From Vulcanimicrobiota bacterium (GTDB lineage Bacteria > Vulcanimicrobiota > Xenobia > Xenobiales > JADMJV01): a stretch of DNA of 64,000 nt. The notes below the pieces were generated by a model that worked only from the letters and a program-made list of their open reading frames with translations, searched no databases and was not told where the DNA came from. The stretch lies in assembly GCA_019637395.1 (NCBI GenBank), contig JAHBVR010000019.1, forward strand, positions 1 through 64,000, in the 5' to 3' direction. Below are positions 1-64,000 of the stretch, piece after piece. Positions within the stretch are counted from its first letter, which is position 1; every line of letters starts with the position of its first letter. The position numbers and the translations under genes are program-made.

Positions 1-1
1 G

Positions 2-1642
2 AACCTGGGCCGCGACGGCAGCCCCCTTTCGACCTTCGGCTACGTGATGGACCCGGTTGGCCAAATTATAGAACGGACCGAGTCGATCGGTGCAGCCCCA
101 AGCCTGGATGGCGGGCACCATAGCCTGATTCCTCCGATGGTTCCCCCCCGCTCCCTCAAGGGGCTAATTCTCTTTGGCGTGGCCAGCCTGTGGGTCGGAC
201 TGCTCTGGCAGGTTGCCCGCCGCCGCCCTCTCGCCACCTCACTCCTGGCCCAGACGACCAGCCTGGCCCTGATCAGCGCCCTGCTCCTCAACGGCTGCGC
301 CAACGACGGCATGACCGGCTCGATGAGTTTCCCCGGCTTTTCCTCCTCCTCAGGCGGTAGCACGGCCGACAAAGCTGACGTACTCCGCTTCACCTACGAT
401 AATCTGGGCCAACTGGTGGGCGTCAAGCTGAACCAAACCCAGACAGAGTCTTACACCTTCGACCCCTCCGGCAATCTGACGAGCCTGACCGTGGGCAATA
501 CCACCACCAGTTTTGCTAGCAACAACCTGAACCAGCAAACCGACCCCGGCACTCACGTCTATGACGCCAAAGGCCAGAAGACCACCCTGGACGACAAAAC
601 CTTCGAATGGGACGACCAGGGCCGGGTGACCGCCATCGTGGAGGGCACGAACCGGACCGAGTTTGCATATGACGGCATGTCCCGGCGGACGAAGATTACC
701 GAGTATACCGACGGGACGATGACCAGCAAAAAGCTCTACTGGTGGCTGGGTGGGACCATCGTGTGCGAACGTGATGGATTGGTGAGCGGCTTCCCGATTA
801 AGAAGAGATACTTTAGCCAGGGTGTGCTGCAGGGCGCAACCAAGCTGTTTTACACATTCGACCATCTCGGCTCGGTCCGCGAACTGGTGGATGACGCCGG
901 CGTCAGCCAGGCGGTGTATAGCTACACGACCTATGGAGAGCGCACCAAGGAGTCTGGCAATCTCGAGGCTGACTTTGGCTACGCTGGCCTCTGGCACCAC
1001 GGGCCCTCCGGTCTGGACCTGGCTACCTATCGCCTCTATGACGCAGCCAACAAACGCTGGATCTCGCGGGACCCGCTGGGCGAAGGCGTAGATACGAATC
1101 TCTACCGTTACGCCTACAACAGCCCAACCAATTTGGTAGACCCACTTGGCGCAGCCCCGGAGCAGCGAAGCTCTTCTGCTAACCCTCCCGGCGACGCTGT
1201 CTATGGAAATATCGATGTGCGCGAGGGCCATTACACCCGACAATATGCTCCTCCTCAGCATCGGATGGGTGTTAACCCATCGTCAAGTTACCCGGTGGAC
1301 CTACCTGCTACGATGAGGGTGCAAGTATGGGGACTGGAAGGTGGCCCCAAATCGCTAACAGATTATGGCTACACTAGAACTGACGACCCCTATACACGTA
1401 ATGGCGAGAAGGGAAAGTTGCTGTTCTCTGGCTCGAAACGTTTCTTCGTTGCCCCTGCACCGAAAGGTTCCAATTGCAACAATAGAGCGATCTACTTCGA
1501 TATTTTAGAGAATCGAAAGAAGACAAGGGGGCTTAAGAACTATCACTTGGTATTTATGATTGAGTTTACTGTCATCGCGCCAGATGGGACGCCTCTGGTC
1601 TTTAAGGAGACTTGGATGACCGACGAGACTTATGATTACTGA
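2..1642 (+). CDS. Rhs/YD-repeat toxin, 3' end (N-terminus outside window)
   Basis: The reading frame is open from the left edge, so only the last 546 residues are visible. YD-type repeats (FTYDNLGQL, FAYDGMSRR) lead into a classic Rhs core at about 850-1160: a DHLGSVREL motif, then YRLYDAANKRWISRDPLGE, then YRYAYNSPTNLVDPLG. Rhs proteins form a shell that carries a variable C-terminal toxin, released for delivery to neighbouring cells. The roughly 160 residues after DPLG are the presumed toxin tip; I do not recognise the fold. Base composition becomes more AT-rich from about 1150, as expected for an exchangeable tip. Odd feature: around 155-300 two hydrophobic stretches interrupt the repeat region (LILFGVASLWVGLLW, then a segment ending LLLNGC that looks like a lipobox). 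These suggest an internal membrane anchor or an inserted or rearranged block. The following gene is the likely immunity gene. Confidence 0.85.
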   Translation, partial: NLGRDGSPLSTFGYVMDPVGQIIERTESIGAAPSLDGGHHSLIPPMVPPRSLKGLILFGVASLWVGLLWQVARRRPLATSLLAQTTSLALISALLLNGCANDGMTGSMSFPGFSSSSGGSTADKADVLRFTYDNLGQLVGVKLNQTQTESYTFDPSGNLTSLTVGNTTTSFASNNLNQQTDPGTHVYDAKGQKTTLDDKTFEWDDQGRVTAIVEGTNRTEFAYDGMSRRTKITEYTDGTMTSKKLYWWLGGTIVCERDGLVSGFPIKKRYFSQGVLQGATKLFYTFDHLGSVRELVDDAGVSQAVYSYTTYGERTKESGNLEADFGYAGLWHHGPSGLDLATYRLYDAANKRWISRDPLGEGVDTNLYRYAYNSPTNLVDPLGAAPEQRSSSANPPGDAVYGNIDVREGHYTRQYAPPQHRMGVNPSSSYPVDLPATMRVQVWGLEGGPKSLTDYGYTRTDDPYTRNGEKGKLLFSGSKRFFVAPAPKGSNCNNRAIYFDILENRKKTRGLKNYHLVFMIEFTVIAPDGTPLVFKETWMTDETYDY

Positions 1643-1674
1643 CATAGAGCTTGTCAGTGAGGGAGGCTTTCCAG

Positions 1675-2544
1675 GTGAGTATAATCTCCACATCTCACTT
1701 TTGGGGCAGTTGTGAGATTCGTGGGGTAGCGCCCCAAGGATGCCTTCTGGTAAACGCCTGCAACAAAGAAACGTTGGGCACAATTGGCTGTTGGAGGTCC
1801 TTCTGCCGAGAACACTCTTTGGTGTGCCTTACTGCTCTGCGCCGTGGTAGCAGATTTAATCTTGAGTGCAAGTTTTCGAAAACTCCATCTGTGAGGAACG
1901 TGCTCGAGACGTTACCGCTTGGACCTGGGACCGCGACTCGATTTGTTAGCGACAGCGAACTCGTCCTATACGATGCCCCTTTCGGCAATCTGGCCAGTAT
2001 TCTAGAGAAACTTTGTTCGCAGCTTTCTCGTTGTGGACTACGCAATCCAGATCAAGTCCTCGACTGTGCTTGGTCCCCTAGTTTCGGCCGTCAGACAGTT
2101 ACGTCGTCTGATTACTCGACCAGTCCTGTTGCGATCTTGGCCGGAGCAATTGAGCAGTTTTTTGAAGTCCGTACTCAAATACTTGTCGTTAGAACCTATC
2201 TGCACCCAAATTTCGCGTCATCAATGCTCTCAGGCAAGAGGGTAGAACGAATTGAGCCTGGGCTACTTAAGTTTTCGGCCGATTCTCAACTGCAGGGTTG
2301 CGAGAACGAGCGGACAGGTTTGCTAAGCCTTATTGATGACTACCGCGATGCCGCTGAAACTGCGCCGGTCAGATACGCCTTCGGCGGGTGGTCGGAGGAG
2401 CGGGCTTTGGTCTGGATTTACTGGCCCCGTCTACAGTTTAAGTCTGGCCTGTTTCTCCTGACCCGAAGCAGTAGCCAGTGGAAGCTGCTGGAAGTTTCTC
2501 ATGACGAGGATTGGGTTTTTGAATCCCACTTCCTTTCACGTTGA
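1675..2544 (+). CDS. Candidate immunity protein for the Rhs toxin tip (unrecognised)
   Basis: This 289-residue open frame starts 32 bp after the Rhs stop. I chose GTG at 1675 because GAGGGAGG (1659-1666) lies 8 bases upstream. A TTG at 1651 would extend it by 8 residues. A different-frame ATG at 1632 overlaps the Rhs stop and begins MITDIELVSEGG, but it ends after 27 codons, so the original start could have been lost by a frameshift. No family is recognised and no signal peptide or membrane segment is seen. The gene is visibly lower in GC than the window average, matching the Rhs C-terminal tip. Position, size and composition fit an Rhs immunity gene, but that is inference from context only. 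Confidence 0.55.
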   Translation: MSIISTSHFWGSCEIRGVAPQGCLLVNACNKETLGTIGCWRSFCREHSLVCLTALRRGSRFNLECKFSKTPSVRNVLETLPLGPGTATRFVSDSELVLYDAPFGNLASILEKLCSQLSRCGLRNPDQVLDCAWSPSFGRQTVTSSDYSTSPVAILAGAIEQFFEVRTQILVVRTYLHPNFASSMLSGKRVERIEPGLLKFSADSQLQGCENERTGLLSLIDDYRDAAETAPVRYAFGGWSEERALVWIYWPRLQFKSGLFLLTRSSSQWKLLEVSHDEDWVFESHFLSR

Positions 2545-2787
2545 ATTGGCTTGCAAGCCCGTAGAGCGATTTTGTGGCCGCCGATCAGGTCAGACCAGAC
2601 ACACAGGCAGAGCCTTCGAAAATGTCCCGCCCCGACCAAGTCGTTAAGGGACACCCCAGGTGGACATTTCGGTGGCAAGCTGACCGCCGGGTCTGCAATA
2701 CCCCGCCCCGTGTCAGGATGACCTGTGTCCAGTTTTAGATCTCCTAAGGAGTTCATGACTGACCCCCGCATGAGCTAGACTCTGTTC

Positions 2788-3277
2788 ATGGGATCAGAGT
2801 TGAAGGATGATCAACCATCCGGCGCCGCGGAAGAAAATTCAACAAGGAAAGCCAATCCAAGTAAGGCTTTGGCTGAGGGTGACGACGTGACTCATGCAAA
2901 CGGGGCCGTATTGAGCCGAGCCAAGACCTCGGAACCAAGCGGCGTAGAAGTCCAATCGGCGGCGGCAACCAAAACGCGAAGAAGAACGCACAGCAGCAAA
3001 TACAAGCTTCAGGTGCTGAAAAAAGCTGGAGACCCTATCCCCGACAGAAAGGGGCGTTTACCTCCGCAAAGAGGGCCTTTACCACTCGATGGTGGGTCGG
3101 TGGCGGCGAGAATTCGAGGAGGTGCTGCCCTCCGATAACCTACCGGAGAAAGAAGAAGACACCCGGGCCCTGAAGCGCCGGATCGAGCAGCTCGAGAAGA
3201 AGCTGGCGAAGGCGGACGCTGTGATCGATCTTCAAAAAAAAGTCTTGAACTTGCTCGACAAAATGACAGAGTCGTAG
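2788..3277 (+). pseudogene. IS3-type transposase OrfA, frameshifted
   Basis: Residues encoded from 2968 on (RRRTHSSKYKLQVLKKAGD) form the start of the OrfA helix-turn-helix. The frame then switches near 3045. The continuation, VYLRKEGLYHSMVGRWRREFEE, is read from about 3056 in the frame ending at 3277 and is typical of OrfA recognition-helix sequence. A Lys/Glu-rich coiled coil with a leucine pattern follows (about 3150-3260), the usual OrfA multimerisation zipper. The roughly 60 residues before RRRTHSSK are unusual for the family and may be non-native 5' sequence. One single-base indel explains the break. Confidence 0.7.
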
Positions 3278-4368
3278 TTGAAGCCGCCCTCCTGGCGACC
3301 CTGGGGCAGTGTCCGGCGGACATTTCGGTTCGCTGGGCCTGCCGTGCACAGAACCAAATATGTCCGCTACCGTGGCCGTCAGGCCGATGCCGCGTCAGAA
3401 GCGCCTGACCGCAAGCACTCACGACCCACACCGGGTAACGCTTTGAGTGAAAGCGAGGAAAAGGCCGTTCTCGACGTTCTTAACTCGCCTGAGTTTCTCG
3501 ACCATTCCCCCTACACGGTCTATCACGGTTTGCTCGACCGGGGTCAGCGTTTGTGCTCCATTTCAACCATGTACCGTCTGCTTCGAAAAAACGGCTTCAA
3601 AGTGAGCCGCCAAGTTCGCAGACGCAAAGCCAGCCACGCCAAACCGCAGTTGTCGGCGACGGAACCCCGTCAGGTCTGGAGCTGGGATGTGACACTCCTG
3701 CGCGGTCCGGTCCGAGGTGTTTTTTACTATCTTTACGCTATGATCGACATCTTCAGCCGCAAAGTAGTCGCCTGGATGCTGGCCAAGCGCGAAGGTGAGG
3801 ACTTGGCCGCGGAATCATTCGCGCTGCCTGCGCCGGTGAGGGTATCGTTCCAGGGCAACTGACGATTCATTCCGACCGGGGCCCCTCTATGAAATCGCTG
3901 TCTGTTGGTGAACTTTACAAGTGGCTTGGCGTGGAGCGCTCCCTGGGCAGGCCGAGCGTCAGCGACGACAATCCCTATTCCGAAGCCCTGTTCAAAACCG
4001 TAAAGTATTGCCCGGCCTTCCCTGGCTGGTTCAGATCATTCGAATACGCACAGGCCTTCTGCCGCGGATTCTTCGAGCACTACAACGGCAGCCACTATCA
4101 CTCCGGAATCTGCTTCCTGACCCCGCAAAGCGTCCACGCGGGGACGGCCCGCGCGATTCTCGAAGCCATGCACCAGACCGAACTACAGGCCTACAGGAGC
4201 AACCCTAGGCGTTTTCCAAACGGGGAGCCCGACCTTAAACAGTTGCCAGCTACCGCCTGGATAAACGACCCCCTCCGTACCCCGGCACAGGCTACTCCAG
4301 CGGCACTTTGGACACAAAGGCTTGACATATTCCGGGTCAGTTCAGCGCAGAGAGGCCAGGGGTTCTAA
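3278..4368 (+). pseudogene. IS3-type transposase OrfB (DDE integrase), frameshifted
   Basis: The integrase core is recognisable in pieces. The first catalytic Asp is in VWSWDVTLLRGP (about 3673-3708), the second in LTIHSDRGPSM (3859-3891), and the Glu in SDDNPYSEALFKTVKY (about 3962-4009), so all three DDE residues remain. The frame breaks near 3812: the sequence before it ends GEDLAAE, and the homologous continuation IIRAACAGEGIVPGQ is read one frame over from 3814. Another break lies near 3345, where AALLATLGQCPADISVRWACRA in a second frame (about 3282-3347) is the natural upstream extension. The conserved WIND-P C-terminal motif is at about 4258. Confidence 0.75.
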
Positions 4369-4909
4369 CGAGCTTACAGCTGATAGCTCAAGTTTATTGG
4401 GGCCGCTCCCACTCAACCACGGCCGCAGTGAGTCAAGACAATGAGTTCAACCAAACCATCGGCCTCAAAGGCCATTGGGCACACGTTCTCGTTGCCGAGG
4501 GGTCACTGCTGACCGCCTGGGACAACATACCAGCAAACCCAAGACCCAAAGGGAGCAAGCTGGCCGAGGCCTCTGAGTTCACCTCCAAAAGTGGCGCGTT
4601 TGAGCCATTCAAACCATCAGACGGCTCCGGCCGCCGCAAGACCATCCAGAAATGTAACCTGGCGTTCCAGATTTGTCCCGATTTTGCCCAGGCCAGAATG
4701 GTGCCGAAACCGGCGGCCGCGTCGGTCCAAGTGGCGAACGACACGCTTCAATCCGGGCCAGTTTCAGAAGAACAGTCATTTGTCACGGGCCTGACAGAAT
4801 CGGTGGCTATGCTCATCTTCAGAGCCCTCATCGCCCGAGCAGGAGAGCGGGGCCCGGCCCCCAACTTTATACTGCAAAGTAATTTACAATTCAAAGGAGA
4901 CTAACCTCG
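4369..4909 (+). other. 541-base intergenic region, no convincing gene
   Basis: An open frame 4428-4904 (GTG start, 158 codons) exists, but its sequence has no recognisable motifs and no ribosome site, so I do not call it. The last 45 bases look like the expression signals of the next gene: a TATACT box at about 4868-4873 in an AT-rich stretch, and AAAGGAGA at 4893-4900 placed 9 bases before ATG 4910. No matching -35 box stands out. Confidence 0.4.
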
Positions 4910-6850
4910 ATGACAAGCATGCCCCTTTCCGTGCTGAGCGGCAATAGCGACAATCCGGTTCTGCCGTGGTGCGACGGCCGGACTCCGCAGCCGGAGGTGG
5001 CCCGGTTGCTGGGTTCGGAGGTTCTGGAGGCGGGATTGAGAGAGCTGGCGCGAGACCAGCTGCTGCATCCGCCGATCCTGCCGGCCCGGGTCGAGGGCCT
5101 GATCGTAAACGACTTCGGTGAGGAGCTGTTGATCTTCGATCCTCGCACCCAACAGGCCCACCACCTGACGGCCGGCGCGGCACTGGTCTTCCGTCACTGT
5201 GACGGTAGCACCACGGTGGCCGAGTTGCTGCGCCACATCGACGCCCAGAGCCTGCGCCAGATCCTGTTTGAACTGGAGCAAAAGCGTCTGATTCAGGTAC
5301 CCTCGGGCCTGCACCGCCGCCACTTTCTGGGCAACCTGGCGCGACTGGCGGCCACCGTCCCTCTGATCAGCAGCGTGCTGGCGCCCAGTCCATCCGACGC
5401 GGTTTCGGTGGAAAACGTTCCGGGCCCGGCGGCCGCCATACCGGACCAGAAGACCGGTGAAGACTACGCCCATCTGCCCGAGAACGAGTTTCTATCGGTG
5501 GACCGTTATCCGCAGTCCACTTTCTCGGTGGACGTCGACACGGCTTCTTACGCCAACGTGCGCCGCTTTCTTAAGCAGGGAACCCTGCCCCCACCCGACG
5601 CGGTCCGCATCGAGGAGATGGTCAACTATTTCGTCTACGACTACCCGGCTCCCGAGAGCAACCGACCCTTCGCGGTCAGCACGGAGGTGGCTCCCTGTCC
5701 CTGGAATAGCGAGCACCAGCTCATGCGAATCGGCCTGCAGGCCGCGCCTTTGACCGGGGAGCTGCCGGCGCGCAATCTAGTCTTTTTGCTGGATGTCTCG
5801 GGTTCGATGTCGGACAATAATAAGCTGCCTCTCCTGAAGAAGGCTCTGCGCAGCCTGCTGGACACGTTTACGCAAAGCGACAAAGTGGCTATCGTCGTCT
5901 ACGCGGGTTCGTCCGGCCTGGTGCTGCCGGCTACGGTGGGAAGTGAAAAGGAACGTATTCAGCAGGCGCTGGACCAACTCGAAGCGGGCGGTTCCACCAA
6001 CGGAGGGGAAGGCATTGAGCTCGCTTACCAGGTGGCGGGCCAGAACCTGATTCCCAAAGGCGTCAACCGCGTCATTCTGGCTACCGACGGCGACTTCAAC
6101 GTAGGCACCACCAGCGAGGGCGAGTTGCTCAGCCTGATCGAGCAACAGCGCCGGAGCGGCATTTTCCTCACCGTGCTCGGCCTGGGAATGGGCAATCTGA
6201 AAGACTCGACTTTGGAGATGCTGGCTGACAAGGGAAACGGCAACTACGCCTACCTGGACAACCTGGCCGAAGCCCGCAAGGTGCTGGTCGCCGAAGGCGG
6301 GGGCACTCTGGTCACGGTTGCCAAGGACGTCAAGATTCAGGTGGAATTCAATCCCAAGCAGGTCTCCGCTTATCGACTGATCGGCTACGAAAACCGTTTG
6401 CTAAAGGACGAAGACTTCAAGGACGACAAAAAAGACGCAGGTGAAATCGGGGCCGGCCATCGCGTCACAGCCCTCTACGAACTGGTCCGGCCAGGCCAAC
6501 CCGATCTGGCCGCCAACGCGGAACCACTGCGTTACCAATCTGAACGCGGCCTCACCGCCCGAGCCGTCACATCCGAGCTGTGCATCGTCAAAGTGCGCTA
6601 CAAGCCGCCCCAATCCGATACCAGTCAGCAGCTCGACCATCTGGTCATCCAAACATCCGGCTCCTCGGCCGACTTCGGTTTTGCCGCCGCCGTGGCCGCC
6701 TTCGGCATGCTGTTGCGCAAGTCAAAGTTCAGCGCTCAGGCCAATTATCCGTTGGTGCTTCAGCTGGCCGGACGTTCGTTGGGAGCCGACCGGGAGGGAT
6801 ACCGGCGCGAGTTCGTGGAGCTGGTTAAAAAGGCCCAAAGTCTCGCATGA
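4910..6850 (+). CDS. PqqD-like / Tat-like / VWA fusion protein (YfbK-type)
   Basis: The 646-residue protein combines three parts. Residues about 61-130 (LIVNDFGEELLIFDPRTQQAHHL through LFELEQKRLIQV) look like a PqqD-type winged-helix peptide-binding domain. Residues 135-160 (HRRHFLGNLARLAATVPLISSVLA) look like a twin-arginine signal or membrane anchor, placed internally. Residues 188 onward match YfbK-type VWA proteins (ENEFLSVDRYPQSTFSVDVDT), with a MIDAS motif DVSGSM at 295-300 that would bind a divalent metal and a protein ligand. If the internal signal is used, the PqqD part stays cytoplasmic and the VWA part is exported. Start ATG 4910 is supported by AAAGGAGA. The stop overlaps the next gene by 4 bases, so the two are translationally coupled. 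The domain call for PqqD is by eye. Confidence 0.8.
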   Translation: MTSMPLSVLSGNSDNPVLPWCDGRTPQPEVARLLGSEVLEAGLRELARDQLLHPPILPARVEGLIVNDFGEELLIFDPRTQQAHHLTAGAALVFRHCDGSTTVAELLRHIDAQSLRQILFELEQKRLIQVPSGLHRRHFLGNLARLAATVPLISSVLAPSPSDAVSVENVPGPAAAIPDQKTGEDYAHLPENEFLSVDRYPQSTFSVDVDTASYANVRRFLKQGTLPPPDAVRIEEMVNYFVYDYPAPESNRPFAVSTEVAPCPWNSEHQLMRIGLQAAPLTGELPARNLVFLLDVSGSMSDNNKLPLLKKALRSLLDTFTQSDKVAIVVYAGSSGLVLPATVGSEKERIQQALDQLEAGGSTNGGEGIELAYQVAGQNLIPKGVNRVILATDGDFNVGTTSEGELLSLIEQQRRSGIFLTVLGLGMGNLKDSTLEMLADKGNGNYAYLDNLAEARKVLVAEGGGTLVTVAKDVKIQVEFNPKQVSAYRLIGYENRLLKDEDFKDDKKDAGEIGAGHRVTALYELVRPGQPDLAANAEPLRYQSERGLTARAVTSELCIVKVRYKPPQSDTSQQLDHLVIQTSGSSADFGFAAAVAAFGMLLRKSKFSAQANYPLVLQLAGRSLGADREGYRREFVELVKKAQSLA

Positions 6851-7827
6851 GTGCCGACTTCTGTCATCACTTCCTGACCCGCCAGCCCACCATTCAACCG
6901 CCGCCGGAACCTGCAGAGGCGCTGCAAGAGGGATTGGATGGTCTGGTCGCGGTGGTGCTGGCCCGTCAGGGAAGTGAGCTACCGCCCTTTTACCGGCAAG
7001 CCCTGAACCGGCACTTCGCCCGCAACGCCGGTCACCTTAGCGAACTGACCCGGATCGGCCAGGCCTTTCACCAGCGCGGCCTGCGGGCGCTGGTCCTGAA
7101 AGGGGCCAGCCTGCTGGGGAAGAGCTACCCGGAGCTGGCGGCTCGCCCGATGGGGGACCTGGACCTTCTGGTGCGCCCTCAGGATGAAGGTAAAGCCCGC
7201 CTCATCCTGCGTTCCCTGGGCTACCGGCAGGGCCGGGTCTGTCTGGTCGGCCCAGGCGCAATGGTGGACCTGCACACCCGATTGATGGGCTGGGAAAGCG
7301 TGGCTCCCGCCAACTCTCCCTACGACTTCGCGGCAGGGCGCTTATGGTCTCAGGCCCGCGAGACCGAGCGCGCGGGAATCCTGCGGCTCTGCCCTGAGCA
7401 TCAGGTGCTGCACCTGGCCGTACACGCTCTCAAACACGGCTACCAACGCCTGCTCTGGCTGGTCGACCTGGCCCTGGTGCTGCCCGAGGCCGAGCCGGAG
7501 CTGTTGCTGCGGGAAGCCCGCGTCACGCGCAGCCTGCGTCCGCTGGCCTATGCATGCCACCTGATCGGCCGCTCAGGACCCTCTTTGGGCTGGCTGGAGC
7601 GCGTCTGCCTCCACTGGATTTACTGCAACCGCAGCCAGCGCAGCGCCAAGCTGCTAATGGCGCTCTCGCTACCACCAGCGGCCCGGCTGACTTACCTGGC
7701 GCAACTGGCCTTCCCGCCGCGCGCCCAGTCCAGTTCCGAACTGAAAGGACTGCCCGGCTGGTGCCGACACCTGCGCCGGCTGAGCGGACTGGTTCGCGAA
7801 GCAGTGGGCGGTCGGGTCTGGCGCTAG
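6847..7827 (+). CDS. Nucleotidyltransferase family protein (NTP_transf_5-like)
   Basis: The 326-residue protein carries LVLKGASLLGKSYPELAARP followed by MGDLDLLVRPQD (about residues 75-112). This is the substrate-binding and metal-binding Asp-x-Asp pattern of the uncharacterised nucleotidyltransferase family that often accompanies PqqD proteins in lasso-peptide and other peptide-modification clusters. The C-terminal half is helical, with HQVLHLAVHALKHG typical of the family. The start overlaps the stop of the PqqD-VWA gene (ATGA), and the pairing with a PqqD domain supports a shared process. The modified substrate is unknown; no precursor peptide was found nearby. Confidence 0.75.
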   Translation: MSADFCHHFLTRQPTIQPPPEPAEALQEGLDGLVAVVLARQGSELPPFYRQALNRHFARNAGHLSELTRIGQAFHQRGLRALVLKGASLLGKSYPELAARPMGDLDLLVRPQDEGKARLILRSLGYRQGRVCLVGPGAMVDLHTRLMGWESVAPANSPYDFAAGRLWSQARETERAGILRLCPEHQVLHLAVHALKHGYQRLLWLVDLALVLPEAEPELLLREARVTRSLRPLAYACHLIGRSGPSLGWLERVCLHWIYCNRSQRSAKLLMALSLPPAARLTYLAQLAFPPRAQSSSELKGLPGWCRHLRRLSGLVREAVGGRVWR

Positions 7828-7828
7828 A

Positions 7829-8036
7829 TCAAGATTTGCCTTTGTTCTCGCGCAGTTCGTGCAGGGAGGGGGCGCCACGGCCGGAGTATTTCTCAGCTCT
7901 TTTGGCGGCTTCGTCATGACCCATCAGTTGGGCAATTTCCAGCGGGCTGCTGTCGCGGTAGCTCAGGGCCGGGTCGGCGCAGGCGTTGCACCAGTCGGGT
8001 CAGGCCTTGAGAGGCGGCCTCCTGGATGGCAAATAA
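7829..8036 (-). pseudogene. Ankyrin-repeat protein remnant
   Basis: Read on the minus strand, 7829-7999 encodes ADPALSYRDSSPLEIAQLMG and continues HDEAAKRAEKYSGRGAPSLH to a stop at 7829. This is the end of an ankyrin repeat plus a C-terminal tail. Just upstream a stop interrupts this frame (8000-8002), but a neighbouring frame gives IQEAASQGLTRLVQRL (about 7985-8032), the expected preceding helix. The remnant is therefore truncated and frameshifted. It occupies most of the 392-base gap between two genes. The rest of the gap (8037-8219) holds only the direct repeat described next. Confidence 0.55.
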
Positions 8037-8168
8037 TGATCAGGCGGGGGCGGAACGTCCTAGAGCATCGAGATGATTTTCCATGTTCCCTGGTGTTTGA
8101 GCAGCTGGATGGAGTTCTAGCCCCCTTTCCGATTTGAGTAGTTGGGCCTGACTGGGGCTGTTACCAAA

Positions 8169-8200
8169 CTGTGACCTGAAGCAGTCCGGCCTGTGACCTG
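8169..8200. promoter_or_regulatory. Direct repeat upstream of VIT-VWA gene, possible operator
   Basis: CTGTGACCTG occurs at 8169-8178 and again at 8191-8200, a 22-base period, about two helical turns. The second copy ends 19 bases before the ATG at 8220. Same-face spacing suggests a transcription-factor site, but no ribosome site or promoter boxes are clear here. Confidence 0.3.
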
Positions 8201-8219
8201 CAGCCCCTAAACTGCAGAC

Positions 8220-10439
8220 ATGCACAAAGCCCTCCTCCTCATCGCAATCCTGAGCGGCACGGCCGCCGCTCAGGCTCTCATTCCCAGGCCCGGCGCCCAG
8301 GAAAAAGACCTGCCGCCCTTCGACTGCGTCAGCCAGAACGTGACCGTCGAAGTGGAACAGCAAGTGGCCCGCGTGCGCATCGAGCAGATCTTCGTCAATC
8401 GCAGCGGCCACGATCTTGAAGCCATCTATTTCATGCCTCTCTCCGAGCAAGCCAGCATCAGCCGCTTCTCCTACTGGGTCAAAGGCAAAGAAATCGTCGG
8501 CCAAGTCGAAGAAAAACAAGAAGCGCGGCAGAAATACGAAAAAGCCGTAGCCGCCAAACGCGATCCGGCCCTGCTCGAGCAAGCCGGCCGCAACCTCTTC
8601 CGTGTCAACGTCTATCCTGTCTCCAGCAGTGAACCTCTCAAGGTGGTCCTGGAATACTCCCAGCTCTGCCCCTACGAACAAGGCGTGGTGCGCCTGCGCT
8701 ACCCCCTGACCGCCGGCGGCGCCCAGCAGCGCATTCAAGATTTCCAGTTCCACGCCACCGTGGCTGACCAGAAGCCCATCGACGAATTGCGCCTGCCCTC
8801 CCACAGCGGCTCTAAAATTATCCACCCCGATGCCCACCACGCCGAAGTAACCCTGGCCCAGAAAGACTTCACCCCGAAACAAGATGTGGCTCTGGAATAC
8901 CGGCTTAAATCAGAGGATTTTGGCGTCTCCTTTTTGACGCACCGCGTCAAAGGCGAAGACGGCTACTACATGCTGGTGGTGGCGCCTCAGGAAAAGACCA
9001 GCCAGCAGCAAGTGGTCAGAAAAGACGTCATCTTCGTCTTCGACCGCTCCGGCTCGATGGACGGCGAAAAGTTGCGCCAGGCCCAGGCCGCCCTCAGCTA
9101 CTGCTTGAAGAAACTCTCCCCCCAGGACCGCTTTCAGGTCCTCACTTTCTCCACCGGCGTCCACACCAATTCGCCCAAACTGATGGAAGCCAGCGATCAG
9201 AACGTGAGCAAGGCGCTCCAGGAAGTGCAGTCGCTGGACGCCGACGGTGGTACCAATATCGACGAAGCGCTGACCACCGCTATGAAGAACTTCAGTGACG
9301 GACCGAATCAGAAGATCATCTTGTTCATGACCGACGGCCTTCCCACCGAAGGCGAACAGGACATTGGCAAAATTATCCAGCACGTGGCCCAGGCCGACCG
9401 TCATGGCGTGCGCCTCTTCGCCTTCGGCGTGGGCGACGACGTGGATGATTACCTGTTGCTCAAACTGGCCAACGACCACCGCGGCGCTCTCCAATACGTG
9501 CGCGGCGGCGAGTCCATCGAATCCAAAGTGGGGGCCTTTTTTGCCAAAATCTCCACCCCGGTGCTGGTGAATCTGAAAATTGACTATGGCGAGACCGTCA
9601 TCAATCGCTCCTACCCGGAGATTCTGCCCGACGTCTTCAAGGGCTCCCAGCTCATCCTGGTGGGCCGCTACTCCCGGAGCGGTCCACAAGAACTGGTGCT
9701 GCAGGGCGAAATCAACGGCGAGAAGCGAATCTTCCGCTACCCCGCCAACTTCGATGAAGTGCAGCAGCAGAACCCCTTCCTGCCGCGCCTGTGGGCTAAA
9801 CAGCGTGTGGACTGGGCCGTCGACCGCATCCGCCTGAAGGGCGAGAACGACGAGCTCAAGCAAGAGATCATCAAGCTCTCCAAGAGCTACAACTTTATGA
9901 CCCCCTACACGTCCTTCCTGGCCATGGCCAAAGAAGAGCGGGTGACCTCTTCGGCGCCTGGCTATCCCAAGGGCAGCGACCCTATCCTCTCGGTGCAGGC
10001 GCCCCCTCAGGCTCGCGTCACCGCCTACTTCCCCTGGGGGGAAACTCGCCCGCTTCTTTACGACAAGCAGGCCGGACTGTGGAAATGCCGCTTCGTAATT
10101 CCGTCCAGCGTGGCTCAGAACACCTGCAAAGTAGCCGTGGTGGTGACTTTGCCCGACGGCTCCCAGGAGCGCCAGACCGTCTGCTTCGAGGCCGACGAGG
10201 ACGCCCCCAGCGGCCGCGCCACCGCCTTGCTCAAGTTCGGCACCGTCTACCTGGAAGCGCACACCAGCCTCGATACCAGCCGGGTCCTGGCCGTGCTCGA
10301 CGATGGCACCGCTCTCGATCTGGTCAAGCAACGGCCGGGCTATTGGAAGGCAGAAACCAGACGAAGGTTCCGCTCTGCCGACCTGACTTTGCTCGACCAC
10401 GGGCACAACCGCACCACCATCCATCTGGAGGTCAAATGA
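8220..10439 (+). CDS. Secreted VIT and VWA domain protein
   Basis: The 739-residue protein begins with a signal peptide (MHKALLLIAILSGTAAAQA). Residues about 30-150 form a VIT domain, seen in IYFMPLSEQASISRFSYWVKGK and the following Q-rich helix. A VWA domain follows from about residue 270, with a MIDAS motif DRSGSMDGEK and later DGGTNIDEAL and MTDGLPTEGE. The arrangement is that of inter-alpha-trypsin-inhibitor heavy-chain-like proteins, thought to mediate extracytoplasmic protein binding. The C-terminal third has no recognised domain. The stop overlaps the next ATG, coupling it to the beta-propeller protein. Confidence 0.88.
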   Translation: MHKALLLIAILSGTAAAQALIPRPGAQEKDLPPFDCVSQNVTVEVEQQVARVRIEQIFVNRSGHDLEAIYFMPLSEQASISRFSYWVKGKEIVGQVEEKQEARQKYEKAVAAKRDPALLEQAGRNLFRVNVYPVSSSEPLKVVLEYSQLCPYEQGVVRLRYPLTAGGAQQRIQDFQFHATVADQKPIDELRLPSHSGSKIIHPDAHHAEVTLAQKDFTPKQDVALEYRLKSEDFGVSFLTHRVKGEDGYYMLVVAPQEKTSQQQVVRKDVIFVFDRSGSMDGEKLRQAQAALSYCLKKLSPQDRFQVLTFSTGVHTNSPKLMEASDQNVSKALQEVQSLDADGGTNIDEALTTAMKNFSDGPNQKIILFMTDGLPTEGEQDIGKIIQHVAQADRHGVRLFAFGVGDDVDDYLLLKLANDHRGALQYVRGGESIESKVGAFFAKISTPVLVNLKIDYGETVINRSYPEILPDVFKGSQLILVGRYSRSGPQELVLQGEINGEKRIFRYPANFDEVQQQNPFLPRLWAKQRVDWAVDRIRLKGENDELKQEIIKLSKSYNFMTPYTSFLAMAKEERVTSSAPGYPKGSDPILSVQAPPQARVTAYFPWGETRPLLYDKQAGLWKCRFVIPSSVAQNTCKVAVVVTLPDGSQERQTVCFEADEDAPSGRATALLKFGTVYLEAHTSLDTSRVLAVLDDGTALDLVKQRPGYWKAETRRRFRSADLTLLDHGHNRTTIHLEVK

Positions 10440-12013
10440 AGTTTTTGCTTATGCTGGCCCTGGGCTGGCTCCATCCCGCTCAAGCTCCGCTTTTCCAAGT
10501 GCACTGCTCGACCCGCCAAGTCACCTGCCTGGCCGAGGGCGCCATCGGAACCAGCGGGGGGCTACGCCGCCCCGGCGCCCAGGAAGTCGAGTTGCCGGGG
10601 GTGGCCGTGCGCGCTATCTGCGGTGACAAGGTCGCCAGCGAAGCCGGCGTCTTTCAACAAGGCACTTGTCTCGACAGCCGCCCTGCCTGGTCGCTAGCCC
10701 AAACCCCGCAGGGCCTGGTCAGCGGTCACAACGCCGGCAGAGTCAAATTCTGGACCACCGGTGAAGAACTGCAGTGTCCCAGCGACGCGCCCATCCATTC
10801 GCTGGTTTGGAACGGCCATCAGCTGCTGGCCGCCTCCAACCAGGGCCTTTGGGTGCTGAAAGAAACCGGTCCCGAAGAAGTGCGCCTCAGCCCCAATCCG
10901 GTGGCCACCACCGTGACCTGTCTCGCGGCCGGACCCCAGGGCGTGGTGGTGGGCACGGCCGCTGGAGCCTTTCGCCAGCGAGGCGGTGATTGGGCCGCCC
11001 TGCCCGGCGACGTGGTCAACGTCTCGGCCTTGACCGTTGACGGCCAGGGTCACACCTGGGTGGGCACCCCCGACCAGGGAGTCTTTGAGGACGGCCGGGC
11101 GGTGCTTCCTAACCAGAAGGGTATAACCGCCCTGCTCTGGACCCAGCAAGGCGTGATGGTGGGCACCGACCACGGCGCCTTCCTGAACGGCAAGCCCCTC
11201 TATGACTGGCACGACGAAATCAGCGGCAATCATATCACCGCTCTGGCCTGTTCGAAAAAAAGCGTCTGGGTGGGCACTTTTCAGGATGGGTTGGCGCAAA
11301 GGCAAAACGATCGATGGAAACTGGTGGAAGGCCTGCCTTCCAGCTGGGTCAACCAGCTGAGCGCCTCGGGTGAAGAAGTGCTGGTGCGCTTTTCCAGCGG
11401 CCTGGTGCTGAGCGGTGAAAAAGGCACCTGGCGGACCATGGGCAGAAGCTGCGGTTGGCCCAAAGACTGGACCGCCGGCCTGGGCCGGGGCTGGGTGACC
11501 ACTCTTTCCGGCTTCTATACCCAGCAAGGCAGAGGCTGGAAGACTTTCACTCCCAAACCGGCCCTGCAGGGCGTCACCGTGACGGCGCTGGCTCGCTATC
11601 AGAAGCGATACTGGTTGGCCAGCCAGAACGGCGCCTACTGCTACGACCCGGCCAACGGCAACTGCTGTCAATACATCCAGGAATTACCCGACAACTGGGT
11701 CACCTCTCTGGAAACCTACCAGGGAAAGCTCTGGGTCGGCACCTTCCGCGGCGGAATCGCCGTCTTCGACGGCAAGAGCTGGCAAACCCAAATGCCGGAC
11801 GAACGCATCCATTGTCTGCTGGCCACCCCCACCGGACTCTGGGTTGGAACTCCCCAGGGCCTGTTCTGGACCGACGGTCGCAACTGGCGCCGCTTTGGCC
11901 GCGAGCAGGGCCTGCCCAGCCAGGTCGTCTGGGCGCTGGCCACACGCGGCAACGAACTCTGGATCGGCACCGACAGCGGCCTGTGCGAAGCCAGGCTCAG
12001 CCAGCTTCTGTGA
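10436..12013 (+). CDS. Secreted beta-propeller protein (two-component-regulator propeller type)
   Basis: The 525-residue protein starts at ATG 10436, which overlaps the previous stop; the frame is open further upstream, but MKFLLMLALGWLHPAQA is an evident signal peptide. It consists of repeated blades with a W-x-G-T core: TWVGTPDQGVFED, VWVGTFQDGLAQR, LWVGTFRGGIAVFDG, LWVGTPQGLFW and LWIGTDSGL. This pattern is typical of Reg_prop propellers found in periplasmic sensor regions. No kinase or membrane domain follows, so it is a free propeller. Being translationally coupled to a VIT-VWA protein, it probably works with it as an extracytoplasmic binding pair. Confidence 0.8.
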   Translation: MKFLLMLALGWLHPAQAPLFQVHCSTRQVTCLAEGAIGTSGGLRRPGAQEVELPGVAVRAICGDKVASEAGVFQQGTCLDSRPAWSLAQTPQGLVSGHNAGRVKFWTTGEELQCPSDAPIHSLVWNGHQLLAASNQGLWVLKETGPEEVRLSPNPVATTVTCLAAGPQGVVVGTAAGAFRQRGGDWAALPGDVVNVSALTVDGQGHTWVGTPDQGVFEDGRAVLPNQKGITALLWTQQGVMVGTDHGAFLNGKPLYDWHDEISGNHITALACSKKSVWVGTFQDGLAQRQNDRWKLVEGLPSSWVNQLSASGEEVLVRFSSGLVLSGEKGTWRTMGRSCGWPKDWTAGLGRGWVTTLSGFYTQQGRGWKTFTPKPALQGVTVTALARYQKRYWLASQNGAYCYDPANGNCCQYIQELPDNWVTSLETYQGKLWVGTFRGGIAVFDGKSWQTQMPDERIHCLLATPTGLWVGTPQGLFWTDGRNWRRFGREQGLPSQVVWALATRGNELWIGTDSGLCEARLSQLL

Positions 12014-12169
12014 CACCCTTGATGGATCGTTATCCCAGCGCTCGTCGTGATAGGCCTGGGCGGCGCGCTCAACCCTGCTCGACCACTCCATCATAGCGGA
12101 CTCCCAGAGCTTGGGAATGGACGCACCTTACCTGCCCGGTTGTCTCCACATAGAACAGGCCGCAATTTT

Positions 12170-12230
12170 GATAAGCAATTTCTACAGAGGGCACCAGGGT
12201 TTGGCGAGGCGCCCCGAAAAATTGCTTATC
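12170..12230. promoter_or_regulatory. 12-base inverted repeat ending at a start codon
   Basis: GATAAGCAATTT (12170-12181) is the exact reverse complement of AAATTGCTTATC (12219-12230), separated by 37 bases. The right arm ends directly before ATG 12231 of the acetyltransferase remnant. In RNA, the stem would bury the start region; in DNA, it could be an operator. No poly-T tract follows, so a terminator is unlikely. Confidence 0.35.
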
Positions 12231-12428
12231 ATGGTCGTTCGTCGAGTCCAAGCGCACGAATGGGAACAGCTGAGGGACATTCGTTTCTGCATCACCCTTG
12301 AGGAGGTTTCGCGGGTGACCCGTCCCATCTGGGAAGAGCGCGCCCGCATGGGGGCCGAGAGCGCCGCCATCTACCTTGGCCATGAGGCCCGCGGCCGGGG
12401 CGTGGCCAAGGCGCTGTATACCCCGTGA
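12231..12428 (+). pseudogene. GNAT acetyltransferase, internally deleted remnant
   Basis: ATG 12231 opens MVVRRVQAHEWEQLRDIR, a typical GNAT N-terminus. After about 35 unrelated or rearranged residues comes YLGHEARGRGVAKALY, the acetyl-CoA-binding loop region. The 65-residue total is less than half the usual ~150, the central sheet is missing and the frame stops at 12428 just after the cofactor motif. The gene appears to be decaying. The inverted repeat at 12170-12230 lies directly upstream. Confidence 0.6.
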
Positions 12429-12990
12429 GCTGGCGCGAACGCTACGCCGCTACCGGGAAAGCCGCTTCGTGCAGCCCTCCCCCCTCAACCCTCGGGCTTC
12501 GGCTCAATTGCTCAGCCTGGCCTGGGAGCGGCTGCCCCATCCCTTCGAAGCCCTGGAACTTTCGCCCAGGCGCTCCCCCCCGGGCCGGGTTACTACGCTC
12601 ATTTCGGCATTCTCTCGCTGGTTTCAGCCAACCGCTGGGGCTTTGAGGTGGAAGCCTTGAAGCGTCATTGGGCTTTCTACCGTGATTTTCTGGGCCAGGC
12701 CGTGCCGGGAGGCCAGCTGGAAATCCGCCTGACCGACTGGTGCGGCCTGGCCGCACAACTGCAGGGGGAAGAATTCATACTTGACCCGGAACGCACCTCA
12801 GGGCGCGGCTACTACCAGCGGGCCTGCTTCAAAATTTACCTGAACGGATCGAGATCGGGGACGGCGGCTTTACGGATTGGATGGCCCGGCTGCTGAGCAA
12901 TCGTCGAGAAGGTTTTCTGAGTTCGGGTCTGGGTTGGGAGCGTCTGGTGGCGATGGCTCCCTCATCGCACTCAGAAAGTCCTGAGTTCTG
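12429..12990 (+). pseudogene. Class II aminoacyl-tRNA-synthetase-like protein, frameshifted
   Basis: No single frame is open, but successive frames give a continuous protein. RESRFVQPSPLNPRASAQLL and WERLPHPFEALEL are read to about 12570. The frame then shifts in a C-rich run near 12575-12585, giving GYYAHFGILSLVSANRWGFE and EALKRHWAFYRDFLG through FKIYLNG. A further shift near 12845 gives IEIGDGGFTDWMARLLSNRR and SSGLGWERLVAM to a stop near 12990. The last part resembles motif 3 of class II aminoacyl-tRNA synthetases (G-L-G-x-E-R). The family assignment is tentative; the frame breaks are clear. Confidence 0.5.
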
Positions 12991-12995
12991 ACCGA

Positions 12996-13640
12996 GTGGG
13001 GCGGGGCGGCCGACCCATCTTAGAGCGATTTGCGTCGGCTCTGGGAGGCCTATCCGGAGTAGAAGCTCTTGTGCTGGGAGGCTCGCGAGCGCGCGGAACG
13101 CACACCTCCGACTACGACCTGGGGCTGTATTATCGCGGAGAGCTGGATGTGCAAGGCCTGCGCGCCGCGCTGGCCAGCGGGGGCGCCCGGGGAGAGGTCA
13201 ACCAGCCCTGCGACTGGGGCCCCTGGATCAATGGTGGAGGCTGGCTGACCTGTGAGGGTCGGGCTGTCGACATCATCTACCGCGACCAGGACAAAGTCCA
13301 GCGGATCGTCCATGACTGTCTGCAGGGGCGCATCGAGCTGGTCATGCAGCCGGGCCACCCCTTCGGATTCCACACCCCGATCTACGCCGGAGAGCTGGCC
13401 TGTGGCCAGGTGCTGTGGGGAAACATCGAGCGGCCGGATATGCCGACGAGCTGTCTGTGCCAGGTGCTTTTCGCCCGCAACCGGCGCTGGGGACTGAAAC
13501 GAAAAGGGGGCTCTGGCCGAAGCGGCATCCCTGAACGGAGCCCCGGCCGCCTTTGCTGGAACGGGCCAAGAGCGGGTGTGTGCAGGTGATAAGAGAGCTG
13601 CTCAAGGAAGCCGGAATCGCCTCTGACGGATCGGTTTGAG
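12996..13640 (+). pseudogene. Minimal nucleotidyltransferase-domain protein, C-terminus frameshifted
   Basis: From GTG 12996 the sequence has LVLGGSRARGTHTSDYDLGL, the G-S-x-A-R-G and D-x-D core of the MNT/KNTase-type fold, and a further acidic strand AVDIIYRD. The first 150 residues look intact. After PDMPTSCLCQVLFARNRRWG the frame drifts: 13501 onward in another frame gives NEKGALAEAASL, and then VQVIRELLKEAGIASDGSV to a stop near 13640 in a third. A helical segment expected between MPT and QVLF also seems deleted. The open frame itself ends at 13589. Product probably non-functional or truncated. Confidence 0.6.
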
Positions 13641-13753
13641 ACCACAGCCCCTGCGACAAGACTTGCTATACTGGGCATGCCTGTAGAGCACTCCACAAGG
13701 TGCACTACAAAATCTTCGAGTAAATATGGATTAGGCCCCCCAGCCTCCCTACT

Positions 13754-13870
13754 TTACCCGCCTTGGTTCGGCCACTCTTTCTGGCAGCGTGAACATAGTT
13801 CAGGGTCGACGCCCAGCGCGTTGGCGAAGTAGCCAGCGTAGGTGACCTGATCCAGCATCGGCACGGCTAT
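13754..13870 (-). pseudogene. Short C-terminal gene remnant
   Basis: On the minus strand 13754-13862 reads MPMLDQVTYAGYFANALGV then DPELCSRCQKEWPNQGG and stops at 13754. The sequence looks like a genuine protein C-terminus with a CxxC pair, but a stop lies only five codons upstream of the GTG that precedes it. I cannot name the family. The rest of the 13641-13924 gap shows nothing else. Confidence 0.35.
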
Positions 13871-13924
13871 GCGTTTCTACCTGAGCGAGGAGAGAACGCC
13901 CGCACACCCGAAGCGAGCTTAAGA

Positions 13925-15241
13925 ATGAAGATCGCTTTACTCTCCCCGCGTGGCCCGCTCTATCGCCATAAAACCGGCATTTTCAAGAAGTCTTTGCGCT
14001 ATATGCCTTTGACGCTGCCGACGCTGGCCGCCCTCATTCCGCCCGAACTGACGAATGGACTGCAACTGCTCGACGAAGGCATTGAAGATATTCCCCTGGA
14101 CCTCGACGCCGACCTCATCGGCATCTCGGCCATCACCGGCAGTTCCGCGCGCGCCTACGAGCTGGCCGATCACTATCGCCATCAGGGTAAGTGCGTGGTA
14201 CTGGGCGGTGTGCATCCCACCTTGCTGCCCGATGAAGCCGCCCGCCACGCCGACGCTGTGGTGGTCGGCTATGCCGAGGATAGCTGGCCGCAATTGCTGC
14301 ACGATTTTCAGCAAGGCAGGCTGCAGAGTCGCTACCGTCAGCAGCCCGGACTGCAACTGGGCGGCCGTCCCCTGCCCCGCCGTGACCTGCTGCCCGACGG
14401 CAATTTCACTGTCGGCCATACTCTCGAAGCCACCCGGGGCTGCATTCACAAGTGCAACTTTTGCGTGGTGCCCAGCGCCTGGGGACGGCCGCTCCAACAC
14501 CCTGTTGGTGAGGTCATCCAGGATATCCAGAATATGCGGGCACGCCGCCTGATTTTCATGGACCTGAACCTGATCGCCGACAAAAACTATGCCAAAGAAC
14601 TTTTCCGCGCCCTCATTCCGCTCAAAGTCACCTGGGGCGGACTGGTCACCACCCAGATCGCCTGGGACGACGAACTGCTGGATCTGGCCGCCCGAAGCGG
14701 CTGCAAAGGCCTGCTCATCGGCTTTGAAAGCCTCACTCCCGAAGCTCTGAACGAGTGCAAAAAGGGCTTCAACTTACTCAAGGAATACCGGGAGGTGATC
14801 GCCCGCGTGCACGAGCGTAAAATCGCCATCATGGGCACTTTCGTCTTCGGTTTCGACCACGACGGCATCGAGGGCTTCGCCAACACCGTCGACTTTGTCA
14901 TGGAAAACAAGATCGAACTGCCCCGCTACGCGGTTCTCACCCCGTTTCCGGGCACACCCCTGCACCAACGTCTCGACCAGGAAGGCCGGTTGTTGCACAA
15001 AGACTGGTCGCTCTATGACGGCCAGCACGTGGTTTTCCAACCCTCGCTCATGACTCCGGGCGAGTTACAGCGCGGCATCGAATGGACCTGGAAGAAAACT
15101 TACAGTTACCCAGGTATCGCCCGCCGCTTATGGCGCGGCAATCTTTTCTGGACGGCCCTTACCGCCAACTTGGGCTACCGCTTTTATGCCCACCGCCTGC
15201 ACCAGTTCTACAACTGCCGCGAGCCTTTGCTGGCGGCCTGA
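13925..15241 (+). CDS. B12-binding-type radical SAM enzyme (first)
   Basis: The 438-residue protein has an N-terminal cobalamin-binding-type Rossmann domain (about 1-150, with LIGISAITGSSARAYELA and VVLGGVHPTLLPDE). Then comes a radical SAM core with the iron-sulphur motif C173-x3-C177-x2-C180 in RGCIHKCNFC. Later family motifs are GFESLTPE and LTPFPGTPLHQRL, followed by a C-terminal region of the DUF4070 kind. Such enzymes do radical methylations or C-C bond rearrangements on lipids and natural products; the substrate here is unknown. The canonical DxHxxG cobalamin His is not evident, so cobalamin binding is uncertain. The stop overlaps the start of the second enzyme (TGATG). Confidence 0.85.
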   Translation: MKIALLSPRGPLYRHKTGIFKKSLRYMPLTLPTLAALIPPELTNGLQLLDEGIEDIPLDLDADLIGISAITGSSARAYELADHYRHQGKCVVLGGVHPTLLPDEAARHADAVVVGYAEDSWPQLLHDFQQGRLQSRYRQQPGLQLGGRPLPRRDLLPDGNFTVGHTLEATRGCIHKCNFCVVPSAWGRPLQHPVGEVIQDIQNMRARRLIFMDLNLIADKNYAKELFRALIPLKVTWGGLVTTQIAWDDELLDLAARSGCKGLLIGFESLTPEALNECKKGFNLLKEYREVIARVHERKIAIMGTFVFGFDHDGIEGFANTVDFVMENKIELPRYAVLTPFPGTPLHQRLDQEGRLLHKDWSLYDGQHVVFQPSLMTPGELQRGIEWTWKKTYSYPGIARRLWRGNLFWTALTANLGYRFYAHRLHQFYNCREPLLAA

Positions 15242-16617
15242 TGCGCCTCACTTTCATCCATCCGGCCGTGGGCCACCAGGGGAAACGCCCCTACATTCGC
15301 GCCTGGCAGATGGAACCGCTACCTCTGGCCGTATTGGCAGCCCTCACTCCCAAAGAGGTGGAAATCCGCTTTTATGACGACCGGCTCGAAGATATCCCCT
15401 GGGACGAACCGACCGATCTTGTGGCCATCAGCGTGGAAACCTATACCGCCCGGCGCGCTTACCAGATCGCTTCCCATTTTCGACGCCGTGGCGTGCCCGT
15501 GGTCATGGGCGGTTTTCACGCCACCCTGATCCCCGAGGAAGTGAGCCAGTTCGCCGAAGCGGTGGTGGTCGGCGAAGCCGAAGAAGTCTGGCCCCTGCTG
15601 ATCGATGACTTTCGCCATGGAAAGCTGCAGCCGCTCTACAAATCCAGTGAACGCCCCAAGCTGGCCAGAATCCGCCCGCGCCGCGAGATTTTCGCAGGCA
15701 AGCGCTACCTCAACTTAGGATTGGTCGAAGCCGGGCGTGGTTGCCACTTCCACTGTGAATTCTGTGCCATTCAAGCCTATTTCAAAAACACTCAGGTACG
15801 CCGGCCCACCGACGACATTCTGGCCGATATCCGCGAACACAAACGTCCTTTATACTTTTTTGTAGACGACAACATCACCTCCAACCTGAAGCAAGCCAAA
15901 GACTTCTTCCGCGCCCTGATCCCCCTGAAGATCCGCTGGGTCAGTCAGGCCTCCATCAACATCGCCCACGACGAAGAATTCTTGCAGTTGATTCAGGCCA
16001 GCGGCTGCCAGATGCTGCTCATCGGCTTCGAAACCTTGAACCCGAACAGCCTGAAGGCCATGAACAAAGAGTTCAACAGCATGCGCGGCGGCTACGAACA
16101 GGCCCTGGCCAATCTGAGAAAATATAAAATACGACTCTACCCGACCTTTATTTTTGGCTACGACGAAGACACCGAAGAGACCCTGAAAGAAACGCTGGCC
16201 TTCTGCCGGCGCCAGAAGTTCTACCTGAGCGCCTTCAATCACCTGACTCCTTTCCCCGGTACCCCGCTCTACCGGCGACTGGAACAGGAAAACCGCCTGG
16301 TCTTTGAGCGCTGGTGGCTGGATCCGCGCTACCGCTACGGCATGGTGCCTTTTCGCAGTCGCGGCCTGCCCCCCGAAGCGATCGAACGGCTCTGCCTCAT
16401 GGCCCGCCAAAACTTCTACGGCTTCCCCTCGATTGTACAGCGCAGTCTGGATTTCCAGGTGAACAGCAGCAGTCTTTTTGGCATGGCCACCTTCTTCACA
16501 GCCAACCTGATGTTGCGCCGCGAGGTACTACAGAGACAAAAACTGCCACTGGGTGACGCCGACGATCACACCCCGTTGCTGCCTGTGGCCGGAGTCCTGG
16601 CGGGGTCCGCCTTGTGA
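15241..16617 (+). CDS. B12-binding-type radical SAM enzyme (second)
   Basis: The 458-residue protein starts at ATG 15241 overlapping the preceding stop; MRLTFIHPAVG matches the start style of its neighbour. It has the same architecture: B12-binding-like N-terminus (VAISVETYTARRAYQIA, VVMGGFHATLIPEE), iron-sulphur motif C168-x3-C172-x2-C175 in GRGCHFHCEFC, then LLIGFETLNP and LTPFPGTPLYRRL. ETYTARRAY is shared with the minus-strand enzyme at 17536-18834, so these two are closer paralogues. Its stop overlaps the GTG of the CULT protein, giving a three-gene coupled unit. Confidence 0.85.
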   Translation: MRLTFIHPAVGHQGKRPYIRAWQMEPLPLAVLAALTPKEVEIRFYDDRLEDIPWDEPTDLVAISVETYTARRAYQIASHFRRRGVPVVMGGFHATLIPEEVSQFAEAVVVGEAEEVWPLLIDDFRHGKLQPLYKSSERPKLARIRPRREIFAGKRYLNLGLVEAGRGCHFHCEFCAIQAYFKNTQVRRPTDDILADIREHKRPLYFFVDDNITSNLKQAKDFFRALIPLKIRWVSQASINIAHDEEFLQLIQASGCQMLLIGFETLNPNSLKAMNKEFNSMRGGYEQALANLRKYKIRLYPTFIFGYDEDTEETLKETLAFCRRQKFYLSAFNHLTPFPGTPLYRRLEQENRLVFERWWLDPRYRYGMVPFRSRGLPPEAIERLCLMARQNFYGFPSIVQRSLDFQVNSSSLFGMATFFTANLMLRREVLQRQKLPLGDADDHTPLLPVAGVLAGSAL

Positions 16618-16970
16618 ACAAGACCGAGACCAACCAGCAAGCCCAGGCCAAACCTCAGGCCCAACCGGTAGTTCTGTGTAAAGAATGCCATTCGGTGGTG
16701 ACCGAACCGGAAGCCGCCATCCAGGTGGAAGGCGGCCACGAGCATACCTTCCGCAACCCGGCCGGCTATTCATTTCACGTCCTCTGCTACGCCAGCGCCC
16801 CCGGAACGATCGAAGTGGGCGCCCCTACCGAGGCCGCCAGTTGGTTTCCCGGCTATGCCTGGTCGCTGGCCCTGTGCGCCAACTGCCACCAACACCTGGG
16901 CTGGTGGTATGAAGGCAAAAGCATCTTCGTCGGCCTTATCGCTACCCGTCTGGTGCGTTCCCCCAGCTGA
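16614..16970 (+). CDS. Stand-alone CULT-domain protein (bacterial cereblon-like)
   Basis: The 118-residue protein matches the CULT domain, the thalidomide-binding fold of cereblon that also occurs as small bacterial and secreted eukaryotic proteins. Two CxxC zinc knuckles are present (C22/C25 and C88/C91). The aromatic cage is conserved: W77 and W83 in SWFPGYAWSLALC, and W97/W98 in HQHLGWW, the three-tryptophan pocket that binds cyclic imides. GYSFHVLCYA is the matching central strand. There is no signal peptide. GTG 16614 overlaps the radical SAM stop, so it is co-translated with two B12-type radical SAM enzymes, which suggests it binds or senses a product or damage-derived cyclic imide of that pathway. 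The function is inference; the family call is strong. Confidence 0.85.
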   Translation: MNKTETNQQAQAKPQAQPVVLCKECHSVVTEPEAAIQVEGGHEHTFRNPAGYSFHVLCYASAPGTIEVGAPTEAASWFPGYAWSLALCANCHQHLGWWYEGKSIFVGLIATRLVRSPS

Positions 16971-17029
16971 AATATCCCCGGTCCCGACTGGACCGAATGG
17001 GATTTTCCCGGACAGCTTCGTTCCTCGCT

Positions 17030-17049
17030 AAAGAAGAGTTGCCTTCTTT
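17030..17049. terminator. Possible bidirectional hairpin between convergent genes
   Basis: AAAGAAG (17030-17036) pairs with CTTCTTT (17043-17049) around a six-base loop. It lies between the CULT gene and the oppositely oriented YHS gene, touching the latter's stop codon. The stem is weak (7 bp, AT-rich) and has no separate U tract. Confidence 0.3.
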
Positions 17050-17456
17050 CAACCTGGCCGGACAGATTCGGAAGTAAGTTCTCCGGCTTCGACCACCTCT
17101 TCGGCGCTGATGTAGTGATACCGCTGGCTGGCGCGGTTGAGCAGCCAGGGAAAGACGCGGCCCAGCGTGCGATAGACGGGTTTGCTATAACAGTAAAGTT
17201 TGTCGCCGACGACGTTGCAGAAGTCGGGGTTGCCGGGGTGGCGCTTGCCGCCCAAGGCGTAGGCCACCGGGCACATTCCCTCGAGTTGGGGGAGAAAGCG
17301 TTCCGGGTTGATTTCAAAAATCTCCAGATTGCGTTGGCTGGAGAAGAAGTAGGTCTTGGCGCCGTAGCGCTTTTTGAACTTGGGGCTGCCCATCTGCTTT
17401 TTGAGATGACCAAGAAAGGCAACGGGATCAAGCCCGTTCAAGCCAATGTGGTTCAT
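17049..17456 (-). CDS. YHS-domain protein
   Basis: The 135-residue protein reads MNHIGLNGLDPVAFL, then KTYFFSSQRNLEIFEINPER and FLPQLEGMCPVAYALGGKR, the plan of YHS-domain proteins, in which the domain is a small metal-associated or heme-associated module. The C-terminal VVGDKLYCYSKPVYRTLG also fits the family. I chose ATG 17456 because AGGTGA lies 6 bases upstream; a TTG 15 codons earlier (17501) is possible. It lies downstream of and on the same strand as the third radical SAM enzyme, 79 bases from it, so it is probably in the same transcription unit. Its role in the locus is unknown. Confidence 0.75.
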   Translation of the reverse strand: MNHIGLNGLDPVAFLGHLKKQMGSPKFKKRYGAKTYFFSSQRNLEIFEINPERFLPQLEGMCPVAYALGGKRHPGNPDFCNVVGDKLYCYSKPVYRTLGRVFPWLLNRASQRYHYISAEEVVEAGELTSESVRPG

Positions 17457-17535
17457 TTTAATCACCTGCCCTTGCGTAAAGTGGTATATCTTTCCTAACA
17501 AGGATCAGGCAGTCTGGTCTGTGAAGCCGGTTACA

Positions 17536-18834
17536 TCAACCTAAAGGCCTCCCCAGTTTGCGCTCGAGAGTGCGCCGCGAAGTCCAATTGGCTCCCAGAC
17601 TGATCAGCCGGTGACTCACGGAACGACAACCAGCGGCCGGCCAGAGCACCCGGCCAGCGATATTGGAGCAACCGTAAAACTGAGCGCGTGCCCAGCGACA
17701 GCCTTCGGTCAACTGTTGCGCCGTCAGCAGACGGGGCCGGTAGACGGCATCTCCATAGCCGTACCGGCCGTCCAGCCACCAGCGCTCATAGAGCAGCCGG
17801 TCCTCTTTTTCCAGACGAGCATAGAGCGCGCTGGCCGGAGTGGGCGTGAGAGCGCTGAAGTTCACCAGGAAGAGCTGATTTTCCAGGGCGAAATCGACGG
17901 TGCGGGCGAACACGTCGTGATCGTCGTGGTCGTAGCCGAAGATGAAGGAGCCGTAGATCATGATGCCCTGGGCGTGGAAGCGCGCGATGGCCTCACGGTA
18001 AGGATGGCGCGTGTTCCACTTCTTGCGCATTTGCGCCAGATTGGCTCCATCCAGCGACTCAAAACCGATCAGGGCGGCCACGCAACCGCTCTCCGCCATG
18101 GCCCGCAGCAGCCTTTCATCGGCGGCCACGTCCAGGCTGATCTGACATCCCCAGCGCAGGCCGCAACCGCGCAGGCCGGCCAACAGGCCGTGCAGGGCTT
18201 GGCCGTTGACGAAGAGGTTGTCGTCCACCACAAATAAGTAGCGCGAACGCAACGAGCAAGCTTCGGTCACCACTTCATCGATGGGCCGGTGCTTCAAAGA
18301 ACGCCCGTAAAAGGCGTGAATGGAGCAGAAATCACAGGCGAAGCGGCAACCCCGGCTGAACTGTAGCGGCGTCACCCTGCCATACGATTTTTTATAAAAA
18401 AGCGACCGATCATAGCGTAGGCCGAGCATCTCACCCCCGGCCGGCTGGCGATAGAGGCGCTCCAGGCGACCGGTGGCCGCATCACCAAGAACCCGAGGCC
18501 ACAGGGCTTCGGCGTCGCCGCACACCACCGCGTCGCAGTGAAGCAACGCTTCTTCGGGCAAAAAGGTCGGATGGTAGCCGCCGGCCACCACTTTGAGACC
18601 CTGAGCGCGAAAGCGATCGGCCAGGGCGTAGGCGCGGCGGGCCGTGTAGGTCTCCACCGTCAGAGCCACCAGATCGGTATGCAGAACGGCCGGCACCGCT
18701 TCCACTTTCTCGTCCCACAGCTCGCACTCCACGTCAGGCGGAGTGACTCCTTTGAGCACGGCGAAAGCCAGCGGCTCCATGGCGTCGGGAGAACGCCAAT
18801 CTCCCAGGTTGGGACGCACGAAGCTGATTTTCAC
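17536..18834 (-). CDS. B12-binding-type radical SAM enzyme (third)
   Basis: Taking GTG 18834 as the start gives VKISFVRPNLG, which aligns with the starts of the other two enzymes. A longer frame to 18903 would overlap the divergent desaturase gene. The 432-residue protein has the B12-binding-like domain (ALTVETYTARRAYALA, VVAGGYHPTFLPEE) and the cluster motif C163-x3-C167-x2-C170 in RGCRFACDFC. Further family motifs are ALIGFESLDG, GSFIFGYDHDDHD and LTPTPASALYARL. It is divergent from the desaturase operon with 57 bases between starts, so the two likely share a control region. The second plus-strand enzyme is its nearest visible paralogue. Confidence 0.83.
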   Translation of the reverse strand: MKISFVRPNLGDWRSPDAMEPLAFAVLKGVTPPDVECELWDEKVEAVPAVLHTDLVALTVETYTARRAYALADRFRAQGLKVVAGGYHPTFLPEEALLHCDAVVCGDAEALWPRVLGDAATGRLERLYRQPAGGEMLGLRYDRSLFYKKSYGRVTPLQFSRGCRFACDFCSIHAFYGRSLKHRPIDEVVTEACSLRSRYLFVVDDNLFVNGQALHGLLAGLRGCGLRWGCQISLDVAADERLLRAMAESGCVAALIGFESLDGANLAQMRKKWNTRHPYREAIARFHAQGIMIYGSFIFGYDHDDHDVFARTVDFALENQLFLVNFSALTPTPASALYARLEKEDRLLYERWWLDGRYGYGDAVYRPRLLTAQQLTEGCRWARAQFYGCSNIAGRVLWPAAGCRSVSHRLISLGANWTSRRTLERKLGRPLG

Positions 18835-18891
18835 CCGCCCGGCTTCGGGAAAGGGCCAGGGGATCCCCTGAAATTTCCAGAAGCCGCCCGA

Positions 18892-19815
18892 GTGAGCCAG
18901 CAACCCATTCCCAGCCGTCTCAACCTCGCCATCGGGGCCGTCTCGATGAGCGGCTGTCTGGCGCTGCTCTGGCTGGCCTCACATACTCAGAGCGGCTGGG
19001 TGCTGCTGGGCAGCGCCGTGCTTTTCTCCTATCTGAACAACACCAACTTCTCGCTGTTTCACGAGGCCGAGCACAAGATTCTCCACTCCAATGAAACGGT
19101 CAACGAATGGTTCGGACGTATCCTGGGCGCCTTTTTCCCGACCAGCCTGGGCTTTCATCGGGCCGGCCATCTCAACCACCACGCCCACAACCGCAGTGAA
19201 TTTGAAACCTTCGACTACATCCGTCCCGGCGAGAACCTGCCGCTGAAGTATGTGCAATGGTACTGCGTACTCACCGGAGTCTATTGGACCCTGCCGCCGC
19301 TGGCCAGCCTGGCCTACATGATCTGGCCGGGCTACGTGCGCCTCGGCTCGTTGCGCAACACGGCCGAGGCCAGGCAGACGGCCACCATGACCTACGCCAA
19401 AGCTTACGATCGCGCCCCCGAAACGGTCATCCGCCTGGAAGTAGGCCTGAGCATTTTGTTGCAGATGGCTTTTTTTCAGCTCCTCGACCTGAACTGGGTA
19501 GGCTGGGGATGTTGCTATGCCGCCTTCGCTCTCAACTGGGCCTCTCTCCAGTATGCCGACCACGCCTTTTCCGCCTGCGACCCCCTGACCGGCGCCTGGA
19601 ATCTACGCGTCAACCCGATTATTCGGGCTTTCTTCCTGAACTACCACTACCATAAAGCCCACCATGAACATCCCAAAGTTCCCTGGATTTATCTCGGGAA
19701 CTACCTCGACCCTGAGGAATTCCGCCCCTGGTTCTGGGACATCTACTGGTTGATGTGGCGCGGACCCCAACCCTTACCCGCCGATGGCCGCAGCCCCCTT
19801 GTCCCGCGCCGTTAA
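18892..19815 (+). CDS. Membrane fatty-acid desaturase/hydroxylase-type protein
   Basis: The 307-residue protein has the three histidine boxes of the di-iron membrane desaturase superfamily. HEAEHKILH is at about 57-65, HRAGHLNHHAHN at about 89-99, and YHYHKAHHEHP near the C-terminus. Hydrophobic segments flank them (LAIGAVSMSGCLALLWLA, LGSAVLFSYL, and others). It would introduce a double bond or hydroxyl into a lipid or carotenoid-like chain. GTG 18892 is the first start past the divergent gene; no clear ribosome site is seen, so translation may be leaderless. It is the first gene of a six-gene overlapping operon. Confidence 0.85.
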   Translation: MSQQPIPSRLNLAIGAVSMSGCLALLWLASHTQSGWVLLGSAVLFSYLNNTNFSLFHEAEHKILHSNETVNEWFGRILGAFFPTSLGFHRAGHLNHHAHNRSEFETFDYIRPGENLPLKYVQWYCVLTGVYWTLPPLASLAYMIWPGYVRLGSLRNTAEARQTATMTYAKAYDRAPETVIRLEVGLSILLQMAFFQLLDLNWVGWGCCYAAFALNWASLQYADHAFSACDPLTGAWNLRVNPIIRAFFLNYHYHKAHHEHPKVPWIYLGNYLDPEEFRPWFWDIYWLMWRGPQPLPADGRSPLVPRR

Positions 19816-20407
19816 GCCGGAGCCCGCAGCCCTGGGATTGGTGGCTCTGGCCCTGGCCGTCTACTGGGCCCTTTACGCCTTGAGTGCCCGATTGGGAGAC
19901 TTCGCCGCCACCCGCTACCACTTCTACTTCGAATGGGAACGGAATATCCCACTGGTACCGGCGGCCGCGCTGGTCTACCTGTCCATCACCTTCATGTTGA
20001 TTCCGCTGCTGCAGGCGCTGCCCACCGCCCGCCAACTCTGGCCGGTGGCCGTCACCCTGATATTTCAAGGATTGGTGGCTTCGCTGTGCTTCTGGCTGGT
20101 ACCGCTGGAAGACGGGTTTCCCAGCCACCCTCCCGTCACCGGCTGGGACGGCCGGATCTGGGAATTATCCAATCAATTGGCCTTGCGCCACAATTATTTT
20201 CCCAGTTTGCATGTCACTTTGGCCACCTCGGCGGCTCTGGTCCTATCGCGCCGGCGCGGTCGAGTGGACTGGCCCATGGTCTTGTGGGCGGCGGCCATCG
20301 CGCTGTCCACCCTGTTTGTCCACCAGCACCATGTAGCCGACGTGCTGGGCGGATTGGTGCTGGCCCTGGCCGGCGTGCATCTGGTCTACGACCGGTTGGC
20401 CAAATGA
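19784..20407 (+). CDS. PAP2-family membrane phosphatase
   Basis: The 207-residue protein overlaps the desaturase gene by 32 bases. It has about five hydrophobic segments. The C-terminal part carries NYFPSLHVTLATSAALVLSR and then FVHQHHVADVLGG, corresponding to the PSxH and H-x-x-x-D motifs of PAP2 phosphatases. Such enzymes remove phosphate from lipid phosphates such as phosphatidate or polyprenyl diphosphate, with the active site facing outward. In this operon it probably acts on a lipid intermediate. The stop overlaps the next ATG. Confidence 0.8.
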   Translation: MAAAPLSRAVKPEPAALGLVALALAVYWALYALSARLGDFAATRYHFYFEWERNIPLVPAAALVYLSITFMLIPLLQALPTARQLWPVAVTLIFQGLVASLCFWLVPLEDGFPSHPPVTGWDGRIWELSNQLALRHNYFPSLHVTLATSAALVLSRRRGRVDWPMVLWAAAIALSTLFVHQHHVADVLGGLVLALAGVHLVYDRLAK

Positions 20408-21561
20408 TCAGCAGTCTCTGGAACGGATTCCAACTGCTCTTCCGCCCCTACCCCTACTTTCGCGATGCGCGCACCACCTGGCGAGCTCCGCTTCCCGGGC
20501 TGGGCTCGGTGCTTATCAGCGCTGACCCCGGCCTGGTGGCGGAAGCAGCCAGACATCCCGACCTGGTGGGCGGGCGCGCCCATCGCGCCATGCGCGCCAG
20601 CCTGGGTGACGGCCACCTGATCGTCATGTGCGGGCCCGAGCACCGCCTGCGCAGCCGCCAGGTGCGCCGGGCTTTGCAGGCCTTCACCAGCGACTCCGAG
20701 ATGGCCGAAATCACCCGCCAGGAATTCGCCCGCACTCCGCTGCGGCGTCCGTTCTCTGTGCAGCAGGTAGCCCACCGAGCCAGTTTGCGCATTATTTTAA
20801 GAGGGCTGGTAGGGCGCGATGAGACCGCGTTGATCCAGCTCAGCCAGGCTTTTCAAGCTTCCTTTTCCAGTCCACTGCTGCTTTTTGTGGAAAAGCTGCG
20901 CCGGGACTGGGGGCCCTGGTCGCCCTGGGGCCGCCTGTTGCGCCGCCGGGCTCGTTTGCAAGAGGCGCTGCTCCAGGCGGCTCGTTGCGCCCCACCCGGC
21001 AGTATCGCCGCTCGCCTACCCTCGGAAACCTGGGAGTACGAGCTACTCCCCCAGTTGATGTTCGGCCACGAAACCACCGCCGCCACCTTCGCCTGGTCTT
21101 TTGCGCTGCTCTATCCCGAGGCCCGCCGCCGCATTGCCAACGGAGAGGAAGCTTTCACGCTGGCCTACGTGCAGGAATGCATGCGACTGTGCCCACCAGT
21201 GGCCCAACTCACCCGAATGGCCACCCGGGAGCTATGCCTGGGCTCGCATTCCCTACGCCCGGGCGAAGTGGTGATGCCGGCCCTCCCCGGGCTCCACCAC
21301 CACGGCTGGTCCCACTCGGACCAATTAGAACCGGGACGCTTTCTTCAAGAAACCCCGGATCCGCACCGCTATTGTCCCTTCGGCCTGGGGGAACGCATCT
21401 GCCCGGGCAAGCCGATGGCCCTGCGCCAACTGGTCATGATGCTGCAAACCGTGCTCCAGCATTTCGATATTCACCCGCTGGCGGGCTATCAGCCCCGGCC
21501 CGTCCGCCAACTGTTCCTGGTTGCCCCGGCTCAAGGAACTCCGGCCATCCGCCGAGCGTGA
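20404..21561 (+). CDS. Cytochrome P450
   Basis: The start is ATG 20404, overlapping the PAP2 stop, giving 385 residues, within the usual bacterial range. The I-helix oxygen-activation motif is FGHETTAATFAW (about 220-231, GHETT in place of AGxET). The ExxR pair is E258/R261 in VQECMRL. The heme-binding loop is PFGLGERICPG with the thiolate ligand C333. It is a monooxygenase needing redox partners; none is encoded in the window. Its place between PAP2 phosphatase and GNAT-like genes points to oxidation of a lipid-like or natural-product intermediate. The stop overlaps the following GTG. Confidence 0.9.
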   Translation: MISSLWNGFQLLFRPYPYFRDARTTWRAPLPGLGSVLISADPGLVAEAARHPDLVGGRAHRAMRASLGDGHLIVMCGPEHRLRSRQVRRALQAFTSDSEMAEITRQEFARTPLRRPFSVQQVAHRASLRIILRGLVGRDETALIQLSQAFQASFSSPLLLFVEKLRRDWGPWSPWGRLLRRRARLQEALLQAARCAPPGSIAARLPSETWEYELLPQLMFGHETTAATFAWSFALLYPEARRRIANGEEAFTLAYVQECMRLCPPVAQLTRMATRELCLGSHSLRPGEVVMPALPGLHHHGWSHSDQLEPGRFLQETPDPHRYCPFGLGERICPGKPMALRQLVMMLQTVLQHFDIHPLAGYQPRPVRQLFLVAPAQGTPAIRRA

Positions 21562-22532
21562 ACGACTTTCGCCTGGCCCGGCCCGAAGACAGGGCCGACC
21601 TGGAAGCGCTTTCGGCCCTGCCCGTGCCCGGCCGCTGGATCGATCTGAGCTATCGCCGTTGCTTCCAGGATTGCCGCGAGCAAGTCTTGTTGGGGCGCAC
21701 GCAAACGGGGGAAATGGCCGCTCTGGCGCTACGTTCCCTGCCCTTACTGTGGCGCCGGGGTACTCCCCAAAGGCTGGGTTATCTGGGGGGCCTGCGGGTC
21801 GACCCGCGCTTTCAGGGACGCAATCTACTGGCCGAAGGGTTTGCCCTGCTGCGCCGCCTGCACGAGGCCGACCCGGTCGAGGAGTATCTGGCCACCATCG
21901 TGGAGGGCAACCAGTTGGCCCGCCGCCTGCTGGTGGAACGAGCCCGCCCCAGCTGGCCGCGTTTTTTTCCGTCCGGAGTACTGTGTACTCTGGCTCTGGA
22001 AACTCGCGCCTTTCCTTTCCAGGTCGTCTCGGCACCGGATGGGCAGTGTCAAAGAGAATATTTTCCTTGTGAAACTCCCGAGGAAGCGGGTGAACGGCGC
22101 TGGTGGGTGCAACACGAAGGAGTAATCGGCTGCCTGCGCGATCTTTCCCGCACTCGCCAAACCCGTGTGGCTGGTTACCACGGCGCTTTGCGCTGGCTCC
22201 GTCCGCTCTTCAACCTGTGGCAGAAACTCTGGAAACGCCCGTTGCTGCCCGCCTCTGGAAGTCTCTTAAAAGGCGGCTACGCCGGCTTCGTGTGCAGCGA
22301 TGGATACCGGCCCCGGGCCTTCGAGCAGTGGCTGCCAGGAATGCTTGGAATGGCCCGCGCCCAAGGAATGGATTGGCTTTATCTGGGATTGTGCGAAAGC
22401 GATCCCTACCTGCCCATCGCCCGGCGCTTTCGCCATCGCCTTTACCGCAGCCAGGTCTTTCGCGTGCGCTATCAAGGCCAGCCCGCCCCTCTGAACGAAG
22501 GAGCGCCCTACCTGGAACTGGCATGGTTATAA
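21558..22532 (+). CDS. GNAT-like acetyltransferase-fold protein
   Basis: GTG 21558 overlaps the P450 stop and opens MNDFRLARPEDRADLEAL, a GNAT-type first strand and helix. Residues about 70-130 (LGYLGGLRVDPRFQGRNLLA followed by GFALLRRLHE) resemble the acetyl-CoA-binding region with a Q/R-x-x-G-x-G/N pattern, followed by ATIVEGNQLARRLL. The 324-residue length suggests a double GNAT fold, the second half being divergent. The acyl acceptor is unknown. Fully embedded in the desaturase operon, it may acylate the pathway product or an intermediate. Confidence 0.65.
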   Translation: MNDFRLARPEDRADLEALSALPVPGRWIDLSYRRCFQDCREQVLLGRTQTGEMAALALRSLPLLWRRGTPQRLGYLGGLRVDPRFQGRNLLAEGFALLRRLHEADPVEEYLATIVEGNQLARRLLVERARPSWPRFFPSGVLCTLALETRAFPFQVVSAPDGQCQREYFPCETPEEAGERRWWVQHEGVIGCLRDLSRTRQTRVAGYHGALRWLRPLFNLWQKLWKRPLLPASGSLLKGGYAGFVCSDGYRPRAFEQWLPGMLGMARAQGMDWLYLGLCESDPYLPIARRFRHRLYRSQVFRVRYQGQPAPLNEGAPYLELAWL

Positions 22533-23182
22533 AACAAGAAGTGGTGGCGGTAAGCGAACTGCCGGCAGCTCAACTCCGCCTTTTGCAAGACCTCTACGAA
22601 GCGCACTACGGCGGTCTTCACCATTTCGCGCGCGATCTTTCGGAGAAGGACTGGGTGCTCTTGCTGCGCTCCGGTCAGCAGGTGGTCGGCTTCTCCAGTC
22701 TGCAGCGACGAGAGCAGAACGCTTTCGTGGTCTACTTTTCCGGCGATACGCTGGTCTTGCCGGACCACCGCCACGCTTATGATCTGCCGCGCCTGTGGGG
22801 CCGTTTCGTGTTCCAGCAAGTAGCCCGGGAATCCCTGCCCTGTCTCTGGTTCCTGATTTGCGGCGGATTTCGTACCTACCGATTTTTACCGGTATTTTTT
22901 CAAAAATTTTATCCGCGTTATGAGGAGAAAACCCCGGGGGAAACGCAAGCTTTGCTGGACCGATTGGCCTCCCAGCGCTACGGCGACCTCTATCACGAGG
23001 GAATCGTCCGGCTCGGCTCCCCCTGCCTGGAAGAACTGCCGCCGCGCGAGCTGGACGCCCACGCCCGCTTCTTCCTGGAACGCAATCCGGGCTGGCGCCT
23101 GGGCCACGAACTGGCCTGCCTGACCTGGCTGGACCGGGCCAACCTGACCCCGGCCGGTCAACGCATGGTGCGCGCTTGCTAG
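22523..23182 (+). CDS. Unrecognised protein, possibly GNAT-like
   Basis: The 219-residue protein starts at ATG 22523, overlapping the previous gene by 10 bases. LLLRSGQQVVGFSSLQRREQ and the following strands are reminiscent of the N-terminal sheet of GNAT enzymes, but no clear cofactor loop is visible. It contains an aromatic-rich segment (FRTYRFLPVFFQKFYPRY) and no signal peptide. The overlap on both sides indicates strong co-expression with the GNAT-like and GH3 genes. I cannot assign a function. Confidence 0.6.
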   Translation: MVIKQEVVAVSELPAAQLRLLQDLYEAHYGGLHHFARDLSEKDWVLLLRSGQQVVGFSSLQRREQNAFVVYFSGDTLVLPDHRHAYDLPRLWGRFVFQQVARESLPCLWFLICGGFRTYRFLPVFFQKFYPRYEEKTPGETQALLDRLASQRYGDLYHEGIVRLGSPCLEELPPRELDAHARFFLERNPGWRLGHELACLTWLDRANLTPAGQRMVRAC

Positions 23183-24627
23183 GCGCCCTCTGGTGGCTGA
23201 GCTGCCTGCCCGAGGCCTGGCGCTTCCAGCGGGCGGCTGAGCGGGTCCAGATGACGCAAAAAGCCTATCTGGGCGGTCTCTGGCAGCGCAACCAAAACTG
23301 CGATTATTTTCGTTCCCATGGCCTCAAGCGTGCGGAAGACTTTCGCGAAAAACTGCCACTGGTCACCTATGGAGACCTGGAAGAATGGATCGAGCGCTGC
23401 GCCGGCGGCCGGCAGAACGTTTTATGCAGCGAGCCCATCCAGCTCTTTGAGCCGACCAGCGGCACCCAGGCGGTCAAGTTGATTCCCTACACGGCTTCCC
23501 TGAAGGCCGAGTTTCAACGCGGACTGGGGGCCTGGATTGGGGACCTCTATGGAGGCAAGCCGGCCCTGATGAGCGGGCGCGCCTACTGGTCGATCACTCC
23601 CCCGAGCCGATGGGGATGCCCCCAGCGCACCGCCGGCGGCATCCCCATCGGCTTCGAGGATGACGCCGCCTACCTGTCAGGCTGGAGCCAGCACCTGGTG
23701 CGCGGCCTGCTGGCCGTCCCCCGAGCCTCCGATCTGGATGAGACCATCACCCAATTGCTGCACTGCCCCGACCTGAAGCTGGTCTCGGTGTGGAGCCCCA
23801 CTTTCTGGCTGCTGCTCCTGGAAAGGTTGCGGTCCCACTGGGACCATTGGGCTTCCCTGCCGGGCCTGCGAGAGCGAATGTCCCGAGGCCCTCGCGAACT
23901 CTGGCCGGAATTGCGCTTGCTGAGCTGTTGGGCTGACGGTCCCTCGGTGCGTTTTCTGCCGGCTTTGCGCGCCGATTTTCCCAATCTCTTCATTCAGCCC
24001 AAGGGCTTGTTGGCCACCGAAGCTTTTATCAGCTTCCCCCTGCTCGGGCGGCGCGGAGCCGCACTCTCTGTGCGCAGCCATTTTTTCGAATTTCTGGGCG
24101 AAGACGGGCGAGAGGTTCTGGCTCATGAACTGGTGGCGGGCCGCAGCTATGAAGTGGTGGTCAGCACCGGCGGAGGGCTCTATCGTTACCGCCTGGGAGA
24201 CAGGGTCCGCGTCACGGGCTTTTATAAGGAGTGCCCGCTGGTGCGCTTTCTGGGCCGCAGCGGCCTGGTCAGCGACCATTTCGGCGAGAAACTCACTCCC
24301 GAGGCTATCGAACTCTGGCTACCTACTCGTCGCGGCCCCTGTTTCGTGGCCTTCGAAGACGGCGGCTACGTGCTCTACGCTGAAGGCGACCTGAGCCAGG
24401 CCCTTCGGGAGGGCGAAGAATCCCTGCTCTTTTACTATCACTACCGGCTGTGCCGCCAGTTAGGCCAGTTGAAGCCCCTGCGAGGTTTCCAAATCGCAGA
24501 CAAAGCCTGGGAAGCGTTCTATACGCGCCTGGAATCGCTCGGCCGCCGCCGTGGCGAGGTCAAACCCCTGGCCCTGCGCCTGGAAGAGGACTGGAGTCAC
24601 CACCTCCCCGGGCGCTGGGTCCACTAG
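23176..24627 (+). CDS. GH3-family acyl-acid amido synthetase
   Basis: The 483-residue protein starts with TTG 23176 inside the previous gene. LFEPTSGTQAVKLIPYTASL is the GH3 phosphate-binding/ATP motif, with VTYGDLEEWIERCAGG before it. YEVVVSTGGGLYRYRLGDRVRV is the signature C-terminal strand-loop of the family. GH3 enzymes adenylate a carboxylic acid and join it to an amine, as plant enzymes do with auxin and jasmonate; many bacteria have homologues of unknown substrate. As the last operon gene it could conjugate the oxidised lipid or acid product with an amino acid or amine. No terminator follows. Confidence 0.85.
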   Translation: MLGALWWLSCLPEAWRFQRAAERVQMTQKAYLGGLWQRNQNCDYFRSHGLKRAEDFREKLPLVTYGDLEEWIERCAGGRQNVLCSEPIQLFEPTSGTQAVKLIPYTASLKAEFQRGLGAWIGDLYGGKPALMSGRAYWSITPPSRWGCPQRTAGGIPIGFEDDAAYLSGWSQHLVRGLLAVPRASDLDETITQLLHCPDLKLVSVWSPTFWLLLLERLRSHWDHWASLPGLRERMSRGPRELWPELRLLSCWADGPSVRFLPALRADFPNLFIQPKGLLATEAFISFPLLGRRGAALSVRSHFFEFLGEDGREVLAHELVAGRSYEVVVSTGGGLYRYRLGDRVRVTGFYKECPLVRFLGRSGLVSDHFGEKLTPEAIELWLPTRRGPCFVAFEDGGYVLYAEGDLSQALREGEESLLFYYHYRLCRQLGQLKPLRGFQIADKAWEAFYTRLESLGRRRGEVKPLALRLEEDWSHHLPGRWVH

Positions 24628-24783
24628 ACGATTCAGTTCAGCCGGATGCGCACCAGCTCCAGGCGGGGCTCGACCTTGTTCGGATAGTACACGGGATAGA
24701 ATACGCTGATTGTCATGGTCGAGATTCTAGAGTTTCGCAATCCTACCCGATCTGACAATTCTGTCATCCGTGGTGATTGGGAG
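24628..24783. other. 156-base gap with a short minus-strand ORF remnant
   Basis: On the minus strand 24633-24713 can encode a 27-residue peptide (MTISVFYPVYYPNKVEP, then RLELVRIRLN). It has no ribosome site and continues upstream in an open frame through the next gene's shadow, so it is probably the tail of a lost gene. No terminator is seen after the GH3 gene. Confidence 0.3.
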
Positions 24784-26115
24784 TTAACCAAACAGCCAGT
24801 TGCCGAGATTGCCGCCGAGCAAGGCACCGCCGATGCCGCCGACCACACCGCCGATGATACCGCCGGCAATGTTACCGACCACCGGCACCGCCGTCCCCAG
24901 CGCGGCGCCGAGCAGGGCTCCACCCTTGGCTCCCGCGGCCGCTCCGGCCCAACCGCCGGCCACGTTGGTGGCAGCCTTCACGGTGTTCTTTCCGACGGTG
25001 CCGCCATCTTTCTGGAAGGCCTGGCCGAGTTCAATAGCATCGGTTGCCACTCCGATGGGTTTGAAGACTTTCCCCACCTTGCCGAGCTTGTCGGCAAAAC
25101 GCTGTGCGCGCACCTCGGTGTCGTTCAGCCTGACCGACCCCCCAAATTGGTTGCGAACATTGTCGCGGTTGGGTATTTCAAACTGCTGGCCCTGGCCCCC
25201 CACCTTTCCATGTCCGGGCTGGTCACCGATCACCGATTGATTCAGTTGCACGCCGGGCTGGTGGGTCACCGACTGGCGGTGGGTGGGAGGTTTGTCGAGT
25301 GCCAGTTTTTCTTGAATTTCCGAGCGCAGCAACCCGTCCGTCGAGCCTTTGGGCACGGTGAACCCGCCGCCCTTCGGGTTGTGAGCTCCATGAACCCGAT
25401 CGGTCTGCAGGCCCTCCGGACCTACGGTCACTTTATTGCCTGGCCCCCTGGGGTCGCTGGGCGGCACCCAGGCGCCATCCTTCACCCGGGGTTTGCCGTC
25501 GGGGCCGAGTTCTTTCGGCACTTGATAATCCTTGCCCCCGTTGCGGGCCACGAATTCTCCGTTCAATTTCCGTCCCGAACTCTTGTCGACCTGATGTCCC
25601 CCGGCTCTCAAGTCGCCGGCGGTCTGCCGAACCTGTGCGGCACCGTCGGGACCCCGGCCCGGTCGGTTGACCTCATTACGCCGGGCGGTGGCGGCGGCAT
25701 CTCGAAATTCCTTGGTGTTGTTGGCGGCATCCAAACCCTTGACGACTTCACCCGCTTCTTTGGTCGGCAGATTGCCGCCCTGGTTGGCAGGCTGCTGAAC
25801 TCCGTTCGGGACAGCGGCCTCGGCGGCCCGGTGCTGACTGGCCCGATCGACCTTGCTCGGGTTGACGGTCCCGGGCTTGGGGAAATTCGAGCCCAGGTTG
25901 CTCACCAGAGTTCTGGTGCCGGCTGTGGCCGGCGCATTCCTGGTCAGAGGAGAGAGGCGGTCTCGTGTCGAGATCGCCGAGCTCTTCTGAGTGGAGGATG
26001 GTTTGGTCGAACTGGCCTTATTACTCGAGGCGGTGCTCTTGCTGCTGCTCTTACTTGAGGACCTCCGAGGTGCTGAAGAAGAGGATGAAGATGACTTCGT
26101 AGATACCGTGCTCAC
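24784..26115 (-). CDS. Ser-rich protein with glycine-rich hydrophobic C-terminus (unrecognised)
   Basis: GTG 26115 is chosen because GGGAGG lies 5 bases upstream (26121-26126); it gives 443 residues starting MSTVSTKSSSSSSSAPRRSS. A longer frame reaches 26268. The N-terminal ~50 residues are Ser/Lys low-complexity. The middle is hydrophilic and rich in Asn, Gly, Arg and Pro (for example KLNGEFVARNGGKDYQVPK). The last ~70 residues are alternating Gly/Ala/Val/Ile (GAAAGAKGGALLGAALG, GGIIGGVVGGIGGALLGG), a glycine-zipper or bacteriocin-like membrane helix hairpin. There is no signal peptide. The layout resembles secreted toxin-like or effector proteins, but no toxin domain is recognisable. Confidence 0.65.
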   Translation of the reverse strand: MSTVSTKSSSSSSSAPRRSSSKSSSKSTASSNKASSTKPSSTQKSSAISTRDRLSPLTRNAPATAGTRTLVSNLGSNFPKPGTVNPSKVDRASQHRAAEAAVPNGVQQPANQGGNLPTKEAGEVVKGLDAANNTKEFRDAAATARRNEVNRPGRGPDGAAQVRQTAGDLRAGGHQVDKSSGRKLNGEFVARNGGKDYQVPKELGPDGKPRVKDGAWVPPSDPRGPGNKVTVGPEGLQTDRVHGAHNPKGGGFTVPKGSTDGLLRSEIQEKLALDKPPTHRQSVTHQPGVQLNQSVIGDQPGHGKVGGQGQQFEIPNRDNVRNQFGGSVRLNDTEVRAQRFADKLGKVGKVFKPIGVATDAIELGQAFQKDGGTVGKNTVKAATNVAGGWAGAAAGAKGGALLGAALGTAVPVVGNIAGGIIGGVVGGIGGALLGGNLGNWLFG

Positions 26116-26242
26116 GTTGGCCTCCCAGTCGTTTGTGACCTTCACTTTAGACGGAGAGTTGCCCTTAAAGAATCCTGAACCAGTAGCGTTTTTGCAAATT
26201 CTGTTTCCGGAATGAAAACAAATTCCGGGAGCAGGAGGGGCC

Positions 26243-27037
26243 TTGAAGCCTGCGGAAATGCCGGCCATGAAGGTCCGAATTCCGGGTTGTTTCCTCCTGG
26301 GAACGCTGTTCTGCGCGGCCCAAACCGAGTCGCCTCAACAAGCGCAATTTCGCGCCTGCCGGGCCAACCTGAAGAGTCTGGCTCAGGCCCTCGAGTTTTA
26401 CGCCGCCGATAACCCGGGCCAGCCCGGCCCGCCGCTGGCGAAACTGGCGCCCGGCTACTTGAAGAAAATGCCCACCTGCCCGGCCGCCAACTCGGACACC
26501 TACTCCCAGGTCGAATGGTCGGGCGAGAAGTTCACCCTGTGCTGCCGCGGCAATCATCACGCGGCCCTCAACGTCGCTCCCGATCATCCGGCCTACGCCT
26601 TTCCCGCCGGTGAAGTCTCGGGGTTGCCGCCCACGCCCGCGGAGAAGATTCTGGCCAGGCATCAGCAAGTGCTCGACCAGAAGCGGGCCATCGCCGATCG
26701 CATCGCCGCCGAACAAAACGAAAGCAGCCAACTGCTGGAAGCCTACCGCAAGACCAAGTCCAAGAATCTTCCCCCCGAGGCTCTGATCGAATTGGTCAAC
26801 CAGGGAGTGCTCACCACTCCCCCAGAGAAATTCCCGGCCCTCACCACTCCGGCCATGACCCCCGAAGAGCGGCAGATTCTGGAGAGCGAAAAATCGCCCG
26901 AAGGCATTTCCTACCTGAAAGTGGTGGAGGAGATCGACCGACGTTTTCCCGATTCCGAATTCGTGGCCTACTGCCAGAGCAACCAGTTTATGCTGCGCAG
27001 AAACCGCTGGCTGCGCGGAAAAATCGGCAAGCTGTAG
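26243..27037 (+). CDS. Secreted protein with pseudopilin-like N-terminal region
   Basis: TTG 26243 is supported by AGGAGG (26233-26238); ATG 26267 (MKVRIPGCFLLGTLFCAAQ) is an alternative that begins directly with a signal peptide. After it, ACRANLKSLAQALEFYAADN and LAPGYLKKMPTCPAANSDTY resemble the soluble part of type II/type IV pseudopilin-like proteins, with paired Cys and the L-x-P-x-YL-x-x-x-P-x-CP pattern, but without the long N-terminal pilin helix. The C-terminal half is charged and helical with no known motif. It is divergent from the Ser-rich protein gene; the 127-base space should contain both promoters. Confidence 0.6.
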   Translation: MKPAEMPAMKVRIPGCFLLGTLFCAAQTESPQQAQFRACRANLKSLAQALEFYAADNPGQPGPPLAKLAPGYLKKMPTCPAANSDTYSQVEWSGEKFTLCCRGNHHAALNVAPDHPAYAFPAGEVSGLPPTPAEKILARHQQVLDQKRAIADRIAAEQNESSQLLEAYRKTKSKNLPPEALIELVNQGVLTTPPEKFPALTTPAMTPEERQILESEKSPEGISYLKVVEEIDRRFPDSEFVAYCQSNQFMLRRNRWLRGKIGKL

Positions 27038-27040
27038 AGC

Positions 27041-27388
27041 TTACCGCAAGTCTGGATTCTTGAGAGCATCCGCCAGCAGGTAAACCAGACTGGCTCCTCC
27101 CAGAGCTCCGATAACCGGTCCCGCCACGGCACCAATCTTGACGCCCAGCGTAACGTTTTGAAGCAGGCTGCCCCCCGGACGAGTCAGCAGCAGGCCCAGC
27201 ATGGCGCCCATGCCCAGACCCGCCTCGAAGCCGAGATAGCCCAGTCCCGTCGCGGCACCGGTGGCGGCCAGGCCGGTAGCCACCAACTCGGTAGGCGTCC
27301 AGGGATTAGGTTCAGGGGGCGGGCTGGAATCCTTGGGACGATGGAAGCGGCGGGGTGGGCCTGCCGGGTTCTGCTTGATCTGCATCAT
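27041..27388 (-). CDS. Small glycine-rich membrane protein
   Basis: The 115-residue protein starts MMQIKQNPAGPPRRFHRPK, with GAGGAGAT just upstream on the minus strand. A proline-rich, basic N-terminal tail is followed by two hydrophobic segments full of Gly and Ala (TELVATGLAATGAATGLGYL to MLGLLLT, then LGVKIGAVAGPVIGALGGAS). The hydrophobic pattern recalls the C-terminus of the 24784-26115 protein. It ends 3 bases from the opposite gene's stop. Function unknown. Confidence 0.6.
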   Translation of the reverse strand: MMQIKQNPAGPPRRFHRPKDSSPPPEPNPWTPTELVATGLAATGAATGLGYLGFEAGLGMGAMLGLLLTRPGGSLLQNVTLGVKIGAVAGPVIGALGGASLVYLLADALKNPDLR

Positions 27389-27439
27389 CGATCTCCTCTG
27401 GCGTTTTGGCCAGTCTAAACGACCTGGATTAATTTCGCC

Positions 27440-28258
27440 TTAACGGCGATTGTTCGGGTTCCACCAATCGGTCACTTGGAAGATCAACCAGGTGGTGGGT
27501 ACCCAGATGGCTTGAGCCAGGCGAAACCGCCAGTGCTTACGAGGCGGATCGGGCGGTTGAGCCGAAATTTGCGCAGCCAGGGCGGAACGCAGACGCGTCC
27601 CAAACTCATCCGCCGTTTCCTCCGGTTGGGCCCGCAGGGCGGGCCCAAAACGGACCCGAATGCTGCCGCCCTCAACCCAGGCGCCGCGGGCGGTCGACAG
27701 ACATTCCGGGCCGGAAAGCCCGAGCGGCACCACCGGGACTCCCGATTCCACCGCCAGCACCGCCGCGCCCGAGCGAAAGGGCTGAAGTTCCCGGCGATGG
27801 GTTTGGTAAGCCTCGGGAAAGATGGCCACTGCCCGCCCTTGACGCAGGCGCAGGGCGGCCTCACGCACCCCAGAAGAACCGATTCCAACCGTAACCCCAC
27901 CACTCCAGCCGATGAGCGGACCCAAAATAGGAATGCGCAGCACCTCCTGACGGATCAGAAAGTCCAACACCCGCGGCGTCACCGCCGCCACCAGAAAAGG
28001 ATCCATCAGGGTCGGATGGTTGGCCACCAGAATCACCGGCCCCTCAGCGGGCAGATGCTCCAGTCCTTGAATCTGCGGCTGCCAGTAGGGCAGCAACAGC
28101 AGCGCGCCCCAGGCCCGCAGACCGCGGTAAATGAACCGGTTGCTAGCGACGCCGGAAGAACCAGCCGAGCGCTCCGCCCACGGCCAGGCCGACGGCGGCC
28201 GTGGCCGCCGCCGTGTAGCCGGCCGCTTTCTTGGAAAGGTTGAGAATGGGGTTGTCAA
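27440..28258 (-). CDS. PlsC-like 1-acylglycerol-3-phosphate acyltransferase
   Basis: The protein has the acyltransferase motifs in order: VANHPTLMDPF (the H-x4-D active site), SSGVREAALRLRQGRAVAIF with PEAYQTHR (block III with the E-G/A-type loop), and VPVVPLGLSG (block IV). It would transfer an acyl chain to lysophosphatidate or a related lipid. The start is uncertain. TTG 28258 is the only ordinary start in the frame but overlaps the upstream gene by 116 bases and adds an Arg-rich N-terminus unlike the family. The normal family start would fall near FIYRGLRAWGALLLL (about 28130), where only an ATT codon is available. Confidence 0.75.
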   Translation of the reverse strand: MTTPFSTFPRKRPATRRRPRPPSAWPWAERSAGSSGVASNRFIYRGLRAWGALLLLPYWQPQIQGLEHLPAEGPVILVANHPTLMDPFLVAAVTPRVLDFLIRQEVLRIPILGPLIGWSGGVTVGIGSSGVREAALRLRQGRAVAIFPEAYQTHRRELQPFRSGAAVLAVESGVPVVPLGLSGPECLSTARGAWVEGGSIRVRFGPALRAQPEETADEFGTRLRSALAAQISAQPPDPPRKHWRFRLAQAIWVPTTWLIFQVTDWWNPNNRR

Positions 28259-28691
28259 AAACGTTGGTGGAGGTGTGTACTGACACCAATTTCCAGTTGC
28301 CGTCCTGCTTGACCATCGAGTTGCTCCAGCGCACCCGGCAGGTAAAAGTCAGGCCGTCGGCCAGTTTGTAGCTGGTGTCGGCCCAGCCGGTGGCGACTCC
28401 GAAGCCACCGTCAAAGAGAGTGGTCAACTGATCGGCTTCGATGGCGTCGATGGAGGTGGACTTTACGCGGGGCCGAGGTCCGGCCAGCATGGTTTCGTGG
28501 TAGTTGCGCACACCGGCGTGACCATGACAGACCCGGCCGTCCATGGCGGTGAAGGCAACATTTTCGTCGCAGACCGCCAACATGCCGTGGATGTCGCCGC
28601 GATTATAGGCGGCCACGAAGGCATCTCGCATGGCTCGTAGAGCCTGATGATCCGCCTCTTGGGCGGTTTGCGTGGTATTTGCGTCGCTCAT
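28143..28691 (-). CDS. NTF2/SnoaL-like protein with C-terminal membrane anchor
   Basis: ATG 28691 (MSDANTTQTAQEADHQALRA) is preferred; a frame from 28748 would add 19 residues and run into the divergent aminotransferase start. Residues 20-140 form an NTF2-like cone: RDAFVAAYNRGDIHGMLAV then VAFTAMDGRVCHGHAGVRNY, and VRWSNSMVKQDGNWKLVSVH. The C-terminus (YTAAATAAVGLAVGGALGWFF) is a single membrane helix followed by RRR, so the domain is displayed in the cytoplasm or tail-anchored. The stop overlaps the PlsC-like frame, suggesting co-expression. Ligand unknown. Confidence 0.7.
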   Translation of the reverse strand: MSDANTTQTAQEADHQALRAMRDAFVAAYNRGDIHGMLAVCDENVAFTAMDGRVCHGHAGVRNYHETMLAGPRPRVKSTSIDAIEADQLTTLFDGGFGVATGWADTSYKLADGLTFTCRVRWSNSMVKQDGNWKLVSVHTSTNVFDNPILNLSKKAAGYTAAATAAVGLAVGGALGWFFRRR

Positions 28692-28746
28692 ACGGTCGCG
28701 CTTCGGGCGCAGGGGACGAAGATCCTCGGTGGGAAAGCGAGCCGGC

Positions 28747-29853
28747 ATGCTGCCCGAATTTCGTTTGGAAAGATTCTTCTCAGAGTGGGAATTCCAGGCC
28801 CGCTATCACCTGACCGCCTCGGACGCGGAAAGCTGCCCGATCGGAGAAATCCTCGACAACCCGGCTGACTTGCTCAACCTGCGCCTGGGCTATATCCCCA
28901 GCGAAGGGGGCCTGGAGTTGCGGACCGCCATCGCGGCCACCTACTCTCGAATCGAGGCGGACCAGGTGCTGGCCTTCTGTGGAGCGGAGGAAGGGCTTTA
29001 CTGCGCCATGCACGCCCTGCTGAGCCAGGAGGATCACGCCATTGTGACCGTGCCCAATTATCAGGCTATGGAAGAACTGCCGTTGGCCTTGTGCGGCCAG
29101 GTCAGCGGGCTGTCTCTACGAGCAGACAGCGGGTGGGATCTCGATCTGGATGAGCTGCGGGGTTTGCTACGACCGAATACGCGCTTGTTGGCCGTCAATT
29201 TTCCCAACAATCCCACCGGCAAGGTTCTCTCTCAGGAACGCTGGGCTCAGTTGCTGGAAATCGTCCGGGAGAGCCAGATCTGGCTCTTTTCCGACGAAGT
29301 CTACCGCGGCTTAGAGCGCAACCCCGCCCATACTCTGCCGCCGGCGGCCGATCTTTACGCAAAGGCCCTGTCCTTGAACGTGATGTCCAAAGCATACGGA
29401 TTACCGGGTCTGCGCATCGGTTGGGTCGCCTGTCCGGACCGCGACATGCTGGAGAAGATGCTCAAGATCAAGCACTATCTGTCCATCTGTAACAGCTCGC
29501 CGGCCGAACTCATCGCTACCCGGGCTCTGCACAAAGGCACCAGCCTGCTGGAGCGCAATCGCCGGCTCACGGTTGAAAACCTCGTACTGTGGCGGCAGTT
29601 TTTCATGAAACATGCCAATCTATTGGAATGGTGGGAGCCGGAAGGCGGTTGCGTGGCTTTTCCTCGCTACTTGGGAAGCGACGGCGTGGAAAACTGGTGC
29701 CGACGCTTACTGCATGAAGCGGGAGTGCTCTTTCTGCCTTCCAGTATCTATGCGTCCCGCCTGGGGTCGGTACCTCAGGATCGTTTCCGCCTGGGTTACG
29801 GCCGGCGGGGGCTGGCCGAGGGCCTGCAGGTACTGCGGGGCTTTATGCGTTAG
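28747..29853 (+). CDS. Class I/II PLP-dependent aminotransferase
   Basis: ATG 28747 gives 368 residues (MLPEFRLERFFSEWEFQARY). NFPNNPTGKVLS is the N-P-T-G substrate/PLP region, FSDEVYRGLE holds the PLP-contacting Asp and Tyr, and NVMSKAYGLPGLRIGW has the Schiff-base Lys (S-x-x-Y-like MSK). FRLGYGR near the end carries the carboxylate-binding Arg. The sequence resembles aminotransferase-fold enzymes related to capreomycidine synthases, so a non-standard PLP reaction is possible. It runs divergently from the NTF2-like gene and overlaps the opposite USP gene by 11 bases at its 3' end. Confidence 0.85.
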   Translation: MLPEFRLERFFSEWEFQARYHLTASDAESCPIGEILDNPADLLNLRLGYIPSEGGLELRTAIAATYSRIEADQVLAFCGAEEGLYCAMHALLSQEDHAIVTVPNYQAMEELPLALCGQVSGLSLRADSGWDLDLDELRGLLRPNTRLLAVNFPNNPTGKVLSQERWAQLLEIVRESQIWLFSDEVYRGLERNPAHTLPPAADLYAKALSLNVMSKAYGLPGLRIGWVACPDRDMLEKMLKIKHYLSICNSSPAELIATRALHKGTSLLERNRRLTVENLVLWRQFFMKHANLLEWWEPEGGCVAFPRYLGSDGVENWCRRLLHEAGVLFLPSSIYASRLGSVPQDRFRLGYGRRGLAEGLQVLRGFMR

Positions 29854-30298
29854 CCACCGGGGGTCGCACTACCAGCACCGGACAGGGGCTGCTGCGTAAG
29901 ACCTGATCGGCGATACTGCCGCTGATCCAGCGCATCCAGTTGCTCTTGCCGGCCGAAGCCATCACGACCAGATCGACCTCGGCCCCGCTGGCGTAACCAA
30001 CGATAGCGTCGCGCGGATCAGCCTGCTCCACATGAGTGGAAACCTTGAGATTGCTGTTCTTCAGGCGCTCCTGGACTTCATCGAGATATTTCTGTGCTTC
30101 CTTGAGCTGCTGCTGGCCCAACTTTTCGAAGTCGGTCGGTAACTTGGAACTACGGTCGACGAAGAGTACTTTGCCCAGGTCGATGGCCACCAGTAAACAC
30201 ACTTCGCTGCCCATCGGCTCGGCCAGTTGCTGCGCCACCGGCAGCGCCTGCTCGGATTTGGCGGAACCATCCAGGGGCACCAGAATTTTCTTATACAT
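29843..30298 (-). CDS. Universal stress protein, UspA family
   Basis: The 151-residue single-domain protein starts MYKKILVPLDGSAKSEQAL, the standard first strand and loop of the family. It ends SSPCPVLVVRPP, the usual last strand. The nucleotide-binding loop region VVMASAGKSNWMRWISGSIA departs from the G-2x-G-9x-G-S/T consensus (A-G-K-S at its start), so ATP binding is not certain. It is cytoplasmic and presumably stress-responsive. Convergent with the aminotransferase. Confidence 0.85.
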   Translation of the reverse strand: MYKKILVPLDGSAKSEQALPVAQQLAEPMGSEVCLLVAIDLGKVLFVDRSSKLPTDFEKLGQQQLKEAQKYLDEVQERLKNSNLKVSTHVEQADPRDAIVGYASGAEVDLVVMASAGKSNWMRWISGSIADQVLRSSPCPVLVVRPPVANA

Positions 30299-30377
30299 AA
30301 GAGCTGGCGTTCTACTTCAGGGCACACGCACCTGTTTGGCGAGGGAGCGTTGGGACGAAAGCGAATCATCGGCAGGG

Positions 30378-30929
30378 ATGGAATACACGCTCGCCTGCCT
30401 GCCCGTGCCCCACTTCGTGATGCTGCCGGCCTGCACGGCCACTCTGCACCTCGGGGTTCCAGAGTTGCTGCGCCAGGTGGAACTGGCCAATCAGGGCCGG
30501 GGGATGGCCTGTCTGGTGGAGGCCAATCACTACCAATCGGGCCAGGCCTTGAGCGGCTGCATGATCCAGATCACGCGCGTGGTCCGCCAGGGAACCGGCT
30601 GGAACGTAAGCTTTCGCGGCCTGGAGCGGGTAACGCTCCTCTATGAGCTACAAACCGACCGGGGCCCGCTGGTCTACTGCCGCCGGCAACCCGAGCTGCC
30701 CTGGCTGGCGGGGGAGACTCCCGCTTTTCCGGAACTTCCCGCTCACCTCCAGCCCTTTCGCGAACGCCTCGGTCCCGGCGCCTGGCTTGATATTGCCGCC
30801 CTGCAACTGCCCATCACCATCGAGTTACGCCAGACCCTGCTGGCCGAACCCGATCTCAATCGACGAGCAGTGCTGCTACGCGAAGCTGCCCGCCTCCCTC
30901 CATCCCCCCGGAGCTGCCATCCGAATTAA
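30378..30929 (+). CDS. Lon N-terminal (LON substrate-binding) domain protein
   Basis: ATG 30378 gives 183 residues. LPVPHFVMLPACTATLHLG is the first strand and loop of the Lon N-terminal domain (normally PLFPL-x-x-VLFPG). GRGMACLVEANHY, then GCMIQITRVVRQGTGWNVSF and GLERVTLLYEL follow the family's beta-sheet order. No AAA or peptidase domain follows, as in other stand-alone LON-domain proteins. An open frame continues upstream to 30036 opposite the USP gene, but that part has no family similarity. The stop overlaps the next convergent gene. Confidence 0.7.
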   Translation: MEYTLACLPVPHFVMLPACTATLHLGVPELLRQVELANQGRGMACLVEANHYQSGQALSGCMIQITRVVRQGTGWNVSFRGLERVTLLYELQTDRGPLVYCRRQPELPWLAGETPAFPELPAHLQPFRERLGPGAWLDIAALQLPITIELRQTLLAEPDLNRRAVLLREAARLPPSPRSCHPN

Positions 30930-31987
30930 GTCATGCGACGGCCGGCTTCGGAAAAGCGCACCACCAGTTTGCCCTGGATATCCCCCTCTTCCAGCATGCG
31001 ATGGGCGCCCTGGATGGAGGCTTCGGAGAAATTACCCAGGTCGCCGACCTGAGGTGGTTTGAGCTTGCCTTCTTCCATCCACTGAGCCAACCGCTCCAGC
31101 TCCGTTTCATAGACTTTCCAGTCCGCGCGGGTGCCGAAGAGGGCGCGCGCTCCCAGGAACTGAAAATGCATACTGGCCGACTTGGTGAAGAGCGGGCTGT
31201 TGCGGGCGTCAAATAGCTGAGAGGCCAACAATTCGTTGGGCTCCTCCACGATGGACACCACCGCTCCGCCGAAGCCGATGACGCGCAAACATAACTGTTT
31301 CATGCGGTGGCCCACGAAATCGAAGGCCACGTCCACCGGCCGGCCGCCGTTGACCCGGTAGATCTCGAGCTCCAGCTCCTCCAGGGAACGATTGCGATGG
31401 CAGATAATTTGACTCTCGGGCACTCCCAGCACTTGAGCACAGTAATGGCGGGAGCGGTCGCTGCCGGCCGTGGCCAGCACGCGCGCGCCCTGCAGCAGGC
31501 ACATCTGCACCGCCATGCTGCCGACTCCGCCGGTGCTGCCCGTGATCAGCACGGTTTGCCCCGCACTCACGCGGGCCTTTTCGAAGACGGCCTCGTAGGC
31601 GGTCAGACCCGTGAGCGGCACGGCCGCCGCTTCTAAAAAGGAGAGGTTCACCGGCTTCCGGCTCACGAACTCGCGGGGAACACTGACGAATTGAGCATAG
31701 GATCCGTTGCTTTTTGGACCCCCCAGATAACTCCAGACCTCATCGCCCTCGCGCAGGCCCTCGACGCCGTCGCCCACTTCAGCCACCACCCCGGCCAGGT
31801 CGTGCCCCAGTACCATCGGCAGCTCTCCGCCGAAGAGCCCCTGGCGCATCTTATAATCGATAGGATTGACGGCCGTGGCCTTGACCTTGATCAACACCTC
31901 CCCGGCTCCCGGCTCGATTCTCTCCCGTTCGGTCAGGACCAGATTTTCCACCGGTCCAAAAGCGCTGATCTGCACGACTTGCATCAT
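30926..31987 (-). CDS. Medium-chain quinone oxidoreductase / alcohol-dehydrogenase-like protein
   Basis: ATG 31987 has AGGAGG 8 bases upstream and gives 353 residues. GEVLIKVKATAVNPIDYKMR and LGHDLAGVVAEVGDGV form the GroES-like domain. VLITGSTGGVGSMAVQMC is the NADPH-binding loop. The zinc-ligand residues of classical alcohol dehydrogenases are absent (N-P-I-D instead of C-G-x-D), so it fits the zinc-independent quinone reductase or enoyl reductase branch. The frame is open far upstream but only as a shadow of the opposite amidohydrolase gene. Substrate unknown. Confidence 0.88.
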   Translation of the reverse strand: MMQVVQISAFGPVENLVLTERERIEPGAGEVLIKVKATAVNPIDYKMRQGLFGGELPMVLGHDLAGVVAEVGDGVEGLREGDEVWSYLGGPKSNGSYAQFVSVPREFVSRKPVNLSFLEAAAVPLTGLTAYEAVFEKARVSAGQTVLITGSTGGVGSMAVQMCLLQGARVLATAGSDRSRHYCAQVLGVPESQIICHRNRSLEELELEIYRVNGGRPVDVAFDFVGHRMKQLCLRVIGFGGAVVSIVEEPNELLASQLFDARNSPLFTKSASMHFQFLGARALFGTRADWKVYETELERLAQWMEEGKLKPPQVGDLGNFSEASIQGAHRMLEEGDIQGKLVVRFSEAGRRMT

Positions 31988-32212
31988 AACGCGGTCCTCC
32001 TGGCAAAGATTACCTTTCCTTATACCCGTGTCCCCGCATGGCCAAGAAGTACTCTCGTACCGGGAGCCCACGGAGCCCCGGGTGTGTATTACGCCCAAAT
32101 CTCGGAAGCCGGTCCCACCCGGGTGCCACCACCGGTGTGCATTACCTACCACGGGCGGTGGCCCGAGCCTGAGAGCAGGGCCGGCCGCCGGCCCCGCGGA
32201 AGGCGGGCGGCC

Positions 32213-34774
32213 ATGCGCCGACTTGCCGTTTTCCTGACCCTGGCCGGATGCGCCTGGGCAGCCCCGCCCGGGCTTCCCAACTCCGACTATCCGGTGCACG
32301 CCCTCACCCACGCCAAAATCTACGTCACCTCCGACAGAGTGCTGGAAGACGCCACCCTCATCCTGGAGAACGGCAAGATCCATCAGGTAGGTGTCCAACT
32401 GGAGGCTCCCCCGGGAGCGCGCATCTGGAACTGCCGGGGCAAAGTGGTGCACGCTGGCTTTATCGAGCCCTTCCTGGGTGACAAAGAGGCCGGCAACGAA
32501 GCCAGCGAGGACAAATCCGAAGCCAGCGGACGCGGCGACGAACTGCGCGCAGCCGGCAGCGGCAACGATGAGAAAAGCGAAGACGACAAACCACCGGCCC
32601 TGGCAGCCGAGCGCGAAGTACAAAAAGACTTCACCCTCAGCAGCGAACGCATGGACAAACTGCGCGGACTGGGCATTCTTACTTTCCAGGTGGTGCCCCA
32701 GAAAGGCATCCTGCGCGGCCAGGGCGCCATCTACACGCTGAAGAGCGACAAGCTCGAACAAGATCTGCTGAAAACCTCGACCTGTCAGGTCATCGGCCTG
32801 CGCTCCCTGAAAGGCCAACCCCAGGCCGAAGACTTTCCCAGCAGCCTGATGGGTAATCTCTCGCTGATTCGCCAGAGTTTTCGCAAAGCGCGCTGGGCCG
32901 CCGTGCAGCAGCCCACCGGTGCTTCCCCCTCCTGGGCGGCCCTGGAAAAAGCCCGTGCTCAGAACCTGAACTTCTACTTCGAAGGACGCAACCTGCTCGA
33001 AGGCGACTCGCTGAAACGGCTGCTGGACAAGGTGGAAAACCTGCCGCTGATCTGGGTGACCACCCCCGACGCGGTGCTGCAACCGGACTGGCTGGGCGGC
33101 CGCCTGATCCTGACCCTGGATTATCCCAAACTGGAGCTGCACGCCGCCCGCCGCCCCGACATTTCCTACGCCCAGGCCGCCAGTTGGCGCTCCGCGCCCG
33201 CCCTGGGCAAGCAACTGGCCGCCAAGAATTTGCCCTTCTGCATATCCGTGCATCGCCTGGACAAGTGGGAGAACTACCCGGAACGCCTGCTCCAGATCAA
33301 AAACTACGGGCTCTCCGAAGCCGAACTGCTGGATGCCCTGACCCGCCGCCCCGCCCAATGGCTCGGACTGAGCCATTTAGGCACGCTGGAAGTGGGCAAA
33401 TCGGCCACCCTGGTGGTGCGCAACGGGGGACCCTTCGAGGGAACCATTGAGCAAGTCTGGGTCGAGGGGATCCCGCGCCGCATCAGCGCCGATCATCAAC
33501 ACAAGATCAAGGCGGCCAAACTGCCCCAAAGTCCCGCCTATGAAGCCGAAGCCCGCTGGCAACCCAACGGCTCGGTGCTGATCCGCAACGCCACCGTCTG
33601 GACCCAGGGTCCCCAGGGCAAGCTCGAAAACTGCGACGTGTTGATCCAGGGCGGCAAAATCACCGGCCTCGGCGCGAACTTGAATGCGCCCGGCGTGACC
33701 GTGGTCGACGGGCAGAGCCGGCATCTGCTGCCGGGCATCATCGACGCCCACAGTCACACCGCCATTCTCGGCGATGTCAACGAAGACACCGAAAACGTCA
33801 CCGCCCAGGTGGACATCGCCGACGTGCTGCAGCCGCTCGACCCGCAGATTCTCAACCAGCTGGCCGGAGGCGTCACCTGCGCCCATGTGCTGCACGGTTC
33901 GGCCAACGCCATCGGGGGCCGCACCGTCACCGTCAAGTGGCGCTGGGGAGCGCGCGCCGAGCAGCTGCCGCTGGCCGGCGCCCTGCCCGGCATCAAATTC
34001 GCCCTGGGCGAAAATCCCAAGCAGTCCAACTGGGGCGACGCCTACACCAGCCGCTATCCGCAGACCCGCCTGGGGGTAGCCGCCCTGATCCGCCAGCGCT
34101 TTCAAGAAGCCCGGAAATATCGCCAGCTCCCCCACCCCGAACCGGACGAAGCTCTGGAAACTCTCCTGGAAATCCTGGACGGCAAGCGTCTGGTGCACTG
34201 CCACAGCTATCGCCAGGATGAAATTCTCATGTTGCTGCGCCTGGCCGAGGAAATGCATTTTAAGATCGCCACCCTGCAGCACGGACTGGAAGCCTACAAG
34301 GTAGCCGATCAGATCGCCGCGCACGGAGCCGGGGTTTCCACCTTTTCGGACTGGTGGGCCTACAAGCTGGAAGTGCGCGACGCCATTCCCTACAACGGCC
34401 CCATCCTGAAAGAAAGAGGCGTGACCGTTTCCTACAACTCCGACAGCGACGAACTGGCCCGCCGCCTGCTGGGAGAAGCGGCCAAGGCGGTGCGCTACGG
34501 CGGACTTTCCGAGCAGGAAGCACTCGATTTTTTAACGATCAATCCGGCCCGCCAGTTGAAAATCGACCACCGGGTGGGTAGCCTGGAGATCGGTAAGGAC
34601 GGCGACTGCGCTCTCTGGAGCGGCCCACCGTTTGCCCCTGACTCGTTCTGCCTGCGCACCTGGGTGGACGGCACCCAGGTCTTCGAACGGGAGAGCTATC
34701 GCAAGCGCCAAACTGATATGCGCCTGAAACGCCAGCAATGGCTGGACGAAGCCGCTAAGAAAGACGAAAAATGA
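32213..34774 (+). CDS. Secreted tandem amidohydrolase-type protein
   Basis: ATG 32213 opens a signal peptide (MRRLAVFLTLAGCAWA) and an 853-residue protein. The first half has amidohydrolase-like composite beta-sandwich strands (ATLILENGKIHQVG) but an eroded metal site and a low-complexity charged insert (about residues 90-130). The second half has an intact-looking site: LPGIIDAHSHTAI, LVHCHSYRQDEIL, and a C-terminal FLTINPARQLKID with IGKDGDCALWSG. This matches secreted imidazolonepropionase-like hydrolases. The GC-rich 225-base upstream gap has no recognisable riboswitch. It overlaps the next gene by 4 bases. Confidence 0.82.
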   Translation: MRRLAVFLTLAGCAWAAPPGLPNSDYPVHALTHAKIYVTSDRVLEDATLILENGKIHQVGVQLEAPPGARIWNCRGKVVHAGFIEPFLGDKEAGNEASEDKSEASGRGDELRAAGSGNDEKSEDDKPPALAAEREVQKDFTLSSERMDKLRGLGILTFQVVPQKGILRGQGAIYTLKSDKLEQDLLKTSTCQVIGLRSLKGQPQAEDFPSSLMGNLSLIRQSFRKARWAAVQQPTGASPSWAALEKARAQNLNFYFEGRNLLEGDSLKRLLDKVENLPLIWVTTPDAVLQPDWLGGRLILTLDYPKLELHAARRPDISYAQAASWRSAPALGKQLAAKNLPFCISVHRLDKWENYPERLLQIKNYGLSEAELLDALTRRPAQWLGLSHLGTLEVGKSATLVVRNGGPFEGTIEQVWVEGIPRRISADHQHKIKAAKLPQSPAYEAEARWQPNGSVLIRNATVWTQGPQGKLENCDVLIQGGKITGLGANLNAPGVTVVDGQSRHLLPGIIDAHSHTAILGDVNEDTENVTAQVDIADVLQPLDPQILNQLAGGVTCAHVLHGSANAIGGRTVTVKWRWGARAEQLPLAGALPGIKFALGENPKQSNWGDAYTSRYPQTRLGVAALIRQRFQEARKYRQLPHPEPDEALETLLEILDGKRLVHCHSYRQDEILMLLRLAEEMHFKIATLQHGLEAYKVADQIAAHGAGVSTFSDWWAYKLEVRDAIPYNGPILKERGVTVSYNSDSDELARRLLGEAAKAVRYGGLSEQEALDFLTINPARQLKIDHRVGSLEIGKDGDCALWSGPPFAPDSFCLRTWVDGTQVFERESYRKRQTDMRLKRQQWLDEAAKKDEK

Positions 34775-36837
34775 GAACCCTGCTGGCTTTGTTGCTCACC
34801 ACCGCCGCCTGGGCGCAACCGGTGGCTCTGGTCAACGCCACCGTCCATCCCGGAGGCGGACAACCTCCTGTGCAAACCAACCTGATTCTAGACAGGCAAA
34901 CCATTCAAGGACTGTCCCCAGAGATTCCAGCCGGCGCTCAGGTGGTCAACCTGACCGGCCAGCATCTCTACCCCGGCCTGGTGGAATGCGATTCCGTCTT
35001 GGGCCTGAGCGAAATCGACTCGGTGCGCGGCGGCAACGACTACCGAGAAGTGACCGACAACAACGCCGATTTGCAACCGGAGTTATCCTTTAATCCGGAT
35101 TCGGAACTGCTGCCGGTAGCTCGTTCCGGGGGCATTCTGACGGCTGCTCTGCAACCCATAGGCGGGCGCCTCGCCGGCCAGGTGGCGGTCATGAGCCTGT
35201 GGGGCTGGACGCCCGAAGACATGAAACTGGCGCCCTCTCCGGGGATTGTACTCAACTGGCCGCGCTGGGAGCGCAAAGAAGACGAGAAAGCACGCAAGGC
35301 CTGGAAGCAACGTCTGGCCGAAATCGAAGACCGCCTGGAAGAAGCGCGCGCCTACGTCCAACTGCCCGAAGCCCAACGTCCGGTGCGTCCCGACCTGGCG
35401 GCGCTGGCCAACCGGCGCCTCTTCATCCACGCCGACACACATTTTCAGATCGAGACGGCGCTGGATTTCTGCAAACGCTTGAAGGTCGACTGGGTGTTGG
35501 TGGGCGGAGCCGAAGCGGCTTCGCTGATTCCCCGGCTGGCGGCCGAGAAAGTGGACGTCATCTATACCGAGATGTATCGGCTGCCCTATCTGGATTATCA
35601 GGATGAAGATATCTACTACAAGACGCCGGCGCTGCTCAAGGCCGGCGGCCTGCGGGTGGCCCTGGCCGGCCCGGCCAGCCACGACAACGCCCGCTGGTTA
35701 CCCAATATGGCCGCGGCCGCCTGGGCCCACGGCTGGAACGAAGCCGAGGCGGTCGACTCGATCACCAGCGTGCCCTGTGAAATTCTCGGCCTCAAGAGCC
35801 AGGGACGGCTGGCAGCCGGCCAGACAGCCACGCTGATTTGCACCAACGGCCCGCTCCTGGATGGGCGCACCCGGGTGCAGCGGGCCTGGGTCAAGGGCGA
35901 GGAAATCCCCCTGGACGACCGCCAAAAACAACTGTATCGGCGGTACCGTAACAAACCTCGCTTGAATTCCACCCGTCCGGCGTCGGACAATCATTCTATG
36001 ATTCGCAGTGTCGCCACGACTCCCATGCAGAGAAAGAGACCCGAAGGCCCTCCCGCCTGGGGCTGGAGCATGACCGGCGACATCCGTTACCACGAAGTCG
36101 ACAACCGTCAGGTCTGGGTGTATTTGCCTCCCAGCTACAAAGACAACCCCGAGAAAGACTACCCGGTCCTTTACGCCATGGACGGCCAGAACGTCTTCGA
36201 AAAAGGCACCGCCTTCCAGGGTCAGGAATGGCATATGGACGAAGCCGCCCAGCGGGCCATGGCCCAGGGCAAAATGCGCGAGGCCATCATCGTGGCCGTC
36301 TCTAACGGAGGCTCCAAGCGCATCGAGGAATACTCGCCCAAAGCCGACCCCGAATATGGCGGCGGCGGCGCCGAAAAGTTCGCCCAATTTCTCACCCAGG
36401 ACCTCAAGCCCCAGATCGATGAGACTTACCGCACTCAGTCGGGCCCGGAGAACACCGGCGTGCTCGGTTCCTCGATGGGCGGATTGTTCTCCCTCTATAT
36501 GGGCCTGGCCCACTCCAACACCTTTGGCCTGGTGGGAGCCATCTCGCCCTCGCTGTGGTTCGCCGAGAAAGACATGATCGCGCAGTGGAAGGAGCATCCA
36601 CCGGCTCAGCGGCCCGAGAAAATCTGGTTGGATATGGGAGATAACGAAAGCCCGAGCGACCAGGATAAGAACGGCGTGCCCGACACCCTGGACAACACGC
36701 GGGCCCTGCGCGACGTGCTCCTCGCTCAAAATCAAAAAGGCTTGATGTATCACGAAATCGCCGGAGCCACCCACAGTGAGGGCTCCTGGTCCGAACGCAT
36801 TCAGGACGTGCTCCAGGGTCTGCTGCCGCCGGCGTGA
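34771..36837 (+). CDS. Amidohydrolase-like / esterase fusion, secreted
   Basis: The 688-residue protein starts with a signal peptide (MRTLLALLLTTAAWA). Residues to about 400 resemble a shortened amidohydrolase (YPGLVECDSVLGLSEIDSVR, AADTATLIC-type end ATLICTNGPL) in which the metal-binding HxH is not seen (V-E-C-D instead). After a linker at about 400-430, residues 430-688 are an esterase/alpha-beta hydrolase: VWVYLPPSYKDNP, LYAMDGQNVFEKG, nucleophile GSSMGGLFSLYMG, and His in GATHSEGSWSERI. In-frame ATG codons at 35998 and 36025 could give a separate esterase. Fusion of a degenerate amidohydrolase with an active-looking esterase is unusual. The GTG of the next gene overlaps the stop. Confidence 0.75.
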   Translation: MRTLLALLLTTAAWAQPVALVNATVHPGGGQPPVQTNLILDRQTIQGLSPEIPAGAQVVNLTGQHLYPGLVECDSVLGLSEIDSVRGGNDYREVTDNNADLQPELSFNPDSELLPVARSGGILTAALQPIGGRLAGQVAVMSLWGWTPEDMKLAPSPGIVLNWPRWERKEDEKARKAWKQRLAEIEDRLEEARAYVQLPEAQRPVRPDLAALANRRLFIHADTHFQIETALDFCKRLKVDWVLVGGAEAASLIPRLAAEKVDVIYTEMYRLPYLDYQDEDIYYKTPALLKAGGLRVALAGPASHDNARWLPNMAAAAWAHGWNEAEAVDSITSVPCEILGLKSQGRLAAGQTATLICTNGPLLDGRTRVQRAWVKGEEIPLDDRQKQLYRRYRNKPRLNSTRPASDNHSMIRSVATTPMQRKRPEGPPAWGWSMTGDIRYHEVDNRQVWVYLPPSYKDNPEKDYPVLYAMDGQNVFEKGTAFQGQEWHMDEAAQRAMAQGKMREAIIVAVSNGGSKRIEEYSPKADPEYGGGGAEKFAQFLTQDLKPQIDETYRTQSGPENTGVLGSSMGGLFSLYMGLAHSNTFGLVGAISPSLWFAEKDMIAQWKEHPPAQRPEKIWLDMGDNESPSDQDKNGVPDTLDNTRALRDVLLAQNQKGLMYHEIAGATHSEGSWSERIQDVLQGLLPPA

Positions 36838-37601
36838 GCCGTCTGGTCGAATCCACGCTCGGTCCTCAGTGGATCCGCGTGCGTCTGCAAAACCCCCCAC
36901 ACAACGGTCTGACCCCGGATTTGTGCCAACAACTGGCCCAGGTGCTCCAGGCGGCCTCGGCCAATCCCGAAATCAGGGCTATTCTGCTCGATGCCTCAGG
37001 CAAGAGTTTCTGCGTGGGCGCTGATCTGCGCTGGGCCGCTCAGCAAGGCCCCAGCGCCTTCTCCACGCTGGTGCGGGCCATGCACCAGGTCTGCGAAATC
37101 ATGCTGACCGCTCCCAAACCGGTGCTCTGCTCGGTGGCCGGAGCCGCCGCCGGCGGGGGCATGTCGATCGCCCTGTGCGCTGACGTGCGTCTGGCCAGTC
37201 AGCGCGCCTCCTTCCGGCTGGCCTATCCGCAGGTGGCCGTATCCATGGACGGTGGCTCCAGCTTCCGTTTGCCACAACTGATCGGTATGGGACGCACGCA
37301 GGGTCTGCTTTACGACGACCGCACCCTGAGCGCGGCCGAGGCCCGAGAGCTGGGACTGGTCCACGAAGTGCTCCATCCCGAGCGTCTGGAAGAACGGGCC
37401 TGGCAGCGCTTGGAGATGCTGGCCAAAGGCCCCACGCTGGCTTTCGGCGAGAGCAAACGCCTGCTCAACCCTCCCGAATGGGTGCGCGAACGCCTGGACA
37501 AAGAAGCCGAAGCCATCGACCGCATGGCCCGGACCCAGGATGCCGCCCGGGCCATGCAATCCTTCCTGGCCAAGCGCCCTTTGCACTACGAGGGAAAGTG
37601 A
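36834..37601 (+). CDS. Enoyl-CoA hydratase/isomerase family protein
   Basis: GTG 36834 overlaps the previous stop. The 255-residue crotonase-fold protein shows ILLDASGKSFCVGADLRW and LCSVAGAAAGGGMSIALCAD, the two oxyanion-hole segments. The second catalytic position is SMDGGSSFRLPQLIG, with Asp-Gly-Gly, typical of PaaG-like isomerases rather than the Glu pair of classical hydratases. It could isomerise or hydrate an enoyl-CoA. It is coupled to the esterase fusion, but a common pathway is not evident. Confidence 0.85.
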   Translation: MSRLVESTLGPQWIRVRLQNPPHNGLTPDLCQQLAQVLQAASANPEIRAILLDASGKSFCVGADLRWAAQQGPSAFSTLVRAMHQVCEIMLTAPKPVLCSVAGAAAGGGMSIALCADVRLASQRASFRLAYPQVAVSMDGGSSFRLPQLIGMGRTQGLLYDDRTLSAAEARELGLVHEVLHPERLEERAWQRLEMLAKGPTLAFGESKRLLNPPEWVRERLDKEAEAIDRMARTQDAARAMQSFLAKRPLHYEGK

Positions 37602-37605
37602 CCGG

Positions 37606-38163
37606 CTAGAGGTCCACGACCTGAAAGCTGTTCAGATACTTCTGCACGGGCGGCTCGGGCCCGGCCTTGGGATAGCTGATCATAATTTGCCAGACGCGGG
37701 CGGGTGAGCCTTCGGAAAGGAACAGGTAGCCCTCGGCCCAGCCCTGGCCTGCATCGATCTTCAGGTAGCGGCCTTCCAGCATGCCGCTGCGCAGCGGGCG
37801 GTGCAGGGCGCGTTCCTCAGCCACCGTGCCGCCGCACTCCTGAGCCACGGCCGCCTCCATATTCTGAAAGACCTGGGGACTGGCCACCAGCTTCCTATCG
37901 GCCGGGTAAGTCCCCCAGCCGATTCCGTACTCCACAGCCGCCTCTTTGGCCTTCAGGGAATTCCAGGTCGTGCTGCGCTGCCGGCCGGCCTCGACCGTCT
38001 TGGTGGATGCTTCCGGTTGAACGGGAAAGCGGGCCGTGAAGTGGGCGTCAGCCGGGCGCACCTCGATCCAGCCTTGAAAAAACCCGCCCCGGTGTAATAG
38101 GAACAACATCAACCCCAGCGGCACGACCACCAGCAAAAAGAGCATGCGAGCCACTTTAGCCAT
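37606..38163 (-). CDS. Membrane-anchored protein with PsbP-like FP-x-x-P start (unrecognised)
   Basis: The 185-residue protein has one N-terminal membrane helix (MLFLLVVVPLGLMLFLL), then an extracytoplasmic domain beginning ADAHFTARFPVQPEAST, a pattern seen in many small secreted lipoprotein-like domains with a beta-sheet core. YLKIDAGQGWAEGYLFLSEG and VWQIMISYPKAG are the later strands. Function unknown. It ends 4 bases from the hydratase gene on the opposite strand. Confidence 0.65.
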   Translation of the reverse strand: MAKVARMLFLLVVVPLGLMLFLLHRGGFFQGWIEVRPADAHFTARFPVQPEASTKTVEAGRQRSTTWNSLKAKEAAVEYGIGWGTYPADRKLVASPQVFQNMEAAVAQECGGTVAEERALHRPLRSGMLEGRYLKIDAGQGWAEGYLFLSEGSPARVWQIMISYPKAGPEPPVQKYLNSFQVVDL

Positions 38164-38252
38164 TAAGCCGCCGGCGTTGCATGGGGATGCACTTCAGTCT
38201 CCCTTCAAGGTCCTCCTGTAGGTTGTAGGGGAAGGTTAACGAACTTCACATT

Positions 38253-38288
38253 GTCCCGCGGTTAACATAATGATAACATCCGCGGGAC
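38253..38288. promoter_or_regulatory. Nested palindrome upstream of the 624-residue protein
   Basis: GTCCCGCGG (38253-38261) and CCGCGGGAC (38280-38288) form a perfect 9-base inverted repeat. Inside it, 38261-38277 (GTTAACATAATGATAAC) is a second near-palindrome with two mismatches. The inner AT-rich part contains CATAAT, a possible -10 box, with TTCACA at 38244-38249 as a weak -35. The arrangement could be an operator over a promoter or a 5' leader hairpin. The ATG at 38313 has AGGAGC just upstream. Confidence 0.45.
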
Positions 38289-38312
38289 GCAACAGAGTAG
38301 GAGCAGCAAAAC

Positions 38313-40187
38313 ATGGCGATCAATTTCAATCCTTCTGTATCCGGGGTCAGTGCGGGAGGGCCGGTCCATACGAGTCGCCCTGCGGTTACCCAAGCGGAAG
38401 TCCAGCCCGAAACGACGGTTCCCGGCGAACAGGTCACTCTCTCGGGCCACCCCGCTCCTGCCGAAACTCCAGCCCCGGGCCCGGCTCCGGACACCACTCC
38501 CAGCGAAACCCCACGCGAGGCGCCCAGGCAGGCTCCGGCCGAGCAACCCGCTCCCGGCCCCGGCATCTCCAACGGTCAGGGCGGGACGCTGCTGATGACC
38601 GAAACCCCGGTTGCCGAGCACAGCGCCTCTATCGATGGTTTTCTCTCCAAGTTCGTGCCCGTCGGCGGCCCCCAGTCGACCCGCACTCCCGACTTGGAAG
38701 CCCTGAAACTCTCGCCCGAGACTGTTTCGGCCCAGAACATGAAGTTCTTGAACAACCCGGCCGAGGCCAAGGAACACTTCAACAAGCTGATGGGTGACAA
38801 ACCGGTGCAGTTGGCCACGGCCGGCTACTCGGCTCCGCCCGAGGGCTACGAAGCCCCCACCACCAAGTTCCTCGGCGGCCTGGCCGCCGAACTCGACGGA
38901 AAAATCGGCCTGGTTACCAGCCCCACCGCCGACAAGGGTAGCATCGATGCCATCACCAGCACCGTCGGTCAGCGCGCCGGCGCTCCGCTCGGCTACATCA
39001 CAGCCGACTCCTACCTGGGCTACGTCAACCCCGACAACTTCCCGACCGACATCGACAAGAACCAGTTTAGCAGCCAGCCCAAGCTGGCCTTCCCGGACGC
39101 CGATATCTACTCCAAGGCCACCGCCGAGCTCTCCAACAGCTTCCTGGTCACGGGCGGCCGCAACGCCTCCATCAACGACTTCAAGAACGCCGTGCTCAAC
39201 GGCAACCAGGTGGTGGTGCTGACCAACGACGACGTCAAGGCCCCTGCTTGGGACCCCAAGAAAAACCGCGTCGACAACGCCTCGTCCTACCTGAGCCAGA
39301 TGATGGCAGGCAACACCGACGGCATTCCCATGGACAACCCGTTCAACCAGGAAACGGCCAGGTTCCTGGCCGACAATAAGGAAGCCATCTCCAAGCAGGT
39401 CATCAGCGTAGATGCCAACGATACGGGCGCCATCAAAGAAGCGGCTGCCCATCTGCAGGGCCTGGGCGGCGTGAGCGCCGTGGTCACCCCCGACCAGATC
39501 AACTTCGACAGCGGCTCCCCGGTAGTGTCCTCGGCTCAGAAGTTCGTCATCCCGGTGCCCAACTTCGCGGACGGCGGCGAGCCGCTGGTCTACCCGCAGG
39601 GCGCCACCAACAAGAAGGGCGAGGACCTGAGCGGTAAGCCCATCGCCGACTGGCAGGGCAACCCCATCGGCGACCGCGGCGTCGTGTTTTACAATGAAAA
39701 AGACAAGGCCTGGCAGGGTGTCCCGGGTGACGGCAGCGGCGTGGTCATCATGAACCAGGTCACCGAAGAACAGTCCAAGCAGTTGCTCGAAAAGGTCGGC
39801 GGCGATCCGGGCAAACTCAGCCTGGAACAGTTCAAGGAAGTGCTCACCTTCGCCAACAAAGAAGTCGGCCTGGGCGACATGTACAACTCAGACCGCGGCT
39901 TTATCTCCAGCAAAATGAATGCGCTGGAAACCCTGGACACGGGCGTTCCCCAGTATGGAATGTTCCGCCGCGATGATCGCGACATCTGCCAGGCGCTGTT
40001 CCTGGAGGGCAGTGGAGAGTTCAAGGGAACCTCCACCACCCACCAGTATGAAGATGGCGCCGTCGTTCTGCGCCAGAAGGTGGGCAACGAATTCAACTAC
40101 CGCCTGATCCAGTCCGAAGAGTTCCAACAGACCTACAATAATAAAGACGGCAGCCGCATCGACCTCGATTCGCTCCCCCGAGCCTAG
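38313..40187 (+). CDS. Large protein of unknown function with Pro-rich N-terminus
   Basis: The 624-residue protein begins MAINFNPSVSGVSAGG without a signal peptide. Residues 20-95 are rich in Pro, Ala, Thr and Glu (linker-like). The remainder is an alternating alpha/beta sequence with strands such as DGKIGLVTSPTADKGSIDAI, GNQVVVLTNDD, VISVDANDTGAIKEAAAHL and GDRGVVFYNEKDKAWQGVPG. This suggests a folded globular domain that I do not recognise. It is monocistronic: a nested palindrome upstream and a strong terminator downstream. The composition is that of a well-translated, hydrophilic protein. Confidence 0.75.
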   Translation: MAINFNPSVSGVSAGGPVHTSRPAVTQAEVQPETTVPGEQVTLSGHPAPAETPAPGPAPDTTPSETPREAPRQAPAEQPAPGPGISNGQGGTLLMTETPVAEHSASIDGFLSKFVPVGGPQSTRTPDLEALKLSPETVSAQNMKFLNNPAEAKEHFNKLMGDKPVQLATAGYSAPPEGYEAPTTKFLGGLAAELDGKIGLVTSPTADKGSIDAITSTVGQRAGAPLGYITADSYLGYVNPDNFPTDIDKNQFSSQPKLAFPDADIYSKATAELSNSFLVTGGRNASINDFKNAVLNGNQVVVLTNDDVKAPAWDPKKNRVDNASSYLSQMMAGNTDGIPMDNPFNQETARFLADNKEAISKQVISVDANDTGAIKEAAAHLQGLGGVSAVVTPDQINFDSGSPVVSSAQKFVIPVPNFADGGEPLVYPQGATNKKGEDLSGKPIADWQGNPIGDRGVVFYNEKDKAWQGVPGDGSGVVIMNQVTEEQSKQLLEKVGGDPGKLSLEQFKEVLTFANKEVGLGDMYNSDRGFISSKMNALETLDTGVPQYGMFRRDDRDICQALFLEGSGEFKGTSTTHQYEDGAVVLRQKVGNEFNYRLIQSEEFQQTYNNKDGSRIDLDSLPRA

Positions 40188-40204
40188 GCCTAGATTCGCC
40201 AAGG

Positions 40205-40233
40205 AAGCGCTTCAGAAATGGGGCGCTTTTTTT
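40205..40233 (+). terminator. Rho-independent terminator
   Basis: AAGCGC (40205-40210) pairs with GCGCTT (40223-40228) around a 12-base loop and runs straight into a run of T (40227-40233). It lies 18 bases after the stop at 40187 and 41 bases before the caspase gene. This is the clearest terminator in the window. Confidence 0.8.
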
Positions 40234-40273
40234 ATTTAGCAGGGGCGCTCCGGCCGCGCCAGAATCTTGAAAG

Positions 40274-42070
40274 ATGCGAAAAGGATTGCTCGTTTTTAGC
40301 TGCCTGGCCGGCGTGGCCTGGGGTGAAGGAAAGACTTACGCGGTGGTGGTGGGGATTGACAATTACCTCAATCCGAATGTGCCGAAATTGCGCTACGCCG
40401 TCTCGGACGCCAACATTTTCGCCCAGGCGCTCAAGCAAACCCTGAAAGTTCCGGAATCGCAGCTCTTCCTGCTCACTTCCGACAGCCCCGACGACGCCAG
40501 CCACCCCCGTGCCGTCAATATCGCCAATCGATTGGCCTGGCTCAATTCCCATGTCAAGCGCGAAGACACCATCATCTTCTATTTTGCCGGGCACGGCATC
40601 ACCATGGACAAGCAGCCCTACCTGCTCACCGAAGAATCGGACAACAGCAACACCCTGACCCTGGGCGTCAGCTCGCTGCCCGGCGCGGCCCTCATGGACT
40701 ATCTTTCCAAGGTGAAAGCGGCCAATGTCTGGCTGGTGCTGGACGCCTGCCGCAACAGCGCCAGCCGCGAACCCAACAGCCTGGGCGATGTCAGCTTCAC
40801 CCGCACCGACGTGGGCCAGGACCGTAGCGCCACCATGTTCTCCTGCAAAATCGGCGAACGTTCCTGGGAATCCGAGGAATTCGAGCACGGCTTCTACACC
40901 TATTACCTGGTGGCCGGGCTGCGCGAAAAAGCCGTCGACGACAAAGGAGAAATCAACTTGCAGGGACTCTCGGACTTTGTCGGCAGTCAGGTTCCCGTGG
41001 CCGTCGCCAAAATGGGCCAGAAACAAACCCCCTGGCTATCTTATGGTGGCGGTGACCGCTGGGTGCTGGCTCGTGGTCTCAAACCCGCCTCTGGTAAGGC
41101 GGCCGTGAAAGCCGACGCCGAGCTGGCCCAGTACGTGGCCAAACTGGAAATGACCCAGGCCGAACTGGATCGCGAAACGGCCCGCCGCGTGGCTGCTGAA
41201 GCGCGCGCCCAGATGCTCGAAGGCAAGCGCATCGAACTTGAACAGCGGCTGGCCATCCTGGAGAAGAAGCTGGGACTGAAGAGCGGCCCCACCGCCGCCG
41301 CGCCCACCGCTCCAAACACCCTGGCCTATGGAGACCGAGGCCTGGGCAATGCGGACCAGAGGGAGGCACTCAAAGCCGAGGTCACCCGGCTCAAAGCGGA
41401 AAACACCAGTCTCAACCAGCGACTGGCCAAGCTGGAAGAGAACATGAAGCAAATTGGCATGGTCTCACGCGAAGCTTTCGTGCTGCAGGACGATATGGTC
41501 CAGGCCACCGACCAGTTTGACGCCAAGCAGGATGTGACCAGCCAGTTCGAGCGTTATCTCGAGCTGGGCGAGAACGCCATGACCCAATTCGAACGTGCCG
41601 CTAAACCGGCCGTCACCACGCGCACCCCCAGCCAACAGGAGGCCCGCGAACTGGAAATCTTGGAAAAACGCCAGATCGTGACCATGGAGACCAACAAAGT
41701 GCTGCGCGCCCGCCGCGAAACAGCGGAAGCTCGCATCAAATCCTTGGAATCCCAGCTCGCCTATTTCAAAACCCGGGCGGACTACTACGCCGCCCAACTG
41801 GCAGCCATGGAAAAAAAGTATGAAGACAAGAAACTTGAGCTGAACCAGGCCAACCAAACCTACCTGCGCGAGAAGATGCTGCTCGAGCAAAAAGCCGTGG
41901 CCAGCAGCAAACGTCAGGACGAATATGATGCCTGGGAGCGTAATCATCCGGAGTATGAGCCGATCCGCTCCGGCAAAAACCCCTGGCAATATCAAGCGGT
42001 GCAGCGCATGCCCTACCTTTTGGAACTCAACGTGCCGGAAGCTCAGTATTTCCCAGCCAAAGACAAGTAG
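40274..42070 (+). CDS. Secreted caspase-like (peptidase C14) protein with coiled coil
   Basis: A signal peptide (MRKGLLVFSCLAGVAWG) precedes the caspase fold: TYAVVVGIDNYLNPNVPKLR, the catalytic H107 in FYFAGHGI and C159 in LVLDACRNS. These are the His-Cys dyad of metacaspase/orthocaspase-type peptidases. Residues from about 275 to the end are long charged coiled coil (ELAQYVAKLEMTQAELDRET and more), likely for multimerisation. The protein is presumably exported, which is unusual for regulated cell-death caspases but common in this family. Substrate unknown. It converges with the adenylate cyclase gene; their stops are adjacent. Confidence 0.88.
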   Translation: MRKGLLVFSCLAGVAWGEGKTYAVVVGIDNYLNPNVPKLRYAVSDANIFAQALKQTLKVPESQLFLLTSDSPDDASHPRAVNIANRLAWLNSHVKREDTIIFYFAGHGITMDKQPYLLTEESDNSNTLTLGVSSLPGAALMDYLSKVKAANVWLVLDACRNSASREPNSLGDVSFTRTDVGQDRSATMFSCKIGERSWESEEFEHGFYTYYLVAGLREKAVDDKGEINLQGLSDFVGSQVPVAVAKMGQKQTPWLSYGGGDRWVLARGLKPASGKAAVKADAELAQYVAKLEMTQAELDRETARRVAAEARAQMLEGKRIELEQRLAILEKKLGLKSGPTAAAPTAPNTLAYGDRGLGNADQREALKAEVTRLKAENTSLNQRLAKLEENMKQIGMVSREAFVLQDDMVQATDQFDAKQDVTSQFERYLELGENAMTQFERAAKPAVTTRTPSQQEARELEILEKRQIVTMETNKVLRARRETAEARIKSLESQLAYFKTRADYYAAQLAAMEKKYEDKKLELNQANQTYLREKMLLEQKAVASSKRQDEYDAWERNHPEYEPIRSGKNPWQYQAVQRMPYLLELNVPEAQYFPAKDK

Positions 42071-43999
42071 TTATTCGGGCACGACCTGATAAATCTCGAC
42101 CGGTTCCACCCGGCCTTTGACCGGGTGGGCGCCTTTCGGCACAAAACTCATGCCCGGCAGATGCTTCACTTTCTGATAAACCTCCTGGCTGATGAGGATG
42201 TCGCCGCCCAGGTTCCTGGTCATGTTCATGATGCGCGAGCCCAGGTTGACGTCGTCCCCCACCGCCGCATATTCGGTGCGCTCGAGCGAGCCCACGTTGC
42301 CCAAAATCACATCGCCACTATGAATGCCCACCTTGATGTGGTAAAAACCGTGATCCTCCTGAGGATCGGCCGCGCGGAGCGAAGTCAAATGGCGCATCAT
42401 TTCGACCGCGGCCAGCACGGCCGCTTCTTCGGCCTGGGGATGCTCCAGTGGAGCCCCGAACATGGCCATGATCTCGTCGCCCACAAACTGCTTGATGGTG
42501 CCGCCATGCCGGAAAAGAATACGGTTCATGTGCTCGAAATATTGGTTGAGCATGCCCATGATTTGTTCGGGCGTCTTCTTTTCGCAGTGTCCCGAAAATC
42601 CGTTGATGTCGGAAAAGAGCACCGTGATGCGGCGCCTGCTGACCGCTCCCAGAGCGGTCTGACCGGGGTCGCGCAGCAGGACCTGCATCACCGCCGGCGA
42701 CACGTAGCGCCCGAACAACTGGCGCACATAGTTCTCGCGATGAGTCTGGCGACGCGCGCGCAGAGCCGCCGCCAGCGCCCAGGCCACCGCCAGCCCGACC
42801 AGCAAAGGCAGCACCGGCAAAAGCACATGGCGAGCCTGAAAAAGGCCGCGGCAACCGGCGTAGACACATCCCTCGATCAGCAAAAGAACAGGCAGGCTGA
42901 AGGCGGTCGAGAGCCACAGCCCCAGCCCACCGCCCACACCTACCGCCAACAACAGCAATGTCCAATCCCAGGCGGGAGGCAGCTTCTTCACCCAGGCGCC
43001 GGTCAGCAGTGCGTTCAAGGTAGCGGCGTGAGCTTCCACTCCATAAATCTCCCCTACCGGAGTGGAAACCAGATCCTGGAAAAGCTTGGTGCCCGGCCCG
43101 ATAAGCACGATTTTGCCTTCGAACTCTCGACGCAGCCGCGCTTTATCCCGACGCCAGGCCAAGATCTGACTCAGACTGAAATGGGGAACTCGACCGGGAG
43201 CAGGGTAAAGCACGCGAATGCGGCCGTGGCGGTCGAGCGGCAGGGGGCGAAGGTTAAAGACCGGATCGGGATGGGAGGGGTCGATGTCCTGCCCAAGCGC
43301 CACCTCCGCCAGACGGGCCGCGAAGGGAGCAAAGGCCGAAGCTCCCCAGAGCGGCTCCTGCAATTTCACCGGCACCACCGTCTGCGAACGCAAAATACCA
43401 TCCGCATCTCGACTCAAATTGAGAAAGGCCAGTTGCCGGGTGCCCACAATCGAGAGCACCTCCTGAGTAGGACCATTTTGCGCCTGGGAGGCCGGTGGAG
43501 CGGAGAGATGGCTCTGCAGGTTGGTGGGATAGATCCCTTGCACCAAAAAAGAACCCTGGCGCTCCTGGCTGGCCAGCAATAACGGCACCCAAGGATTCTC
43601 TCCAACCGTTCCCAGCTCGTGAAAGTGCTCGCGCAACGAATCGAAAACCGACTGATCCATCTCGTAGGGAATCCAGTCCAGCCCGACCGCGGCGGCCCTG
43701 GCCTGAAGCAAGGCGGCGCAGGTGTTGGCAAAGTGAGGGGCCCAGAAACTGACGGGCGCTTTCAAATCACTCAGACTCCGGTCATCCACTTCCACCAGGC
43801 GGATGCGCTCGTCAATTTCAAGATGCTGGCCGACTTCCACAAACCACCCGTCAGTCAGGCGCGCGTCCCAGGGAGCCAGCCACAGTTGCCCGGCCAGAAG
43901 AAGCAATCCCACGGGCACAAAAACCGCCAGCCAATCGCGCATTCCGGACCCGTTCGCGCCCAACCGCAACCAGCCTACCAGGAAAGTGAAAGGACTCAC
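42071..43999 (-). CDS. CHASE2-domain class III adenylate/guanylate cyclase
   Basis: The 642-residue protein has an N-terminal membrane helix (WLAVFVPVGLLLLAGQLWL) and a CHASE2 extracytoplasmic sensor (IRLVEVDDRSLSDL to IVLIGPGTKLFQDLVSTPVG with YGVEAHAATLNALLTG). Three membrane helices follow, then the cyclase domain. ITVLFSDINGFS carries a metal-binding Asp, VGDEIMAMFGAP the second metal site, and the conserved VGIHSGDVILGNVGS and YAAVGDDVNLGSRI. It makes a cyclic nucleotide in response to an external signal. GTG 43999 is 17 bases from the divergent prs start. ATG 43942 (MRDWLAVFVPVG) is an alternative that would leave more room for promoters. Confidence 0.9.
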   Translation of the reverse strand: MSPFTFLVGWLRLGANGSGMRDWLAVFVPVGLLLLAGQLWLAPWDARLTDGWFVEVGQHLEIDERIRLVEVDDRSLSDLKAPVSFWAPHFANTCAALLQARAAAVGLDWIPYEMDQSVFDSLREHFHELGTVGENPWVPLLLASQERQGSFLVQGIYPTNLQSHLSAPPASQAQNGPTQEVLSIVGTRQLAFLNLSRDADGILRSQTVVPVKLQEPLWGASAFAPFAARLAEVALGQDIDPSHPDPVFNLRPLPLDRHGRIRVLYPAPGRVPHFSLSQILAWRRDKARLRREFEGKIVLIGPGTKLFQDLVSTPVGEIYGVEAHAATLNALLTGAWVKKLPPAWDWTLLLLAVGVGGGLGLWLSTAFSLPVLLLIEGCVYAGCRGLFQARHVLLPVLPLLVGLAVAWALAAALRARRQTHRENYVRQLFGRYVSPAVMQVLLRDPGQTALGAVSRRRITVLFSDINGFSGHCEKKTPEQIMGMLNQYFEHMNRILFRHGGTIKQFVGDEIMAMFGAPLEHPQAEEAAVLAAVEMMRHLTSLRAADPQEDHGFYHIKVGIHSGDVILGNVGSLERTEYAAVGDDVNLGSRIMNMTRNLGGDILISQEVYQKVKHLPGMSFVPKGAHPVKGRVEPVEIYQVVPE

Positions 44000-44016
44000 T
44001 GCGAAGTCTCCAGCCC

Positions 44017-44937
<921 letters not shown>

Positions 44938-44950
44938 ATAGGAGGAGCCC

Positions 44951-46939
44951 ATGAGAGTTCGCGTGGCCGCGGCCGCCCTCAATCAAACCCCGCTGGATTG
45001 GGACAACAATCTGCACAATATCCGTGGCGCCATCCGCCAGGCGCGGGCTCAATCGGCCAGCCTTCTTTGCCTGCCCGAGCTGTGCATCACCGGCTACGGC
45101 TGTGAAGACGCCTTTCTCTCGCCCTCGGTACAGCGCACCGCCTGGGATGCGCTTCAGGAAGTGCTGCCCGATACCCAGGGCATGGTGGTCAGTCTGGGCC
45201 TGCCTCTGATGGTACGCAAAGCCGTCTACAACTGCGCCGCTCTGGTGGCCGACGGACGTATCCTGGGTTTTGTGGCCAAAATGAATCTGGCCGGCGACGG
45301 CATTCACTATGAACCGCGCTGGTTCAAAGCCTGGCCGGCCGGAATCAAGAACCACGTGGTCACCCCGCAGGGTGAATTTCCGGTCGGCGACCTGATCTTT
45401 GAGTTGAGCGGACTGCGCATCGGCTTCGAGATCTGTGAGGACGCCTGGGTGGCCAGCCGCCCCGGCGCCAGTCTGGCCGGCCGGGCCGTGGACATTATTT
45501 TGAACCCGAGCGCCAGCCATTTCGCTTTCCGCAAGCAAGCGGTACGCGAGCGTTTTGTGCTGGAGGGCTCACGCGCCTTCGGAGTGGGCTATGTCTATGC
45601 CAACCTGCTCGGCAACGAAGCGGGGCGCGCCCTTTATGACGGCTCCACCATCATCGCCTCGGGTGGCCAGTTGATAGCCAACGGCGCCCGCTTCCGCTTC
45701 GGGCCCGGTATGATTACCACCGCCACTCTGGACATCCAGCAAAATCGTATGGGCCAGGCCCGCCTTTTTTCCTACCGGCCCAACCTACAAGAGGAAGCGG
45801 AGGTGCGCCACGCCTTCGGCTTCCCCCCCCTGCCGCCCACCTTGGAAGAACCCGAACACGAGGGCTGGGAGCACGGACCTCATCAGAAAGAAGAAGAATT
45901 CACGCGCGCCCAGCGCCTGGCTCTGTGGGACTACATGCGCAAAAGCCGCTCGCGCGGCTTTGTGCTTTCCCTCTCGGGTGGAGCCGACAGTTCCGCCATT
46001 GCCTGCCTGATTCACTACATGGTTATTTCGGCCTGGAATGAGTTGGGGCCCGAGCAGTTCAACCAGATTCTCTGGCCCGGCTGCCGGTTCGAGAGTCCCG
46101 AGCAAGCCATGAAAGAGATCCTCACCACCGTTTACCAGGCCACTCGCAATAGCGGCGAAGTGACCCGCCAGGCGGCGGCCATTCTCTCGGAAGCGGTCGG
46201 CGGCCAGCATTATGAATTTGACGTGGACGCCATGGTGGAGGGCTACAAAGGCATGGTGGAAGGAGCCATCGGGCGTTCCCTGGAGTGGCAGCGCGACGAC
46301 ATCGCCCTGCAAAACATCCAGGCCCGGGTGCGCGCGCCCGGAGTGTGGATGCTGGCCAACCTGCGCGGCGCGCTGCTCTTATCGACCTCCAACCGATCGG
46401 AGGCGGCCGTCGGCTATGCCACCATGGACGGCGACACTTCGGGCGGACTGTCCCCCATCGCCGGCATCGACAAAAACTACTTGCGCCACTGGCTGCGCTG
46501 GGTGGAAGCCCAAGGTCCCGAAGATTTGGGGCCTATCCCGGCCGTGCGGGTGGTCAACCAACAACAGCCCACCGCCGAACTGCGCCCACCCGAGAGCAAG
46601 CAGACCGACGAGGACGATTTGATGCCCTATGACTTGCTCGACGCCGTGGAAAAGGCGGCCATCCGGGACAAGCAGTCGCCGCTGGAGTGCTATCAGCAAC
46701 TGCATCTGCGCTTCCCCCACTACACGCCCCGCCAACTGTGTACCTGGGTGGAGCGCTTTTTCCAGCTATTCTGCCGCAATCAGTGGAAACGCGAACGCTA
46801 CGCCCCCAGCTTCCATCTCGACGACGAGAACCTGGACCCCAAAAGCTGGTGCCGCTTCCCCATTCTGTCCGGCAGTTACGCCCGCGAACTCAAAGAGCTG
46901 CGCCACCAGGTGCAAACCGACGTCAAGGAGTTATGGTGA
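44951..46939 (+). CDS. nadE: Glutamine-dependent NAD+ synthetase
   Basis: AGGAGGAG precedes ATG 44951 with good spacing. The 662-residue, two-domain enzyme has an N-terminal nitrilase-type glutaminase with Glu in LPELCITGYGC, Lys in VAKMNLAGDGIHYE and the nucleophile Cys in GFEICEDAWV. The C-terminal synthetase domain has the ATP pyrophosphatase P-loop LSGGADSSAIACL and the NaAD site YATMDGDTSGGLSP. It converts nicotinate adenine dinucleotide to NAD+ using glutamine. Length fits the eukaryote/mycobacterial-type enzyme. The gene overlaps the CHAT-protein start by 7 bases. Confidence 0.92.
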   Translation: MRVRVAAAALNQTPLDWDNNLHNIRGAIRQARAQSASLLCLPELCITGYGCEDAFLSPSVQRTAWDALQEVLPDTQGMVVSLGLPLMVRKAVYNCAALVADGRILGFVAKMNLAGDGIHYEPRWFKAWPAGIKNHVVTPQGEFPVGDLIFELSGLRIGFEICEDAWVASRPGASLAGRAVDIILNPSASHFAFRKQAVRERFVLEGSRAFGVGYVYANLLGNEAGRALYDGSTIIASGGQLIANGARFRFGPGMITTATLDIQQNRMGQARLFSYRPNLQEEAEVRHAFGFPPLPPTLEEPEHEGWEHGPHQKEEEFTRAQRLALWDYMRKSRSRGFVLSLSGGADSSAIACLIHYMVISAWNELGPEQFNQILWPGCRFESPEQAMKEILTTVYQATRNSGEVTRQAAAILSEAVGGQHYEFDVDAMVEGYKGMVEGAIGRSLEWQRDDIALQNIQARVRAPGVWMLANLRGALLLSTSNRSEAAVGYATMDGDTSGGLSPIAGIDKNYLRHWLRWVEAQGPEDLGPIPAVRVVNQQQPTAELRPPESKQTDEDDLMPYDLLDAVEKAAIRDKQSPLECYQQLHLRFPHYTPRQLCTWVERFFQLFCRNQWKRERYAPSFHLDDENLDPKSWCRFPILSGSYARELKELRHQVQTDVKELW

Positions 46940-49900
46940 AAAAGAAACTCGTCTATGGTCTGATGGCCCTGAGCCTGTGCCCGCCGGCTCAAGCCCGGCC
47001 CGACTTTCCCCTCGATCTGCCCGCCTGCGCAACGGTGGCCCAGGCCGCCGACGTGGTCCAATTTATTGTACGCTCTCTGAGCGCCGCCAACGAACAGGAA
47101 GTGATCGACCTGGTCAAAGCCAACCCCGAACTGGCCCGGCGCAGCTTTGACCTGGCCCTTAAGGAAATCAGCAACAAAAAGCCCGAGGAAAGAGACGCAC
47201 GCTACAACGGACTTTTCTGGACCTGGGCCCGCGCTCTAGGCGGCGAAGAGCTGAAACAGCGCCTGCTGGCCGCCCAAATTCCCGACCAGCCGATGGCCTT
47301 TACGGAAGTCTTCACCCTGGCGCGTGGTTTCGCCCAACTGCTCATCGCCATGGGAAATTACCAGCAGAGCGAACGGCTCTTCACCGCCATGGAGAAGAAC
47401 CTGGCGCAAGCCCAAGGAGCTGAAGCCGACCAGCAGCGCCTCTACCTGGCCAAGGCCCGCATGGTGGGCGGACGCTACCTGCTGGCCCGCCAGCAGGGCG
47501 ACGCTCTGGTGGAACTAGCCAGGAGCCAGAAAAACCCCGACGAGCTGCTGGAACTCTATACCTGTTTGCTGGACGCCGGCCGCATGGGCGGCTTTCCCGA
47601 CGTCACCAATCGCTACCTGGAACCGCTCCAGCAGGCCGTGGCCGCCCTCCCTCCAGAAAAGCGAGCCTTCTGGCACTTTTACTCGGGCAGTTTTGCCGAA
47701 TTGCGGCAACTGGAGAGAAATCCCGAGACCAGCGTGGAGGAGTTCTGCCGCCGCCATGACGCCGTCTGGGAAGGTTTCAAGCAGGCCAATCCTTTTGAAA
47801 GCGCCATTTTGGGACGTGTTTTCGGCCATCTAAGCACTCTCTGGCTGGCGCGCATGGCGGATTTCTACCAACTGCGCGATATCCCCGAGGATTCACCTGA
47901 AGATAAGCGTCTCAGCCAATCGCTGATGATCGAACTGGACCTCCTGAACGGCGCCATCTCCGCCGCCTCCAAAAACCAAAACTATATCCAGAGCTACGCG
48001 GCCGGCATGGCCATGCTGTCATTGCTCAATGACGCCCACGAACAGGCCTTACGAGTGAACCAGCCCAAACAAGCCGCCCGCTTGCTTCCCGAAATGGTGA
48101 CGGTGGAGAATTACCTGGTCAAGACCGAAGCGGAAGTGCGCGAACAGGAGAAGCAGGTCGACAAGCTGATCCGCGGCTGCCTGGCCAACCTTCCGGGCGA
48201 CTTTTCCTTCAATCTGTTGGAAGGTGATTGGATGCGCCAGCGCACCCGCATTCGCCTGGCCCAGCTCCAGCAGTTGCTGGCCGACAGCCGGGGGAAGCTG
48301 AGCGCGGTCCAGTTGAGCAAGGCCCAAAAGCTGGCGGCCGAGGCGGTGACGCTCAACCAGCGGGCCCTGCGCGGAGTGGGCTATCAGGGCAGTGAGGATG
48401 CCCGCTGGGCCGTGGCCGAGTACCAACTGCGCTTTCGTCCACCCGGCTGGCCAAAGGAAGCCGACCGGCTGCTCAGCCAGTTGGCCCAGGTCAATCAGCA
48501 ACTCGGGTATCGCGAAGGAATTTCACGCGTAGCCATGCTGCGCGGCCGTCTGCTGGCGGCTCAGGGCCAGAACGGCCCCGCCATTCAGTCACTGCAACAA
48601 GCGGTGGACGGCGTGGAGGCTTACCTGACCGAAGTGGAAGCCGGTGAGGCCGGCAGCCGGGCCATCCGGGACCGCTACAAAGCGGCCTATCAACTGCTGG
48701 CCAAGTTGCAGTTGAGCAGCGGCAAGGCCACCAGCGCCTTCCAAACGGTCAGTCGCCAACTGCAGGCCCAGGCGGCCCAGCAGAATCAAGACTCGCTGCG
48801 CAACAACACGCAGCTGCGCGAAGTTCAAAGAGTGCGCGCCGAAACGGCCGCCTTGGAAAGGCAGGTGGCCGATGAGCGCCTGCAAGGGAAAGACACTCAG
48901 GCTAGCGAGCAATTGCTGGCCAGCAGCAAGGGGGAGTACCAGCGGGTGGTGGCCGATCTGCGTCGCAGCCATCCCCAGTACGAAGGCGCCATGGCGGTGC
49001 GCCCGGTGGAGTTCCTGGAACTCAAGAAATCGATACCGGCCGATACCACCGCCGTGCTCTATTTTGTATCCGACGATGGTGTCTACAGCTTTGTGGCCAG
49101 CCAACAGGGCGACCTGAAAATCCATAAAGTGGCCGTCGACCCCAAGGAACTGGAAAAAAGCGTGCTCAAGGTGCGCCAGTTGATCAACCTGTTTCCCCAC
49201 GATCCCAACCTGGGCCCGCACCCGGAAGCTTTTCGCTGGAACGACCCCGGCAGTCCCGGCTATCAGCGCCAGAGTCTGCCTTTGAAAACAGAGCTGGCCC
49301 GTCTCGACAAATGGCTGATCGACCCCATCGAAGGCGACCTGGGCGGCCGGCCGGTGCTGGCCATCGTGCCCACCGGCGTGCTCCACTATGTGCCCTTTCC
49401 CGCCCTGTGTTCGCTGGACGCGGCCGGCAATCCGAAGTTCCTGGCCGAGAATTACCAGTGCGTCAATCTGGTCAAAACCTCCGACCTGGTTCCGCTGGCG
49501 GGCTCCGCTCCCGGCAAGAAGCTCTTCGCCGTGGGCAATCCAGACGGAAGTCTGCCCGGAGCCGAACGTGAAGTGAACAGCATCACCGCCAGTTTCCCCC
49601 AGGCCCGGAAGGTCATCGGCCGGGAGGCCACCGCCTCGCTCTTGAAAAAACTGGAGCCCGACACCGGCTATGTGCACCTGGCCACCCATGGCCAGCTCTC
49701 CGAAGCCGACCCCAAGAACAGCTACCTGGTCATGGCGGGCAGCGGCGAATCGGCTCATTTTCGGGCCACCGATATCTACGACCTGGATTGGCAGGGCGTG
49801 CGCCTGGTAACCCTGTCGGCCTGCAAAACCGCCCTGCAGGAAGGCAAACCGGGGGCGGCCATCACCAGTCTGGCCGAGGCTTTCCGCGTGGCCGGCGGCC

Positions 49901-50097
49901 ACTCGGTGGTAGCCAGCCTGTGGAGCGTGGAGGACAACGCCACCGAGCAACTGATGATCGAGTTTTATAAGCAATTAGCCCAGGGCAAGTCGTTGGCTGC
50001 TTCTCTGCAAAGCGCGGAGACGACTCTGTCCAAGCAGGCCAAGTTCAGCCACCCATTTTTCTGGGCCGCCTTTACTTTATTTGGAGACTGGCGTTAG
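46933..50097 (+). CDS. Secreted TPR-like and CHAT-peptidase protein
   Basis: ATG 46933 (MVKKKLVYGLMALSLC) follows AAGGAG at short spacing; GTG 46936 is almost equivalent. The 1054-residue protein has a signal peptide, a long helical region of TPR-like repeats (about 50-720) and a C-terminal CHAT domain with H919 in YVHLATHGQLSE and C964 in VTLSACKTALQEG. The final GGHSVVASLWSVEDNATEQLM and FWAAFTLFGDW are family hallmarks. CHAT proteins are caspase-fold peptidases that cleave specific partners. Overlap with nadE and short distance to the kinase gene place it in an operon with both. It complements the caspase-like gene at 40274. Confidence 0.88.
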   Translation: MVKKKLVYGLMALSLCPPAQARPDFPLDLPACATVAQAADVVQFIVRSLSAANEQEVIDLVKANPELARRSFDLALKEISNKKPEERDARYNGLFWTWARALGGEELKQRLLAAQIPDQPMAFTEVFTLARGFAQLLIAMGNYQQSERLFTAMEKNLAQAQGAEADQQRLYLAKARMVGGRYLLARQQGDALVELARSQKNPDELLELYTCLLDAGRMGGFPDVTNRYLEPLQQAVAALPPEKRAFWHFYSGSFAELRQLERNPETSVEEFCRRHDAVWEGFKQANPFESAILGRVFGHLSTLWLARMADFYQLRDIPEDSPEDKRLSQSLMIELDLLNGAISAASKNQNYIQSYAAGMAMLSLLNDAHEQALRVNQPKQAARLLPEMVTVENYLVKTEAEVREQEKQVDKLIRGCLANLPGDFSFNLLEGDWMRQRTRIRLAQLQQLLADSRGKLSAVQLSKAQKLAAEAVTLNQRALRGVGYQGSEDARWAVAEYQLRFRPPGWPKEADRLLSQLAQVNQQLGYREGISRVAMLRGRLLAAQGQNGPAIQSLQQAVDGVEAYLTEVEAGEAGSRAIRDRYKAAYQLLAKLQLSSGKATSAFQTVSRQLQAQAAQQNQDSLRNNTQLREVQRVRAETAALERQVADERLQGKDTQASEQLLASSKGEYQRVVADLRRSHPQYEGAMAVRPVEFLELKKSIPADTTAVLYFVSDDGVYSFVASQQGDLKIHKVAVDPKELEKSVLKVRQLINLFPHDPNLGPHPEAFRWNDPGSPGYQRQSLPLKTELARLDKWLIDPIEGDLGGRPVLAIVPTGVLHYVPFPALCSLDAAGNPKFLAENYQCVNLVKTSDLVPLAGSAPGKKLFAVGNPDGSLPGAEREVNSITASFPQARKVIGREATASLLKKLEPDTGYVHLATHGQLSEADPKNSYLVMAGSGESAHFRATDIYDLDWQGVRLVTLSACKTALQEGKPGAAITSLAEAFRVAGGHSVVASLWSVEDNATEQLMIEFYKQLAQGKSLAASLQSAETTLSKQAKFSHPFFWAAFTLFGDWR

Positions 50098-50130
50098 GAA
50101 ATTGCCCCGCGCCCGTCGAACGGGCCGCCC

Positions 50131-51507
50131 ATGTCTGAGGAGTTCCCGGAAACCATAGGACCCTACAAAGTCTTGCGCGAGCTGGGCCGCGGCGCCATGG
50201 GCACGGTCTACCTGGCTCGCCAGGAGTCCTTGTCACGCGACCTGGCTATCAAGGTGCTGGCCGCCGAATTCACGCGCGACCAGGAATTCGTGGCTCGTTT
50301 CCGGCGCGAAGGCCTGATTTCATCCAAGCTGCGCCATCCCCACATCGTCCAGGTCTTCGACTACTCGGCTCAGGACAATCTCTACTACATCGCCATGGAG
50401 TACGTGGGGCCGGAAGATTTGCAGGCCTACTTGCGGGCTAATAACGGCCGCCTGCCTCTGGCCGAGGCGGTCCGTCTCATGGGCCAGGTGCTCTCGGCTC
50501 TGGAATGCGCCCATGAAGCCGGTGTCACCCACCGTGACGTCAAACCCGCCAACGTGCTGATGTCGCCGCGCCAGGACGCGGTGCTGACCGATTTCTCGAT
50601 CGCCAACATGCAGGAGGCCCAGCGTCTGACCCAGACCGGGGCCATGATGGGCACCCCCGACTATATGGCTCCCGAGCAGTTTGACGCCAAGCAGGTGGAT
50701 AAGCGCTCCGATCTTTATTCGGTGGGCGTGGTGCTCTATGAGATGGTCACCGGCGAGCGCCCCTTTCCCGGGGACACGGTGGTTCAGGTCATGAAAGCGC
50801 AGTTGATGCACGTGCCCGAGGCACCTCACAAACTCGACCCCAATGTGCCCGAAGCCCTCAGCCTGGCCATCATGAAGGCTCTGGAGAAGCAGCCGCAATC
50901 CCGCTGGGGTTCGGCTGCCGAGATGCGCGAGGCCATCTACGCGGCGCTGGGCACGGCGCCGCCAGTTGAGGCTCCCCGTCCCAGCCCGCCTCCCCCTCCC
51001 GTCTCTCTGGCTGAACGGGCCGCGGCGCCCCGTCTGACCTCCGAAACCCTGGCCGTGGCCGCCCCGCCTGCTTCCAAGAAAAGCAGCGGCACACTGGAAC
51101 TGGCGCGTCAATCCCTGGGGGAAGTCGGCGACGATTTCCGCTCGGGCTTTCACACGCTGGGCTGGAAAAACTTCAGCCTCAACTGGATGCCCCGCCTGAT
51201 CGCCCTGGAGGTGGTCTGGTTCGTGCTCACTCAGCCGCTGCTCGGGCTGCTGGGCAAAACGGCGGTCGCCTTCACCTACGCCGATTTCCGGCTGATCGGC
51301 GCGGGTCTGATCAACCTTTTCTTCATTCTCATGCTGGCTGTGCGCCTCATCCGCGGCGAGCGCCTGTATCGCAAACTGGTGGCCGGCGCCATCTGCCTGC
51401 TGGCCTGGGGCTTCTGGTACGCTCAGTATTCGAGCCTGAGCGACAAGAAATTCCAGTTCACCGCCCACGCCCGCGGCTACATCACCCGGCTGGTGCAAAA
51501 TCGTTAG
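50131..51507 (+). CDS. Membrane Ser/Thr protein kinase
   Basis: The 458-residue protein has a complete N-terminal Hanks-type kinase domain: GRGAMGTVYLAR (Gly loop), K41 in LAIKVL, HRDVKPANVL with catalytic D136, and GTPDYMAPEQF. The metal-binding D154 is in a DFS rather than DFG motif, which can alter the inactive state but normally keeps activity. A Pro-rich linker (PRPSPPPPPVS) leads to two C-terminal membrane segments (LIALEVVWFVLTQPLLGLL and LINLFFILMLAVRLI) and a short extracytoplasmic tail. It lies 33 bases behind the CHAT gene and is probably the last gene of the prs-nadE-CHAT operon. Confidence 0.9.
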   Translation: MSEEFPETIGPYKVLRELGRGAMGTVYLARQESLSRDLAIKVLAAEFTRDQEFVARFRREGLISSKLRHPHIVQVFDYSAQDNLYYIAMEYVGPEDLQAYLRANNGRLPLAEAVRLMGQVLSALECAHEAGVTHRDVKPANVLMSPRQDAVLTDFSIANMQEAQRLTQTGAMMGTPDYMAPEQFDAKQVDKRSDLYSVGVVLYEMVTGERPFPGDTVVQVMKAQLMHVPEAPHKLDPNVPEALSLAIMKALEKQPQSRWGSAAEMREAIYAALGTAPPVEAPRPSPPPPPVSLAERAAAPRLTSETLAVAAPPASKKSSGTLELARQSLGEVGDDFRSGFHTLGWKNFSLNWMPRLIALEVVWFVLTQPLLGLLGKTAVAFTYADFRLIGAGLINLFFILMLAVRLIRGERLYRKLVAGAICLLAWGFWYAQYSSLSDKKFQFTAHARGYITRLVQNR

Positions 51508-51509
51508 TA

Positions 51510-52919
51510 TTAGCCGAAGCGCTCCAGATAGGGGCCGAGCTTGAACTTCCGAGCCGTGGATTCGGAGCTCATGTAGCGAATTTTGCCGAAGATGGGCCGT
51601 TCAAACCAGGCGCGGTCGTAGCGACCGAGACACCAGAAGATGCCGCTGTAGGAGTTGGGGTTGCGGCCGTCCAGCGAGTACTTGTTGTTCAGCTCGATCA
51701 GGTGCGCTACGGCCTGACGTGGGGTCTGGCTCCACTCCAGAATCTTCTTTCCCCAGAGCATGCGCAGGTAATTGTGGATGTATCCCTCCTCGCGTAGTTG
51801 GCGCTGGGCCGCGTTCCAAATCGGGTCGTAAGTCCGGCCCTCGTCCAGCTCTTTGAGCGTGTAAAGGTACGGGCGCTCATCGGCGGCATGTTCTTCTAAC
51901 GTCGCCCGCGCCCAGTCCGGCAGGCTCTCATAAGAATCATAGTCCCTCTCCCGATGGCACATGTTGTAGCCGAGTTCGCGCCAGGTGATCAGTTCATCCA
52001 GGAACGAGTCGGCGTTGGCGCTCATCCTTGCCGGCCATCCCTCGGGGTCAAAATCTTCGGCCTCGGCCAATTCCTGAAAGACCTGGTGGGCCGAGAGATG
52101 GCCCCAGTGCAGGTAAGGCGAGAAACCGCTGGCCACTTGTTGCGAGGGCTGGCTGCGGCGGTGGTAGTTTTCCAAACGCTCATTGAGAAAGCGAGTGACC
52201 AACCTGTCGGCCCGCACCGAGCCGCCGCGCACCTGAACGGGGGCCGGTTCCGGTAGGTCTGACAGCGCGAACTCGACTCCGGGCTTCCAGCGCCGGTATT
52301 CCGGCAATCTCTCGGGCAAACGCGGGAGATGCAGGCCCTTGAGTGAATCCACCTCAGGTCTCTGCTTCAAGTGGAGCTTCAACGATTTCTGCAGGAAACG
52401 GCGGAAATCCACCGCTCGCAGATAGGTCTTGGGGGCCGCGTTCAGGGGCAAAAGCCCGTTGCTATCCACCAGTTCCAAGTGTACCTTCAGGCGCCTGGCC
52501 GTTTTCTCAATCATGTGCGGCAGAAAGAAACAGGGGAAGTGGTCTCCGACCACCACACAGGCACGCTCGGCCAGCGATTCCAGCAGCCCCCGGCCGTCCC
52601 CGTGTTCCGGCTCCAGGTAAGGATAATAGGTGACCGCCTTAGATTCAAAAAACTTCTGGTTGTCTTCCATTCCATCCATAACCCAGCGGTGGAAGCGTTG
52701 GCAGGCCCACGGATAGGCCCGCCGCAAAGCTTCCAGAATCAGCAGCGGTTTTTGCAGATGGCGCGCCCACTCCACCGCCCGTTGCAGCGAAAAGTTGAAG
52801 GTTGGCCGGCGGTTGGCCGTCATCCAATAGAGCACGAACTCGCCCTCTCTGTGGACCCCGGCCTCATTGGCCGGCCAGCGGCGTATTTCCGGCACCTGGG
52901 AATGAAAGGCTGGGTACAT
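51510..52919 (-). CDS. phr: Class II CPD photolyase
   Basis: The 469-residue protein shows class II photolyase hallmarks: FVLYWMTANRRPTFNFSLQ at the N-terminus, SGFSPYLHWGHLSAHQVF, YIHNYLRMLWGKKILEWS, and IELNNKYSLDGRNPNSYSGI followed by LGRYDRAWFERPIFGKIRYM. These form the FAD-binding helical domain. The enzyme repairs cyclobutane pyrimidine dimers with light energy. AGGAGG is at good distance before ATG 52919 on the minus strand. It is divergent from the NTF2-like gene with only 15 bases between the starts and converges with the kinase gene. Confidence 0.93.
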   Translation of the reverse strand: MYPAFHSQVPEIRRWPANEAGVHREGEFVLYWMTANRRPTFNFSLQRAVEWARHLQKPLLILEALRRAYPWACQRFHRWVMDGMEDNQKFFESKAVTYYPYLEPEHGDGRGLLESLAERACVVVGDHFPCFFLPHMIEKTARRLKVHLELVDSNGLLPLNAAPKTYLRAVDFRRFLQKSLKLHLKQRPEVDSLKGLHLPRLPERLPEYRRWKPGVEFALSDLPEPAPVQVRGGSVRADRLVTRFLNERLENYHRRSQPSQQVASGFSPYLHWGHLSAHQVFQELAEAEDFDPEGWPARMSANADSFLDELITWRELGYNMCHRERDYDSYESLPDWARATLEEHAADERPYLYTLKELDEGRTYDPIWNAAQRQLREEGYIHNYLRMLWGKKILEWSQTPRQAVAHLIELNNKYSLDGRNPNSYSGIFWCLGRYDRAWFERPIFGKIRYMSSESTARKFKLGPYLERFG

Positions 52920-52934
52920 CCAGAAGGTCCTCCT

Positions 52935-53408
52935 ATGGTCAGATTCTTGTCAACCTTTTGTCTAATTTTTACACTGGTCCTCTCCGCCCCGGCCGAGCCT
53001 CTGCAGACCGAGGTCCAGGCGGCCTTGATTCAGGGAATGGAGGCCTGGAACCGCGGCGATCTGGACACCTTCCTGAAAGGCTATGTCCAGAGTCCGGAGA
53101 TGACTTACACGGCCTCCGGTCGGGTCGTGCGCGGCATTGACGAGCTGCGCGCCCGCTATCAGAAGGCTTATGGCACCAGTCGCGAGACCATGGGCCAGTT
53201 GCGCTTTGACGAGATCGAGGTGTGGCCGCTCGGCGAAGGTTACGCGCTGGCCATGGGCAAGTGGGCGGTGGACTTCGGCGCCCGTTCCAAGGAGCCCAAG
53301 AGCGGCGGCATCTTCTCTCTGGTGCTGCGCAAGACAGCCGAAGGCTGGTTGATCTTGCACGATCACACTTCGCGCTTGTTGGATGAGAAGACGAAAGGTA
53401 ATTCCTGA
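52935..53408 (+). CDS. Secreted NTF2-like (SnoaL/DUF4440-type) protein
   Basis: ATG 52935 ([20 protein letters not shown]) opens a signal peptide, and the 157-residue protein continues [40 protein letters not shown], and [20 protein letters not shown], the cone-shaped NTF2 fold. The frame is open well upstream, but those codons lie over the photolyase gene. The 15-base gap to the divergent start leaves little space for separate promoters, so transcription may begin inside the photolyase gene. Ligand unknown. Confidence 0.75.
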
Positions 53409-53428
53409 GCGCGACAGAACCGGCCAGC

Positions 53429-53989
53429 ATGAAACGCTTCCTACTTTCTCTTTCTTTGCTCTCGTTGGTCGGTTGCACCAACCCGCCGGCCCCCTCGACC
53501 ACGGAGACCACCACCGCGGTCACCGTCGACACCACGGCAGCTCCTCCGCCGGTGGCCAGCGAAACTCCGGCCGCTTCCGAAACCCCGGCGGCTTCCGGGA
53601 CCCCCTCGGCAGCGGCCGTGCCCGGCTGGTCCGGAAAATCGGAGGCCAAGCCGGTCACCACCAAGTCCGGACTGAAATACGAGATCTTCAAGAAAGGCTC
53701 CGGCAAAGAGGCCAAAGCCGGCACCACGGTCAGCGTCCATTACACCGGCTACCTGACCAACGGCAGCAAGTTCGACAGCAGCGTGGATCGCGGCCAACCC
53801 TTCGAATTCTCTCTGGGTCAGGGCCAGGTCATCGCGGGCTGGGACGAAGGCGTAGCCGGCATGAAGATCGGCGAGAAACGCAAGCTGACCATTCCGGCCA
53901 AGCTGGGCTACGGCGATCGGGGAGCCGGCGAGGCCATTCCTCCCGGGGCTACGCTGGTCTTTGACGTGGAGCTACTGGGAGTCAAGTAA
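53429..53989 (+). CDS. FKBP-type peptidyl-prolyl isomerase lipoprotein
   Basis: [16 protein letters not shown] is a lipoprotein signal with lipobox LVGC, placing Cys16 as lipid-modified. A Thr/Pro/Ala-rich linker (about 17-70) leads to the FKBP domain: [59 protein letters not shown], and [20 protein letters not shown]. All the pocket aromatics of active FKBPs appear present. It assists folding of exported proteins. It overlaps the opposite transporter gene at its 3' end. Confidence 0.93.
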
Positions 53990-55609
53990 TAGCGGTTCCT
54001 CACTGGGAACCAGGTTACGCATCTGAGCCAACCAGCTCAGGTGCAACAAAACACTGCGCAAATTACTGACCAGATCGAAGGCCCAGGAGGCCTGCAGACT
54101 GGTCAGTTCTTCTTCCTGGAGAGATACGTAGAAAGCGTCCTCCCATTGGCGGGCCAGCACTACAGGATCCACCGAGGGGTCGGGGCTGTCTTTGGGGAAG
54201 AGAATGCGCAGCCAGACCTCATCCAGACAGCGCCGGTAGACCTTGGTGAGAGCCATCAAGCGCTGTGGCATGCCCAACTTTTCGCGAACCAGGCCGGACT
54301 CGAGCTGTTCGCGCAGGCGCAGAGCCTGGAAATAGAGTTCCTCCAGGTCGGCCAGACGGGCCAGCAGCAGCCGTAAATCGTCGGCCTTGCCGGCCGAGGC
54401 CTGGACCAACAGTTCATAAATGCTGTCTTTCAAACTCTGGAACTCGCGCTGCTCGAGAATACGGTTCTCCAGGCGCGTCTCATTGGTGCGCTCGGCCACC
54501 AGCAGCGAGGAGCCGATATCCAGCAGCGTCTTCACGCACACCAGCAGCTGGCTCATTTGACGCAGGGCCTCCTCGCGCGAGCGTTCCGGACTGCGCCGCA
54601 ACATGCGGCGCACCACCGGAGCCAGCGCCAGCCCGCCTACTTCCGCCTTCGAAGGCACCAACCAACCTACCAGCCGCAGGATGATAGTGCTGAAAAGCGT
54701 CCACCAGATGACATTGATCAGATTGAAACCAGTGTGCACGGCCGCCAGGCGATAGCTCATGCGTTGCACCGGATCCAGTTGCTCAGGAACAACCCAGGAA
54801 ATGGCGTTGATGAACTGGGGAAAGAAGAACAGGGTGATGAGCACGCCGCCGCATTTCACGAAAAAGTGCGCCAGCGCCAGCCGGCGCAGGTTGGGCCCGT
54901 ATTCCAGCGAGGCCAGCAGCGGCCCGAAAGTGGTGCCGATGTTGGCTCCCAAAATCAAGGAAGCAGCCTGCGGGTAGGCCAGATGCTGGCCGGCGGCCAG
55001 CGAGATCACCACACCGATGACGGTGCTGCTCGATTGCACACAGCCGGTGAAGACGACCCCGACCAGCACTCCCACCGTCTGTTCCATCAGATTCTCTCCG
55101 GGATTGCCGCGGATCAATTCCTGAACCGAAGGCAAATCAAGCAGTGGGGCCAACCCCTGGCCAATGAAAAACATGCCCCAGAGGGCCAGCCCGATGGCCA
55201 TGACGCCTTCGAGCGCATCGCGATAGGAACTGCGGCGCACAAAAAGCAGGGCTACGCTGGTGACTCCCACCAGCACCGGACCAAACAGCAAGTCGTTGAT
55301 ACTGAGAATCCAGGCTTTGAGGGTCGTCCCCAGGGTCGAGCCCAGCATCAAGTAATAGCCTTGCTCCAGCGTGATCAAAGTGGAGCCGACCATGCTCATG
55401 GAGGCGATGATGGTGATACTGCTGGCCTGCACCACCGCCGTGGCCCCGGTGCCGGCCAGCAGACACTGCAGCGGATGGCCCAGAGCCCGGCCGAAAATGC
55501 CGCGCAAGCGTCGCGACAGGGTGCGTTGCAGGACCCGAGTCAGCGTGCGCAACGAAAACAGGAAGAGTCCCCAGCCGCCCAATGCCTCCAGGATGTGCCA
55601 GGTCGTCAT
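53972..55609 (-). CDS. Na/Pi-cotransporter-type protein with PhoU-like C-terminus
   Basis: The 545-residue protein has about eight membrane helices in two inverted Na/Pi repeats: [20 protein letters not shown] and [19 protein letters not shown] (the QSSS motif), with [13 protein letters not shown]. From residue ~330 it becomes a soluble helical domain like PhoU (for example [20 protein letters not shown]). It likely moves phosphate or a related anion with Na+. Its ATG shares a base with the stop of the upstream unknown protein, so they are coupled. Confidence 0.85.
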
Positions 55610-57357
55610 CAGAGAGCCGCTCGCCCCGGGCTCAAGCGCAACGGATTGGTCACCACCAGCGGCGGCAGTTCCCCGCGGGCGTTTCCTTCAAAGCCTTCTT
55701 CCTGACCCAATTCACCGCGCGGCACCACCGTCTCGACGCGCACGATGCCCTTCTTGTTAAGGACCACCCGCAGGCGTTCATAGTCGCTGGCCTGGCAGAT
55801 CATTTTGCCTTCATGCCAATGGGTGACGCGGTAGCGGAAGACCATGTTGAGGTGATAAACGCGCGGCGCCTCGGTGGTGAGAATCCCCTTTTCCGAGCTA
55901 AAATAGCTCAACTTCTGGCGCGGGTCGGCCATCTTGGCCAGAAACTGGCTGACGTCGAAGCGCAGCACGTCGTGAATACGCCGGATCTCGGCCTGGCCAA
56001 AGTGATCGCGCAGCGACTCTTCGAGTTCGAAGCGCATGCGTTTGTTGTAGTGGAGCACCGTCTCGAAACGCTCCGGCTCCAACTCGGCGCGGTGGCCCAG
56101 CTGGCGTAGATAGTCGATATCCGGCGGCAGAGAGGCCCGGTGCAAGTAGCGCACCGTCTCCTGAGAGCTACCCAGATAAGCCTTGTGGCTGCGCCCCTCG
56201 GCATCGAAATGAGTGTAGAACATCTGCACGTCGTAGTCGGGCAGCCAGCTCTTGAGCCGGCTGTTGAAATACTCCTTGGTCAGGTCCTTGATGCGGTCCT
56301 TAAAAACATAAGCAATAATGCCCAGCATGGTGATGGCGATAATGCGGAAGCTCCAGTCTTCCTGATTGAGCATCATGCGCGTGGTCTGCACGTTGGTCAA
56401 CACCGCGAAAGCGGCCGCCAGCGCCGCTCCGAAGGCAGCCACGAAGTTGCGGTAGAGATTGTCTTTATTGATGCGTTTGGTCTGGAGAAAAAGCACCTCG
56501 CTGACATATTTCTTGAGCAACCCGAGCCGGTAGTAATAGGTCTCGACGCGCGCTTCCACCCGCTCGGCGGCCGCCTGCACGTGTTCATTGCGGTAGGCCA
56601 GTTCGCCGGTCAACAACGCCTCGACCTGATGCTGCAGATCCTCGACCGTCTCGCCGTAAGGCTCAACCAGGCGGTGCAGGGCGATCAGGGAAGATTCCAG
56701 ACGGTAGGACAGGTATTCGTCCACCAGCAGCAAGGCCCGGCGCACTTCATCACCGACCAGCAGCGGCTCGGTCTTGAGAGGCCACACGTAGCGTTCGCGG
56801 TACTGGCGGATGGCGCTGTGCACGCTCTCCACCCGCCCCATCAGGCGATGATGAAAACGTACCACCAGCTCGGGGTTCTGATGAGTGGTGGCGCGCTTGA
56901 TGACCCGGGCCAGGTCGGAGCGCACCCGTTTGAGCTCGGTGTAGACCAGGCAACCGAATAATTTGGTGTCGTGGACCACCAGTTGGGTCAGCCGGTCGCG
57001 CTGGGCGGTCTCCAGGTGACTTTGAAAATATTGTTCCACCGAAGAAAGCCGCGGAGTGATAAAGATGTTGCCGCGGCCCCGCTTGAGCTCGGGAGTGCGC
57101 ACCCGCAACAGATGGGTCATATCCCCGTAAAAAGCCTCGCGCGGATAGCTCTCGCTGCTGACTCCCACCGCCTTGGGGAAAAAGAGGTATAAATCGACCT
57201 CGTAGTGATTCTTACCGCCATACTGGCTGGGGGTCAGTTCAAAGTCAAACTTACTCTCGAATTGGGTGCGGTCGTGAACGCTGTTCTGTGTGTTGAGCTG
57301 CGACTCGACCACATCCAGGTCATCGTCCAGCTCCATCTCCAGCGCGACATCGTCCAT
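55609..57357 (-). CDS. Unknown membrane protein coupled to the Na/Pi transporter
   Basis: The 582-residue protein has no signal peptide. The first ~300 residues are hydrophilic and helical. Two hydrophobic segments near residue 320-350 (AAFGAALAAAFAVLTN and IIAITMLGIIAYVF) form a membrane hairpin, and a further cytoplasmic region follows, with YHLNMVFRYRVTHW and a basic, Gly-rich C-terminus. I do not recognise a family. Exact start/stop coupling to the transporter suggests it regulates or assembles with it. The divergent gene at 57521 leaves 163 bases for a shared control region. Confidence 0.75.
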   Translation of the reverse strand: MDDVALEMELDDDLDVVESQLNTQNSVHDRTQFESKFDFELTPSQYGGKNHYEVDLYLFFPKAVGVSSESYPREAFYGDMTHLLRVRTPELKRGRGNIFITPRLSSVEQYFQSHLETAQRDRLTQLVVHDTKLFGCLVYTELKRVRSDLARVIKRATTHQNPELVVRFHHRLMGRVESVHSAIRQYRERYVWPLKTEPLLVGDEVRRALLLVDEYLSYRLESSLIALHRLVEPYGETVEDLQHQVEALLTGELAYRNEHVQAAAERVEARVETYYYRLGLLKKYVSEVLFLQTKRINKDNLYRNFVAAFGAALAAAFAVLTNVQTTRMMLNQEDWSFRIIAITMLGIIAYVFKDRIKDLTKEYFNSRLKSWLPDYDVQMFYTHFDAEGRSHKAYLGSSQETVRYLHRASLPPDIDYLRQLGHRAELEPERFETVLHYNKRMRFELEESLRDHFGQAEIRRIHDVLRFDVSQFLAKMADPRQKLSYFSSEKGILTTEAPRVYHLNMVFRYRVTHWHEGKMICQASDYERLRVVLNKKGIVRVETVVPRGELGQEEGFEGNARGELPPLVVTNPLRLSPGRAAL

Positions 57358-57520
57358 TACCCGGCTTCAATTTCGTTCCCCCCGCATGCCAGTCCCGCAA
57401 CCGCGCGTAAAAGTTTCCGGACCGGCAAAGCCGCCGGCCTACAACTTTTGCCTCTGCTGCTGTATCCTGAGAAAGACCGGAACGCCCTGCCCGGGCGTAG
57501 CAAATGAAGGAGACGATTTC

Positions 57521-58057
57521 ATGTCCGAAGTCTGGCATACCGTGCTAACACCCGACGCCCCCTGCTGGGTGGCTTTTGAAGCCGACCATTGTGTATTACT
57601 TCCCGACCCGGGCCACGATCCGGCCCAGAAGGCCAAAAAGCGGCTGCTTCAATCAGCCAGCGAGGGCGAAATCGCCGAACACGCGCTGGGTTATCTCTTC
57701 ATCACGGCCGATGTCTTCACACTGGTCCGTCACAGCGAAGTGGAGAACCATCACCAGGTGCGCGAAGTGGCCTTGCGCAAACGCCAGAACCGCAAGGTCA
57801 GCCACGTCCAGTTGCCCGTGCCGGTAGAACGGCTGAGCGACCTCATTTTGCGCGAGGCCAGCAAGGACAAGGTCGAGGTCATTGCCCTCGAACCGACAGC
57901 GCAAGGAGGCGAAGTGCGCTTCCTCCGGGAGGGGAGCTGGCTTACCGTGATGACGCCTCCCCCCGGCGTGATCCCCAAACTCATCCAGCACTGGCGGCCC
58001 AAGGGGCTGAACCTCACCCAGGGCCCTTGGGGTGAAGGCGCCATTCTCACCGTCTAA
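57521..58057 (+). CDS. Small protein resembling the N-domain of type II/IV secretion ATPases
   Basis: GAAGGAG lies 8 bases before ATG 57521. The 178-residue protein ends SDLILREASKDKVEVIALEP and then GGEVRFLREGSWLTVMTPPP, which mirrors the N2 domain of GspE/PilB-type ATPases (A-x-D-I-H-I-E-P then R-F-R-I-D-G), where the domain precedes the ATPase core. No Walker motifs follow, so it would be a detached domain, perhaps an adaptor or regulator. The N-terminal half (LLQSASEGEIAEHALGYLF) is unassigned. Resemblance is judged by eye and only moderate. Confidence 0.6.
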   Translation: MSEVWHTVLTPDAPCWVAFEADHCVLLPDPGHDPAQKAKKRLLQSASEGEIAEHALGYLFITADVFTLVRHSEVENHHQVREVALRKRQNRKVSHVQLPVPVERLSDLILREASKDKVEVIALEPTAQGGEVRFLREGSWLTVMTPPPGVIPKLIQHWRPKGLNLTQGPWGEGAILTV

Positions 58058-59397
58058 AACAGCTCGCTGGTGTAGTTGATCCACTTGTTCTCCAGCAGTT
58101 CGCCGGGAGCCGCCAGGGAGATTTCCAGGGGAATGGTCTTGCCGAAGAGGTCGATCAGGCGTTGGCGGACTTGCTCCGGTTCCACGGCGCTGGCCTGGTA
58201 GCGGAACTGCAGACTGCGATCGGCTTTCTGATGCAGTTGGAAGCGGCGCAGGGGCAGGTCGGTCAGCATGACGGTGACGTCGATGTTGTTCAGCCAGGAG
58301 CCGTCGGGCCGCAGAAAGCGCACCGGTGTGCGGCCGGCCAGACCGGTCAGGAAGGGCCGGTCCCCCTCCCACTCCAGGGCGGCAAAATCGCCGGTGCGAT
58401 AGCGCAGCAGCGGCTGAAAGGGATTGCGCCCGCCGGTCAGAGTGATTTCACCGCGCACTCCCGGTTCACAGGCGCGACCCTGGTCATCCAGGATCTCGAT
58501 GTAGACGTCGTGGGCCAGCAACTCGTAGCGCCCGTTTCCGCTGTGGGCGGCCAGACAACGGCACTCGGTCATGGAGTAGAGATCGATAACCGGACAGCCG
58601 AAGTGCGCCTGCAACTGGCGCCGTTGTCCTTCCAGCATCGCCATGGAAGTGGAGACCACCGCGGCCGGTCGGATGGCCGGCTCGAGCAGGGCCAGTTCTT
58701 CCAGAGAGAGAGGGTTGCCCGACAGCACCTGGGGAGGAAAGGCCTCCAAATACTGGCGGCGATGCTCGGGTTCGCGCCACTGGGACGGATGCAAATTGAT
58801 TTTGAGGAAAGCGGCTCCGTCCAGCACGCGCGAAATCGACGGGTAAGTCAGCGTCTGCAACTGATAAAAGGCCAGCGCGATACCGACCCGACCGGGCCCG
58901 CCCTGCAGGCGGCCTCCCGCCGACTCGATGGCTTTGCGCAGCAACGGCAGATAGCAGCCGGCCGTGACCGGATGGGAGGGAACCTGCAGAATGTTGCCGC
59001 TGGTGCCCGAAGTGTAGTATTCCACCATCTGCTCGCGGGGAGCTCCGTCCGGAATCAACTCCCGATAGTGATCGCGCAGCCTCTGGCGGGGCAGGCCAGG
59101 CAGTTGTTCGGACCAGCCCGAATGTGGGTAAGCCCGGTAATAGGGCACCTGCTCCAGACAACGGCGCGTGAACTCCTCCACCCAGGCGGGAGGCTTGCGG
59201 AAATGCCAGCGCACCGGAACCTGGCGCAGAGTGGCTTCAAAGTCGAGCACCCACTGCAGACCCTCCTCGTCGAGCATCTCGCCGCAGGCATAATTGTAAG
59301 CGGGGGCGGCCGGATGCTCGGAGAGTTGGCGCAAGAAACTTCGGTCCTGCTCCGTCAGTAGCGGTTCGTCAGCGGATGTCCAGCTCACGATCGGCAT
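58054..59397 (-). CDS. PaaK-like AMP-forming acyl ligase
   Basis: ATG 59397 (MPIVSWTSADEPLLTEQD) is chosen; the frame opens 12 codons earlier. The 447-residue protein carries YYTSGTSGNILQVPSHP, the P-loop of adenylate-forming enzymes, DLYSMTECRCLA for the A5 motif and RYRTGDFAALEW for the A8 region. The overall layout is that of phenylacetate-CoA ligase/CoF-synthetase-like proteins. It activates a carboxylic acid as acyl-AMP; the acceptor is unknown. It overlaps the C39-like gene by 29 bases upstream, suggesting an operon, and overlaps the opposite gene at its stop. Confidence 0.8.
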   Translation of the reverse strand: MPIVSWTSADEPLLTEQDRSFLRQLSEHPAAPAYNYACGEMLDEEGLQWVLDFEATLRQVPVRWHFRKPPAWVEEFTRRCLEQVPYYRAYPHSGWSEQLPGLPRQRLRDHYRELIPDGAPREQMVEYYTSGTSGNILQVPSHPVTAGCYLPLLRKAIESAGGRLQGGPGRVGIALAFYQLQTLTYPSISRVLDGAAFLKINLHPSQWREPEHRRQYLEAFPPQVLSGNPLSLEELALLEPAIRPAAVVSTSMAMLEGQRRQLQAHFGCPVIDLYSMTECRCLAAHSGNGRYELLAHDVYIEILDDQGRACEPGVRGEITLTGGRNPFQPLLRYRTGDFAALEWEGDRPFLTGLAGRTPVRFLRPDGSWLNNIDVTVMLTDLPLRRFQLHQKADRSLQFRYQASAVEPEQVRQRLIDLFGKTIPLEISLAAPGELLENKWINYTSELF

Positions 59398-59953
59398 AGA
59401 AGATGAAGTTGCCCTGGGGATGCTGGAGGGCATTGTTGATGTTGGAACGAGTCGTGGTGCGTAGCGTGCCAGTAGCAGGATCGGCGTAGGTCACTTTGTC
59501 GCCTTCCAGACCGCAAACCAGCACAATGTGTCCCCGCCGGGGATCCACCGAAAACTCCGGGCCGTTGAGAGCCAATACCACCGGTAGCTTCTCGTTGAGG
59601 ATCTTGTGCTCGATCATTTCCCATTTGTCCGGCCCGATTTCTCCCCCGTCCTGCCAATTCAGCCCTGCCGAGGCGCACTCCTCGCGCAGGGCGCTTAGCA
59701 ACTCGTAGCCATACTTCTTGTCGATGTCGTTTTCATCCAGATTTTTGCCGGTAAGGCAATTGATCGCCATGGCCACGGTTGCCTGGCCATCGCTGTAACC
59801 GGTCTGTTGAGCAATCGGGACGACCCCAAGGGGACTGGCGGGCTCAGCTACTTTGAGAGCCGGCAACACCGGTTCGTAAGTCTCCAGACAAAGGGAGTGC
59901 AGTTGATTGAACAGGCCTACGGCCAACAAAAGAGCGGCGAATCGGTTCTTCAT
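59369..59953 (-). CDS. Secreted C39-like peptidase-fold protein, catalytic Cys missing
   Basis: The 194-residue protein starts with a signal peptide (MKNRFAALLLAVGLFNQLHS). The C39-like fold is visible in VPIAQQTGYSDGQATVAMAI, where the Q and following helix match the usual Q-x-x-x-x-C-G-x-A motif but C-G is replaced by D-G. The His/Asp half is present: RRGHIVLVCGLEGDKVTYAD. Without the nucleophile it is probably a pseudopeptidase that binds peptides. It overlaps the PaaK-like ligase gene downstream. Export contrasts with the cytoplasmic ligase, so the pair may just be neighbours. Confidence 0.7.
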   Translation of the reverse strand: MKNRFAALLLAVGLFNQLHSLCLETYEPVLPALKVAEPASPLGVVPIAQQTGYSDGQATVAMAINCLTGKNLDENDIDKKYGYELLSALREECASAGLNWQDGGEIGPDKWEMIEHKILNEKLPVVLALNGPEFSVDPRRGHIVLVCGLEGDKVTYADPATGTLRTTTRSNINNALQHPQGNFIFYADRELDIR

Positions 59954-60008
59954 GAAGCCAGGCTAAATTACTCATGAAAACCATTTGCGCGAGACTTGTT
60001 GCTAAATC

Positions 60009-60731
60009 CTAACCAACCGAGACCGAGGCGGAGGTGAGCTGGACACGGTGGCCCCAGGGGTCGCACACCTCGGCCGTTGCGAACGGTCCGCTCAGGGCGT
60101 AGCCGATCAAGCCGGTCCAGTTACCCGCAGGCGCGGGCCGCACACCCCATTGATTGACGGCGAAGTAATGGTGATAACCGTCGGCCGCGTAAAATTCGGC
60201 CCCGGGGTAGCGGGCGCTGGGCGTCATTCCCAAGCGGGCAAACCATTCTTGGCCATCGTAAGCGCTGAGCGAGCGCAAGTGAATGTGCCCCAAGCGCAGC
60301 CCCAGGGCCGACCAGGGACGAGCCTGGTGGAGAAGCGCGGGCAGATCCAGGCGGCGCGTGCCCATTTCAACCCTGGCTCCGGTATCGGCATAGATCTCCA
60401 ATCCGTTGTTCTCAGGATCGGACAAATAGAGAGCCCGGCTTACTCCGTGATCGGAAGCTCCCTCCAAAGGCACCTGGGAGCGTTGCAACCAGCCTCCCAA
60501 ACGGCCCATATCCGGCACCCAAAAAGCCAGGTGAAAGAGTCCGGGATGGGCCTGCTCAGGCACCCGAGCTTTCGGGTCCGCTTGCAGCTTGAGTAGAGCC
60601 CGCCCCTCCAGGCCCAGCTCCACCCGGGAACCGTCCCGCTTCAACACTTCCAGATCCAAAAGTTGGCAATAAAACCGTTCTTGCAGGACCAGGTCGCGCA
60701 CGCGCAGTTCGGCCCATTCGATGTTCGTCAT
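60009..60731 (-). CDS. VOC-superfamily extradiol dioxygenase-like protein
   Basis: The 240-residue protein contains two VOC modules. The first runs ELRVRDLVLQERFYCQLLDL to LSDPENNGLEIYAD, giving the metal His in GLFHLAFWV and Glu in GLEIYAD. The second starts RLGHIHLRSLSAYDGQEWFA and ends CDPWGHRVQLT, where the final metal Glu appears replaced by H/R context. The pattern is that of catechol 2,3-dioxygenase-like CatE/YfiE proteins. The ligand set (H, H, E) looks nearly complete in the alternating pattern, so activity is possible; substrate unknown. Confidence 0.8.
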   Translation of the reverse strand: MTNIEWAELRVRDLVLQERFYCQLLDLEVLKRDGSRVELGLEGRALLKLQADPKARVPEQAHPGLFHLAFWVPDMGRLGGWLQRSQVPLEGASDHGVSRALYLSDPENNGLEIYADTGARVEMGTRRLDLPALLHQARPWSALGLRLGHIHLRSLSAYDGQEWFARLGMTPSARYPGAEFYAADGYHHYFAVNQWGVRPAPAGNWTGLIGYALSGPFATAEVCDPWGHRVQLTSASVSVG

Positions 60732-60840
60732 AACCTCAGCCTAGCGCCGGCCGGCGAGCCGATCAAAGGCCAGTTTCGAAAGGAATCGTTTCCTGAATAG
60801 AAACGAAGGGGACCGGCTCCGGGGTGAGAAGGGAGAGGGC

Positions 60841-61266
60841 ATGAAAGCCCTTGCCCTCGCCTTGATCCTTGCAGCCCTTCCCGTGGCCGCCGAGCGTCCC
60901 CTCAAATGGTCGGTGTCGGTCGGTAGTTCCGGCGGTTTCACCGGCGGTGGACGCACCAGTATTATTCGCTCCAGTGGGGACATCATCACCGAAAAGTGGG
61001 AGACGGCCACCGCTCCGCACGATTCCCAGGTGACCGGCTACGTCAACCAGGAAGAGCTGGATCTTATCGAGCGCTTGCTGGCCGATCCCAATCTGCATAA
61101 AGCGCAGGCCTCCAAACCGGGCAACATGTCACGCTTTCTTCAGTTCCATTATGGTGAAATCAAGAAAACCTTTACCGTGGAAGTTAGTGAGCCTTTCCCG
61201 GAACCGGTGGAGCGCCTCTCGCGGGAGATCTCGCGGGCACTGAGCGCCGCCAAGCAGGAAGAGTAA
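60841..61266 (+). CDS. Secreted emfourin-like protein
   Basis: The 141-residue protein has a signal peptide (MKALALALILAALPVAA) and GGAGAGG just before the ATG. SVSVGSSGGFTGGGRTSIIR followed by EELDLIERLLADPNLHK resembles emfourin, the proteinaceous inhibitor of protealysin-like M4 metalloproteases (S-G-G-F-A/T-G motif, later acidic helix). An M4 protease gene is not seen in the window. The assignment is tentative. It is 56 bases upstream of the following small gene in the same direction. Confidence 0.5.
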   Translation: MKALALALILAALPVAAERPLKWSVSVGSSGGFTGGGRTSIIRSSGDIITEKWETATAPHDSQVTGYVNQEELDLIERLLADPNLHKAQASKPGNMSRFLQFHYGEIKKTFTVEVSEPFPEPVERLSREISRALSAAKQEE

Positions 61267-61322
61267 ATTCACCATCATAGGGTTTGCGGGGACGAGCGTC
61301 GCCTCTCACGAACGGGAGGGAG

Positions 61323-62005
61323 ATGTTGTTCACCTCTCCCTCCCGAAAGAAGCTCTTGCGAGAGCACTTCCGTACGGAGGCACCGCTACGGCTCACACCG
61401 GAGCAGGCCCGGGGGCTGTCTGAAGACCTGCTGGAACGCCTGAAGGGACGGGAATTTGTCCGGGTCGAGACCCGCGCCGGTTTCGAGCGGGGAGAAAAAG
61501 CCCTGATAACCATCCGGATTGTCGATCCTGAGGCCCCCTACTATGACCACCGGCACGGCGCCGGTTTCACTTGAGTCTCGACCCGGATGGGCGGCTGAAC
61601 CTCGGCTGTTACGAGCATTCCTGCGCTGGTTTCAGACCTTCAGGAAATATTCAACCTCTCTCTGCCTGTCAGGAACGCATGCGACGCCAGATACTTCAGA
61701 GCAGCAAGAACAAGAAGGTTAAGCTCCTCAAGGATCAGGCAGTGCTGGCCCGATTGAGACAAGTGGCCAAAGAAGAGGCATTCGACTTTGCCAGCCAACC
61801 CGCTCACCACTTCCTCAAACTATATATACGCTTGAGTTCGCGAGATTGCGCCGAGTTGCAGATACCCTACAAGAACTTCGAGACCGTTCTACCGCAACTG
61901 CGCGGGGCCGTTCAATCCTTGCGGGCGCTTTATGCCCACGGACTGCGTTTTCGGATCAGCCAGGCCGCAGGCCATGACTGGACCTTGCATCAGGAGCTGC
62001 CTTGA
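61323..62005 (+). pseudogene. Unknown gene upstream of MoxR, one apparent frame break
   Basis: Read as separate genes, 61323-61574 (ATG with GGGAGGGAG directly upstream) encodes 83 residues and 61571-62005 (TTG start overlapping the stop) encodes 144. The join reads naturally as one protein if a single base is added near 61570: RIVDPEAPYYDHRHGAGFT then LSLDPDGRLNLGCYEHSCAG. I therefore mark it as a probably frameshifted single gene, though TTGA coupling of two genes remains possible (an internal ATG is at 61679). No family is recognised. It overlaps the MoxR gene by 4 bases, so it belongs to that operon. Confidence 0.5.
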
Positions 62006-63050
62006 ATATACAAATCGACGCACGCGAATTGGAACAAATACTGGCTCTAACGCCGACCGACCAGAACATTCTTCTGATAGGCCGCCACGGGCTGGGCAAA
62101 TCGCAAATCATCACCCAATTTTACCAGACACGCGGCTTACGAGTCGTACCGTTCTTCCTGGGCCAAATGAGCGACCCGGGTGATCTGCTCGGACTCATGG
62201 ATAAAAACAAAGAATCCGGCCGGTCCGTCTTCCTACCTCCCTATTGGTGGCCTGGCGAGAATGAACCGATTTGCCTGTTTCTAGATGAGCTGAACCGAGG
62301 CCGACCGGAAATCCTCCAGGCCGTGCACGATCTGGCTCTCAACCGCACCCTCGCCGGCCGGCGCCTGCCCGAAGCAAGTGTGGTGATTGCAGCCGTCAAT
62401 CAGGGGATGAATATCAGTTGACCGATCTGGACCCGGCCCTGGTCTCCCGCTTCAACCTCTACGAATTCGCCCCCAGTCTCGAAGATTGGCTCTTGTGGGC
62501 CCACCGCCAGCAGCGCGTGATCGCCTTTATCCAGAAACACCCCGAATATCTGGACAGCCAGATTCCCAAAGCCGAGGAAGCCTGGCGCGCCTCCGGGCTG
62601 ATGAAAACCCCTGACCGGCGGGCCTGGGCCCGAGTATCCGATTTTGTCCTCTCCCACCAAAGCCTGGGCGAACTGGAAATCAAGGCCATCGCCGGCCTCG
62701 TGGGCAGCCCGGCGGCTCTGGCTTTCCGCCAAAGTATCCAACACAAATTACGTATCACAGCTCAGCAGTTGCTGCTGCAGTTCGAGCGCCATCGCGCCCA
62801 GCTCAAAGAGATGAGCCTGCAAGAACTGGTCCTGTTGAATGAGCAAATTTTCTATTGGCTCAATCTACAGAACCTGGAAAACTTTCTAGCCTACCTGAAG
62901 ACACTCAAGCAACTGAAACAACTGGAGGTGCTGGCCCACCTCGCCTCGCAATTGGAGAACCCCAATTTCCAACAGGCTACCGGAATCCTGGCCCTCTCGC
63001 TGGAGATCGTTCAATTCCTGACCACTTATATTCAAGGCATCGAGGTCTAG
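62002..63050 (+). pseudogene. MoxR-type AAA+ ATPase, split by one-base frame break
   Basis: TTG 62002 opens MNIQIDARELEQILALTP. Walker A is LLIGRHGLGKSQII and Walker B is ICLFLDELNRGRPEILQAVH. The first frame ends at 62421 after VVIAAVNQGMNIS. Homologues have N-P/Q-G-D-x-Y-x-V/L-TDLDPA; adding one G to the GGGG at 62403-62406 restores NQGDEYQLTDLDPALVSRFN and the rest of the ATPase (62418-63050, with the sensor/lid helices). The family remodels protein complexes together with VWA proteins such as the next gene. Whether the break is real, programmed or a sequencing error cannot be told here. Confidence 0.8.
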
Positions 63051-64000
63051 TGGACCTCCAACGCTCACGCCTGGCCGCCGTGGTGCAACGCTGGTATCTA
63101 TTGGAACCGCCACTTTTTAGCGCCTGGACAACCCACGATCTGGTGAGTCAGCCACGCATTCGCACCCTTCGGGTGGGAAGCGGCCGAATTGAATATAATC
63201 CAGTTTATCTCCAGGGCCTGAACGATTCTTTGCTGGAAGCAATGATGAGCGCCGAGGCCACCCGGATTTTGCTAAAACATCCCTATCTTCGAAGAAAGCC
63301 CCAACCGGAGCTGGCCTATCTGGCCAGCAATCTCACTCTGAAGGAAGTGCTCAAGACCGACTTACCCTGGCCCACAGCCCGACAGCTCCTTCAGACCCCT
63401 CGCTACGATGGCCAATACTTTGAATTCTACTACCGCCTGCTCTGTCAGCAAGACTGGCCGGTCCTGGTGAGCCTCGAACTGGCCCTGGAAAACAGTCAAG
63501 GTTGGGATAGCGATGCCTTCCTGGTGGAACGAATCAATGAACAGCTCCGGCAGGCCCAGGCAAGCTCGCGTTGGGGAAGCGTGGCGGGACGGTGGCGGGA
63601 ACAGATCCTGGCGACATTACAGCCCGAACTGGACTACCGGGCGGTCTTGGCGCACTTTCGCAGCAGCCTGCTGTCCAGCGCATGCCTCCTGACCAGGATG
63701 AAACCCAGCCGCCGCTACGGTTTTGAGCAACTGGGAAGACGCTACCAGTTTACCACCGACCTGCTCCTGGCCGTGGATGTCAGTGGTTCTATCTCCTCCA
63801 AAGACCTGGCCACCGGCTTCTCGATCATCAATCAATTTTTCCGCTATGGCATCCGGAGCCTGGACGTGCTCTGCTTCGACACGAAAATCAAGACTCCGCC
63901 CACTACCTGGCGACGGGCGCGCAGCCAGATCGAGGTAATCGGGCGGGGCGGCACCAACTTCACTCCGGTGCTGAAGTATATCGACGAGAACAACCGCTAC
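63050..64000 (+). CDS. VWA-like (DUF2201-type) protein, truncated by window end
   Basis: GTG 63050 overlaps the MoxR stop by one base and has GAGG a few bases upstream. The 317 visible codons contain a helical metallopeptidase-like N-terminal region (IEYNPVYLQGLNDSLLEAMM). A VWA-like domain with MIDAS TTDLLLAVDVSGSISSKDL lies near residues 236-254, followed by EVIGRGGTNFTPVLKYI. This is the pattern of DUF2201 proteins that pair with MoxR ATPases. The gene has no stop within the window and continues beyond 64000. Confidence 0.85.
   Translation, partial: MDLQRSRLAAVVQRWYLLEPPLFSAWTTHDLVSQPRIRTLRVGSGRIEYNPVYLQGLNDSLLEAMMSAEATRILLKHPYLRRKPQPELAYLASNLTLKEVLKTDLPWPTARQLLQTPRYDGQYFEFYYRLLCQQDWPVLVSLELALENSQGWDSDAFLVERINEQLRQAQASSRWGSVAGRWREQILATLQPELDYRAVLAHFRSSLLSSACLLTRMKPSRRYGFEQLGRRYQFTTDLLLAVDVSGSISSKDLATGFSIINQFFRYGIRSLDVLCFDTKIKTPPTTWRRARSQIEVIGRGGTNFTPVLKYIDENNRY

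Follow-up and report, generated by a model that had tools for sequence, protein, structure and literature searches.

The window, i.e. the whole stretch of 64,000 nucleotides analyzed, is carried by a genome of 7.66 Mb. The eleven genes that the first-pass annotation had described between positions 13925 and 24627 were all recovered with intact frames, and their families were assigned by Pfam. On the forward strand the genes of two B12-type radical SAM enzymes, rS1 (13925..15241) and rS2 (15241..16617), overlap, and rS2 in turn overlaps the gene of a single-domain CULT (cereblon-type) protein (16614..16970; Pfam Yippee-Mis18, 27.5 bits). The reverse strand encodes a YHS-domain protein (17049..17456; PF04945, 32.8 bits) and a third B12-type radical SAM enzyme, rS3 (17536..18834). 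The start of rS3, which had been placed at 18903, was corrected to approximately 18834, leaving a divergent gap of about 57 bp to the desaturase gene. With this gene a forward-strand operon begins, encoding a FA_desaturase-family membrane enzyme (18892..19815; PF00487, 74.8 bits), a PAP2-family phosphatase/transferase (19784..20407; PF01569, 39.3 bits), a cytochrome P450 (20404..21561; PF00067, 89 bits), a tandem GNAT protein (21558..22532), a divergent single-domain GNAT protein termed UNK (22523..23182) and a GH3 acyl-acid amido synthetase (23176..24627). As had been claimed for this six-gene operon, every junction overlaps (five of five, by 4 to 32 nt).

The cluster had been taken to end at 24627. 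The eleven genes are real; however, the conserved set runs on to 28691 and includes, both on the reverse strand, the genes of a PlsC-type acyltransferase (27440..28150; PF01553, 76 bits) and of a SnoaL/DUF4440-like protein with a C-terminal hydrophobic segment (28143..28691; PF14534/PF13474, 33 bits). As these two genes overlap, we consider the cluster to reach approximately 28.7 kb. Between GH3 and PlsC the reverse strand encodes a protein without a Pfam family that is rich in Ser and Lys and has a Gly/Ala-rich stretch at its C-terminus (24784-26268); in the genus relatives no counterpart was detected close to GH3 at the thresholds used. On the 5' side of rS1, a two-component-regulator-type propeller protein (10079-12013, forward) and a nucleotidyltransferase-domain protein (12996-13589, forward) were not recognized as cluster members. 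Divergent from the SnoaL-like gene lies the gene of a PLP-dependent enzyme (28672-29850, forward), kept at 68-83% in three genus relatives. Its nearest NCBIfam models were PRK07324 aminotransferases and the guanitoxin and capreomycidine enzymes GntC and VioD, all below cut-off. A sphingolipid-type pathway via this enzyme was rejected on the basis of these matches and of its absence from the other clusters, apart from a weak match in L072.

When approximately 85,000 species genomes were scanned using the alignment of UNK, 339 encoding stretches resulted, and 80 loci were kept. Outside the cyanobacteria and the genus of the window, 22 loci carry rS1, rS2, the tandem GNAT gene, UNK and GH3 (core genes 1 to 5) consecutively on one strand and in this order, many of them with 4-nt overlaps. 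They were found in ten phyla, namely Verrucomicrobiota, Acidobacteriota, Chloroflexota, Planctomycetota, Gemmatimonadota, Thermodesulfobacteriota, Pseudomonadota, Deinococcota, Fidelibacterota and Riflebacteria. Since the named strain Chthoniobacter flavus Ellin428 is among the carriers, the ordered core is not only a binning artefact. Further loci showed partial or permuted cores, for example UNK-GH3-rS1-rS2-GNAT in L016. The rS1 of the window shares 41-67% identity with the rS1 proteins of the 22 ordered loci, and its rS2 46-65% across the ten phyla. In the window CULT, the reverse-strand YHS and rS3 genes, the desaturase, PAP2 and P450 genes stand between rS2 and the tandem GNAT gene. The closest publicly available relatives come from metagenomes; they carry the name Candidatus Eremiobacterota and are placed in Vulcanimicrobiota. 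Members of the genus retain the arrangement, with protein identities of about 58-94%; G001 lacks PAP2, and the contig of G004 begins at the desaturase gene.

In a tree of 83 radical SAM proteins the rS1 orthologs formed a clade of 29 rows and rS2 a clade of its own, and both showed the same mixing of phyla: loci of Gemmatimonadota (L050) and Acidobacteriota (L099) fell within Verrucomicrobiota, and the Desulfobacula locus (L072) grouped with that of Marinimicrobia (L080). Distances were correlated for all ten pairs of core proteins (Mantel r 0.66-0.92). Because the branching of rS1 matches that of rS2, with members of different phyla interspersed, and the core distances correlate, the core appears, judged from the sequences, to move between phyla as one unit. 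The genes had rightly been expected to be co-located rather than scattered, but the conserved unit is rS1-rS2-GNAT-UNK-GH3 and not the six-gene operon. The window is a lineage-specific, enlarged version of this widespread five-gene module.

As the 80 loci had been found through UNK, the genes for UNK, GH3 and rS1 were searched independently in evenly drawn genomes. In Verrucomicrobiota, UNK was present in 6 of 145 genomes, and GH3 proteins of the cluster type, with E below 1e-90, occurred in exactly the same six, always adjacent and 14 to 121 bp from UNK by match ends; the remaining Verrucomicrobiota GH3 proteins scored below 70 bits. The p-value of 9e-11 for this co-occurrence is overstated, the genomes being related. 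In five of the six a radical SAM gene of the core set lay on the same contig, and in the other genome rS1 was found on another contig. Eremiobacterota contained UNK in 8 of 149 genomes, the same eight that carried GH3 among the 58 searched. Among 194 cyanobacterial genomes 20 contained UNK, and 19 of these also a strong GH3, in many cases, though not all, no more than about 12 kb away. Across the draws hypergeometric values ranged from 5e-10 to 2e-25, again overstated due to related genomes. Chloroflexota provided no independent test, since only the seed genome had UNK (1 of 201). We were aware of the fact that the window changes transcription direction several times and that the six-gene operon can be read alone, so that two or three unrelated operons might be neighbors by positional accident. 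This is highly improbable, as rS1-rS2 and GNAT-UNK-GH3 are joined as one operon in ten other phyla and the full arrangement is kept in the genus. Conserved order and evenly drawn genomes rule out a chance neighborhood.

The CxxxCxxC motif is intact in rS1, rS2 and rS3, which reached 59, 57.6 and 42.4 bits for Radical_SAM. The B12-binding domain (PF02310) was above the cut-off in rS1 (45 bits) and rS3 (35 bits) and just under it in rS2 (32.0 versus 32.1 bits); with this reservation for rS2, motif and domain define all three as B12-type radical SAM enzymes. In the NCBIfam comparison HpnJ and TIGR04072 gave 61-79 bits and HpnR 38-58 bits, versus cut-offs of 360-650. An identity as hopanoid (HpnJ, HpnR), ladderane or BchE enzymes was consequently rejected, with at most 82 bits versus cut-offs of at least 360. 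The tree resolved rS1, rS2, rS3 and a further protein, rS4, as separate groups. The rS3 of the window clusters with rS3 proteins from clusters of Chloroflexota, Opitutales, Desulfobacula and Gemmatimonadota. The fourth B12 radical SAM group, rS4, was seen together with rS3 beside the core in L027, L049, L072, L086, L088, L091 and L095; in other phyla the two are often paired, rS4 being the usual neighbor of rS3 there. In the window, rS3 has no rS4 neighbor.

The fourth and third core genes had been labeled "unknown" and "GNAT-like", and neither product matched a Pfam or NCBIfam model. The AlphaFold2 model of UNK (pLDDT 84) shows a single GNAT fold with NatD, AAC(2') and GCN5 as nearest folds in Foldseek (E 4e-6), and 27 columns were invariant over 17 sequences, cyanobacteria included. 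The model of the GNAT-like protein (pLDDT 82) shows two GNAT domains in tandem, nearest to Eis and N-myristoyltransferase (E about 1e-7). The "GNAT-like" protein is accordingly a tandem GNAT, and the "unknown" protein is, by its model, a second GNAT-fold protein. As the TM-scores of both models were moderate (0.4-0.6), membership in the GNAT fold class is well supported by the models, and this support does not extend to function.

The fifth core protein was above the cut-off for PF03321 (98.0 versus 23.6 bits) and GH3_M (66.7 versus 23.6) and below it for the C-terminal domain (15.0 versus 23.6). Its nucleotide-binding motifs TSGT (at 94) and YRYRLGD (at 336) are largely conserved over the alignments, and a profile comparison matched it to plant GH3 structures with E 7e-37. 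The GH3-family enzyme OlsH of the OlsH/OlsI pathway of Singulisphaera acidiphila joins fatty acids to ornithine, yielding N-acyl ornithine (PMC12493201). The OlsH model NF052613 was the only NCBIfam model matched by all cluster GH3 proteins (17 of 17, best E 1.4e-20). An OlsH identity of the window GH3 was rejected because its score (32.2 bits) lies far under the equivalog cut-off of 620; OlsH is, by sequence, the nearest characterized relative at this step, and a distant one. Other bacterial GH3 groups with much lower scores and without UNK were seen in genomes of Verrucomicrobiota, Chloroflexota and Cyanobacteria, some present twice in a genome, an indication of several separate GH3 functions in bacteria.

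The CULT, YHS, rS3, desaturase, PAP2 and P450 genes are accessory to the core. The two CxxC motifs of the CULT protein (CKEC and CANC) and its best solved match, bacterial cereblon isoform 4 (PDB 7ps9, E 1e-24, residues 17-117), place it with the CULT/cereblon-type domains. A check for a conserved neighborhood of CULT and operon had been suggested; CULT is kept in this position in G001, G002 and G003 but was seen nowhere beyond the genus, and the YHS gene is likewise kept in these three and restricted to the genus. The P450 (heme motif FGLGERICPG; nearest solved relative CYP175A1, E 3e-23) was also found beside the core in the genus only. Of the GH3, P450 and radical SAM genes, whose co-occurrence had been put forward for a search, GH3 was linked with rS1-rS2 in the 22 loci of ten phyla. 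Other accessories are recurrent: outside the genus, a desaturase, a PAP2 protein, a SnoaL-like protein, a Rieske protein and a 330-aa protein return beside the core in Verrucomicrobiota, Planctomycetota, Pseudomonadota and Acidobacteriota. About ten loci from outside the genus carry a desaturase homologue beside the core; the window protein matched the CrtW model weakly (20 bits versus a cut-off of 350). PAP2, with an intact PSLH motif in the window, has homologues adjoining the core in L026, L030, L096 and others. SnoaL-like homologues were found in nine non-cyanobacterial loci outside the genus and weakly in cyanobacterial ones. The PlsC gene is kept in three genus relatives and adjoins GH3 in G003 and G004; its scores with the OlsA model were 22 and 18 bits, below the cut-off of 300. 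In a genome of the sister genus (G005), a fused ACP/fatty acyl-AMP ligase/PlsC gene lies directly upstream of rS2 (L017, 5957-8722, forward). The 330-aa protein (L068, 3137-4129, reverse; homologues in L030, L042, L055, L081, L083 and L096) has no Pfam family and is repeatedly encoded near the core, alongside genes of the Rieske, SnoaL and desaturase types.

The cyanobacterial loci are built differently. In the loci read from Nostoc, Planktothrix, Microcystis, Calothrix and Okeania, UNK is followed by genes for a Rieske protein, a ferritin-like protein, an AurF-like protein, a second Rieske protein, a fatty acid hydroxylase, a hexapeptide protein and usually GH3. No radical SAM gene of the core set was seen in the cyanobacterial stretches read, and in most of these loci the Rieske, diiron (AurF/ferritin-like) and hydroxylase genes occupy its place. 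The fatty acid hydroxylase is nearest to OlsE. Oxygen-dependent enzymes may thus replace the radical SAM steps in cyanobacteria, where Rieske, diiron and fatty-acid-hydroxylase enzymes would carry out the oxidative reactions with oxygen.

We propose, giving it about an even chance, that the module makes an oxidized acyl amide, probably an aminolipid, and that the window holds its expanded lineage form. rS1 and rS2 would functionalize unactivated acyl-chain carbons by hydroxylation, methylation or ring formation. GH3 would activate the resulting carboxylic acid with ATP and form an amide with an amine that is probably an amino acid. The two GNAT-fold proteins would attach acyl groups to nitrogen or transfer them there. 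The lineage of the window might use the desaturase, P450, third radical SAM enzyme, PAP2 and PlsC to decorate or esterify the product. Both the proposed sequence of chemical steps and a lipid product are plausible inferences. A lipid product is hinted at by OlsH as the best NCBIfam match of all 17 cluster GH3 proteins, by the resemblance of the tandem GNAT to N-myristoyltransferase, by the overlap of PlsC and SnoaL genes, by the ACP/AMP-ligase/PlsC fusion beside rS2 in the sister genus and by OlsE as the nearest match of the cyanobacterial fatty acid hydroxylase. Singly these hints are weak (32 bits versus 620 for OlsH, 22 versus 300 for OlsA, 20 versus 350 for CrtW), and no dedicated fatty-acid or polyketide synthase was found in the core.

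The conjugated acid might instead be an isoprenoid, e.g. a prenol released by PAP2 and oxidized to the acid, with desaturase and P450 acting as in carotenoid or terpenoid oxidation. CYP175A1, the nearest relative of the P450, is a beta-carotene hydroxylase; PAP2 is nearest to undecaprenyl-diphosphatases, the desaturase to CrtW/CrtR and the Rieske proteins to the methylsterol monooxygenase SdmA. Every one of these matches, however, is far below its curated cut-off, many core clusters lack desaturase, PAP2 and P450, and no terpene synthase or prenyltransferase was recognized as recurring beside the core, which makes an isoprenoid rather unlikely. A diffusible non-lipid natural product or signal, comparable to plant hormone conjugation by GH3, is unlikely as well. 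In its favor, the solved GH3 relatives, plant enzymes, act on small acids, B12 radical SAM enzymes are common in natural product pathways, and inter-phylum transfer and patchy spread (4-10% of genomes in three phyla, 1 of 201 in Chloroflexota) fit specialized metabolism. Against it, the PlsC, fatty acid desaturase, fatty acid hydroxylase, Mpo1-like and PAP2 partners use membrane-type substrates in known cases, and a recurring transporter or regulator was not seen beside the core. The proposal of an oxidized acyl amide can be extended, tentatively and with considerable doubt, to an unrecognized class of acyl-amide lipids in at least 12 phyla, made by a mobile five-gene core with radical SAM oxidation without oxygen in most lineages and Rieske/diiron oxidation with oxygen in most cyanobacterial carriers, CULT having been taken on in one lineage as a binding protein for the product or for an intermediate.

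In agreement with the first-pass annotation, no published pathway with this gene set was found in the open-access literature searched, the OlsH paper being the sole relevant match. As the GNAT proteins lack a family model, the radical SAM enzymes score below equivalogs and no such cluster turned up in the literature searched, we rate the pathway as undescribed and assembled from known enzyme families. A strictly ordered operon that recurs in genomes from an isolate and from metagenomes across many phyla must yield something useful, and for two of the five encoded proteins no family is named. The product could turn out to be more novel. The gene set could be linked to unassigned bacterial lipids, it places bacterial GH3 proteins other than OlsH in a genomic context, and it allows two natural versions of one pathway, possibly without and with a need for oxygen, to be compared.

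Such a duality is known from BchE and AcsF, the anaerobic and aerobic cyclase pair, in which equivalent steps are served by a B12 radical SAM enzyme on the one hand and an oxygen-dependent one on the other, the logic proposed here for both versions; this is an analogy only, as tetrapyrrole genes are not involved. HpnJ, HpnR and the ladderane enzyme TIGR04072 share the B12-binding and radical SAM architecture, and some act on lipids, but the window proteins score far under their cut-offs and belong to a system of four separate ortholog groups. The plant enzymes JAR1, GH3.12 and GH3.15 share fold family and ATP-binding motifs with the window GH3; they differ in low sequence similarity and in conjugating hormones as stand-alone enzymes without an operon. 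OlsB is a GNAT-fold N-acyltransferase, and the OlsB/OlsA pathway likewise combines such an enzyme with a PlsC-type O-acyltransferase in one lipid pathway, although neither window GNAT matches an NCBIfam or Pfam model and PlsC reaches 22 bits versus 300 for OlsA. The OlsH operon differs from the window in having OlsG and OlsI (PMC12493201), the window GH3 reaches 32 bits versus 620, and radical SAM enzymes are never mentioned in the OlsH paper (PMC12493201). The OlsH/OlsI system nevertheless resembles the module in GH3-family synthesis of N-acyl amino acids, in a nearby acyltransferase partner and in its bacterial, patchy distribution across phyla (PMC12493201).

Follow-up and report, generated by a model that had tools for sequence, protein, structure and literature searches.

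Why does a gene for a small cereblon-like protein begin inside the stop codon region of a radical SAM gene, and does this arrangement tell us what the protein binds? The question is raised by a locus in the 64,000-nucleotide stretch of Vulcanimicrobiota DNA that we analysed (the window). The original prediction placed a stand-alone cereblon-like CULT protein in translational coupling with a B12-type radical SAM gene, and took this context as a clue to a ligand formed in that pathway.

The window protein proves to be a small bacterial homologue of the thalidomide-binding domain found in humans. The 118-residue, single-domain protein has PF03226 (Yippee-Mis18) as its sole Pfam match (27.5 bits against a curated cut-off of 26.6, residues 19-100). 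This family spans both yippee/Mis18 and CULT proteins. All solved sequences matched by phmmer are cereblon: 46 PDB sequences were found at E≤1, every one bearing that name, with Magnetospirillum gryphiswaldense cereblon isoform 4 as the best match (E 1e-24) and vertebrate or human-type cereblon at about 1e-10 to 1e-12. The AlphaFold2 model (pLDDT 88.8, pTM 0.78; residues 1-17 poorly ordered) gave 6r18_B as its top structural match in Foldseek (E 8e-11). VIA-align superimposed it on 6r0q_B with a Z of 19.4 and on 9htq_B with an rmsd of 0.9 Å over 98 residues; on structures of the M. gryphiswaldense protein MsCI4, Z was 19 and the best rows lay at 0.9-1.8 Å rmsd. Thus, superposition on Magnetospirillum CULT and cereblon structures, which had been proposed as a check, returned a cereblon-like predicted fold, the beta-tent of solved CULT domains, and the proposed identity is confirmed.

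Inspection of 72 aligned bacterial CULTs revealed that the four cysteines of the two CxxC pairs, assigned to one zinc (C22, C25, C88 and C91), are invariant. So are N48 and the cage residues W77, W83 and W97, which align with the tryptophans of MsCI4. Residue 99 is tyrosine in 53 of the sequences and phenylalanine in 19. The CxxC pairs and the three-tryptophan cage, read as intact in the single sequence, are therefore identical in 72/72 proteins. No catalytic or degradation domain was predicted in the window protein. From residue identity and fold we infer an aromatic cage, and this anatomy supports a non-enzymatic ligand binder with a probably working imide pocket.

The gene and its neighbours in the window are as follows.

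13925..15241, plus strand: B12-type radical SAM gene 1, with PF04055 and PF02310 above the Pfam cut-off.
15241..16617, plus strand: radical SAM gene 2, with Radical_SAM PF04055 at 57.6 bits and B12-binding at 32.0 bits, slightly below the cut-off of 32.1.
16614..16617, plus strand: GTGA start/stop overlap between radical SAM gene 2 and CULT.
16614..16970, plus strand: stand-alone CULT protein, 118 aa, GTG start; zinc cysteines 22/25/88/91, predicted cage W77, W83, W97 and Y99.
17049..17501, minus strand: YHS-domain protein, convergent to CULT; missing from the G004 cluster.
17536..18903, minus strand: B12-type radical SAM gene 3, with B12-binding above the Pfam cut-off; start uncertain, as homologues align from about 18831.
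18850..19815, plus strand: fatty-acid-desaturase-like protein; start approximate.
19784..20407, plus strand: PAP2-family protein, with no match in the G001 cluster.
20386..21561, plus strand: cytochrome P450; start approximate.
21600..22532, plus strand: putative GNAT-like protein 1, without a Pfam match in the window; start approximate.
22523..23182, plus strand: GNAT-like protein 2, with a predicted fold that partly matches GNAT acetyltransferases and no Pfam family.
23176..24627, plus strand: GH3-family acyl acid amido synthetase, by sequence.

The stop codon of radical SAM gene 2 (TGA, 16615-16617) overlaps the GTG start of CULT at 16614, and radical SAM genes 1 and 2 overlap in turn as TGATG (stop 15239-15241, ATG 15241-15243). 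The predicted coupling stands in the form of the GTGA overlap, while the B12-type label of the coupled gene narrowly misses its Pfam threshold. No NCBIfam model matched the window radical SAM proteins above its cut-off. The GNAT label of protein 1 comes from a single weak Acetyltransf_1 Pfam match in one homologue, and no solved relative of it was found; that of protein 2 comes from a predicted fold that matches in part (Foldseek E 6e-6; TM 0.35-0.49, normalised to the query). A sigma-70 scan of 13500-17600 returned no promoter-like sites, an uninformative outcome. Upstream of radical SAM gene 1, no conserved ORF was found for a RiPP precursor, and tblastx rows from this region were rejected as low-complexity noise. 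At 13885-13915, 10-45 nt upstream of the same gene, lies the element GAGGAGAGA...CCCGAAGCG, which is conserved in the window and in two other genomes of the genus (L002 and L003) and is not found in L016; it is a possible leader or regulatory site.

CULT was found in six of the 98 relatives searched: the window's own genome, where it is the single CULT found, the remaining four genus genomes, and G006, which belongs to another family of the order. In all five genus genomes the gene directly follows radical SAM gene 2. An NTGA overlap joins the two in four of them (GTGA in the window and L002, ATGA in L003 and L015), and a 6-nt gap replaces it in L016. Identity to the window in the other four genomes is 85, 80, 60 and 53% for CULT and 92, 93, 85 and 81% for radical SAM gene 2, with the overlap retained even at 60% CULT identity. 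Relative to the window, dN/dS within the genus is 0.07-0.28 for CULT and 0.03-0.07 for radical SAM gene 2. CULT is thus constrained by purifying selection, yet is among the faster-evolving genes of the cluster. Values above 1 for the desaturase (L002) and the YHS gene (L015) were rejected as frame artefacts of approximate coordinates. Some clusters lack accessory genes, YHS in G004 and PAP2 in G001, and CULT is retained in both. The YHS position in G004, flanked by CULT and radical SAM gene 3, is taken by a 505-aa protein (L016:14514-16031) that has an HETGH motif and no Pfam match.

To see which genes travel together, we considered as the core of the cluster radical SAM genes 1 and 2, GH3 and both GNAT-like proteins, in searches of which one covered 28 relatives and one 98. 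The core is clustered in G005, G010 and G012, and CULT is absent from these three genomes at E≤1e-3, with G012 only 72% complete. Conversely, the CULT-bearing G006 gave no match to radical SAM gene 2 at E≤1e-40 and none to GH3 at E≤1e-15. The radical SAM/GH3/GNAT-like core therefore does not require CULT. This core is common to families of the order (L177, L178 and L179; 13925-24627 in the window). The G005 core cluster also holds a 922-aa fusion of ACP, AMP-ligase and acyltransferase, a hint of an acyl-amide type product.

To survey other bacteria, we searched for CULT with alignment A1 in groups centred on G102 (phylum; Desulfobacterota-like), G101 (phylum; Spirochaetota-like) and G100 (order; Obscuribacterales), and found it in 29/297, 33/296 and 17/53 genomes, respectively. 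The group labels are taken from the named record at the centre, and the 'Desulfobacterota-like' L008 is listed as Myxococcota. Neighbourhoods were read at 67 loci (L004-L009, L017 and L096-L155). Left out, mostly for short flanks, were 4 of the 29 Desulfobacterota-like CULT-bearing genomes (G240, G261, G290 and G380), 9 of the 33 Spirochaetota-like ones (G482, G558, G562, G566, G574, G579, G586, G595 and G607) and 3 of the 17 from the Obscuribacterales order (G733, G738 and G740). Across the 67 loci, no neighbour at a fixed position recurs across the three phylum-level groups; recurring contexts are confined to small related groups, six spirochaete loci being one example.

A profile built from the window's three radical SAM proteins gave one weak match in the 67 loci. 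By a CxxxCxxC motif reading, judged by eye without Pfam confirmation, seven loci contain a radical SAM gene (L005, L098, L099, L101, L103, L106 and L113), after exclusion of motif lines that came from the CULT proteins themselves (L098|-2, L105|-1 and L130|-10). Three of the 67 have it within two genes of CULT (L005 at +1 on the same strand; L098 at +2 and L103 at -2 on the opposite strand). Calibrated against 621 motif matches in 80.5 Mb from 16 of the CULT genomes, the expectation for the 0.883 Mb surveyed is 6.8 (pooled) or 7.3 (by group). We therefore rejected a general association of CULT with radical SAM genes at loci outside the genus. The neighbourhood association is real in the genus, in five of five genomes, and absent elsewhere; the lack of association in other genomes, which was to count against the original prediction, is thus seen outside the genus and not inside it. 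The interpretation in the original prediction is thus supported only in part. That the radical SAM context reveals a general role of bacterial CULTs finds no support: radical SAM genes are at background level outside the genus, and among relatives the core occurs without CULT and CULT without the core. The survey shows this context to be lineage-specific, which guards against over-reading it. Because related CULTs elsewhere have no such partnership, the cluster genes beside it hint only weakly at the ligand.

Several further observations came from these searches. In a Spirochaetales record (L005:10001-11248), a 307-aa radical SAM protein lies on the same strand, 3 nt after CULT, with a motif context that we take to resemble lipoyl synthase. 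Two CULT genes are present in G732 of the Obscuribacterales order (L147 and L149); every other whole CULT-bearing genome has one, save G290 with one partial second match. A mobile-element origin gained no support: there was no CULT match in plasmids or phages, and none of 16 candidate stretches in viral contigs was confirmed. Domain fusions were unsupported, since the extensions of long CULT ORFs look like out-of-frame translation.

A CULT tree built on 72 rows and 115 columns, in which many branchings lack resolution, placed the genus, Obscuribacterales and G006 sequences in one 21-row clade with support of 100/99. Within it the G004 CULT branches first and G006 is nested among Obscuribacterales. 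Because the clade spans two phyla by name (Vulcanimicrobiota and Melainabacteria), the gene was likely exchanged horizontally with Obscuribacterales, in either direction.

What, then, does the protein do? The reading that we prefer, at about an even chance of being right, is a context-independent reader of cyclic imides that was captured into a lineage-specific GH3/radical SAM operon. CULT would be a small cytosolic protein in which a zinc-pinned beta-tent carries the cage (W77, W83, W97 and Y99), and the cage should clasp the imide edge of a glutarimide- or aspartimide-type ring, as in MsCI4 and cereblon. Its ancestral ligands would be imide ends; the likeliest are cyclic imides at the C termini of damaged proteins or peptides, or else small molecules that resemble imides. 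Since CULT elsewhere adjoins unrelated genes, the ancestral role appears context-independent; since it stands there without radical SAM neighbours, the ancestral ligand was probably no product of the radical SAM pathway. In the genus ancestor, the gene would have entered an already existing radical SAM/GH3/GNAT-like cluster, just downstream of a radical SAM gene with which it came to be co-translated, and the ancestral role presumably survived this capture. The overlap in four of five genomes and retention in five of five, despite the losses of YHS and PAP2, suggest more than accident and count against this reading. Some benefit of co-expression is plausible because CULT is kept in the operon in all five genomes.

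In a possible but clearly less probable alternative, CULT binds the imide- or lactam-like head group of a cluster metabolite and serves as a carrier, sequestering or self-protection protein. One such metabolite would be an N-acyl amino-acid amide that cyclises to an imide once GH3 has ligated it. The gene lies inside the cluster throughout the genus, mostly with the start/stop overlap, it is the only CULT found in the window's genome, and GH3 is by sequence an acyl acid amido synthetase. An enzyme of the GH3 type could link a carboxylic acid with an amino acid that has a side-chain amide capable of cyclising. Against this reading, three relatives have the core without CULT, CULT elsewhere lacks a radical SAM association, and no cluster step demonstrably makes an imide. 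GH3 is moreover present in 51/53 genomes of the Obscuribacterales order and therefore cannot explain the distribution of CULT. A more specific version, which we think very unlikely, is that the cluster product is an N-acylated glutarimide or aspartimide, with the co-translated CULT as its dedicated carrier or immunity protein: GH3 would join an acyl group tailored by radical SAM and P450 enzymes to Gln or Asn, followed by imide closure. If true, this would be a bacterial biosynthetic counterpart of thalidomide in nature, made by an operon that also encodes its receptor.

The choice between a protein-damage ligand and a pathway ligand is touched by the occurrence of PCMT. In the available excerpts of the sources, C-terminal cyclic imides are recognised by cereblon (PMC12117711, PMC11974815) and can be made by PIMT/PCMT1 (PMC13001092), and on this basis we compared PCMT with CULT occurrence in an unplanned analysis. 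A full PCMT was scored at E<1e-50 in the Obscuribacterales-order search, with weaker matches uncounted, and at E≤1e-25 in the Spirochaetota-like and Desulfobacterota-like samples. In the Obscuribacterales order it is present in 10 of 17 CULT-bearing and 5 of 36 CULT-lacking genomes (Fisher p 0.002; p 0.006 among genomes of 4.2 Mb or more); PCMT is missing from 7 of the 17, and also from G002. The Spirochaetota-like sample (36/296 genomes) gave 18/18 against 3/18, with controls that were the next or previous handle without taxonomic matching and mostly smaller genomes. The Desulfobacterota-like sample (36/297) gave 18/18 in both sets and is uninformative. PCMT occurs in four of the five genus genomes and in G005, G006 and G010. 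Since the controls lack a taxon match and tend to smaller genomes, we treat the link as a lead, not a result. As such, the co-occurrence, for which phylogeny and genome size are confounders, suits a ligand from protein damage no less than one from the pathway. Should it survive phylogenetic correction, it would fit an imide-reading role shared by bacteria and eukaryotes.

It is rather unlikely that CULT is a passenger that landed in the operon, stays by vertical descent and has a non-imide role such as sensing uracil- or uridine-like pyrimidines. MsCI4 does bind uracil and uridine, according to the available excerpt of PMC4287342. The window and G003 are syntenic on the right flank of the cluster, so that gene order is perhaps partly inherited and descent alone could preserve it; on the left flank, L003 and L016 are different. 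However, purifying selection on CULT, the overlap kept at 60% identity and the loss of other accessory genes around it all speak against a passenger. Least credible of all is that CULT binds damaged, imide-terminated radical SAM enzymes encoded in the operon and then retains them or passes them on, which co-translation and the reading of C-terminal cyclic imides by cereblon (PMC12117711, in the excerpt available) would suit, but the operon has no protease or adaptor partner and the enzymes occur without CULT in three relatives.

Our preferred reading of a captured imide reader can be set against known CULT systems. Our search of open-licence papers found no account of a cellular role or genomic context for bacterial CULTs, and the available excerpts of PMC4287342, PMC8900816, PMC12117711, PMC13001092 and PMC11974815 do not describe their genomic context. 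The locus gives a bacterial CULT an operon context with a defined, testable enzyme set. The Obscuribacterales CULTs (L004 and L136-L149) and that of G006 (L017) share the 21-row clade with the window protein, and an HEHTFRNP region and a GLIA[TS]R tail are common to the window, L004 and L017. None of the window's cluster genes lies beside the L004 CULT, and these 16 neighbourhoods contain no radical SAM gene by motif reading, unlike the window. The thalidomide-binding domain of eukaryotic cereblon has the CULT fold and cage of the window protein (about 30% identity, Z about 17). In cereblon, a CRL4 substrate receptor, a LON domain and a DDB1-binding region precede CULT; the window protein lacks both and therefore has no E3-ligase role. 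MsCI4 (MGR_0879; PDB 4v2y and relatives) was compared at the protein level; the window CULT gene stands in translational coupling with a radical SAM gene. It is also a stand-alone bacterial CULT, with about 40% identity to the window protein and the same predicted fold at Z 19. The largest insertion difference between the two is three residues near residue 102, and they have in common the two CxxC pairs, the three cage tryptophans and a tyrosine as the fourth aromatic residue.
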